Source of the DNA: Hymenobacter sp.
Lineage (GTDB): Bacteria > Bacteroidota > Bacteroidia > Cytophagales > Hymenobacteraceae
Assembly (NCBI GenBank): GCA_025354605.1
Contig: JANXMN010000209.1
Coordinates: 1 to 34,524 of the forward strand
Direction of reading: 5' to 3'
Length of the DNA: 34,524 bases
The notes under the pieces were generated by a model. The model ran no database searches. It was given only the letters and a program-made list of their open reading frames with translations, and was not told where the DNA came from. The translations under genes were made by a program, and so were the position numbers. Of this stretch, positions 1 to 34,524 are shown in pieces (within the stretch, counting starts at the first letter, position 1; every line of letters begins with the position of its first letter).

Positions 1-1359
1 CTGTTGCGCAGCGAAGGCGTGAGCGAGCGCCGCGCCCGCTTGAGCAAGCTTTCCGATTGGCTGCACGCGCACCGCACCGACATTCAGCAGGCCCTGCTCA
101 CCGATTTCCGCAAGCCCACGGCCGAAACCGACCTCACCGAAATCTGGACTTCGCTGGTCGAGCTCAAGCACACTAGCAGCCACCTCAAGAAGTGGATGGC
201 CGCGCGCACCGTGGGGGTGAACATGGCCCTGCTGGGCACCCGCTCGTGGGTGCAGGTCGAGCCGAAAGGCGTGGTGCTCATTATCTCGCCCTGGAACTAC
301 CCCTTCTATCTGGCCGTGGGGCCACTGATTTCGGCCATCGCGGCCGGCAACGCCGTCGTCATTAAGCCCGCCGAGCAGACGCCGGCCACCTCGGCCCTGC
401 TCCAGAAAATGTGCGAAGACATGTTCCGGCCCGATGAGGTGCTGCTGGTGCAAGGCGGCAAGGAGGAAGCCACCGACCTGCTGGAACTGCCCTGGGACCA
501 TATTTTCTTCACCGGCAGCCCCGAGGTGGGCAAAATTGTGATGCGTGCCGCCGCCGAGCACCTCTGCGGCCTCACGCTGGAACTGGGCGGCAAAAACCCC
601 ACCGTAGTGGACGAAACCGCCAACCTGCGCGACGCGGCCGAGAAAATCGTGTGGGGCAAGTTCCTCAACAACGGCCAGACCTGCGTGGCCCCCGACTACC
701 TGCTGGTGCAGGAAAGCGTGCAGCCCGTCCTGCTGAAAGAGCTGGCAGATGCCATTGAACGCGCCTACAATCCCGCCGGCGCGGGCGTGGCCGCCTCCGA
801 CTCGCTGGCCCGCGTGGTGAACCCCCACCACTTTGCCCGCCTGGCCGGCCTGCTCGAAGATGCCCAGGCCAAAGGGGCTACCGTGGCCGTGGGCGGCCAG
901 CTGGATGCCAGCCAGAACTACATCGCGCCCACCATCCTCACCAACGTGCCGGCCGATGCCCGCGTGCTGCAGGAAGAGATTTTCGGCCCGCTGCTGCCCG
1001 TGCTCACCTACAAAAACCTGAACGAGACGACGGCCTACGTCAACGCCCGCCTGAAGCCGCTGGCGCAGTACGTGTTCAGTACCAGTGCCGAAAACCGGCG
1101 CTATCTGCTCGACAATATCTCGGCCGGCGGCGCGAGCGTGAACGAGGTGGTGCTGCACTTCGCGCACCCTGAGCTGCCCACCGGCGGCGTGGGCAACTCG
1201 GGCCTGGGCAAGGCCCACGGCCACGCGGGCTTCCTGGCTTTCAGCAACGAGAAGGGCGTGATGCGGCAGCGCGTGGGCCTTACCGGCATCAAAGCCATGT
1301 ACCCGCCCTACACGCCCAAGGTGAAAAAGCTGGTGGCGCTGCTGGTGAAATACCTCTAG
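1..1359 (+). CDS. Aldehyde dehydrogenase, class-3-like (5' end cut by window)
   Basis: NAD(P)+-dependent oxidation of an aldehyde to the carboxylic acid; probably cytosolic or membrane-associated. The frame is open to base 1, and the protein enters at the helix ending in SDWLHAHRTDI, so a short N-terminal piece is missing and the ORF-track TTG start is probably an artefact. Visible motifs, numbered from that ORF: SPWNYPF in the cofactor fold, FTGSPEVGK, the general base in LELGGKNP (Glu about 193) and the nucleophile in NNGQTCVAP (Cys about 227). The 450-residue length and the hydrophobic C-terminus fit the class 3/fatty-aldehyde branch. The SDR gene follows after one base, so the two are probably co-transcribed. 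The substrate cannot be read from sequence. Family call is firm. Confidence 0.95.
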   Translation: MLRSEGVSERRARLSKLSDWLHAHRTDIQQALLTDFRKPTAETDLTEIWTSLVELKHTSSHLKKWMAARTVGVNMALLGTRSWVQVEPKGVVLIISPWNYPFYLAVGPLISAIAAGNAVVIKPAEQTPATSALLQKMCEDMFRPDEVLLVQGGKEEATDLLELPWDHIFFTGSPEVGKIVMRAAAEHLCGLTLELGGKNPTVVDETANLRDAAEKIVWGKFLNNGQTCVAPDYLLVQESVQPVLLKELADAIERAYNPAGAGVAASDSLARVVNPHHFARLAGLLEDAQAKGATVAVGGQLDASQNYIAPTILTNVPADARVLQEEIFGPLLPVLTYKNLNETTAYVNARLKPLAQYVFSTSAENRRYLLDNISAGGASVNEVVLHFAHPELPTGGVGNSGLGKAHGHAGFLAFSNEKGVMRQRVGLTGIKAMYPPYTPKVKKLVALLVKYL

Positions 1360-1360
1360 C

Positions 1361-2149
1361 GTGAAATTTCGGGGCAAGGTCGTCTGGATAACCGGGGCTT
1401 CGGCCGGTATTGGCGAGGCGCTGGCGCGGGAGCTGGCCGGGCAGGGCGCGCGGCTGGTGCTCTCGGCCCGCAACGAAGCCGCGCTGCACCGCGTGGCCGC
1501 TGCCTGCGCCCCGGCCGATACCTTGGTGCTGCCGCTGGATTTGGCCGCGCCCGATACTTTCGGCGCGGCCGTAGTGGCCGTGCAGGCCCATTTTGGCCAG
1601 CTCGACATGCTTATCAACAACGGCGGCATCAGCCAGCGCAGCCTGGCCCTGGAAACCTCGCTCGAAGTGGACCGCCGCCTGATGGAAGTCGACTACTTCG
1701 GCCCCGTAGCCCTGAGCAAGGCGGTGCTACCAGCCATGCTGGCCCAGGGCAGCGGGCGGCTGGTGGTCATCAGCAGCTTGGTGGGCAAGTTTGGCACCCC
1801 ATACCGCAGTGCGTACGCGGCCGCCAAGCACGCGCTGCAAGGGTTTTTCGATTCGCTGCGGGCTGAGCTGCACGGCAGCGGCGTGGGCGTCAGCATCATC
1901 TGCCCCGGTTTCATCCATACCAGTGTGTCGGTGAATGCGCTGACCGGCGACGGCCGCGCCCTGGGCCAAATGGATGAGGCCACCGCCAATGGCCTGGCTC
2001 CGGCCGAATTCGCCCGCCGGGCCGTGCGCGCCCTGGCCCAGGAACGCGACGAAGTGGCCATCGGCGGCCGCGAAATCTGGGGCCTGCTCCTCAAGCGGCT
2101 GGCCCCCGGCCTGTTTGCACGGGTGCTGCGGAAAGCGCGGGTACGGTAG
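1361..2149 (+). CDS. Short-chain dehydrogenase/reductase (SDR)
   Basis: Classical SDR, 262 aa, a cytosolic NAD(P)(H)-dependent oxidoreductase. It shows the Rossmann motif TGASAGIG (residues 11-18), the NNGG variant of the NNAG motif, the catalytic Ser in VISSLVGK, and the catalytic pair YAAAK (Tyr152, Lys156). A GTG start one base after the aldehyde dehydrogenase stop is used; it places the glycine-rich loop about ten residues from the N-terminus as is normal, and no ATG lies between. The C-terminal tail LLKRLAPGLFARVLRKARVR is basic and amphipathic and could touch the membrane, as in DltE/YqjQ-like SDRs. It probably acts with the adjacent aldehyde dehydrogenase, but its substrate is unknown. 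Confidence 0.93.
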   Translation: MKFRGKVVWITGASAGIGEALARELAGQGARLVLSARNEAALHRVAAACAPADTLVLPLDLAAPDTFGAAVVAVQAHFGQLDMLINNGGISQRSLALETSLEVDRRLMEVDYFGPVALSKAVLPAMLAQGSGRLVVISSLVGKFGTPYRSAYAAAKHALQGFFDSLRAELHGSGVGVSIICPGFIHTSVSVNALTGDGRALGQMDEATANGLAPAEFARRAVRALAQERDEVAIGGREIWGLLLKRLAPGLFARVLRKARVR

Positions 2150-2228
2150 CGGAAAACGCCGGTAGCGGCCGGCGTTGAGGCAGCGGGAGTTGCGGGTTAC
2201 TTTCCGGCGGACGGCGGCATGAACGGTC

Positions 2229-2921
2229 ATGCAAGCTCTTCCTTCCCTCCGCCAGCTAGTTTTCGCAGCCGCCGGCTTGCTGCTCACCGCCTGCGAGAAG
2301 AACAGTGAGGTGGCCTTCCTGGACCCTTTTCCGGCACAGGCAGCGGATATAGGCGCGTTTCCGGCCCGGCACCGGGGCGTGTACACGGCCGCCGACTCCG
2401 AGCGCTCCCTGTGCGTTGGGCGCACGGCCGTGTGGCGGCAGGAGTTGCAAACGCAGCAGTGGAGCCTGCATCAGCTCGATTCACTCGGCTACCGGCTGCG
2501 AGCCGACAGCAGCTACCTGGAAAACGGGATGCCCCATTACCTGCACCGCATCGGGCGCGACTCGGTGCGCGAGAGCTGGCTCTGGATTGACACTATTTTC
2601 AGCCTCGGAGGCCTGGAACAGTCCCGCCTGCGTCGTTTCCAGGGGCGCTACTACCTCAGCACCGACCTCATGGCCCAAACCGATACGAGCGTAAAGTGGC
2701 AGGTTGAGCGGTTAGAGATTGTGGGCCGCCACCTCATCTGGCAAAGCCTGGGTAGCGACACCCTGCGTCTGGGCGTGCTGGCTCCGGGCACCGTGCGCTA
2801 CCATCGGCACAACGCCACATCCTACTTCCGGCTCGCGCCTGCTTCAAAGGCGGAGGCCCGGCGCATCGGCCGCTATGCAGGGCTGTGGGAGACCAAGGAG
2901 GAATACAACCGGCGCCACTGA
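2229..2921 (+). CDS. Hypothetical lipoprotein
   Basis: A 230-aa protein I do not recognise. The N-terminus is a lipoprotein signal peptide with lipobox LLTAC and lipidated Cys about residue 22, so it should be anchored in the cell envelope. The rest is rich in aromatic residues and alternating polar/hydrophobic stretches (for example SWLWIDTIF, GRYYLST), which suggests a beta-rich fold, with no catalytic motif seen. It begins about 80 nt after the SDR and ends 21 nt before a convergent gene. The ORF is real by codon pattern and signal peptide; function unknown. Confidence 0.75.
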   Translation: MQALPSLRQLVFAAAGLLLTACEKNSEVAFLDPFPAQAADIGAFPARHRGVYTAADSERSLCVGRTAVWRQELQTQQWSLHQLDSLGYRLRADSSYLENGMPHYLHRIGRDSVRESWLWIDTIFSLGGLEQSRLRRFQGRYYLSTDLMAQTDTSVKWQVERLEIVGRHLIWQSLGSDTLRLGVLAPGTVRYHRHNATSYFRLAPASKAEARRIGRYAGLWETKEEYNRRH

Positions 2922-2942
2922 GGCCGGAAGCCGCGTGGGTAG

Positions 2943-3359
2943 CTACTGCGGTGGCTTAGCCGGCTGCAGCCGGTGGAAGGCCAGCGGGGCCGTGGCAAAA
3001 AGGAAAACCCCAAACAAGGCCTGGTCGCAGAGGTGGAGCGGCACCATGTTGGGCACCGGTGGCCCCCAGTAGCCGGCCAGGTAAGTGTAGGTGTTCACGC
3101 AGATATCGGCCACCATGATGGCCAGGCCCAGCCGGATACCCGCTTTGGGCTGCCACCACAGCAGCAACACCGTCAGCGGGTCAAGCAGCGTCAGCGCATC
3201 CCAGAAAACCCCGATGCCCAGCGGCACGGGAAACGCCAGAAACCCACGCCGCAGCAGTCCGGCTACATGCGTGTAGGTGCCGGCCAGCAAGCAAACTGAA
3301 TAGATGCCGAATAGTAGTCGGACCGAGGGTGGGTAAGTCGCAAAACGGGTACGCAGCAT
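2943..3359 (-). CDS. Small multi-pass membrane protein, hypothetical
   Basis: About 138 aa with four likely transmembrane segments: VRLLFGIYSVCLLAGTY, FPVPLGIGVFWDALTLLDPLTVLLLWW, LGLAIMVADICVNTYTYLAG and LFGVFLFATAPLAF. I chose the ATG at 3359 (MLRTRFATYPP) rather than the ORF-track start at 3473, because the extra 38 residues are low-complexity and lie over the region upstream. The ORF ends convergently with the upstream lipoprotein gene. No enzymatic motif; the sequence looks like a generic small integral membrane protein found in Bacteroidota and Proteobacteria. Function unknown. Confidence 0.7.
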   Translation of the reverse strand: MLRTRFATYPPSVRLLFGIYSVCLLAGTYTHVAGLLRRGFLAFPVPLGIGVFWDALTLLDPLTVLLLWWQPKAGIRLGLAIMVADICVNTYTYLAGYWGPPVPNMVPLHLCDQALFGVFLFATAPLAFHRLQPAKPPQ

Positions 3360-3508
3360 AGACAGGAGTAGAGGGCAGGAGGCCAGACTGCCCTCCGACG
3401 CACAAGTGGCTGCTGCACCCGCAAAGTACGAAGTGGCCGCGAGCGATATCGCAATGCGTGTGCGGCGTGGCACGGGCTTCGGAGTGCGCCCTGCTGGTTT
3501 GGCGCGGG

Positions 3509-3916
3509 TTATTGCTTCTGCTGCATCTCAGCGGCAATTTTCTGCTGCACGCCTTTCGTTTGCAGCAGCTTAAGCTTGGACGGGCCAATCACGGCGCGCA
3601 GTTCCTGCTGCGAGCTGCCATTGATGCGCTTGAGCTCGGCCAGTAGCTGGGGCGACTGGGCCGGCAGCTTCTCCTTGGCGGCATTCGATTCCTTGAGCGT
3701 GCCGCTGAGCACCTTGCGCACGCGGGCCGTCTGGTCGGGGCTGAGCTTGAGCTCGGTCCCCATCACGTCGGCCAGGTCGCGGGCGGCGGTAGGCGGCGCG
3801 GGCGAGTCGGCCGTGCGCACGGTTTCGACCACCGGCACCGGGCGGTTGCGGTGGAACAGGGAGCAACTTCCCAGCGCCAGGCTCAGGAGCAGAAAGGGAA
3901 AACGAACGGAACGCAT
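3509..3916 (-). CDS. Small periplasmic-facing lipoprotein, hypothetical
   Basis: A 135-aa protein with lipobox LALGSC (Cys about 18), so a predicted lipoprotein. The mature part after a Pro/Ala-rich linker is helical, with the phrase ELKLSPDQTARVRKVL. That 'L-pattern, SPDQ, then helix' is reminiscent of Spy/CpxP-like periplasmic helical proteins seen in many Bacteroidota, but the match is weak and LTxxQ pairs typical of Spy are not both present. It is first in a run of three small minus-strand envelope genes (3509-4793). Role unknown. Confidence 0.7.
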   Translation of the reverse strand: MRSVRFPFLLLSLALGSCSLFHRNRPVPVVETVRTADSPAPPTAARDLADVMGTELKLSPDQTARVRKVLSGTLKESNAAKEKLPAQSPQLLAELKRINGSSQQELRAVIGPSKLKLLQTKGVQQKIAAEMQQKQ

Positions 3917-4028
3917 ACGGAGACGAGGAGGCGAAATTTCTAGTAACTACGCGCGAAATGGCCTAATGGTGGCGGCAGCGGTAAAATTGGGGCCGGCCAC
4001 CTGCTCCGTATGGCGGCGTATCGCCGCG

Positions 4029-4385
4029 CTAACGCACCGGGGCCAGTTGGGCCGGCGGCTCCGGCCAGCGGGCCAACTGCCGCTCCAGCTTGTTGCGGCG
4101 GTGCAGCAGCTTCCGTTGCCCGGCTGCCGAGGGCAGCAAGCTATCGAGTCGGGCATCGGTCTGCTGCTCAATGCGGTGCAGGCTCTCCTGTTTGGCTGCT
4201 CCTTTCAGCTGCTTGCGGGCGGTTTGGCGCAGGGCCCGGCGGCGTGCTACAATTTCGCGGAACCGCATGCGCCCACCCTGGCCCAGGTTGCTCAGCACGC
4301 CCCGAACCCCGCCGCCGCAGTTGCCCAGCAGCAGCACTGCCAGCAGCGGCAGCAGCAACAGGTAGGGCAGGGGCGGGCGCTTCAT
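4029..4385 (-). CDS. Small membrane-anchored protein, paralogue of the next gene
   Basis: About 118 aa from the ATG at 4385 (MKRPPLPYLLLLPLL). The N-terminus is a hydrophobic segment ending in LLLGNCGGG, which may be a lipobox with Asn at -1 instead of the usual Gly/Ala, so lipidation is uncertain. The mature domain is a strongly basic helix, and its phrase ARLDSLLP...RNKLERQL matches ARIDSLLN...RHQIEHHL in the neighbour at 4425-4793, so the two look like diverged duplicates. The ORF track starts ten residues earlier; the later ATG gives a cleaner signal peptide. Function not recognised. Confidence 0.6.
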   Translation of the reverse strand: MKRPPLPYLLLLPLLAVLLLGNCGGGVRGVLSNLGQGGRMRFREIVARRRALRQTARKQLKGAAKQESLHRIEQQTDARLDSLLPSAAGQRKLLHRRNKLERQLARWPEPPAQLAPVR

Positions 4386-4424
4386 GCGGGCGAAAACCGG
4401 GCCGGCTGGTTGCATAGAACAAAA

Positions 4425-4793
4425 TTACCAGGTTTCCAGGGCTTCGAGTGCTCTGGGGTTGGGCAGAGGGTTGTTGCCGCGGACAAAACCAAGGTGATGC
4501 TCTATCTGGTGGCGGTTCCGATGGAAGGGCCGCGCACGATAACGAGTGTTCAGCAAGCTATCGATGCGAGCGGAGCTGGCCGCCGCAATGCGTGCCAACT
4601 CGGTGCGCCGGACCGGGCCGCGCAGGCCCACTGCGGCGGCCGCGCGTTGCGCTCGCTCTGCCTGTATGTAGGCCTGCAATTGACGACGGTCTTCCCGGTG
4701 TAATCTGGCAAGGTAGCGGTGCCCTCCGCCACAGCCGGTTATCAGCAATAAAACCAGGAAAAGGCAGAGATGGGGCAGAACTATGTGCTTCAC
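4425..4793 (-). CDS. Small lipoprotein, paralogue of the preceding gene
   Basis: A 122-aa protein with a clear lipobox, LLITGC (Cys about 21), followed by GGG. The mature part is an Arg-rich predicted helix. It shares the order 'basic helix, S-ARIDSLL, then R/H-rich helix' with the 4029-4385 product, and both have CGGG after the hydrophobic segment, which supports a tandem duplication. It is about 40 nt upstream of its paralogue on the same strand. No known domain is recognised. Confidence 0.65.
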   Translation of the reverse strand: MKHIVLPHLCLFLVLLLITGCGGGHRYLARLHREDRRQLQAYIQAERAQRAAAAVGLRGPVRRTELARIAAASSARIDSLLNTRYRARPFHRNRHQIEHHLGFVRGNNPLPNPRALEALETW

Positions 4794-4888
4794 GGAGGCG
4801 AAAGTAAGTAGCGGGGATGCTACGAGGCCGCGCGTGGGCGGTCAGCTGCCGCTACAATCCTCCCACGCCCAAGCTCGCGGCGGCCACC

Positions 4889-6895
4889 TCACACCGCTAC
4901 GGCCTCACGCCGCACGGCCGGGAACGTCGCTTTCATCCCTTGGGCTGTGAAGTGGGCCAGGGCCATAATGGTGAGCATGGGGTTCACGCCGCTGCATGCC
5001 GGAAAGGCCGAGCCATCGGCCACGAAGAGGTTCTGCACCTCCACGGTTTCGCCGTTGAGGCGCAATGGGTGGGTGGCGGCGTCGCCGCCCATGCGGCAGG
5101 TGCTCATTTGGTGGGCGCTGTAGAGGCCAAACTGGTTGGGCTTCCAGCTCAGGTGGGGCAGCTGGTCGAGCAGGGCGGGGTTGACAATCCGGCCTTCTTC
5201 AACCTTGAGGGTGGGCAACGTGCCGTGGGGCAAATAAATAGTGTGGGCCCCGGCAGCGGCGTGGATGTGGGCGGCGGCGCGCACACCCTCCAGCATGTTG
5301 GCGCGGTCGAAATCGGAAAGCGTGTAGTCAATCAGCGCCGCGCCGTTTTTGTCGATGGTAACCCGGCCGCCCTCGCGGTCGCGGGTGAGCACGATGAACG
5401 AGCCGAGGTGGTCGGCGTCGCGCATCATCTCGTGGTGCTGCTTGCCTGAGCGCCAGGGCAGCACCATGCTCAGCAGGCCGGGGTGGGTGGGGGGCGTTTC
5501 GAGCTTGGCCCCGAAGTTGGTGCCGTGCAGCATGGTGTAGGTGTCATTCACCACGCTCATGCTCGGGCCGTGCCAGGAGTTCATGGGCTGCGGATAGCGG
5601 CCGGCCACAATCACGGTGGGGTGCAGGTGCAAGTGCAGGCCCAAATGCGGGTGCTTCAGGCCCGAGCGCAGCAGCAGGGCCGGCGTCTGAATGGCCCCGC
5701 CGGCCACCACCACGCGCCGCGCCCGCACCGTAATGCGCACCTCGCGGCCGTCGGGCGTGCGGTACACCGCCTCGGCCCCGGTGGCCCGGCCCTGGGCAAT
5801 GGTCACGCGGTCGACCTTGGTAGTGGCCAGGATGCGAGCGCCGTGCTCGAAGGCCGTGAGTAAATACGTGTTCAGCGTGCCCTGCTTGATGCCGTGAGCG
5901 TCGCCCAGGGTGGAGTAGCCCAGGCTGCGGAAATGCTCGTCCGAATCGGTAAGGGCCTTTTCGTTGCGCGGAATCAGCTTCACTTCCTGGCCCAACTTGG
6001 TCGAGCCGTCCCAGAGGGCCTGGTTCTGGCCGTTGTGGCGGGTATAGTTGGTGTTCACGCCAATGGTGCGGGCCACGGCGTTGATGCTTTCCTTGAACTC
6101 CAGCGTGGTGAAGTGGGGCGCGTTGTGCTCGCGGGCCCATTCCTGCAGCACGTAGTCGGGGGTGCGGAAGGCCCCGGCCCAGTTCACAGTGGTGCCCCCG
6201 CCCAGGCAGGAGCCGGCCAGAATGCCGATGCTGCCATCCTGGGTGGCCAGCGTGCCTTTGGCATCGTAGAGCGCGCCGAGCATGTCGACTTCGCGCTGCG
6301 TAAAGTCGCAGCCGTGGCAGTAGGGGCCTTTTTCAATAATGAGCACATCGTGGCCCGCCGCGGCCAGCTCGCCGGCCACCACGCCGCCGCCCGCGCCCGA
6401 GCCAATCACCAGCACTTCGCAGTCGTAGGTAGTGTCGGTGTCGGGCTGGAGGGTACGGATGGGCCGGGGCGTGTCCACGGGCCGCTCGTCGGGGCCGGGG
6501 TAGCCGAGGTGTCCCCAGGCGGCGGGCAGCTCGGCCATGCTGCCGCCGTAGTAGAGCAGCGTACACAGCTTGCGCAGCGCCTGGAAGCCCTTGCGCAGCT
6601 GCGGTACGTTGCTGGCGGCCCAGCTTTGCAGCAGCTGCTCGCGCTGCGCCGCATCGAGCTTGCGAAACGGTTTCAGCGGTCCGAACCAGGTCAGGCCCAG
6701 CACCGGCTTTTCCAGTAAGTCAAGCAGCTGGCTGAACTCGGCCTGCGCCCCGGCCGGCTGCTCGCGGATGGCTTCTTCGAGCTTGTCCAGGTTAAGGCCG
6801 GCCGAGCCGGCCGGAATGCCCTCGGCAAGGGCGGGAACGAAGGTGTCGGCCAAAGCCAGGAGGACGGCGGAGCGGGTGGGAGTGAGCGAGAACAT
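4889..6895 (-). CDS. GMC-family flavoprotein oxidoreductase, alcohol-oxidase-like
   Basis: A 668-aa FAD-dependent GMC oxidoreductase. About 150 N-terminal residues are helical and precede the FAD fold, like the extra N-terminal region of long-chain fatty alcohol oxidases. The dinucleotide motif GSGAGGGVVAGE with downstream IIEKG lies near residue 160; GSCLGGGTTVNWAG is the second FAD-contact region; the C-terminal domain carries SAHQMSTCRMGG (about 595) and VNPMLTIMALA (about 635), containing the conserved GMC His and Asn. It lacks a Tat or Sec signal, so it is probably cytoplasmic or peripheral. Likely reaction: oxidation of an alcohol to an aldehyde or ketone with O2 or another acceptor. 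An aldehyde dehydrogenase lies at the left edge of the window, but not in the same operon. Subfamily is inferred. Confidence 0.92.
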   Translation of the reverse strand: MFSLTPTRSAVLLALADTFVPALAEGIPAGSAGLNLDKLEEAIREQPAGAQAEFSQLLDLLEKPVLGLTWFGPLKPFRKLDAAQREQLLQSWAASNVPQLRKGFQALRKLCTLLYYGGSMAELPAAWGHLGYPGPDERPVDTPRPIRTLQPDTDTTYDCEVLVIGSGAGGGVVAGELAAAGHDVLIIEKGPYCHGCDFTQREVDMLGALYDAKGTLATQDGSIGILAGSCLGGGTTVNWAGAFRTPDYVLQEWAREHNAPHFTTLEFKESINAVARTIGVNTNYTRHNGQNQALWDGSTKLGQEVKLIPRNEKALTDSDEHFRSLGYSTLGDAHGIKQGTLNTYLLTAFEHGARILATTKVDRVTIAQGRATGAEAVYRTPDGREVRITVRARRVVVAGGAIQTPALLLRSGLKHPHLGLHLHLHPTVIVAGRYPQPMNSWHGPSMSVVNDTYTMLHGTNFGAKLETPPTHPGLLSMVLPWRSGKQHHEMMRDADHLGSFIVLTRDREGGRVTIDKNGAALIDYTLSDFDRANMLEGVRAAAHIHAAAGAHTIYLPHGTLPTLKVEEGRIVNPALLDQLPHLSWKPNQFGLYSAHQMSTCRMGGDAATHPLRLNGETVEVQNLFVADGSAFPACSGVNPMLTIMALAHFTAQGMKATFPAVRREAVAV

Positions 6896-6909
6896 ACTGC
6901 GCGGAAAAA

Positions 6910-7135
6910 GTAGCCCGCAGCCTTTGCTGCGTCGGCGTTGAAAAGGTAAGAACTTTTCCGTAAAGTGTTAGGCTTGCCGAGTAATTGCAGGGCGCAGAAG
7001 TAGCCCGCAGCCTTTGCTGCGTTTGGTGTTGAACGAGAGGCGGCCCGTTCCTTTGGGGCGGGAATGCGTTATTGCCCCAACGATTGACGCAGCGAAGGCT
7101 GCGTGCTACATTCCGCAGCGAAGGCTGCGTGCTAC
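6910..7135. repeat. Four copies of a 22-nt self-complementary repeat
   Basis: The unit is GTAGCmCGCAGCCTTyGCTGCG, about 22 nt. Two copies lie in forward orientation (6910-6931, 7000-7021) and two in reverse (7088-7109, 7114-7135); the reverse pair is in tandem at a 26-nt period. Each copy can fold on itself, for example CGCAGC-GAAG-GCTGCG. The array fills the divergent gap between the GMC oxidase and thioesterase genes, and the last copy ends 5 nt before the thioesterase ATG. This resembles REP-type interspersed palindromes; that assignment is inferred. Confidence 0.8.
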
Positions 7136-7140
7136 GTCTT

Positions 7141-7665
7141 ATGTCCAAGCTCGTTCAAACGCCCGAAACCCGGCACCGCATCTACTTCCAGGACTGCGAC
7201 ATGCTGGGCCACCTCAACAACGCCCGCTACTTCGATTACTTCCTCAACGCCCGCGAAGACCACAGCGCCACCCATTACCAGCTGAACATGGGCGAGCTGG
7301 CCCGCGAGCAAAGCGCCGCCTGGGTCATCACCAAGCACCACATCAGCTACCTGAAACCGGCCCGCCAGGGAACCGAGGTGCGCATTTGCAGCCAGGTCAT
7401 TCACTTCGACAACTCCGGCCTGGTGCTCGAAATGCAGATGCGTAGCGACGACGGCCAGCGCCTGCTGGCCCTGCTGTGGTCGGAAATGGCTTTCGTGACT
7501 ACGCCCGCCGGCACCCGAACCGACCACTCCAATGCCCTGATGGACCTGCTCGACGACCTTGATGTGGATGGTGTGAACTACGACCCGGACGGCTTTGATG
7601 AGCGCGTGAAAGAGGTGCGCCAGCAGCTGAAAAAGCTGCGGAAGGAGGCGGGGGTGGGGGAGTAG
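7141..7665 (+). CDS. Acyl-CoA thioesterase, hotdog fold (4HBT type)
   Basis: A 174-aa single-hotdog protein expected to hydrolyse acyl-CoA to free acid and CoA in the cytosol. The signature IYFQDCDMLGHLNNARYFDYF contains the catalytic-Asp region (D-x-D-x-x-G-H-x-N-N) typical of the YbgC/FadM-like group. The ATG at 7141 is used; the ORF track extends to 7072, but those extra 23 residues are just translated copies of the hairpin repeat (RRLRATF, SEGCVLR). The C-terminus is a charged helix (VKEVRQQLKKLRKEAG). A terminator hairpin follows about 100 nt downstream. Chain-length specificity cannot be read. Confidence 0.9.
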   Translation: MSKLVQTPETRHRIYFQDCDMLGHLNNARYFDYFLNAREDHSATHYQLNMGELAREQSAAWVITKHHISYLKPARQGTEVRICSQVIHFDNSGLVLEMQMRSDDGQRLLALLWSEMAFVTTPAGTRTDHSNALMDLLDDLDVDGVNYDPDGFDERVKEVRQQLKKLRKEAGVGE

Positions 7666-7674
7666 CCGGTAACG

Positions 7675-7870
7675 TCTGTCATTGCGAGGAGAGCGCAGCG
7701 GACCGCGGCAATCCGTTCTCTCTCAGCGACCAGCATAATAAAGCGACCAATCCCTTTTTAAATGGAAAGCCCCGACACTGAGTAGTGCCGGGGCTTCTTA
7801 CATTTTAGGGGCTTTCTGCATCGAGAGGACGGATTGCCGCGGTCCGCTGCGCTCCCCTCGCAATGACAGA
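7675..7870. repeat. Inverted pair of 48-nt REP-like repeats (REPIN-like)
   Basis: The left arm (7675-7722) and right arm (7823-7870) are reverse complements over 48 nt with two mismatches by hand alignment. The arm begins TCTGTCATTGCGAGG and includes the internal palindrome CCGCGG. About 100 nt separates the arms, and that spacer holds the terminator hairpin. This arrangement is what REP doublets (REPINs) look like. It sits in the gap between two convergent genes, and its right arm ends 3 nt before the M1 peptidase stop codon. Confidence 0.85.
7767..7796. terminator. Bidirectional hairpin terminator
   Basis: Stem AAGCCCCG-a-CACT pairs with AGTG-c-CGGGGCTT around a GAGT loop, with one A-C mismatch. 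It lies between the convergent thioesterase (+) and M1 peptidase (-) genes and inside the spacer of the REPIN-like pair. A weak T-rich flank is present on each side, so it can serve both strands. Confidence 0.75.
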
Positions 7871-7873
7871 TGC

Positions 7874-9736
7874 TTACCGCGCCGAAGCCACGTTGTCCTT
7901 CTCGTTGGCATCCATAAAAATGCCGCCGTCCAGCCTCACCGATTTCACGGCTTTGGGCACGGTTATTACGGCTTGCTGCTGGTTGGTGCGCCACACGGCG
8001 GCGGTCTGGTGCCGGGTTTCCCTGGTGCCATCGGTGTATTCCAGCACCATGTCGAAGGGAGCCGCGAAGCCGCCCACGTTATTCACGGTCACGCTGCTGC
8101 CGGACACCGGGCCCACGGCCAGGTCGATGTAGCCGTTGCTGAAAAACCAGTTGTTGAAAAACCAGTTCAAATCCTGGCCGCTGGCGCTGCTCATCGAGTT
8201 GAAGTAGTCCCACGGAATGGGGTGCTTGCCGTGCCAGCGGTCCATGTACTCGTGCAGGGCTTTCTTGAAGAGGGCGTCGCCGAGCATGTCTTTCAGCGCT
8301 AAATAGCTGAGCGAGGGCTTGCCGTAGGCGTTGTTGCCGTAGCCGGCGCGCAGCTCGCTGCTGGGCGTGATGATGGGCAGGTCCTCGGCCGTGGCGGCGT
8401 CGTGAATCCAGCGGTTCACCCGGAACATCTTGTAGAGCTTGTCGGCGGCTTCCTGGCCGTTTTCGCTGCGGCCGATGAGCAGCTCGAATGTGGTGGCCCA
8501 GCCCTCGTCCATGTAGGCGTAGCGGCTTTCGTTGATGCCCATGTAGAAGGGGAAGTAGGTGTGGGCGATTTCGTGGTCCTGCACAAACTCGGCAAACTTG
8601 GGGTCTTGTTGCGGGCTGTCGTTCACCATCATCGGGTATTCCATGTCGGCAAAGCCCTGGAAAGCCGTCATTTTGGGGAAGGGGTAGGCTACGCCGGGCC
8701 AGTTGTTGGAGTTCGAGAACCAGCCCAGCGCGTACTGCCCGTTCTTTACAGACTGCCGGAAATCCACCGTCGAGTCGGCGTAGGCGGCCTGCATGCTGGC
8801 GCGGCGCTTCGCCTTGGCATCGACGACGACGCTGGCGGCATCCCAGACGTAGTGGTTGCTCAGGCCCACGGTCACATCCGAAATGTCCTTAGCGGTCCAA
8901 ACCCAGGTGTTGGTGCCGTTTTGGGTGGTGATGCTGTTGTTGGCCAGGTCGGCGGCGGTAGCGACGTGGATGACGGCGTCGCTGGTCATCGACTGCTGGA
9001 GGCGCTTGGCCGCCGCCGGTTGCAGCACCTGCTTCGGGTTTTGCAGGGTGCCGGTGGCCCACACCATGTAGTTGGCCGGCACCTGCACGCGCAGGGTGTA
9101 GTCGTTGAAATCGTTGTAGAACTCCTTGCTGTCGACGAAGGGCAGGCGGTCCCAGCCGTTGTAGTCGTCGTACACGGCTATGCGGGGATAGAAGTAGGCC
9201 AGGAAGAAAGTGGTAGGGTCGATGCGGCCCTCGCGGCCGCTTTCGAGGGAAATCGGGAAGTGCCACACCACGCTCAGCTGCACCGAATCGTGGGGCAGCA
9301 GGGGCTTGGGCAGGCGCACCACCCGGAAGGTGGCGGGGCCGTCGGGGTACGGGCGGGGCTGCCCAGCCACGGCAAACGAGTCGATGCTGACGCCGCTGGT
9401 GAGGTAGTCGGGGCTGGCGTCGCGGTCGCGCGGGGCGCCCGGCTTATGGATATTCTCAATCAGCCGCATGGTGAGCGTGCGCAGCGTATCGGGGCTGTTG
9501 TTGAAGTAGGTGATGCGCTCGCGGCCGCGCACGTCGCGGGCGGGCGGGGCGGCGGCCACGGTGATGTCGTAGCGGGCGCGGTTCTGCCAGTAGTGGGGGC
9601 CGGGGCGGCCATCGGGGCCGCGGGTGCCCTTGGCAAAGGCCGCCCTGATGTCGCGCGGCTGGTAGAGGGGGGTGGTTTGGGCGGCGGCGGGCCGGGCCAG
9701 GCCGGCGAGCAGCAGCAGGGGAAGCAGTCGTTTCAT
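7874..9736 (-). CDS. Secreted M1-family zinc metallopeptidase
   Basis: About 620 aa from the ATG at 9736, which gives a clean signal peptide (MKRLLPLLLLAGLARPAAAQ); the ORF track starts 14 residues earlier. The gluzincin motif HEIAH (residues 388-392) is followed by Glu411 in YMDEGWATTFE, which is exactly HExxH-x18-E, the zinc site of M1 peptidases. Upstream, QGFADMEYPMMV replaces the aminopeptidase GxMEN exopeptidase motif, so strict aminopeptidase activity is not certain. The N-terminal 200 residues are the beta-rich M1 domain. It is expected to cleave peptides in the periplasm or outside. It is divergent to the MscS gene across about 150 nt. Confidence 0.92.
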   Translation of the reverse strand: MKRLLPLLLLAGLARPAAAQTTPLYQPRDIRAAFAKGTRGPDGRPGPHYWQNRARYDITVAAAPPARDVRGRERITYFNNSPDTLRTLTMRLIENIHKPGAPRDRDASPDYLTSGVSIDSFAVAGQPRPYPDGPATFRVVRLPKPLLPHDSVQLSVVWHFPISLESGREGRIDPTTFFLAYFYPRIAVYDDYNGWDRLPFVDSKEFYNDFNDYTLRVQVPANYMVWATGTLQNPKQVLQPAAAKRLQQSMTSDAVIHVATAADLANNSITTQNGTNTWVWTAKDISDVTVGLSNHYVWDAASVVVDAKAKRRASMQAAYADSTVDFRQSVKNGQYALGWFSNSNNWPGVAYPFPKMTAFQGFADMEYPMMVNDSPQQDPKFAEFVQDHEIAHTYFPFYMGINESRYAYMDEGWATTFELLIGRSENGQEAADKLYKMFRVNRWIHDAATAEDLPIITPSSELRAGYGNNAYGKPSLSYLALKDMLGDALFKKALHEYMDRWHGKHPIPWDYFNSMSSASGQDLNWFFNNWFFSNGYIDLAVGPVSGSSVTVNNVGGFAAPFDMVLEYTDGTRETRHQTAAVWRTNQQQAVITVPKAVKSVRLDGGIFMDANEKDNVASAR

Positions 9737-9885
9737 TGCGGAGACAGACGTTGGGAGGAATGGGGGCGTTGCACGCAAAGATGGAGCGTGAACGCAGCGG
9801 AGGCAGGGAGGAGGCGCTTGCGGTGGGCGACTGGCACTGGCGGACTGGCGGGTTTGCGCGTACTTTTCAGGTATAAAGTTCCCCC

Positions 9886-12259
9886 ATGCCCATTCAGAAT
9901 AATTTATTGGCTGCCTGCTCTGGCTTGCCGGCTTGGCTGCGTCGGCTGGTCCTGCTGCTGCTGACCGGGCTGACGGCCGCCAGTGCCATGGCCCAGCCCG
10001 CGCCCACCCGCACCCGACCCGCCGCGCCCGATACCGTGGCCCACGACGATGCCCACCGCCTCGAAGTGGCCTACACCACGCTGAGCGGTATTTCGGGCCA
10101 GGTGCGCTATGTGTTCGACTCGCGCGAGGTGGCCGAGGAGCTGCCCGACATCGCCGAAAACCTGCACGCCATCCGGCACAGCGTGGAGGAAACCGGGCAG
10201 GTGGTCGACATCAAGCAGCTGCAAATGTGTCAGCTCATGCTCGGCAATATTCAGGAGCAACTGGCGGAGTGGCGCACGGCCCTGGGCGGGGCCCACGAGG
10301 CCCTCGAAGGCATGCAGGCCCGGCTGGTGGGCCTGGCGCATCCGCCCATGCGGCCGGCGGCGCACGATGCGGCGGCCCGGGCCCTGGCGCACGCCGACTC
10401 GGCCCTGCAGGCGCGGCAGCAGCGCATCGGCGGGCTGCTGGCCAAGCGGTTTGCCCGCACCCGCGAGCTGCAGACGCAGGTGGCCGCCAACTATATTCAG
10501 ACCCTGGAACTGCAGGACGAGGTGGGCGACCAGCTGCGGCGCTTCGGGCGCGGCACCATCAAGGCGGCCTTTCCGCCACTGTGGGCGGCGCGGCCCGTGC
10601 CGCCGCCCCCCATCGACCACGATGCCCTCGACGACGAGCGGTACAAGCAGGAAATTATCGGCTACTACTTCGCCCACAATTGGGATAACTGGGTCTTCAT
10701 GGTCCTGATTGGGCTGGTGTTCTACGGCTGGGTCAGCTTTAACTACCGCCGCGTGAAAGCCCAGACGCTGGCGCTGGAGGAAAATTTTCGCTACCTGCGG
10801 CCGGGGCCGCTGGCGGCTACCGGGGTGGTAATGTTCAGCCTGGCACCGGCTCTGGAGCTGCACCCGCCGCCGGTGTACCTGGCGCTGCTGCAGGCGCTGC
10901 TGCTGCTGGCCCTCACGGTGGTGTTTGCCCGCAGCTGGGCGCGGCCGTTGTTTCGGTACTGGCTGGGGCTGGTGGCGTTCGTGGTGGTGCTAACCCTTAC
11001 CAACGCCAGCGCCGACAGCGGCCTGGGCGCCCGCTGGGGGCTGCTGGTGCTGAACGTGCTGGCCGTGGGGCTGGGGGGGCTGCTGCTGTGGCGGCTGCGC
11101 GAAACCATGGCCTTGCTGCGCTTCCTCATTCCCGTAACCTGGCTCTTTATTGGGTTGAATGGGTTGGCGGTGGTCGGCAACGTGCTGGGGCGGCTGAGTT
11201 TGGCCAAGCTGTTCAGCACAGCGGCCATTTTCGGGCTCACGCAGGGGATTGGGCTGGCCGTGTTCGTCGAGCTGTTCACCGAGGCCTTTCACCTGCAGAT
11301 TCTGGGCAGCCGCTCGGGCGAGGGCCGGGCCGTCAGCTTCGATTTCGACCAGATTGAGAAGCACCTGCTGCGCCTGCTCACGGGCGTGGCGGCGGTGCTG
11401 TGGCTGCTGGTGTTCACCTCCAACCTCAACGTGTACACCAGCCTCTACGCCGGGCTTGAGCAGCTGCTCACGACGGCGCACTCGCTGGGCAGCACCAGCT
11501 TCACGCTCGGCAACATCCTGCTGTTCTTCTTCATTCTTTTTGTGTCGGCGCAGCTGCAGCAGTACATCGGCTACTTTTTCGGCGAGGTGGGCGAAGACGC
11601 CAGCGCCGAAGCCCGGCACCGGGGCTCGTGGCTGGTGGCTGGTGGCGCTGCGGCTGCTGCTGGTGGTGGTGGGCTTCGCGCTGGCCACGGCCGCCACGGG
11701 CCTGCCCCTGAGCAAAATTGCCATCGTGTTTGGGGCGCTCAGCGTGGGCATTGGCCTGGGCTTGCAGAGCATCGTGAATAACCTGGTGTCGGGCATTATC
11801 CTGATTTTTGAGCGGCCGTTTCACGTGGGCGACTTCATTGAGGTAGCCGGCAAGTCGGGTCGGGTGCTCGATATTGGTATCCGGTCCAGCAAGCTGGCCT
11901 CGCTCACGGGCTCGGAAATTATCCTGCCCAACGGCGACCTGCTCTCGCAGCACGTCATCAACTGGACGCGCACCAACGACCACATTCGCGTCGACCTAGT
12001 TCTCAAACTGGCCCCCGGCACCGACCTGCAAACCGACCTGCAAACCGCCCGCTCCCTGATTGAGCAAGAGGTGATGGCCAGCCCCTACACCATGCACACG
12101 CTGCCGCCCGAAATCCTGCTCAGCAGCGTGAACGGGCAGGAATACGAGTTGAAAGTCTTGTTCTGGGTCACTAATATCCGGCAAGAGCAGCTCACCAAAA
12201 GCGAGATTCTGGCCGGCATCTACCGGCGCTTCACGGCGCAAGGGCTGCTGCTGAGCTAG
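9886..12259 (+). pseudogene. MscS-family mechanosensitive channel, frameshifted
   Basis: The gene reads in one frame from the ATG at 9886 up to about 11635, then in the +1 frame to the stop at 12259. Frame one gives a signal peptide (ending ASAMAQ), a helical periplasmic domain, and a series of membrane helices. The second frame gives the MscS pore and beta domain: LSKIAIVFGALSVGIGLGLQ, then FERPFHVGDFIEV and GSEIILPNGDLLS. The break is an exact 7-bp tandem duplication (11629-11642); removing one copy restores SWLVALRLLLVVV and an ORF of about 788 residues. As written, translation in frame one stops at 11781 without the channel domain. A sequencing error or a phase-variable switch are both possible. 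Confidence 0.88.
11629..11642. repeat. Tandem 7-bp duplication (TGGCTGG x2) causing the mscS frameshift
   Basis: TGGCTGG is present twice in direct tandem, followed by TGGCG. One copy would give TCG TGG CTG GTG GCG CTG CGG (S-W-L-V-A-L-R), joining the two ORFs exactly. Seven bases add one nucleotide modulo three, which accounts for the frame change seen in the ORF track (9886 frame to 11249 frame). Confidence 0.85.
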
Positions 12260-12318
12260 GGGAGCAGCAGTGGGTAAGTCCTAGAGCGGTTTCGGGGTCA
12301 GTCTACAGTCAAGAGCGA

Positions 12319-12337
12319 GTAGGGGCGGGGTCGTACC
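12319..12337. repeat. Single copy of GC-rich repeat GTAGGGGCGGGGTCGTACC
   Basis: This 19-mer is identical to the reverse complement of 13038-13056 in the palindrome downstream of the next gene. It lies in the 135-nt gap between mscS and the lipoprotein gene. So the lipoprotein gene is bracketed by copies of the same element in opposite orientation. Confidence 0.7.
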
Positions 12338-12394
12338 AGTACTAACCCTGAGACCGCCTCAGTAAGTTTGCCAGGGAACTTCCTGCTGCCTCTT

Positions 12395-12982
12395 ATGAAA
12401 CAACTAGTGTTATTACTGCTGATTTTGGGCCTGGGCCTGGGCCTGTGGACCGGCTGCCAGCCCCAAGTCACTGTCGAAAAGCCAGCCCCGGCCCCCAAGC
12501 CGCATCCGCAGGCGGTGGCCCCGAAGCTGCCCAAGGGCGCGGTGAAGGGCGATTTTGATGGCGACGGCACGGCCGAGTACGTGTGGCTGGTGCCGCCCGA
12601 AGTAGTGGATGAGATGGAGTGCAAGGGCGAATGCACCAGCTACCTGCGGTTCTCGAAGGCGCGGTTTCCGGCCATCGCGCGCCCCAACTGCATTGGCGGC
12701 ACGCCCACCAACCTGGGCGACCTGAACGATGACGGCGGCGACGAAATCGGGCTGCTGCCAGAGTGGTTCGTCGGCTGCTGGATGGATTACTTCGTGTACA
12801 CCTACCGGGCCGGGCAGTGGCGGCCGCTGGTGGCACCCTTCGCCACGCACTGCAACCAGTGGGAGGCCGAGGTAAAGCCCATCGAGAAAGACCCCGGCAA
12901 GAAGGGCTTTGTCCTGATTCGGTACATGGAAATGGGCGACACCACGTTTGCCGTGAAAACGAAGTCGGTGCCGGTGCGGTAG
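12395..12982 (+). CDS. Lipoprotein with FG-GAP/VCBS-like motifs, hypothetical
   Basis: A 195-aa protein from the ATG at 12395 (MKQLVLLLLI), with lipobox LWTGC (Cys about 20) and a Pro/Ala-rich linker. The mature part has two Asp-rich calcium-binding-like loops, GDFDGDGTAEY and GDLNDDGGDEI, as in FG-GAP or VCBS repeats, then a Trp- and Cys-containing domain (CMDYFVY-like GCWMDYFVYTY). Four Cys outside the lipobox may form disulfides. Predicted to face the periplasm or cell surface. It is unlinked to the lanthipeptide operon, being separated by a palindromic repeat. Function unknown. Confidence 0.75.
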   Translation: MKQLVLLLLILGLGLGLWTGCQPQVTVEKPAPAPKPHPQAVAPKLPKGAVKGDFDGDGTAEYVWLVPPEVVDEMECKGECTSYLRFSKARFPAIARPNCIGGTPTNLGDLNDDGGDEIGLLPEWFVGCWMDYFVYTYRAGQWRPLVAPFATHCNQWEAEVKPIEKDPGKKGFVLIRYMEMGDTTFAVKTKSVPVR

Positions 12983-13009
12983 AACTTGGCGGCGGTTCGG
13001 GGTCCGGTG

Positions 13010-13059
13010 GATGTAGGGGCGGGGGCAAGCCCTACCGGGTACGACCCCGCCCCTACATC
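13010..13059. repeat. Palindromic GC-rich repeat, 15-bp stem
   Basis: GATGTAGGGGCGGGG (13010-13024) pairs perfectly with CCCCGCCCCTACATC (13045-13059), with a 20-nt loop. A copy of one arm occurs at 12319-12337, so this is an interspersed element rather than a plain terminator. The rest of the 341-nt gap (12983-13323) shows no gene; the AT-richer stretch just before 13324 (for example GGGGTTAATTACGTCTATAG) may hold the promoter of the lanthipeptide plus-strand operon, but I cannot place boxes reliably. Confidence 0.8.
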
Positions 13060-13323
13060 GTTCAGTGTATAATGAATCCGCAACGGCTGGCTGCGGCTGG
13101 TGGCCGGGCTGTTGGGTGCGCAGTGAGGCAGGCCGGGCGCGGGGGGTGGGCATTGCAATAGGGGAGGGTTGGTGGGCCGGCAGGTGCGCCGGGGGCACAA
13201 AGGCGTTGGCATACGTCAACGAACGGGGTTAATTACGTCTATAGCCCGCCGCAACTGGTCGAAAAAATTTCGGCCGCTGGTGGGGTTGCTCTTATTTCGT
13301 GGCCTATCAATTCTGCTACGGTT

Positions 13324-15753
13324 ATGAAAACGCGCCTCGTCAGCTGCCTGCTTTTCTTCTTGTGGACTGCCGGCTGGAGCGCGCGGGCTCAGGGCGTGGA
13401 GGTGCGGGGCGTGGTACGCACCGAAGCCGGGCAGCCCGTGGAATTTGCCACGGTGGTGCTGCTGCAGGCGGCCGATTCGACCAGCAGCGCCCAGGGCACC
13501 GTGGCCGATGCCACCGGGGCCTTCGTGCTGCCCGGCGTAGCACCGGGAGCCTACCGGCTGCGGGTGTCGTTTATTGGGCTACAGGCGCGCACGCAGGCGC
13601 TGCTGGTGCGGGCCGGCGAGGTGCCGGCCCCGGTGGTGGTGCAGCTGGCCGCCGCCACGGCGCAGCTGGCCGAAGTGAAGGTAACGGCCAACCGGCCCCG
13701 CATTACGCAGCTGCCCGACCGCTTGGTGATGGACGTGGCCAACACGGCCCTGGCCACCGGCTACACGGCCCTGGAAGTGCTCGAAAAAGCCCCCGGCGTG
13801 TACGTCGACCCCCGGTCGGAGAGCATTTCGCTGAATGGCAAGGGCGCCCTGGTTATCGTGGATGGCAAGCGCACCTACATGTCGGGGGCCGACCTGGCAG
13901 TGTTTCTGAAGGGCCTGGCCAGCCAGGAGCTGCAGAAGGTAGAGCTCATTACCAGCCCCGGCGCGAAGTACGACGCCGAGGGCGCGGGCGGCATCGTGAA
14001 CATCATCACCAAAAAGAGCCTGCTCGATGGCACCCGGGGCACCCTTACGGTGGGCCTGGGCGGCACCACCAACAGCCGGCAGACCGGCGGCTTCACGCTC
14101 AACCACAAGCACGGCCCCGTGGCCCTGTACACGGGCTACACCGTGGGCGGCCGCCAGACCACGGCCTCGGAGCAGGCCCAGACCGACTACCTGGCCGATG
14201 GCGTGCCCACGGCCACCCACCTGCTGACGGCCACTTCCACCACCCGCCAGCTGGCCCACAACGTGAAGGCCGGGCTCGACTGGCAGTTGAGCCCCCGCAC
14301 GGCCCTCAACCTGTACCTGCGCGGCCTGCGCACCGACCGCACCAACCCCACGCTGGCCACTACCCGGCTGCTGCTCTACCAGGGCCGGCCCGACTCGACG
14401 CTGACCAGCGATACCCGCACCACGTATTTCTCGACGCAGTACGCCGCCAACCTGGGCCTGCGGCAGGTGCTCGACACCCTGAGCACGCTGAGCGCCGACC
14501 TGGACTACTCGCGCTTCGAGGCCGCCAGCGACAACCTTATCAGCAACGAGTTCGGGACCGAGCAGGGCTCCGTGCCGGGCCGCAGCCTGTACCTGCGCAA
14601 CCACCTGCCCACCACCATCAACATCGTGGCCGGGCAGCTCGACTACGAGCGGCGGCTGCCCGTCGGCACGCTGGCGCTGGGGGCCAAGCACAGCTACGTG
14701 ACCTCGGCCAACGATGCGCGCTACGAGCTGCGGCAGGGCGACGTGTGGGGGAACGATGCCCGCCGCACCAACTACTTCACCTACCAGGAAAACATCACGG
14801 CCGCCTACGCCACCTTCGCCGGCAAGCTGCACGGCCTCGACTACCGCCTGGGCCTGCGCCTGGAGCAAACGGCCTCGCTGGGCCAGCTGCGCACCACCGA
14901 CGAGCGCAACGCCCGCAACTACCTCAACCTGTTTCCGTCGGTGCTGCTGAGCCAGGCCGTGGGCAAGCACGACTTTCTGAGCCTGGCCTACGGGCGGCGC
15001 ATCCAGCGCCCCAGCTACCAGTCGATGAACCCTTTCATCTACTTCCAGGATGTGTACACCTACTCGCAGGGCAGCCCGTTTCTGCGGCCCGAGTTCACCC
15101 ACGCCTTCGACCTGACCTATACCCTGAACAGCACCTACGTGCTGGCCGTGGGCTACTCGCAAACCTCCGACGTAATTGCCTGGGTGACGCAGCGCGAAAC
15201 GCCCGAGTCGCGGGTGTCGCAGACGCGCGCCCAGAACCTGAGCAGCCAGCGCCAGTGGTCGCTCACGGCCACGCTACCGTGGTCGCCGTGGAAGTGGTGG
15301 TCCATTTCCAGCTCGCTGAATGCCAATTACACCACCTACCTGCAGCCGGGCGTGGCCAACGCGCCCCGCACCATGCAGGGCGTGTCGGGGGTGGGCAGCG
15401 TGTCCAACGACTTTACGCTGCCCGGCAACTGGCACCTGAGTGCCTCGGCCTACGTGCAAAGCGCCCGGCCCGGTGGCGTTACCCGCCAGCTGGGGCAGCT
15501 GTCAGCCAACCTGGGGGCGCAGAAGAAATTCATGCAGGACCGGCTGGCGCTGCGCCTGATATACAACGACGTGCTGCGCACGGCTCGCGCCGTCACGATT
15601 CAGGAGTTCGACAACCTGCGCGGCCGCGACACCTACCGCTGGGACTCCAATTTTTTCCTGGTGTCGCTCACCTACCAGCTCGGCAACCAGAAGGTGAAAG
15701 CCGCCAACAAGAACCATAACGTGACGCAGGATGAAGAAGGACGCATCAAATAG
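13324..15753 (+). CDS. Outer-membrane beta-barrel receptor (TonB-receptor-like, OMP_b-brl_3 type)
   Basis: An 809-aa outer-membrane protein. Order: signal peptide (MKTRLVSCLLFFLWTAGWSARAQ), a carboxypeptidase-regulatory-like Ig domain (about 25-110, GVVRTEAGQPVEFATVVL), a plug-like region (VTANRPRITQLPDRLVMDV... GGIVNIITKKS, about 120-240), then a long beta-barrel with repeated aromatic strands. This is the architecture of Bacteroidota 'outer membrane beta-barrel family' proteins related to TonB-dependent receptors. It is the first gene of the plus-strand lanthipeptide set and overlaps the LanC-like gene by 23 nt, so translation is probably coupled. Possible roles: passage of the peptide through the outer membrane, sensing, or self-protection; none is shown. 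An 806-aa ORF in another frame (13299-15719) is a high-GC shadow. Confidence 0.9.
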   Translation: MKTRLVSCLLFFLWTAGWSARAQGVEVRGVVRTEAGQPVEFATVVLLQAADSTSSAQGTVADATGAFVLPGVAPGAYRLRVSFIGLQARTQALLVRAGEVPAPVVVQLAAATAQLAEVKVTANRPRITQLPDRLVMDVANTALATGYTALEVLEKAPGVYVDPRSESISLNGKGALVIVDGKRTYMSGADLAVFLKGLASQELQKVELITSPGAKYDAEGAGGIVNIITKKSLLDGTRGTLTVGLGGTTNSRQTGGFTLNHKHGPVALYTGYTVGGRQTTASEQAQTDYLADGVPTATHLLTATSTTRQLAHNVKAGLDWQLSPRTALNLYLRGLRTDRTNPTLATTRLLLYQGRPDSTLTSDTRTTYFSTQYAANLGLRQVLDTLSTLSADLDYSRFEAASDNLISNEFGTEQGSVPGRSLYLRNHLPTTINIVAGQLDYERRLPVGTLALGAKHSYVTSANDARYELRQGDVWGNDARRTNYFTYQENITAAYATFAGKLHGLDYRLGLRLEQTASLGQLRTTDERNARNYLNLFPSVLLSQAVGKHDFLSLAYGRRIQRPSYQSMNPFIYFQDVYTYSQGSPFLRPEFTHAFDLTYTLNSTYVLAVGYSQTSDVIAWVTQRETPESRVSQTRAQNLSSQRQWSLTATLPWSPWKWWSISSSLNANYTTYLQPGVANAPRTMQGVSGVGSVSNDFTLPGNWHLSASAYVQSARPGGVTRQLGQLSANLGAQKKFMQDRLALRLIYNDVLRTARAVTIQEFDNLRGRDTYRWDSNFFLVSLTYQLGNQKVKAANKNHNVTQDEEGRIK

Positions 15754-16981
15754 CCCCGCCGCGCTGGCCGACCCCGACCCCGCGGCCCTGGCCACCGCCC
15801 CCCTGGCGCGGCTGGAACAGATTGCGGCCCGGCTGCAGGCCCCGCTGCCGCCGTTTGGCCGGCCGGGCTTTTCGGGCGGGCAGCTGGGGCCGTTCCTGTT
15901 TCTGTTCGCCTACGCCGCCCTCATCGAAGGGGCTGAGGAGGCCGCGGCGGCCGCCCAGCGCCAGCTGCAGGCCGCCATTCAGGACTTTCTGGGGCTGGCT
16001 CCCGGCCTGACGTATTACCGCGAGCTGGCCGAGTTCGGCAGCGTGCTGCTCTACTTGCAGGAGCAGGGCTACCTCGACGAGAGCGTGGAGCCGTTGCTGG
16101 AGCAGGTCGACCGCCGGGCCGTGCACGGGCTGGAGGCGCTGGCCGCCCAGCAGCAGTTCGACCCTTTTGTGGGCTATCTGCCGCTGGCGCACTACTTTTT
16201 GTGGCGCCACGCGGCGGCGGCTAGCCCCGGCAGTACGGCCATGCTGCGCCTAGCCGTGGATACGCTGCTGCGCGACTACCAGCCCGGGGCCGACGGCACC
16301 ACGGGTTTCTGGTTTTCGGGCCTGTTTGGCCAGCGCCAGATTTACCTGAGCTGGAGCCACGGGCAGGCCGCTATGATGCTGTTTCTGACGCAGCTGCTGG
16401 CCGCCGACCTGCCCTACCGCCGCCCCGAGCTGCGGCAGGTGCTGGCCGGGGCCGCCCGCTACTGCCTGCTGCCGCACGCCCACACCGGCCGCAACCGCTA
16501 CCCCGACATCGTGGACCAGCCCGGGGCCTCGAACACGCTGAACCTGTGCTACGGCGACCTGGGCATTGGTTTTGCCCTGCTGCAGGCCGCCCGGGCCCTG
16601 GCCGATGCCGACCTGGACCGGCACGCCCACCACACCCTGGCCCTGGCCGCCGCCCGCCGCGACCCCGCCGCGTGCAACGTGCACGATGCCTCGTTCATCT
16701 ACGGGGCCAGCGGCAACGCCATGCTGTTCAAGGCCCTGCAGCAGGATTTTCCGGAGCTGCCGGGGTTTGGCGAAGCCGCCGCCTACTGGTATGGGCAGGC
16801 GCAGGCCCTGTGCCAGCATCCCGGCCAGGTGGCCGGCTTCCGGGGGCACTACAACCAGCAGGTGCCCAGCGCGCACTACTCGCTGTTTGAGGGCCTGGCC
16901 GGCGTGGGCTTGGCCCTGCTCGAATTCGAAGTTGATTCCCTTCACTTGCTGCCCTTGTTGGGCTACCCCGCTTTCTCATGA
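15731..16981 (+). CDS. LanC-like protein lacking two zinc ligands (degenerate cyclase)
   Basis: A 416-aa alpha/alpha-toroid protein of the lanthionine synthetase C-like family. It keeps the LanC landmarks WSHGQAA (His210) and LCYGDLG (Cys273). Where LanC has the Cys-His zinc pair, it reads SFIYGASGNA, with Ile323 and Tyr324 instead of Cys and His. Spacing from Cys273 to this site is 50 residues, exactly the same as Cys275 to Cys325 in the intact neighbour, so this is a true substitution rather than misalignment. NisC-type enzymes bind zinc through Cys, Cys and His, so this copy should not bind catalytic zinc normally. It overlaps both the receptor gene (23 nt) and the next lanC (ATGA). Likely a partner, scaffold or leader-binding subunit; this is inference. 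Confidence 0.85.
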   Translation: MKKDASNSPAALADPDPAALATAPLARLEQIAARLQAPLPPFGRPGFSGGQLGPFLFLFAYAALIEGAEEAAAAAQRQLQAAIQDFLGLAPGLTYYRELAEFGSVLLYLQEQGYLDESVEPLLEQVDRRAVHGLEALAAQQQFDPFVGYLPLAHYFLWRHAAAASPGSTAMLRLAVDTLLRDYQPGADGTTGFWFSGLFGQRQIYLSWSHGQAAMMLFLTQLLAADLPYRRPELRQVLAGAARYCLLPHAHTGRNRYPDIVDQPGASNTLNLCYGDLGIGFALLQAARALADADLDRHAHHTLALAAARRDPAACNVHDASFIYGASGNAMLFKALQQDFPELPGFGEAAAYWYGQAQALCQHPGQVAGFRGHYNQQVPSAHYSLFEGLAGVGLALLEFEVDSLHLLPLLGYPAFS

Positions 16982-18198
16982 CCACGGACACCCTTGTTTC
17001 GCCCCAGGCCGCTACCATCGCGCAGGGTCTGCGCATTCTGGCCCAGATGGCACCCCCCGCCGTAGCCGACCTGTCGCTCTTCACCGGTAAGCTCGGCCAC
17101 GTGCTGCTGTATGCCTACGCCTACAAGCACAGCGGCGCCGACGCCCATTGGCAGCGCCTGACCGAAACCCTGGACGACGTGCTGGCCCAGCTGCAGCCGT
17201 CCTCGTCGGCCCGCCTGCTCACGCAGCCGGGCCTGCTGCCCAATCTGGCAATGGTGCTGCAGGTGCTGCGTACCGACGACATTGCCGACATCGAGCTGGG
17301 CGAAGAAACCCTGACGCAGTTCGACGAGGTGGTGGGCAAGCAGGCGCTGGCCTACATCCGGGGCCGCAACATCGATTTCCTGTACGGGGCCACCGGGGCG
17401 CTGCACTACCTGGGCACCCGGGCCGCCGGGCGGCCGGTGGTGGAAGCCACCCTGCGCGACCTGCTGGCCGCGCTGCTCGAAACGCGGGTGGAAGACGAGC
17501 GGGGCATTCGCTTTTTCAACGCCCACATCAACCACCTCAACGGCAATACCGACATCAACCTGGGGCTGGCCCACGGGCACTGCGGCCTGCTGCTGGTGCT
17601 GCTGCAGCTGCACGAGGCCGGCCTGCTGCAGGATGAAATCGCGCCGCTGGCCGGGCGCATGGTCGACTACCTGCTGAGCCTGGAGCTGCCGCCCGAGCCC
17701 GAAAAAGGCCGGGTGTCGTTTTTCCCGGCCCGCCACGAAGACGGCCGGCCCCTGCACGACCCCCTGAACCGCCAGGCCTACAACAACCGCATGGGCTGGT
17801 GCTACGGCGACCTGAACGTGGTGCAGGTGCTGCACCAAGCCGCGCGGATGCTGGGCCGCCCCGAGCTCGACGCCCTGGCTTGCCGGGTAGGCGCGCACAC
17901 CTGCACGCGCCGCGCCGAGTTCGACTCGGGCATCGACAGCGCGCATCTCTGCCACGGCTCGGCCAGCCTGGCCCTGTACTACCGCCAGCTGTATGCCGCG
18001 CAGCCGCTGCCCTGCTACCGCGAGGCCCACGCCTACTGGAAGCAGGAAACCCTGGACCGGCTGCCCGCTGCCTACGAGCAGGGCGACGAGGCATTTCAGG
18101 CCTCGGGCCTGCTCATGGGCCTGCCCGGCCTGCTGCTCTGGCTGATTACCGAAGAGCTGGGCGAGCCGGTGGCCTGGCCGCAGCTTTTTCTGCTGTAG
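16978..18198 (+). CDS. lanC: Lanthionine synthetase C family protein (LanC cyclase)
   Basis: A 406-aa LanC, which adds Cys thiols to dehydroalanine or dehydrobutyrine to form (methyl)lanthionine rings in the cytosol. All zinc-site residues are present: His199 in LAHGHCG (the catalytic-acid position), Cys275 in GWCYGDL, and Cys325-His326 in LCHGSAS. The start overlaps the upstream LanC-like stop in ATGA, so the two are translationally coupled and probably made in similar amounts. The substrates are presumably the Cys-containing precursor cores at 27390-28542. C-terminus is the usual LMGLPGLLLWL of the toroid. Symbol used generically. Confidence 0.95.
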   Translation: MTTDTLVSPQAATIAQGLRILAQMAPPAVADLSLFTGKLGHVLLYAYAYKHSGADAHWQRLTETLDDVLAQLQPSSSARLLTQPGLLPNLAMVLQVLRTDDIADIELGEETLTQFDEVVGKQALAYIRGRNIDFLYGATGALHYLGTRAAGRPVVEATLRDLLAALLETRVEDERGIRFFNAHINHLNGNTDINLGLAHGHCGLLLVLLQLHEAGLLQDEIAPLAGRMVDYLLSLELPPEPEKGRVSFFPARHEDGRPLHDPLNRQAYNNRMGWCYGDLNVVQVLHQAARMLGRPELDALACRVGAHTCTRRAEFDSGIDSAHLCHGSASLALYYRQLYAAQPLPCYREAHAYWKQETLDRLPAAYEQGDEAFQASGLLMGLPGLLLWLITEELGEPVAWPQLFLL

Positions 18199-18251
18199 CA
18201 GTTCTGAGGGCGGCCATTTTTCTGGTTTTCACTCTTTTCTCCTTCCCGCTT

Positions 18252-19199
18252 ATGAAAGACTTAGCCATTGGACTGCTGGATTTTGGCGTGCGCCGCCTGT
18301 CGATGAACAGCCTGCTGCGCGTGACCGACCTGCTCGACTACGCCGCCCGGGCCGACCAGCTGGGCTTTTCGCGGCTCTGGCTCAGCGAGCACCACATAGG
18401 GTCGGCGCGCCAGGCCTGGGGCAGCCCCACCGTGCTGCTGCCCCTGCTGGCGGGCATGACCAGCCGCATTCGGGTGGGAGTGGCCGGCGTGCTGCTGGGC
18501 ATTCACCAGCCCTACCACGTGGCCGGCGACTACAAGATGCTGCACAACCTGTTCCCGGGCCGCATCGACCTGGGGCTGGCCAATGGCGGCGTGATGCCCA
18601 GCGTGGCCGAGCTAGCCACCGGCGTGGCCGGGATGAACATGCCGCAAGCTTTTGCGGATAACCTGGAAAAGCTGTTTTTCTGCCTGCGCCAGGAAGATGA
18701 GATGGCCAAGCTGGGCACCGTGCTGCCCCCGTTTCGCGGGTCGGTGCCCGACACCTGGGCCCTCACCACCAACATGGGTAAAGCCCTGCCGCGGGCGCTG
18801 CAACACGGCATGAACCTATCGCGCTCCATCTTTCACAAGGGCGCCGACCGGGAGTATCACAAGGCTGCCATGCAGGAGTTCCGCGAGGAGTACCGGGAGC
18901 GGCACGGCAAATACCCGCGCACCAACCTGGTGGTGGCCGGGGCCGTGCACCACACCACGGCCAAGGCCAAGGCGGCGGCGGCCCCCGTCGAGAGCGGCTA
19001 CGACTACAACGTGGTGGGCACGCCGGCCCAGTTTCACGAAACCCTGCTGCAGTTTCAGGAAGACTATGGCTACGACGAAATCATTATTCAGAATGTGGCC
19101 CTGCGGCCCAAAGACCGCGCCCTGGCCCTGGAGCTCTGGAGCGAAATGTTCGACCTGAAAAACCGCGCCATGCTTCCCCTCACCAACACGGTTGCCTAA
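18252..19199 (+). CDS. LLM-class flavin-dependent oxidoreductase
   Basis: A 315-aa luciferase-like (bacterial luciferase TIM-barrel) protein. Start is the ATG at 18252 (MKDLAIGLLDFG), 53 nt after lanC; the ORF-track start lies inside lanC. Typical family phrases are FSRLWLSEHHIG near residue 40, a hydrophobic strand RIRVGVAGVLLG, FPGRIDLGLANG near 100, and GTPAQFHETL near 255. It most likely binds FMN. In other lanthipeptide clusters LLM enzymes (LanJC group, as described for lexapeptide) reduce dehydroamino acids with F420H2, giving D-residues. Whether this one is a reductase or a monooxygenase, and on which residue it works, cannot be told from sequence. Its place between lanC and the exporter supports a tailoring role. 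Confidence 0.9.
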   Translation: MKDLAIGLLDFGVRRLSMNSLLRVTDLLDYAARADQLGFSRLWLSEHHIGSARQAWGSPTVLLPLLAGMTSRIRVGVAGVLLGIHQPYHVAGDYKMLHNLFPGRIDLGLANGGVMPSVAELATGVAGMNMPQAFADNLEKLFFCLRQEDEMAKLGTVLPPFRGSVPDTWALTTNMGKALPRALQHGMNLSRSIFHKGADREYHKAAMQEFREEYRERHGKYPRTNLVVAGAVHHTTAKAKAAAAPVESGYDYNVVGTPAQFHETLLQFQEDYGYDEIIIQNVALRPKDRALALELWSEMFDLKNRAMLPLTNTVA

Positions 19200-19203
19200 A
19201 ACG

Positions 19204-19302
19204 CTGGTTGCCGGTTGCTAGTTTTTGGTTGCTAGTTTCTTGTTTTTAGCTCAATTAGCAACCAGAAACTAGCAACCAGAAACCAGAAACTAACAACCAG
19301 GA
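19204..19302. repeat. Repeat-rich imperfect hairpin between LLM and exporter genes
   Basis: GGTTGCTAGTTT occurs twice in direct orientation (19213-19224, 19227-19238), and its complement AAACTAGCAACC occurs at 19266-19277, with a near copy AAACTAACAACC at 19287-19298. The two halves can pair as a long imperfect hairpin around a short loop near GCTCAATT. It fills the whole gap in an operon that otherwise has overlapping or closely spaced genes. It could attenuate transcription or be an interspersed repeat. Confidence 0.75.
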
Positions 19303-19322
19303 ACCCTTTCCCCTTCCCGCCA

Positions 19323-21509
19323 ATGTCTGCTTTCCCCTATTACCGGCAGCTGGAGACCATGGACTGTGGCCCCACCTGCCTGCGCATGATTGCGCGCTTC
19401 TACGGCAAAAATTTCAGCCTCGAAACCCTGCGCCACAAAACCCGGCGCAGCCGCAGCGGCGTGTCGCTGCTGGGCATCAGCAAGGCGGCCGAGCAGATTG
19501 GCTTCCGCACCGTCGGGGCCAAGGTGAGCTATAGCGCGCTGGAAGGCACGGCCAATCTGCCCTGCATCGCGCACTGGAACCAGGACCATTTCGTGGTCAT
19601 CTACAAAATCAAGCGCGGGCGGGTGTACGTGGCCGACCCCGGCCGCTCGCTGCTCTCGTACCCGAAAAAGGAGTTTCTCGAAAAGTGGCAGATAGCCCAA
19701 ACCCCCGCCGAGGAAGGCATTGTGCTGTTCGTGGAACCCACGCCTTCGTTCTACGCGGTGGAGGAAGAAATCGACTCCTCGATTGGGGTGGCCAAGATTG
19801 TGGCCTACCTGCAGCGCCACCGCAAGTTGTTCTGGCAGCTGTTGCTGGGCCTGCTGGTGGGGGCGCTTATTCAGGGCCTGCTGCCATTTTTTACGCGGGC
19901 CATCGTCGACATCGGCATCAGCACGCGCGACGTGCGCTTCATCTACACTATTCTGGCCGGGCAGCTGCTGCTGTCGGTGGGCCAAACGGCGGTGGAGTTT
20001 ATCCGGGGTTGGATTCTGCTGCATATCAGCACGCGCATCAGCATCGCCATCCTGTCCGACTTTCTGATGAAGCTGCTACGGCTGCCGCTGTCGTTTTTCG
20101 ATGCCACCATCACCGGCGACATCATGCAGCGCATCAACGACCAGCGGCGCATCGAGTCGTTTCTCACCGGCACGCTGCTCAACACCCTGTTTGCGGTGAT
20201 GAGCCTGCTGGTGTTCGGCACGGTGCTCTTCAGCTTCAGCCGGCCCATTTTCGTCATCTTTCTGGCCGGCAGCCTGCTCTACATGGGCTGGGTGCTGTTT
20301 TTTCTGCGTTTCCGCAAGAAGCTTGACTACAAGCGCTTCGACATCGCCAGCCAGTCGCAGAACAATATTATGCAACTGGTGGCAGGCGTGCACGAAATCA
20401 AGCTCAACGACTGCGGCAGCCACAAGCTCTGGGAGTGGGAGCGCATTCAGGCCAAGCTGTTTCACTTCAACACCGAGTCGCTCTCGCTGAGCCAGTACCA
20501 GCAGGTGGGCGCGTTTTTCCTCAACCACACCAAAAACATTCTCATCATCTTTTACGCGGCGCAGGCTGTGCTGCAGGGCACGCTGTCGCTGGGCGAGATG
20601 CTGGCCATTCAATTTATCGTGGGGCAGCTCAACCTGCCCGTCGAGCAGCTCATTCAGTTCAGCCAGAGTGCGCAGGATGCCAAAATCAGCGTCGACCGCC
20701 TCAACGACGTGCACCGCGTGGCCGACGAGGAGCCCGAAGACCAGCTGCTGCTCACCCACCTGCCCGACGACAAAACCATTTCCCTGCGCGACGTGGGCTT
20801 CACCTACCCCGGGGCCGGCAACCGCGCCGTGCTCCAGGGCCTCAACTTCGATATTCCGCAGGGCAAGATAACGGCCATCGTGGGCGACAGCGGCAGCGGC
20901 AAAACCACCATCCTCAAGCTGCTGCTGAAGGTGCAGGTGCCCGAAACCGGCCGCATTGCCATCGAAGACACCGACTACAACGCCATTTCGCACGCCGCCC
21001 TGCGCAAAGACTGCGGCGTGGTGATGCAGGACGGCTACATTTTCTCCGACACTATTGCCAACAACATCATGGTGAGCAGCGAGGAGAAAAACCCCGGTCG
21101 CCTGCTGCACGCCCTACGCATGGCCAACATCGAGCAGTTTGTGAAAGACTCGCCCCTGGGCCTCAATACCAAGATTGGGGCCGACGGCAACGGCGTGAGT
21201 CAGGGCCAGAAGCAGCGCATTCTAATTGCCCGGGCCATCTACAAAAACCCCAGTTACCTCTTCCTCGACGAAGCCACCAACGCCCTGGATGCCAACAACG
21301 AAAAGGTCATCATGAGCAACCTCAACCAGTTTTTTGAGGGGCGCACCGTGGTGGTGGTGGCCCACCGGCTGAGCACCGTGCGCAACGCCGACCAGATTAT
21401 CGTGCTCCAGAAGGGCAAGGTAACTGAGCAGGGCACCCATACCGAGCTGGTGGCCCGGCAGGGGGCGTATTTTCACCTGGTGCGCAACCAGCTCGAACTG
21501 GGCAACTAA
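19323..21509 (+). CDS. lanT: C39-peptidase ABC exporter (LanT type, bifunctional)
   Basis: A 728-aa bifunctional exporter that cleaves the leader after the GG motif and exports the modified core across the inner membrane. Order: C39 peptidase (1-140) with Gln9, catalytic Cys15 in MDCGPTC, His89 in NQDHFVV and Asp105 in VADPGRS; six-helix transmembrane domain (about 160-450); ABC domain with Walker A GDSGSGKTT (about 520), signature VSQGQKQR in place of LSGGQ, Walker B YLFLDEATNALD, and H-loop VVAHRLS. It probably dimerises. The double-Gly leaders (LEGG, FFGG, AGG) encoded downstream fit this enzyme. It follows the LLM gene after the repeat-rich 123-nt gap. Symbol used generically. Confidence 0.95.
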   Translation: MSAFPYYRQLETMDCGPTCLRMIARFYGKNFSLETLRHKTRRSRSGVSLLGISKAAEQIGFRTVGAKVSYSALEGTANLPCIAHWNQDHFVVIYKIKRGRVYVADPGRSLLSYPKKEFLEKWQIAQTPAEEGIVLFVEPTPSFYAVEEEIDSSIGVAKIVAYLQRHRKLFWQLLLGLLVGALIQGLLPFFTRAIVDIGISTRDVRFIYTILAGQLLLSVGQTAVEFIRGWILLHISTRISIAILSDFLMKLLRLPLSFFDATITGDIMQRINDQRRIESFLTGTLLNTLFAVMSLLVFGTVLFSFSRPIFVIFLAGSLLYMGWVLFFLRFRKKLDYKRFDIASQSQNNIMQLVAGVHEIKLNDCGSHKLWEWERIQAKLFHFNTESLSLSQYQQVGAFFLNHTKNILIIFYAAQAVLQGTLSLGEMLAIQFIVGQLNLPVEQLIQFSQSAQDAKISVDRLNDVHRVADEEPEDQLLLTHLPDDKTISLRDVGFTYPGAGNRAVLQGLNFDIPQGKITAIVGDSGSGKTTILKLLLKVQVPETGRIAIEDTDYNAISHAALRKDCGVVMQDGYIFSDTIANNIMVSSEEKNPGRLLHALRMANIEQFVKDSPLGLNTKIGADGNGVSQGQKQRILIARAIYKNPSYLFLDEATNALDANNEKVIMSNLNQFFEGRTVVVVAHRLSTVRNADQIIVLQKGKVTEQGTHTELVARQGAYFHLVRNQLELGN

Positions 21510-21595
21510 GCCCGGCGGCGGGAAGTGCGCGCGCCGCCTTACCTTGCCGCCGCCAACTACCCCGGGCCCCTGGTCCGGACCTTTCCCTACCTGAT

Positions 21596-22711
21596 ATGTT
21601 GGATAAGTCGAAGGGGTTGACGGCCCTGCTTTCCGGTACCAGCGCCAACAAGCGGGCGACGGTGCTGCTGCACATTGCCTTCTGGCTGGTGGCCTACAAC
21701 TGGTTCGTGTTTCAGAGCCGGTGGCTGAGCGGCAACCTGCACCAGGAGGCCACCACGCTCATGGCCCTCACGCGCAATGTGGTGGTGCTGGTTGTCTTCT
21801 ACCTGGTGTCCTATTGCATCAGTCCGCGCCGCTACGTGCGGCTCACCTGGCTGTTGGTGGTGCTGCTGCTGCTGTTTTCGGTGGTGGTGTACGGCTTGCT
21901 GTCGTACTACTTGCTCAACTACATCGATGTGGCGTACCCGGATATGCCGCCGTACTTTAAGAAAATGACGGCCAACATGTCGGCCCAGGGACCCTGGACG
22001 ATGTTTATCAACCTGGACGTGCTGTATTTTCACATCGTTCAGTTGATTATCGCGTTTTTCATCCCGTTCATCATCAAGGCGTTCCGGATTATCTTTCAGA
22101 CCCGCGTGCACAGCATTGCCCTGGAGAAAGACAACCTGAAGCTGGAACTGGACTTTCTGCGCTCGCAAATCAACCCGCATTTCCTGTTCAATACGCTCAA
22201 CAGCGTTTATTCCCTTATCGAGGACAAGGATAAGACAGCGGCTTCCATCGTGCTGTCGCTGTCGCACATGATGCGCTACGCCCTCTACGACTCGTCGTCG
22301 ACGGAGGTGGAGGTGGACAAGGAGCTGGCCTTCATTCAGAACTACGTCGAGATTCAGAGCATCCGGCACCGCCGCCGGCTCGACGTCGACCTCGACATTT
22401 CGCACCAGCTCGGCACCCAGCGCATTCCGCCGCTGCTGCTCATTAACTTTATCGAAAATGCCATCAAGCACGGCATCGACAAGCTGCTGAAAAAGGCCTG
22501 GATACGCATTCAGGCGTATCGCGATGACCAGGGCGCGTTTTGCTTCAGCGTCGTCAATTCCAAGCCCAGCCGCCCCGACGATGAGCACGTCGAGGGCATT
22601 GGCATCAAAAACACCCGCCGCCGGTTGAATATTCTGTACCCCAACGCGCACACGCTGCACATTCGCCAGACCGACACCCAGTACGAAATCATGCTCCGGA
22701 TATGGCAATAG
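21596..22711 (+). CDS. LytS-like sensor histidine kinase
   Basis: A 371-aa membrane histidine kinase of the LytS/YehU (His_kinase, PF06580-type) group. The N-terminal half has about four transmembrane segments (AFWLVAYNWF, VVVLVVFYLVSYC, LLVVLLLLFSVVVYGLLSYYLL, IVQLIIAFFIPFIIKAF) and no large extracytoplasmic domain. The phospho-acceptor motif is LRSQINPHFLFNTLNS, with His195, followed by the N-box LINFIENAIKHGI and a G-box GIGIKNTRRR. It should autophosphorylate and pass phosphate to the adjacent regulator, whose start overlaps its stop by 10 nt. In this context it probably senses a membrane or peptide signal linked to lanthipeptide production; the ligand is unknown. Confidence 0.95.
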   Translation: MLDKSKGLTALLSGTSANKRATVLLHIAFWLVAYNWFVFQSRWLSGNLHQEATTLMALTRNVVVLVVFYLVSYCISPRRYVRLTWLLVVLLLLFSVVVYGLLSYYLLNYIDVAYPDMPPYFKKMTANMSAQGPWTMFINLDVLYFHIVQLIIAFFIPFIIKAFRIIFQTRVHSIALEKDNLKLELDFLRSQINPHFLFNTLNSVYSLIEDKDKTAASIVLSLSHMMRYALYDSSSTEVEVDKELAFIQNYVEIQSIRHRRRLDVDLDISHQLGTQRIPPLLLINFIENAIKHGIDKLLKKAWIRIQAYRDDQGAFCFSVVNSKPSRPDDEHVEGIGIKNTRRRLNILYPNAHTLHIRQTDTQYEIMLRIWQ

Positions 22712-23439
22712 ACAAGCGGCTGACCTGTATTATCATCGACGACGAGCCGCTGGCTCAAGAGCTCCTCGAAAAGTATGCTTCGCGGCTGCCCTCGCTCGAG
22801 CTGCTGGCTATTTTCGACGATGCCGTGGAGGCGTTGAACGGCGTGGAAACCCTGCGCCCCGACGTGATTTTTCTGGATGTAAACATGCCCCAGATGACGG
22901 GCATCGAGTTCCTGCAAACTTTTGCGGCCTACCGGCCGGCGGTGGTGCTCACCACGGCCTATCCCGAATACGCCCTCGAAGGCTACGAGTACAACGTCAC
23001 CGACTTTATTCTGAAGCCCATCACGTTCGAGCGCTTCGCTAAGGCCCTCAACAAGGTGCGCGACCAGCTGCTGCCTCCCGCGCCGGCCCCGGTCCAGGCC
23101 GCCGACGCGCCCGATGGCAAGCGCATGCTGCTCATCAAGGAGAACAAGCGGTTTGTGCGGGTGGCCGTGGGCGACGTACTGTTTGTGGAGGGCATGAAGG
23201 ACTACCTGAAAATCCATACCACCAACAAGGTCATCATCACGCACATGACCATGACCAAGATGGAAAGCATGCTCGACGAGGCCAGCTTTTTGCGGGTGAA
23301 CCGCTCCTACATCGTGCAGAAAGCGGCCGTGCGGGCCATCAATGGCAACGTTATCGAAACCATCAACAACGTGGAGCTGCCCATTGGGGTGAATTACCGC
23401 GAGGTAATCCGCAAGATTACCGAGAAGGGCGTGCTGTAG
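22702..23439 (+). CDS. LytTR-family response regulator
   Basis: A 245-aa response regulator: receiver domain (about 5-120) with acidic pocket IIIDDEPLAQ, phospho-acceptor Asp59 in IFLDVNMP, conserved Thr in VVLTTAYPE and Lys in FILKPITFERF; then a Pro/Ala linker and a LytTR DNA-binding domain (about 145-245; DVLFVEGMKDYLKIHT, FLRVNRSYIV). It is overlapped by the kinase gene and forms a two-component pair with it. It likely binds promoters of the cluster, by analogy to AgrA/ComE-like regulators; no binding site could be found by eye. The stop lies 6 nt from the stop of the convergent HlyD-like gene. Confidence 0.95.
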   Translation: MAIDKRLTCIIIDDEPLAQELLEKYASRLPSLELLAIFDDAVEALNGVETLRPDVIFLDVNMPQMTGIEFLQTFAAYRPAVVLTTAYPEYALEGYEYNVTDFILKPITFERFAKALNKVRDQLLPPAPAPVQAADAPDGKRMLLIKENKRFVRVAVGDVLFVEGMKDYLKIHTTNKVIITHMTMTKMESMLDEASFLRVNRSYIVQKAAVRAINGNVIETINNVELPIGVNYREVIRKITEKGVL

Positions 23440-23445
23440 GCCCGC

Positions 23446-23910
23446 CTACCGGGCCAGGAACTTGGCCAGCAGCGACTGCCGCCGCAGCATGATGCGGGCC
23501 GTGCCCGAAAACGACGGGTAGAGGGCCGCGCCGGCGAGCGGGGCCAGCGTTATCACCACCGGGTGCTGCTGCTGCCGGGCCGTGGGCTCCACCCGGAGCA
23601 CGCGGCCCGTAAGGCGGGTGTCGCCCAGCTCGTGCACCTGCAGCTGCACGGCCTGCCCCGGGCGCACGGCCGCGTACTGCTCGCGGCCAATGGTGCCCAG
23701 CGCCAGCAGGCGGCCCGGGCCGGCAGCAGTCGGCGGGGCGGCCGCCAGGGTCACGTCAGTCGTCACAAATTCCGGGTACTGAAACCACGCCGTGAAGCCC
23801 AGCAGCACCACGAGCAGGCCGATAATTATCAGGTTGCCCCAGCGTAGCACCAGGCTGGGCCGGGTGAGCATGATTTCCTTGATGTCGTTGTGGAGGTAGT
23901 TGTCAGACAT
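23446..23910 (-). CDS. Short HlyD-like membrane-anchored protein (hairpin region missing)
   Basis: About 154 aa from the ATG at 23910 (MSDNYLHNDIKEIM); an alternative ATG two codons upstream (23916) is possible. The start overlaps the end of lanB, so it is translationally coupled. It has a cytoplasmic N-tail, one transmembrane segment (LIIIGLLVVLLGFTAWF) then a beta-strand-rich stretch ending in SGTARIMLRRQSLLAKFL, like the tail of Bacteroidota HlyD-type adaptors. The lipoyl and coiled-coil hairpin regions normally lying between are missing; usual length is 350-450 aa. It may still support the C39 exporter, or be a non-functional remnant. The ORF track extends the start into lanB without justification. 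Confidence 0.7.
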   Translation of the reverse strand: MSDNYLHNDIKEIMLTRPSLVLRWGNLIIIGLLVVLLGFTAWFQYPEFVTTDVTLAAAPPTAAGPGRLLALGTIGREQYAAVRPGQAVQLQVHELGDTRLTGRVLRVEPTARQQQHPVVITLAPLAGAALYPSFSGTARIMLRRQSLLAKFLAR

Positions 23911-26900
23911 GGGCATAGCGGACGGTGGTTGGCGGGGAGGAAACGCCCTTGCGCATGGCGAGCTGGGCAGTGTAGTGCTTGTGCAGCAGGGTGTAGAGGG
24001 TGAGTTCGTGCTGGCGGGGCTGCGAGAGCACAAACCGGTTGAGGTACATGTGCACGTAGCTGGCCAGCAGGTCGAAGCCCTGGTCGGTGGCCAGGATGCC
24101 AGCGGGGTGCCGGGCCAGAATGGTGGCCACCGCCCCCGCCCAGCGCTGCCGTCGGTCGGCAAACTCCTGCACGGCTTCCTCAGTCTCAGTCGCTGCATCC
24201 TCGATGGGGTTCAGGAAGCGCAGTAGCTGGCGGCTCTCTTTCCGGTACTTGTCGTTGAGTTGCAGCTGCAGGCCCTTATCGCCGCGAAACTCCTGGAAAA
24301 ACCCGCGGCTGAGGCGCTCCAGCAGCTGGTGCTTGTCGGGCAGGGCCAGCCCAAAGTCAGTCAGCATCTCGTCGAGGCCGCGCAGGGCCAGCAGCCAGCG
24401 GTAGGTTTCGCCCTCGTCGCCGCCCAGCAGGTTCAGCACGCGGGCAGTGGCCAGGCTGTCGTGGCCAAACAGCTCTTCCGAGGTTTCAATGTTGTCGGCC
24501 CCGTAGCGTTCCAGCTCGCGCACGTAGGTGTCGAGCTGCACCTTGTGGAGGCGGCCCTGCGCCAGGGCCGGGGCCAGGGCCTCGTTCAGCTCGTGCAGCA
24601 GCGTGCCCAAATGCACGGCCGGCGTTTCGGCCAGCTGAAAACGCAGGCGCAGATGAAACTGCGGGTCGTTGTAGCGAATAAAGAACCACTGCCGGATAAT
24701 GCCCCGCGCCCGCCACTGCTCGGCCAGCGGCAGCACCACGGCGCACAGCAGCTGGTCAAGCGATTTGGTGCCGCCGTACAGCTTCAGGTAGGCCCACTCG
24801 CTGCCCGGCAGAAACTCCCGGGCCGGGAGCGCGGCGTTGGTCCGGGCGCTGCCGCCGGCCTGGGGCCGGCCCGCCGCGTTAAACAGCGGCAGCAGCACTT
24901 CGTTGCCGAAGCGCTGGCCCTCGGGCCCCACGAAGCAGCGCTCGGGCGTGGCCAGGTACTCGGTGAGGCGCAGCACCCCGGTCTTTTCGAGCTGTTGCAG
25001 CAGCAGCTGCCGCGCTGTCGGAAAGTCGCTGTCAATCAGCAGCTCGTTGTCGTGCTCGGTCAGGCAGAAGTAGCGGGGCAGGCCGTGCGTGGCCAGGTAG
25101 GCGCGCAGCTGTTCGTCGGTAACCGGGCCGGTAGCTTTGGCTCCCACCAGCAGCTCGCGCCGGATGCACCAGCGGGCTTTGGCTACGATAATGTTCTTAT
25201 ACTCCACGCGCGGCAGGAAGGCCTGCTCGTTCAGATTGCCCCAGCTCCAGCCGGTGCCCGAATAGAGGCGGTCCTTCTGCAGGTCGCACAAAAACCGGTA
25301 CATGGGCAAGCCGGTGGTGTAGTTGTGAGCCGTGGAGAGGCGCGGTATCACCTGCTTGCCGAGGCGGCGCGAACGCAGCACCACCCGCCCCTGCCGCACC
25401 GATACCAGCAGGTCGTGGGCCGGCAGCTGCTGGTCGGCCGGCACGGTGGCGGGGCTCAGAAACGGAATTTCGTAGGCGCGCAGGTTCGGCCGCATCAGAA
25501 TGTTGCCCACCCGGGCCTCGGGCAGGTGCACCACTTCGGCATACACCACCCCGTCGGTATCGGGCTCGGCGCGGCGCAGGGTGGCCCGCACGTCGGCCAG
25601 CAAGGCCTCGTCGCCGTAGCAGAAGCGGCCCAGCAGGTTGGCCGCCGACGGCCCCGAGCACACGCCGAGCGCAAACTGAAACTGCCCGGCATCGAGCTCC
25701 CGGGCCGATTCGGCCAGCAGCGAGCCGAAGGCGTAGAGGCTGGCCGGGGTGGCCGTACCCGCGTCGGGCTGCTCGTCGAGGCCGGCCAGGTCGGCGGTGG
25801 TCAGCGCCACCACGCGCGTCTCGTCGCGCAGGGCGCGGTGGTACAGGTCGTGGGCCAGCTGCACGCTTTTCTTCCAGCTGGCGGTGGGCGTGGTGGGTTC
25901 CGGGCGCGGACTGATGCCTTCGAGCACGGGCAGGTAGTCGCCGTGGCCGGGGCTGGCGTGCCCGTAGCCCACCCCCGATTCGTTGTCGAGGGCCAGCAGT
26001 AGCGGGACTTCCTGCTCTTCAAAGCGCGCGCTGAAATCTTTGGCGAAGCGGCCAAGGTCGGGTGGCAGCTGCAGGGTGCCCAGCCGGCACAGCTCGCCCA
26101 CCTGCCCGGCAATGGTGCCCACCACCGAAGCGGCCAGCTCGTTGCGCTCGGTGTTATAGAATAAGTCGGTTTGAATCAGGTCTTTCGAACCTGATGGGCT
26201 GTACGTGTCGCTTAGCAGCTGGTGCGTTTCCTGGAAGCTGGCTACCCCGCCAGTGGCCAGCAGAGCCAGCAGGCGGTGCAGCGGAACTAGGTCGGCGGCG
26301 GGCACTTTGCCCGCCAGGCGAGCGGGCAGCCCATCGAGGTACAGCTCGCCGGTGATGGTCGGCTCCAGCTCACTCATCAGGAGCTGCGAGTCAATCAGCT
26401 GGTGCAGATATGCCCGCGCCTCCTCGCCCGAAGCGGTGGGCTCGGCCTGGCACACCAGGGCCAGCAGGTCGGTAAAAGTGCTGCCGGCGGCGGCGGCGGC
26501 CAGCAGTCCGGTCAGGTAGCTGGTGGCGGGCACCGAAGTCAGGGTGTAGCTGCGGCGCTTGTTTTTGACGGTGAATTCGACGTAGCGGAACGTGTCGCCG
26601 GTCTGGTAAAGGCTGTTATTGGGGAAATAACGCAGGTTTTCGCGCAGCGCCGGCGAGGTCAGCAGCTCCTGCACCAGCTCGCTCACGTAGTTCATGTCAA
26701 GCCGCGAATGCTTGCGCAATGCCTGGTCAGCAAACCGGATATCGGTTTGGGCACCCACCTGGCCCCGGGCGCACCCTGCAAACAGGCCGTAGGGCGTGCT
26801 GCGGGTACTCATGCGCAGCACGTACTTGTACAGCGTCAGGGCCAGCTTGTCGGCCTGTTTGGCCGAGTCGGTGCCGCCGCTGGCCAGCGCTTTCAGCAGC

Positions 26901-27118
26901 TCGGCGTGCAGCGCTGGCGAAGCCGTATAAATGGCTTCCTGGAGCAGTGGGTCGGCAAAAAAAGTCAGCAGTCGGGGCAGCAGCCCCTGCGGCGCTTCCT
27001 GCGTATCGGCGTGCAGCTGCCACACCGTTTGCACGGGCAGCAAAGGCCGCCGGAGCACATAGAAGCTTTCGGGTTCGAGTTGCAACGGCAACGCTGGCGG
27101 AGCGGAGGAAAGGCGCAT
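23903..27118 (-). CDS. lanB: Lantibiotic dehydratase (class I LanB, full length)
   Basis: A 1071-aa class I dehydratase. It glutamylates core Ser/Thr using glutamyl-tRNA and then eliminates glutamate to give Dha/Dhb. The large N-terminal domain (1 to about 760) begins with YVLRRPLLPVQTV and contains the family hallmark RMSTRSTPYGLFAG (about 100) and RLDMNYVSELVQEL. The C-terminal elimination domain (about 775-1050, SpaB_C type) shows WAYLKLYGG and WFFIRYNDPQFHLRLRF. Both halves are in one chain, unlike split LanBs. Start is the ATG at 27118 with a 270-nt gap from the last precursor gene; the stop overlaps the HlyD-like start by 8 nt. Symbol used generically. Confidence 0.96.
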   Translation of the reverse strand: MRLSSAPPALPLQLEPESFYVLRRPLLPVQTVWQLHADTQEAPQGLLPRLLTFFADPLLQEAIYTASPALHAELLKALASGGTDSAKQADKLALTLYKYVLRMSTRSTPYGLFAGCARGQVGAQTDIRFADQALRKHSRLDMNYVSELVQELLTSPALRENLRYFPNNSLYQTGDTFRYVEFTVKNKRRSYTLTSVPATSYLTGLLAAAAAGSTFTDLLALVCQAEPTASGEEARAYLHQLIDSQLLMSELEPTITGELYLDGLPARLAGKVPAADLVPLHRLLALLATGGVASFQETHQLLSDTYSPSGSKDLIQTDLFYNTERNELAASVVGTIAGQVGELCRLGTLQLPPDLGRFAKDFSARFEEQEVPLLLALDNESGVGYGHASPGHGDYLPVLEGISPRPEPTTPTASWKKSVQLAHDLYHRALRDETRVVALTTADLAGLDEQPDAGTATPASLYAFGSLLAESARELDAGQFQFALGVCSGPSAANLLGRFCYGDEALLADVRATLRRAEPDTDGVVYAEVVHLPEARVGNILMRPNLRAYEIPFLSPATVPADQQLPAHDLLVSVRQGRVVLRSRRLGKQVIPRLSTAHNYTTGLPMYRFLCDLQKDRLYSGTGWSWGNLNEQAFLPRVEYKNIIVAKARWCIRRELLVGAKATGPVTDEQLRAYLATHGLPRYFCLTEHDNELLIDSDFPTARQLLLQQLEKTGVLRLTEYLATPERCFVGPEGQRFGNEVLLPLFNAAGRPQAGGSARTNAALPAREFLPGSEWAYLKLYGGTKSLDQLLCAVVLPLAEQWRARGIIRQWFFIRYNDPQFHLRLRFQLAETPAVHLGTLLHELNEALAPALAQGRLHKVQLDTYVRELERYGADNIETSEELFGHDSLATARVLNLLGGDEGETYRWLLALRGLDEMLTDFGLALPDKHQLLERLSRGFFQEFRGDKGLQLQLNDKYRKESRQLLRFLNPIEDAATETEEAVQEFADRRQRWAGAVATILARHPAGILATDQGFDLLASYVHMYLNRFVLSQPRQHELTLYTLLHKHYTAQLAMRKGVSSPPTTVRYAHV

Positions 27119-27333
27119 GGCACGGTAAAGCTAATTCGGGCATAAAAACCACTGCCCGGGCCGAAAATAAGTCTTTGGGGCCAACTGTCTGCACCGCGCA
27201 GCGGCCGGCAGCGGCTCCCCGGAATGGGTAGTTGGGACCTTGAAGGCAGGCAAAGCGGCCGGGTGGCCCACTGGGAAGCGACGCGCGGGGTAAACCGACC
27301 CCGGTCCGCGCCAAAATAATGCGGCGGATAGCA

Positions 27334-27369
27334 TTTCGGGTAGCACAACCTGCGTCGTGCTACCCGAAA
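27334..27369 (-). promoter_or_regulatory. 13-bp perfect hairpin between precursor genes and lanB
   Basis: TTTCGGGTAGCAC pairs perfectly with GTGCTACCCGAAA around a 10-nt loop. It lies 20 nt downstream of the last precursor stop and about 215 nt upstream of the lanB start on the minus strand. There is no long T-run after it, so it may be a weak terminator, an attenuator or an mRNA-stabilising end that makes precursor mRNA more abundant than lanB mRNA. No other feature is seen in 27119-27333. Confidence 0.6.
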
Positions 27370-27389
27370 GCTAAAAGCCAACCGAGTCG

Positions 27390-27584
27390 TTACTCCTGCG
27401 TTGGCAGGCCCCGGCAGTTGACCGGGTTGCAGCTAAACGCCGGGCACGACGACTGCCCGCCCTGGGTGGTTTGTTCCGGCTGCTGCCCTCCGGCAATGGT
27501 ACTGAGTTGGTCATCATCGAGTTTGGCAATGATTTCGCGGTCCAGTAGCAAGATGCGGGATAGGGTGATTCGCTTTTTTTTCAT
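27390..27584 (-). CDS. lanA5: Divergent lanthipeptide precursor (SSCPAFSCNPVNC core)
   Basis: A 64-aa peptide. The leader MKKKRITLSRILLLDREIIA...QLSTIAGG keeps the plan of the other precursors (basic start, 'L-D-x-E-x-I-x-x-L', 'D-D-Q-L', then a Gly-Gly) but is clearly diverged, with AGG in place of EGG. The core (31 residues, QQPEQTT...) has three Cys in SSCPAFSCNPVNC and six Ser/Thr, and lacks the TNTC and CxACSCN blocks of its neighbours. It is last in the precursor array, 27 nt after the previous gene's stop. Probably a substrate of the same enzymes with a different ring pattern; inferred. Symbol assigned here by order only. Confidence 0.75.
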   Translation of the reverse strand: MKKKRITLSRILLLDREIIAKLDDDQLSTIAGGQQPEQTTQGGQSSCPAFSCNPVNCRGLPTQE

Positions 27585-27611
27585 AGCGGCGGGCCATAGC
27601 TCCCGTCAGGG

Positions 27612-27815
27612 CTAGCCGTTGCAGGAGCAGGCCTGGCACGAATTAATCGTGGGGAAGAAGTCGGCGGCTTCCTGCTGAACGCCACCGCCGTTGCACGTAT
27701 TGGTGCCGGCAGCCAGGCCGCCTTCGAGCGTGCCGAGCTGGTCTTCGTTGAGCTTGGCGATGGTTTCCTTGTCGAGCGACAGGGCATTATCGAGTTTGAT
27801 GGCTTTCTTTTTCAT
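27612..27815 (-). CDS. lanA4: Class I lanthipeptide precursor
   Basis: A 67-aa precursor. Leader residues 1-33 (MKKKAIKLDNALSLDKE...LEGG) end in the double-Gly cleavage site for the C39 exporter; the SLDKETIAKLNEDQ block is the likely recognition element. The core (34 aa) begins LAAGTNTC and ends SCQACSCNG, with four Cys and five Ser/Thr. Leader DNA and 5' flank are almost identical to the 28339-28542 gene, so they are recent duplicates. Preceded by the CTCCCC of the conserved upstream segment rather than an SD. Symbol assigned here by order only. Confidence 0.88.
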   Translation of the reverse strand: MKKKAIKLDNALSLDKETIAKLNEDQLGTLEGGLAAGTNTCNGGGVQQEAADFFPTINSCQACSCNG

Positions 27816-27869
27816 GGGGAGGGTTGAGGTGTAAGTGATTTGAGAGAAAAAAGTCTTGGCAATTATCCG

Positions 27870-28067
27870 TTACACGGCATCAAACACGTTGCAGGAGCAT
27901 GCACTACACGATGCGTTAGTTTGTTGAAAATCACTGCCGTTACAGGTAAGGGTAGTTGGTGAGGCCAGGCCGCCTTCGAGCGTATTGAGTTGCTCTTCGT
28001 TGAGGCGCGAGATGGTTTCCTTATCGAGCGAGAGTGAGGTTTCGAGCTTGATGACTTTCTTCCTCAT
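27870..28067 (-). CDS. lanA3: Class I lanthipeptide precursor (Thr/Ser-rich core)
   Basis: A 65-aa precursor with leader MRKKVIKLETSLSLDKE...LEGG (33 residues) and a 32-residue core LASPTTLTCNGS...SCSACSCNVFDAV. Compared with its siblings the first block is TLTC rather than TNTC, the core has nine Ser/Thr, and the C-terminus continues four residues past the last Asn, ending in an acidic tail. Four Cys. It is the most Ser/Thr-rich member, so it could carry the most dehydrated residues. The leader begins MRKK rather than MKKK. Symbol assigned here by order only. Confidence 0.88.
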   Translation of the reverse strand: MRKKVIKLETSLSLDKETISRLNEEQLNTLEGGLASPTTLTCNGSDFQQTNASCSACSCNVFDAV

Positions 28068-28104
28068 CGCAGAGATAAGAACTGGGGCGAACGAAGAAAA
28101 TGAC

Positions 28105-28305
28105 CTAGCCTACCGGCCCGTTGCAGGAGCAAGCATCGCAGGAGGGGCCGGTTTGGAAGCCTTCCTCGGCCAGCCGGGCGCAGGTATTGGTGCCGCCGGC
28201 AGCCATGCCGCCTTCGAGTTGGCCCAGCTGCTCTTCGTTGAGCCGCGAGATGGTCTCCTTGTCGAGCGACAGCGAGTTTTCGAGTTTAATGACTTTCTTT
28301 TTCAT
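28105..28305 (-). CDS. lanA2: Class I lanthipeptide precursor
   Basis: A 66-aa precursor with leader MKKKVIKLENSLSLDKE...LEGG (33 residues, sharing ISRLNEEQL with the 27870 gene) and core MAAGGTNTC...SCDACSCNGPVG. Four Cys and five Ser/Thr; the central segment ARLAEEGFQTGP is unlike those of the siblings. Same Cys spacing at the C-terminal SCxACSC block as the others, suggesting the same ring topology there. Symbol assigned here by order only. Confidence 0.88.
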   Translation of the reverse strand: MKKKVIKLENSLSLDKETISRLNEEQLGQLEGGMAAGGTNTCARLAEEGFQTGPSCDACSCNGPVG

Positions 28306-28338
28306 ACCAAGGAAAGCAGATGCGGTTGCGGTAATGAA

Positions 28339-28542
28339 TTAATGATTGCAGGAACAAGCCTGGCACGAAGCAATCGTACCATTATCGAGGGCGGCGTCCT
28401 GCAAACCGGCGGCGTTACAGGTGTTGGTGCCGCCGGCAATCATGCCGCCTTCGAGCGTGCTGAGCTGGTCTTCGTTGAGCTTGGCGATGGTTTCCTTGTC
28501 GAGCGACAGGGCATTATCGAGTTTGATGGCTTTCTTTTTCAT
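28339..28542 (-). CDS. lanA1: Class I lanthipeptide precursor
   Basis: A 67-aa precursor. I start it at the ATG at 28542 (MKKKAIKLDNALSLDKE), not at the ORF-track start, because this matches the sibling leaders. Leader ends LEGG at 33; the core MIAGGTNTC...SCQACSCNH has four Cys and five Ser/Thr. About 105 nt covering the end of the leader, the leader itself and 10 nt upstream differ from the 27612 gene at only one position I can see. It is the first Cys-containing precursor of the array. Symbol assigned here by order only. Confidence 0.88.
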   Translation of the reverse strand: MKKKAIKLDNALSLDKETIAKLNEDQLSTLEGGMIAGGTNTCNAAGLQDAALDNGTIASCQACSCNH

Positions 28543-28651
28543 GGGGAGGGTTGAGGTGAAAGATGAAAAAAACGGGAAATAAAAGTCAGCGGTACGGGCC
28601 GGCACCGGGCGCTGCTTTGTGGGAGCGGAAGCCGCAAATGGCTCCGCAATG

Positions 28652-28858
28652 CTATTGGCGGGCCGTAGTTGGCCGGGCCTGTAAATGCTGAAGGGCTTCG
28701 TCGTCCTCAATCCACCAGTAGGTGTTCTCCGGCTTTATCTCGGCAGGCTTACCACCGAAAAAGTGGTCCATTTCGACGCTGGAAAGCTGGTCGGTGGCAG
28801 CAATAGATTTTGCCGCTTTGCTCGTTAAAAAATTGAGCGCCCGCTTGATGGATTGCAT
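28652..28858 (-). CDS. Small GG-type peptide without Cys, candidate signal or precursor
   Basis: A 68-aa peptide upstream of the lanthipeptide precursors, same strand, with 109 nt to the next gene. Its N-terminal half is helical and ends LSSVEMDHFFGGK, which looks like a double-Gly processing site for C39 exporters, although the leader has no similarity to the LSLDKE leaders. The putative mature part (KPAEIKPENTYWWIEDDEA... about 30 aa) has no Cys, three Thr and is acidic and Trp-rich, so it cannot form lanthionines. It could be an unmodified pheromone read by the LytS kinase, a precursor of another RiPP, or an immunity peptide. I recognise no named family. Confidence 0.6.
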   Translation of the reverse strand: MQSIKRALNFLTSKAAKSIAATDQLSSVEMDHFFGGKPAEIKPENTYWWIEDDEALQHLQARPTTARQ

Positions 28859-29420
28859 GGAAGAAGGGAGAACTAGTGGTTAGAAGACCTTACAAATGAA
28901 TTAGTCCGTCAGACGATAAAAAAATAAAATAGACCAAGTGAAGTAAAAGTCATCTGAATAATGCCCCGTATTTCGACGAACCCGGGAGCGTTAGCGAGAA
29001 AATAAATAAAATATAACGTGTATTCGCCCCCGTAATCAAATATCAATTTAAAATATTATGGTGTGTATTATCAGCTGTTTGTCAGTTGCAGGCGGCAGCA
29101 GGGCCGAGCGTTTAGACGCCCGAGCATTCATTCCGCCGCTCGGGCTGGTTGGTATTAGCTGGCACAGATTTTCCGGCCACGAGCTACCTGTTCGTGCGTT
29201 GCGACTGCATCCCAGCGCCTTTTATAATCGCCAGCGCTTGTGAGCAGGCGCGCACGGTTATTTGAAGACAAGGGATGTCAGACAGCGGATGCTGCCGCAG
29301 TTACTTCTCGGTGCGGCTTTTGGCAGCGTAGGGCCGGAGACGAGGGCATAAAAAAAACCTGTCATTCTGCATGACAGGTCAGGGCGAATCCGGAAGGATT
29401 TTTATTTCTTAAAGCACGCG
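28859..29420. other. AT-rich gene-free stretch upstream of the precursor operon
   Basis: 562 nt with no convincing gene. The first 190 nt (up to about 29060) are strongly AT-rich compared with the surrounding high-GC DNA and should contain the minus-strand promoter of the peptide array; I cannot fix -33/-7 boxes. The 61-aa plus-strand ORF at 29058-29243 lacks homology or a start context and looks random. The rightmost part holds a terminator for the receiver gene (separate entry). Confidence 0.5.
29350..29379 (-). terminator. Rho-independent terminator of the receiver gene
   Basis: On the minus strand ACCTGTCAT pairs with ATGACAGGT around a 5-nt loop and is followed by a run of seven T (plus-strand AAAAAAA at 29351-29357). 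It lies about 40 nt past the stop of the 29421-29897 gene. Confidence 0.85.
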
Positions 29421-29897
29421 CTAAAATTTAGCCATTGTCTGCGTGACGGCATTCGCGAAGTCGTTATAAGTATACGGCTTGGTCAGTAGTTGAACGTGAG
29501 GGATGCTGACCTGAGCGACGGATTCAGGGGGGAATGCCGACGTAATAATTATGTTAGAAAAATGGGCCGCGAACAACCTCATTTCCGGGCTTATCCGAAA
29601 GTCGTTGGAGGGATTGTCCAGTAAATCCAGAAATACAATGTCCACGTCCGGTAATTCCGAAGGCGAGGTAATAGTTTCTATCAGCCATTTTATTTCGAGC
29701 CCCACGAAACGGTTGATATATTTTACCAATAACTCCTGCGCCAGATATTCATCTTCGATTATTCCGCAAGTAAACACGTGGTGGTTGGGGGAATAGTGAA
29801 AATTAAACGATGGGTAGATAGTAACCGGTGAGAGAGTACACTTCTCACATCTGCTCAGGAAGCAGAAAGGCTCAGAAAAGAGCCCTAGCGATGGCAA
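29421..29897 (-). CDS. Receiver-only response regulator
   Basis: A receiver domain with no output domain. It shows IIEDEYLAQELLVKY, resembling IIIDDEPLAQELLEKY of the cluster LytTR regulator, the phospho-acceptor Asp in IVFLDLLDN, conserved Thr/Ser in IIITSAFPPE and Lys in LLTKPYTYNDF. After that the protein stops, where LytTR regulators continue. The ORF-track start adds about 40 odd residues; a GTG at 29777 (VFTCGIIEDE) would give a lone 118-aa receiver, so the start is uncertain. It could be a phosphate sink for, or antagonist of, the LytS kinase, or a truncated regulator. It is in lower-GC DNA than the main operon. Confidence 0.8.
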   Translation of the reverse strand: MPSLGLFSEPFCFLSRCEKCTLSPVTIYPSFNFHYSPNHHVFTCGIIEDEYLAQELLVKYINRFVGLEIKWLIETITSPSELPDVDIVFLDLLDNPSNDFRISPEMRLFAAHFSNIIITSAFPPESVAQVSIPHVQLLTKPYTYNDFANAVTQTMAKF

Positions 29898-29941
29898 CTC
29901 GATTTCTAAAGAGGGTTTCTTTGGAAGTTGCGAAAACCAAT

Positions 29942-29990
29942 CCAGGACACGAAATAGCAGCGCCTGGAGCCTGCTGGTTTCGTGTCCTGG
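29942..29990. other. Long hairpin (13+5 bp) between small genes
   Basis: CCAGGACACGAAA pairs perfectly with TTTCGTGTCCTGG, and an inner AGCAG/CTGCT extension continues the stem to a 10-nt loop. It is downstream of the 46-aa ORF and upstream of the receiver gene on the minus strand. No T-run follows, so it may be a repeat element or a processed mRNA end rather than a simple terminator. Nothing else is seen in 29898-30155. Confidence 0.7.
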
Positions 29991-30155
29991 GTTGAGCGAA
30001 GCTTCGAAAAAAGTGAGGTGCTCACTTAAGAATTAGCCAGTAGTTCGAATGAGGTGGTGCCAAAATCCGGGCTGCTGCCCAAACCCGGCGCATTAGACGC
30101 TACGCTGCTACCCTATGCCAGCACTGATTAATCTTCGCAATGGCGGTTTGCCGAA

Positions 30156-30296
30156 TTAAAGCGTCTCGCAGAGGGGCGTTGAAGTAGTCATGTGCAGCAA
30201 GGCATGGCCTATTGCCGATGCCGGAGTGGTAGTCAACTGCGAAACAACTTCCTTGTAGAAAGGCAGCTTGGCGGTAGTAGAAAGTTTCTTTTTCAT
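30156..30296 (-). CDS. 46-aa peptide, possible degenerate lanthipeptide-like precursor
   Basis: MKKKLSTTAKLPFYKEVVSQL... followed by a Ser/Thr-rich tail ending in one Cys (TTSTPLCETL). The phrase LPFYKEVVSQL can be aligned with LSLDKETISRL of the lanthipeptide leaders, and the MKKK start matches. There is no double-Gly and only one Cys. It lies in AT-richer DNA about 1.3 kb upstream of the main array and on the same strand. It may be a diverged precursor for the same machinery, a decayed copy, or a chance ORF; I consider the first two about as likely as each other. Confidence 0.4.
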   Translation of the reverse strand: MKKKLSTTAKLPFYKEVVSQLTTTPASAIGHALLHMTTSTPLCETL

Positions 30297-30775
30297 ATTC
30301 GATGAATGAGAAAAATGTGGAAAAATGAAGTGAACCAATTCGATTCGCAGGTAAAGCAACGATGCAGAAAAATATAAATCGTCGATTTTCGACTAATTGA
30401 GGGAAGTCTTCGACGTTTCGAGTTGGCACAGTGCAGCTACTATCCGGTGGCAGCCATGTTTTTACTGATTTTTCCTGCTGATTATCAGCATTCAACATGA
30501 TTTTTGCCCGTGGAATCGGTTCCTAGATTTGAATTTGCGAGTGAGCATGGGCCGTTCGTATTCTGCCGCGCGGGGCACCAGGTTACATAGCGCCCCGCGA
30601 AGCGCTTCATCCCACCACTTTCGCAAACGGGGAAATCCGGGCATCAACCGCCCCCGCCAATATTTCGCGAGCAGTGAATTGGCAGTTGCCTCACCGGCCT
30701 TGTGCCAGCGCAAACGCTTGGCCAGGTCGGAATCAGGGACGGGTAATGATGCGCGAGTAGCTGCTCGGCTGGGCC
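30297..30775. other. Gene-free stretch
   Basis: 479 nt without a convincing gene. The part up to about 30540 is AT-rich and may carry the promoter of the 46-aa ORF. ORFs at 30492-30713 (-) and 30529-30828 (+) overlap each other in opposite frames and show no recognisable domain. Confidence 0.4.
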
Positions 30776-30889
30776 TTAGCCCTGCGCGCCTAGGGCCACT
30801 AGCAGCCCGAGCAGCCCAAGCAGTGTGAGGCCCAACAGGCGGGGCAGCAGGGTGGAGGAAGCGCGGCGGGCAAGGGCGGACGAGGACAT
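30776..30889 (-). CDS. 37-aa single-TM small protein
   Basis: Too short for the ORF track. The minus strand reads MSSSALARRASSTLLPRL... then a hydrophobic stretch of Leu, Gly, Val and Ala, ending LVALGAQG and a TAA stop. It looks like a small single-span membrane peptide with a basic N-terminus. The frame has Leu/Gly-rich codons typical of this genome. Function unknown; it could also be a chance ORF. Confidence 0.4.
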   Translation of the reverse strand: MSSSALARRASSTLLPRLLGLTLLGLLGLLVALGAQG

Positions 30890-31269
30890 AGCGGAAGGGA
30901 ATAAATAGTGGTAATACTCAAAGCTGCTTACCCGCCGGTCGCCGCGCAAATCAATTCGGCCACTGGCGGACTAGCATCGGCGAATGCGGCCTGGGAGGCG
31001 GCCACGCCACCAGCGGGTGGGTGCCACAGCTACGCCAAACCAACCCCGGCCGGATTGCCGGGCCGGGGCCGCTTTCGGGCCGGAGCCGGGGCTGCCTCGC
31101 CGGCAGGCCCGGCCACCGCCCGGCTCGCCGCAACTTCTCTCCCTGTACTGTTCTGCTTAGCCCCGCTAGCTGGCCAAAAGCCCGAATTTTACGGAACCTG
31201 CGGCCTTTTGGGGCGTAAACGGAAGCAGTCGGGTATATCCCCGGCTTCGTTTTATTCCCTCTCCATCCG
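30890..31269. other. Gene-free gap upstream of the DJ-1/PfpI gene
   Basis: 380 nt. A 121-aa plus-strand ORF and a 177-aa minus-strand ORF cross it, but both have compositional, non-protein-like sequence and the minus one runs into the DJ-1/PfpI gene. The last 80 nt, more AT-rich, probably hold the promoter of that gene. Confidence 0.4.
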
Positions 31270-31848
31270 ATGAGCATCTTCAGTAGCGACAAACTCAAGG
31301 GCAAGAAAATTGCCATTATTGCCACCGATGGCTTCGAGCAGGCCGAACTCGATGAGCCCAAGAAATACCTCGAAGGTGAAGGTGCCGAAACCCACGTCAT
31401 CTCCCTCAAAAGCGGCTCCATCAAGGGCTGGGACGGCCCCAAAAAGGATTGGGGCGACAAAGTGGACGTCGACAAAGTCATCACCGACGTGCAGCCCGCC
31501 GACTACGACGCCCTAGTGCTGCCCGGCGGCCAGATGAACCCCGACATCCTGCGCCTGAACAAGGATGTGGTAAGCTTCGTGAAGCAGTTTGCCGGCTCGG
31601 GCAAGGTGCTGGCCGCCATCTGCCACGGCCCCTGGCTGCTGGTGGAGGCCGACGTGGTGCGGGGCAAGCGCGTGACGAGCTGGCCCAGCCTGCACACCGA
31701 CCTGAAAAACGCCGGCGCGCAGTGGGAAGACTCCGAAGTGGTGTGCGACCACGGCCTCATCACCAGCCGCAAGCCGGAGGACATTCCAGCCTTCAACAAG
31801 AAAATCGTGCAGGAGATGCTGGAACCCCAGCACGGCGGCAACCAGTAG
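31270..31848 (+). CDS. DJ-1/PfpI-family protein (type 1 glutamine amidotransferase-like)
   Basis: A 192-aa cytosolic protein of the PfpI/YhbO group of the DJ-1 superfamily. The nucleophile elbow is AAICHGPWLL with Cys118 and the following His119, and Glu23 (DGFEQAEL) is the conserved acidic residue near the Cys. The lid region HGLITSRKPEDIPAF is typical. Members have been assigned protease, chaperone, or glyoxalase/deglycase roles, so a stress or carbonyl-damage role is likely but the reaction is not fixed by sequence. Single gene, followed by a strong terminator. Confidence 0.93.
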   Translation: MSIFSSDKLKGKKIAIIATDGFEQAELDEPKKYLEGEGAETHVISLKSGSIKGWDGPKKDWGDKVDVDKVITDVQPADYDALVLPGGQMNPDILRLNKDVVSFVKQFAGSGKVLAAICHGPWLLVEADVVRGKRVTSWPSLHTDLKNAGAQWEDSEVVCDHGLITSRKPEDIPAFNKKIVQEMLEPQHGGNQ

Positions 31849-31863
31849 GCCAGGCCAGCCAGG

Positions 31864-31920
31864 CCAGCCAATACGAAAGCCCCAACCAGTCGTGCTGGTT
31901 GGGGCTTTCGTATTGGCTGG
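31864..31920. terminator. Long perfect hairpin terminator between convergent genes
   Basis: A 26-bp perfect stem (31864-31889 with 31895-31920) around a 5-nt TCGTG loop, with the core AAGCCCCAACC/GGTTGGGGCTT. It lies 15 nt after the DJ-1/PfpI stop and 22 nt before the stop of the convergent membrane protein gene, so it can serve both. Both ends continue into CCAGCC-type repeats. Confidence 0.85.
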
Positions 31921-31942
31921 CTGGCCCACGACTCCGGGGCCG

Positions 31943-32455
31943 CTAGGGCTGCAACAGCGGCCAAGTGCCGGCTAACCAGTGCAGCAAGCCCCATACTATT
32001 CCATCGAAGAGGAGCAGGAAGCCGCCCTGCACCCACAGCGCCCGCCCGTAGCCGAGCAGCCGTTCGGGCCGCGCTATTCCGGGGCGGGCAGCCCGCCGGC
32101 GCAGGTAGCTGCCCGTCAGCACGTATAGCACATCGAGCCCGGCGTTGCCGCCAAACAGGTTTTCGTAGTAGCGCTGGGTAGTGAGCAGCTCGGTCGCGTC
32201 GAGGCTGGTGGGAGGCGTGAAGTGCAGGTGCAGAATGCCCCAGGCGGCCAGCGCGGCGTTCACCAGGTTCCACAGCACGTTCAGGCTGTAGAAGTGGAAG
32301 GGCTCGTAGCGGCGGTCGGCCTGGGCCAGGTAGTAGCCGCCGCCAATCAAATTCAGCAGCACCCAGGCCGCGAGCACGGCCAGCGCCTGCCCCAGCACGT
32401 GCTCGCGCTGCATAAACTGCGCCGCCAGCGCGGCGGCCGAGGCGGGCGGCAGCAT
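31943..32455 (-). CDS. Multi-pass membrane protein, hypothetical
   Basis: About 170 aa from the ATG at 32455 (MLPPASAAALAAQF); the ORF-track start at 32485 would overlap the beta-barrel gene by 17 nt and is the alternative. Four likely membrane segments: ALAVLAAWVLLNLIGGGYYLA, LNVLWNLVNAALAAWGILHL, NAGLDVLYVLTGSYL and WVQGGFLLLFDGIVWGLLHWL. The charged loop between the first two, QADRRYEPFHF, is distinctive. No enzymatic motif; I do not recognise the family with certainty. It is downstream of a beta-barrel gene on the same strand. Confidence 0.75.
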   Translation of the reverse strand: MLPPASAAALAAQFMQREHVLGQALAVLAAWVLLNLIGGGYYLAQADRRYEPFHFYSLNVLWNLVNAALAAWGILHLHFTPPTSLDATELLTTQRYYENLFGGNAGLDVLYVLTGSYLRRRAARPGIARPERLLGYGRALWVQGGFLLLFDGIVWGLLHWLAGTWPLLQP

Positions 32456-32468
32456 CAGGCAGGCGGGG

Positions 32469-33176
32469 CTATTTGCGGGAGCCAATGCCCAGGTACACCT
32501 GGATGCACTGGTTGCGCACGTTGCCAGTGGTGGTGATGGCCGTGGTGCCGTACTTCAGACTAGCCCCGTTCTGGTAGAGGTCGGCCAAGCTCAGCTCGTA
32601 GCGCACGCCCAGGCGGCCGATGCCCAGGCGGGCTTCGGCCCCACCCACCACGCCGTAGTCGAAGCTGTTGTAGCCATTGGCTTGCAGGTCGAGGTTCTGG
32701 CCGTCGCGCAGCACCTTGGTGAGCAGGCCCACCTGCGGCCCCAGGTGAAAGCTGAGCGTTTCGGTGAGGTTGCCCACGAACAGTACGGGCAGCTCGATGT
32801 AGTCGAGGCGGGTGTCGAACGCCGGATAGGGCGTCATCACGGGGGCGGTGCCGGAGCCGCTGCTTACCGAGCCGGCATCGGTGTGATAGCCCTTGCGTGA
32901 GTACAGTACTTCTATCTGGAGCGAAGCGAAGTTGTTGAAGCCAAACTGCGCGTAAGCTCCGCCGTTGAAGGCGGCCAGGGAGTTGGCGTTGGGGAATAGG
33001 TCGACATCGCTGCCCTTTACGTAAGCCACATTGTAGCCCCCTTTGATGCCCACGCCGGAATTGCGCGATTCGTTGCCGGAGCCCCCGTTGTCGTAAGCGG
33101 TCGAGCTCATGCCGCCCTGAGCAAAGGCGGGAGTGGCGAAGCCAGCCAGAGCCAGCAGAAGGAAAATCTTTTTCAT
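32469..33176 (-). CDS. Outer-membrane beta-barrel protein (porin-like, OMP_b-brl_2 type)
   Basis: A 235-aa protein from the ATG at 33176 (MKKIFLLLALAGFATPAFAQ, signal peptide); the ORF track begins 29 residues early. The mature part has GVGIKGGYN, YAQFGFNN, EVLYSRKGY, YIELPVLF, HLGPQVGLL and a C-terminal QVYLGIGSRK strand, the pattern of Bacteroidota 8-10-strand beta-barrels. It is a paralogue of the next gene. Probably a structural or pore protein of the outer membrane; function not known. Confidence 0.88.
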   Translation of the reverse strand: MKKIFLLLALAGFATPAFAQGGMSSTAYDNGGSGNESRNSGVGIKGGYNVAYVKGSDVDLFPNANSLAAFNGGAYAQFGFNNFASLQIEVLYSRKGYHTDAGSVSSGSGTAPVMTPYPAFDTRLDYIELPVLFVGNLTETLSFHLGPQVGLLTKVLRDGQNLDLQANGYNSFDYGVVGGAEARLGIGRLGVRYELSLADLYQNGASLKYGTTAITTTGNVRNQCIQVYLGIGSRK

Positions 33177-33247
33177 CAGCAGCAAAGGGAAACAGTTGAT
33201 AAAGAGTCCGGCCATTGCGGGCCGGTCGCTAAGCGATACGATAAAAC

Positions 33248-33278
33248 AAAAATAGAGGCCCATGAGGCCTCTATTTTT
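33248..33278. terminator. Terminator between the two beta-barrel paralogues
   Basis: AAAAATAGAGGCC pairs perfectly with GGCCTCTATTTTT, 13 bp, around a 5-nt loop. Being symmetric with A/T tracts on both sides, it can end transcription on either strand; here it is 23 nt after the stop of the 33302-33997 gene and about 70 nt before the next start. Confidence 0.88.
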
Positions 33279-33301
33279 ATGCTGAGATTGCCAAATGCGG
33301 G

Positions 33302-33997
33302 CTATTGCCGGAAGCCCACCGATACGTAAAGCTGAATCACCTGATTGTGAATCGACGGGTTGTACGATGGCGTAGTGCTGCCAGCAAAATTAAATTTGGT
33401 GCTGGTATCGAAGATTTTGCCGAACGACAAGTCGTAGCGGGCACCAATACGAGCCGGGCCCACACGATATGCCCCGCCGACGATGCCGCCGAAGTCCACC
33501 GTATTAAAGCCGTTTTCGGCCAGCCCAAGAATCTTATCCCCCGATTTGGCATTGGTCAGCAGTGACACCTGCGGACCAATGTGCACCGCGAAGTTGTCGG
33601 TCAGGTTGGCTACGTAGAGAATCGGCAGCTCAAAATAGGCCATCTTGGTGGCCTGGTTGGTTTTCACTTGCTGCGTACCGTTGTAGGACGTTACGTCGGA
33701 ATTGTAGCCCTTGCGGTTGTAGAGCAGCTCCACCATAACAGAGGAGAAATTGTTGAAGCCAAACTGGCCGTACACCCCGGCGTGAAAATCGTGGTAGGCC
33801 GAGCCATTGGGAATGTCGTCGCCGTAGGGCCGCGAGAAGTTGTAGCCCCCTTTCACCCCGAAGCCGGTATTGCCCGAGTCGGTCGATTTCCCGCCGGTGT
33901 AGTCTTTTGAGGTGAGGGTGCCGCCTGGCCGGGCCTGGGCAAACGCGGCGGTAGACGTGGTAACGGCCAGCAGCAGAAACAGAAGAGACTTTTTCAT
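33302..33997 (-). CDS. Outer-membrane beta-barrel protein (paralogue of preceding gene)
   Basis: A 231-aa protein with signal peptide (MKKSLLFLLLAVTTSTAAFAQ) and beta-barrel strands GFGVKGGYNFS, GVYGQFGFNNFSSVMVELLYNRKGY, YFELPILYVANLTDNFAVHIGPQVSLL and a C-terminal QLYVSVGFRQ. The FELP-L-NL block and NRKGY are shared with the 32469 product, so the two are tandem duplicates separated by a terminator. Expected in the outer membrane; role unknown. Confidence 0.88.
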   Translation of the reverse strand: MKKSLLFLLLAVTTSTAAFAQARPGGTLTSKDYTGGKSTDSGNTGFGVKGGYNFSRPYGDDIPNGSAYHDFHAGVYGQFGFNNFSSVMVELLYNRKGYNSDVTSYNGTQQVKTNQATKMAYFELPILYVANLTDNFAVHIGPQVSLLTNAKSGDKILGLAENGFNTVDFGGIVGGAYRVGPARIGARYDLSFGKIFDTSTKFNFAGSTTPSYNPSIHNQVIQLYVSVGFRQ

Positions 33998-34198
33998 AAT
34001 AAAAACTTATATAAGGGAATGAGCACCAGGGTTTCCCGAAAAAAAGGAAACGATATTTTGGTTGTGTCCTATACTTTCTCCGGCGCGTCAGGGTTGTCTG
34101 CGGGCCGTATTTTGCCGAAAAAGCCGGCGGGCGTGCGGCTCATTGCGGGCGCATCCCTACCTTTGGGCACTTGGCTTTCCCTGGTGGGGCCAGCAGCC

Positions 34199-34273
34199 GG
34201 GGAGTTAGCTCAGTTGGTTCAGAGCGCCACCCTGACACGGTGGAGGTCGTTGGTTCGAGCCCAATACTCCTCA
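34199..34273 (+). tRNA. tRNA-Val (GAC)
   Basis: A 75-nt cloverleaf. Acceptor GGGGAGT/ACTCCTC with one G-T pair, D stem GCTC/GAGC, anticodon stem CCACC/GGTGG with loop CTGACAC (anticodon GAC), variable AGGTC, T stem GTTGG/CCAAT with loop TTCGAGC, discriminator A. The CCA end is not encoded. Confidence 0.95.
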
Positions 34274-34279
34274 CGGAAA

Positions 34280-34310
34280 CCCTCATTGCCGCGCGCAGTG
34301 AGGGTTTTTT
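34280..34310 (+). terminator. Rho-independent terminator after tRNA-Val
   Basis: CCCTCATTGC pairs with GCAGTGAGGG (one T-G pair) around a CGCGC loop, followed by a run of six T. It starts 7 nt after the tRNA. The remaining 214 nt to the window end hold no gene I can support. Confidence 0.9.
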
Positions 34311-34524
34311 ATTGCGGTGCACCCGGTTTACCCTTCCATGCTTGTGAGCCCGGTGCCGCTGCTCGCGTAGCGCCGGGCCGGGAGCAGCGCCCGGTTAGCC
34401 GGTAGTTGTAGGCGGCGGGCGGGCACTCGGCACACGCTATGAAGGCCTAGGCCAACCGCGAAGCGACTATTGGCTGCCCTGACTTATCGGCCAATTATGT
34501 ACCTTGTTGGCCTCCAACCTTCCT

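Follow-up and report, generated by a model that had tools for sequence, protein, structure and literature searches.

A class I lanthipeptide precursor operon in Hymenobacter sp. opens with a gene for a 68-residue peptide that carries a double-glycine leader and has no Cys, raising the question of what this head peptide does at the front of a lanthipeptide cluster. The window analysed is a 34,524-nucleotide stretch, the whole 34.5-kb contig of its genome, and the gene is present in one copy. The initial annotation had described a Cys-free ORF with an EMDHFFGG-K junction heading the operon, which is present as described, and had proposed an unmodified signalling peptide. Pheromones with a double-glycine leader are textbook material for Gram-positive bacteria. 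Peptide communication of this kind is little described in Gram-negative bacteria, and the literature searched contained no worked example of a double-glycine peptide pheromone in Bacteroidota.

The head peptide and its gene cluster

The head-peptide ORF begins with ATG and encodes MQSIKRALNFLTSKAAKSIAATDQLSSVEMDHFFGG followed by KPAEIKPENTYWWIEDDEALQHLQARPTTARQ, the predicted cut falling between the two, after GG. It is the first ORF of the precursor operon and is followed by five LanAs, LanB, and a short HlyD-like protein on the same strand. The other strand carries the receptor, two LanC-like cyclases, a luciferase-like enzyme, the C39 ABC exporter, LytS, and LytTR.

28652..28858 (-): head peptide, 68 residues; found in four Hymenobacter genomes with invariant EMDxxFGGKPxE and YWW, under purifying selection
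28751-28858 (-): head peptide leader, double-glycine type, 36 residues; the Cys-free tail has 32 residues
28339..28542 (-): LanA1, class I lanthipeptide precursor (NF038153 E=9e-13; LxLxKx5L present)
28105..28305 (-): LanA2 (NF038153 E=9e-14)
27870..28067 (-): LanA3 (NF038153 E=5e-12)
27612..27815 (-): LanA4 (NF038153 E=3e-12)
27390..27584 (-): LanA5, divergent, with 3 Cys and Arg for Lys in LxLxKx5L (NF038153 E=6e-9)
23903..27118 (-): LanB dehydratase, full length, with glutamylation and elimination domains (PF04738 E=1e-164, PF14028 E=9e-65)
23446..23910 (-): short HlyD-like protein, 154 residues
13324..15753 (+): TonB-dependent-transporter-like outer-membrane protein, the receptor, with CarboxypepD_reg, plug, and barrel (PF14905 E=9e-99)
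15731..16981 (+): LanC-like cyclase 1 (PF05147)
16978..18198 (+): LanC-like cyclase 2 (PF05147)
18252..19199 (+): luciferase-like monooxygenase, LanJC-type candidate (PF00296)
19323..21509 (+): C39-peptidase ABC exporter (PF03412 E=3e-33, PF00664, PF00005)
21596..22711 (+): LytS-type membrane histidine kinase (PF06580)
22702..23439 (+): LytTR response regulator (PF00072 and PF04397)
29421..29897 (-): stand-alone receiver domain in an open frame, without a DNA-binding domain; homologous part from about 29780 down

All five LanAs exceed the NF038153 cut-off, and LxLxKx5L is found in four of them. The C39 ABC exporter, encoded in the same locus, is common to the head peptide and the LanAs. The LanJC enzyme takes its name from earlier work (PMC7268733). 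A structure model of the receptor (mean pLDDT 81) contains a plug and a barrel, and its best PDB matches are TonB-dependent transporters: PhuR, PfeA, FecA, FhuA with microcin J25, and Cir with microcin V (best E ~1e-22).

Three other features of the locus were observed. Relative to its orthologues in G025, G051, and G110, the HlyD-like protein of the window has lost ~150 middle residues in frame; G037 and G114 also have shortened versions. The stand-alone receiver, related to the LytTR receiver, has counterparts at L032 3413-3775 (-) and L034 3197-3559 (-), with 44-45% identity in H. perfusus and G110; the L032 homologue matches Response_reg at E=1.6e-5, below cut-off. This domain accompanies the cluster in three of the four genomes (in G025 the contig ends before that region) and is possibly a phosphate sink or decoy. 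Finally, a mechanosensitive-channel-like gene at 9886-12259 (+) of the window is split into two overlapping frames (9886-11781 and 11249-12259), likely by a frameshift or assembly error.

Conservation of the head peptide

The head peptide is found in 4/205 Hymenobacteraceae genomes: that of the window, G025 (H. frigidus), G051 (H. perfusus), and G110. The three orthologues are recovered with profile E-values of 1e-33 to 1e-37, and their start, GG junction, and YWW tail are identical to those of the window. Alignment of all four shows L25, S26, E29, M30, D31, F34, G35, G36, K37, P38, E40, Y47, W48, and W49 to be invariant. Each leader has every canonical C39 position (L-12, S-11, E-8, M-7, a hydrophobic [FLV]-4, and FGG), and each tail keeps the pattern KPxE...YWW[IF][ED][DE]. 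Between G051 and G110, dN/dS is 0.30 over all codons, with dN and dS of 0.07/0.28 in the leader and 0.11/0.33 in the tail; between the window and G025 the ratio is about 0.20 (0.36/1.82). Its presence in three other Hymenobacter species, together with low dN/dS, argues that the head peptide is a real gene. A class-wide profile search (395 genomes) gave only weak matches, inside large ORFs or unrelated precursors, and a search of the genome contig collection, plasmids, and the PDB gave no match beyond H. frigidus and H. perfusus.

All four orthologues head the LanA operon of the same cluster type. Homologues away from an exporter or regulator were sought, and every one lies in an exporter/regulator cluster, that of H. 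frigidus being split across two contigs of which both ends were found; the FGG junction is likewise invariant in all homologues. In H. perfusus and G110, the head-peptide gene is divergent from the receptor-LanC-ABC-LytS-LytTR operon and lies ~0.5 kb from where the receptor starts. In the window, 5.2 kb separate it from LytTR, with the precursor operon and LanB in between, so that its earlier placement next to LytS/LytTR holds only loosely. The tail, previously called acidic and Trp-rich, is acidic in the orthologues (net charge -5 to -7) but only mildly so in the window (net charge -2, pI 5.0), where it has two Trp. Cut after GG and left unmodified, the tails of the window, H. frigidus, and H. 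perfusus would have monoisotopic masses of 3833.91, 3901.75, and 3221.54 Da; the latter two are predicted to read KPEEAVSEHAYWWFEDDGTLPNSDPNSNTLFAHV and KPEEVKSDDAYWWIEEQDLSDINTLAK, respectively.

Promoter half-sites and putative LytTR control

Two promoters in the window share sequence elements.

28925..28977 (-): putative LytTR operator of the head-peptide operon, GTCGAAA-N36-GTCTANTTTA, half-sites 43 bp apart
28893..28899 (-): putative -7 element TCATTTG, 35 bp downstream of the proximal half-site
13237..13266 (+): LytTR-type direct repeat GTCTA-N16-GTCGAAAAA before the receptor operon

In a pattern search, the first element occurs once in each of the four peptide genomes, its spacing exactly kept, and in none of 11 other Hymenobacter genomes. 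At 35 bp from the second GTC, all four head promoters have a -7-like element whose last letters are ATTTG; the Bacteroidota -7 consensus is TAnnTTTG. The receptor promoter contains the half-sites of the head promoter in reversed order, 21 bp apart, with T[AC]nTTCG at the same 35-bp offset. This 21-bp direct repeat is present in 10/10 genomes with LytS/LytTR of this type, preceding a different gene adjoining LytS in G087, and a stricter form of it is found in 4/110 other Hymenobacter genomes. The sites bound by LytTR regulators are repeats of 9-11 nt with 11-13 nt between them (PMC4847170), and autoregulatory direct repeats are described for LytTR regulatory systems (PMC6193735). The 43-bp spacing of the head promoter is unusual, at twice the usual LytTR period, and no middle half-site is conserved between its boxes. 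The half-sites common to both promoters place the head peptide within the putative LytTR regulon. The simplest reading of the sequences is that LytTR controls both the head-peptide and the receptor operons, with binding predicted at both operators.

The head peptide as a candidate autoinducer

We propose, with confidence that is moderate at best, that the 68-residue ORF encodes an unmodified, secreted peptide with a double-glycine leader, most likely the autoinducing signal of the lanthipeptide cluster. Cleavage behind GG by the C39 ABC exporter would free a Trp-containing, acidic peptide of ~32 residues, which the exporter would then secrete; both steps are predicted from the leader. The TonB-dependent receptor in the outer membrane and the LytS kinase would sense the exported peptide. 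Phosphorylated LytTR would then bind the half-sites before both operons, raising the peptide, LanA, LanB, exporter, and sensor together. The points counted in support are the fixed head position, canonical C39 leader, conserved tail with low dN/dS, presence of a C39 ABC exporter in the cluster, shared half-sites, and a peptide that has neither Cys nor LxLxKx5L and no conserved Ser/Thr in its core. Two more are an association of Cys-free peptides with LytTR in clusters of the family and the resemblance of the receptor model to the peptide- or microcin-binding FhuA and Cir. Either LytS or the receptor is a candidate sensor, adjacency to LytS being no proof that LytS reads the peptide. With this receptor, the putative regulon includes a way for peptides to cross the outer membrane, which, judging from the receptor model, the head peptide may use.

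The LanAs of the same operon could equally be the inducer; nisin, the inducer of its own system, is a lanthipeptide precedent. The unmodified signal of the initial annotation is therefore supported in part: the shared half-sites, invariant leader, and cluster linkage speak for it, and the equal candidacy of the LanAs, together with six genomes that contain LytS/LytTR without the peptide, speaks against it. A wider scheme can be drawn, which we advance tentatively and consider rather unlikely as a whole. It would be peptide quorum sensing in a Gram-negative bacterium: an unmodified pheromone, exported through C39, would be taken back across the outer membrane by its own TonB-dependent receptor and read by LytS/LytTR, switching on lanthipeptide production, with receptor-only relatives eavesdropping. 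The autoinducer proposal names a concrete peptide, exporter, sensor, and operator, and two species, H. frigidus and H. perfusus, for testing, and it offers a possible trigger for silent Bacteroidota lanthipeptide clusters.

LytS/LytTR in genomes lacking the peptide

Six Hymenobacter genomes (G049, G046, G103, G087, G048, and G078) contain the same LytS/LytTR and operator with neither the peptide nor lanthipeptide genes, and the receptor lies beside LytS in all of these except G087. LytS therefore did not need the head peptide and is not strictly tied to it. The peptide-less module could be either an ancestral sensor recruited by the cluster or the remnant of a lost cluster. Sequence divergence was also compared. 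Between G051 and G110, the head peptide is the least conserved gene (84% identity) and LytS is 99% identical, so no peptide-LytS co-divergence is visible. The N-terminal (sensor) part of LytS shares 53-69% identity within the peptide group, the near-identical G051/G110 pair set aside, and 33-44% between peptide and non-peptide groups. This divergence fits a changed ligand but is non-discriminating, as most non-peptide LytS proteins are equally far from each other.

As a separate observation, LytS is broken in two receptor-only genomes (L147-L148, L149-L150). In G048 it is split, with ~1 kb between the pieces, and in G078 the N-terminal part is missing and an extra ORF lies nearby, which suggests decay.

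Alternative functions of the head peptide

Of the other functions considered, the head peptide could be an unmodified secreted effector, either a class II-like bacteriocin or a lanthipeptide partner, with the lanthipeptides themselves inducing. It shares its operon and exporter with the LanAs, has two Trp in the tail, and is the fastest-diverging gene between G051 and G110, as expected in an arms race. The gene is nonetheless under purifying selection, the tails of the head peptides as a group are acidic (net -2 to -10), and no bacteriocin family in Pfam or NCBIfam scores above cut-off for it. Known pore-forming class II bacteriocins are mostly cationic. We regard the effector function as unlikely.

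Improbable to a greater degree is a modified, non-lanthionine RiPP whose tail would be a substrate of LanB, of the luciferase-like enzyme, or of some enzyme encoded elsewhere, with Trp or Asp/Glu chemistry as examples. The head peptide does sit among RiPP enzymes, and its conserved YWW and acidic residues may resemble the sites of some RiPP enzymes. An LxLxKx5L motif is reported for Bacteroidetes class I lanthipeptide leaders (PMC7268733); this LanB-docking motif is absent from all nine head peptides and the g5 peptide. The tail core has no conserved Ser/Thr for dehydration, and the window proteins scanned include no radical-SAM, ATP-grasp, or other RiPP enzyme domain. The lack of Cys, a LanB docking motif, and a radical-SAM gene among those proteins disfavours a modified RiPP, an option raised in the initial annotation, and on sequence grounds the head peptide is probably unmodified.

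Two specific precursor classes were tried and rejected. A class I lanthipeptide precursor (LanA) does not fit by its features, the head peptide having no match to the NF038153 leader model, no LxLxKx5L, and no Cys. For a radical-SAM-modified RiPP of the TIGR04149 family, the best score is 11.7 bits against a cut-off of 25 bits (E=0.19 for the G025 orthologue), and no radical-SAM partner was found among the window proteins scanned.

A similarly low likelihood applies to an accessory or regulatory role at the exporter or in the periplasm, for instance as a C39 competitor, chaperone, or anti-kinase peptide, with no signal passing between cells. The canonical leader has E/D-8 where the window LanAs have Q-8, and the genus g5 peptides are encoded immediately before the C39 ABC gene, both of which would suit such a role; the conserved tail past GG exceeds the needs of a leader mimic. 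An immunity factor for the lanthipeptides, also suggested earlier, draws on cluster position and is highly improbable given the complete, canonical C39 export leader, the lack of an obvious membrane segment or lipobox in the sequence, and the absence of the head peptide from most lanthipeptide clusters.

Comparison with known systems

The candidate autoinducer bears a resemblance to Gram-positive autoinducers of the ComC/SilCR/PlnA type, for which the sil system was taken as comparison (PMC2766830). Shared features are the canonical GG leader (in all four orthologues), a C39 ABC exporter and a membrane kinase with LytTR regulator in the locus, direct repeats before both operons, and a bacteriocin regulon. 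By sequence, LytTR-type repeats also precede the peptide gene, with a 43-bp rather than a 21-bp period. In contrast, the Hymenobacter host is Gram-negative, the peptide heads the precursor operon instead of lying beside the kinase, the tail is acidic, and a TonB-dependent receptor belongs to the regulon. The kinase also differs, being of the PF06580 (His_kinase) LytS type, and no sequence similarity was found. A ComC-type system would be expected to have an HPK10-type kinase that binds the peptide and is kept only together with it. We do not class the system as a ComC-type member, because LytS/LytTR is retained without the peptide in six genomes and recognition of the peptide is a prediction, but by analogy it probably works like one.

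Other known systems resemble parts of the locus. The surrounding cluster matches Bacteroidetes class I lanthipeptides with LxLxKx5L-GG leaders (PMC7268733) in its LanAs, full LanB, LanCs, C39 ABC exporter, and LanJC-like enzyme, whereas the head peptide has neither the motif nor Cys and shows no similarity to NF038153. In LytTR regulatory systems (PMC6193735), direct repeats likewise lie near the promoter of the LytTR regulator itself, but the regulator is paired with a membrane inhibitor; here a kinase/response-regulator pair occurs with an outer-membrane receptor. The TIGR04149 GG-leader radical-SAM peptides of Bacteroidetes are similar in leader shape and match the head peptide weakly, but the match is below cut-off and no radical-SAM partner was found in the window.

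Similar peptides in other clusters

Unrelated Cys-free GG peptides occupy equivalent positions in other Hymenobacteraceae lanthipeptide clusters, several behind LytTR-like repeats. In G106, G073, G072, G018, G041, and G053, the LanA operon opens with a member of a highly acidic GGG[GD]D family, which in G053 lies on another contig but again before a LanA; G023 has a solitary relative. In four of these genomes (G106, G073, G018, and G041), the head gene lies behind a 21-bp GTC/GTG direct repeat. In G114, the Cys-free GG peptide has a similar leader, LSxxDMDxxLGG, and such repeats lie before the receptor gene, upstream of the peptide. In the genus g5 clusters G164, G186, and G146, the gene immediately before that of the C39 ABC exporter encodes a Cys-free GG peptide.

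Among clusters with recognisable LanAs, a Cys-free GG peptide is found in 12/16 with LytTR nearby and 1/17 without, counts that were made by hand on non-independent, phylogenetically confounded lineages. Collapsed by hand to lineages, the figures are 5/9 and 0/16. For some of these clusters, the LytTR is that of a neighbouring second LanB cluster, and the counts left out LanB2-type clusters with LytTR but no recognised LanA. Cys-free GG heads were nearly absent from a LanB survey outside Hymenobacteraceae, which suggests a trait limited to the family and one other genome of the same order.

Further peptides were seen in passing. Another genome of the same order, G492, has a LanB cluster in which a Cys-free GG peptide (L160 4248-4472, +) precedes a LytTR gene by ~0.6 kb. 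Genus g5 has a second Cys-free GG peptide, MKKLFNFKSKRKGLADFYELSVEEAEANQLSGGFKEYKPTIYNADKHQRVQIKVSHLLSGMEEMI, just before the THWPTT peptide (L099 about 11885-12090, -; equivalents in L102 and L103). LanB2-type clusters (L126 near 18390-18540 in G114; L095 in G018; L096 in G053) are another conserved kind of LanB cluster, in which LytS/LytTR and a LanC-like gene also occur. Between LytS and LanC they contain a short, Thr/Ser-rich, mostly Cys-free ORF, such as MKNLNTPAKFKVTKTVVARFSKPQASNNFGGSTTTTVDTTTSILSTLIML, possibly a dehydrated, ring-free LanB product.
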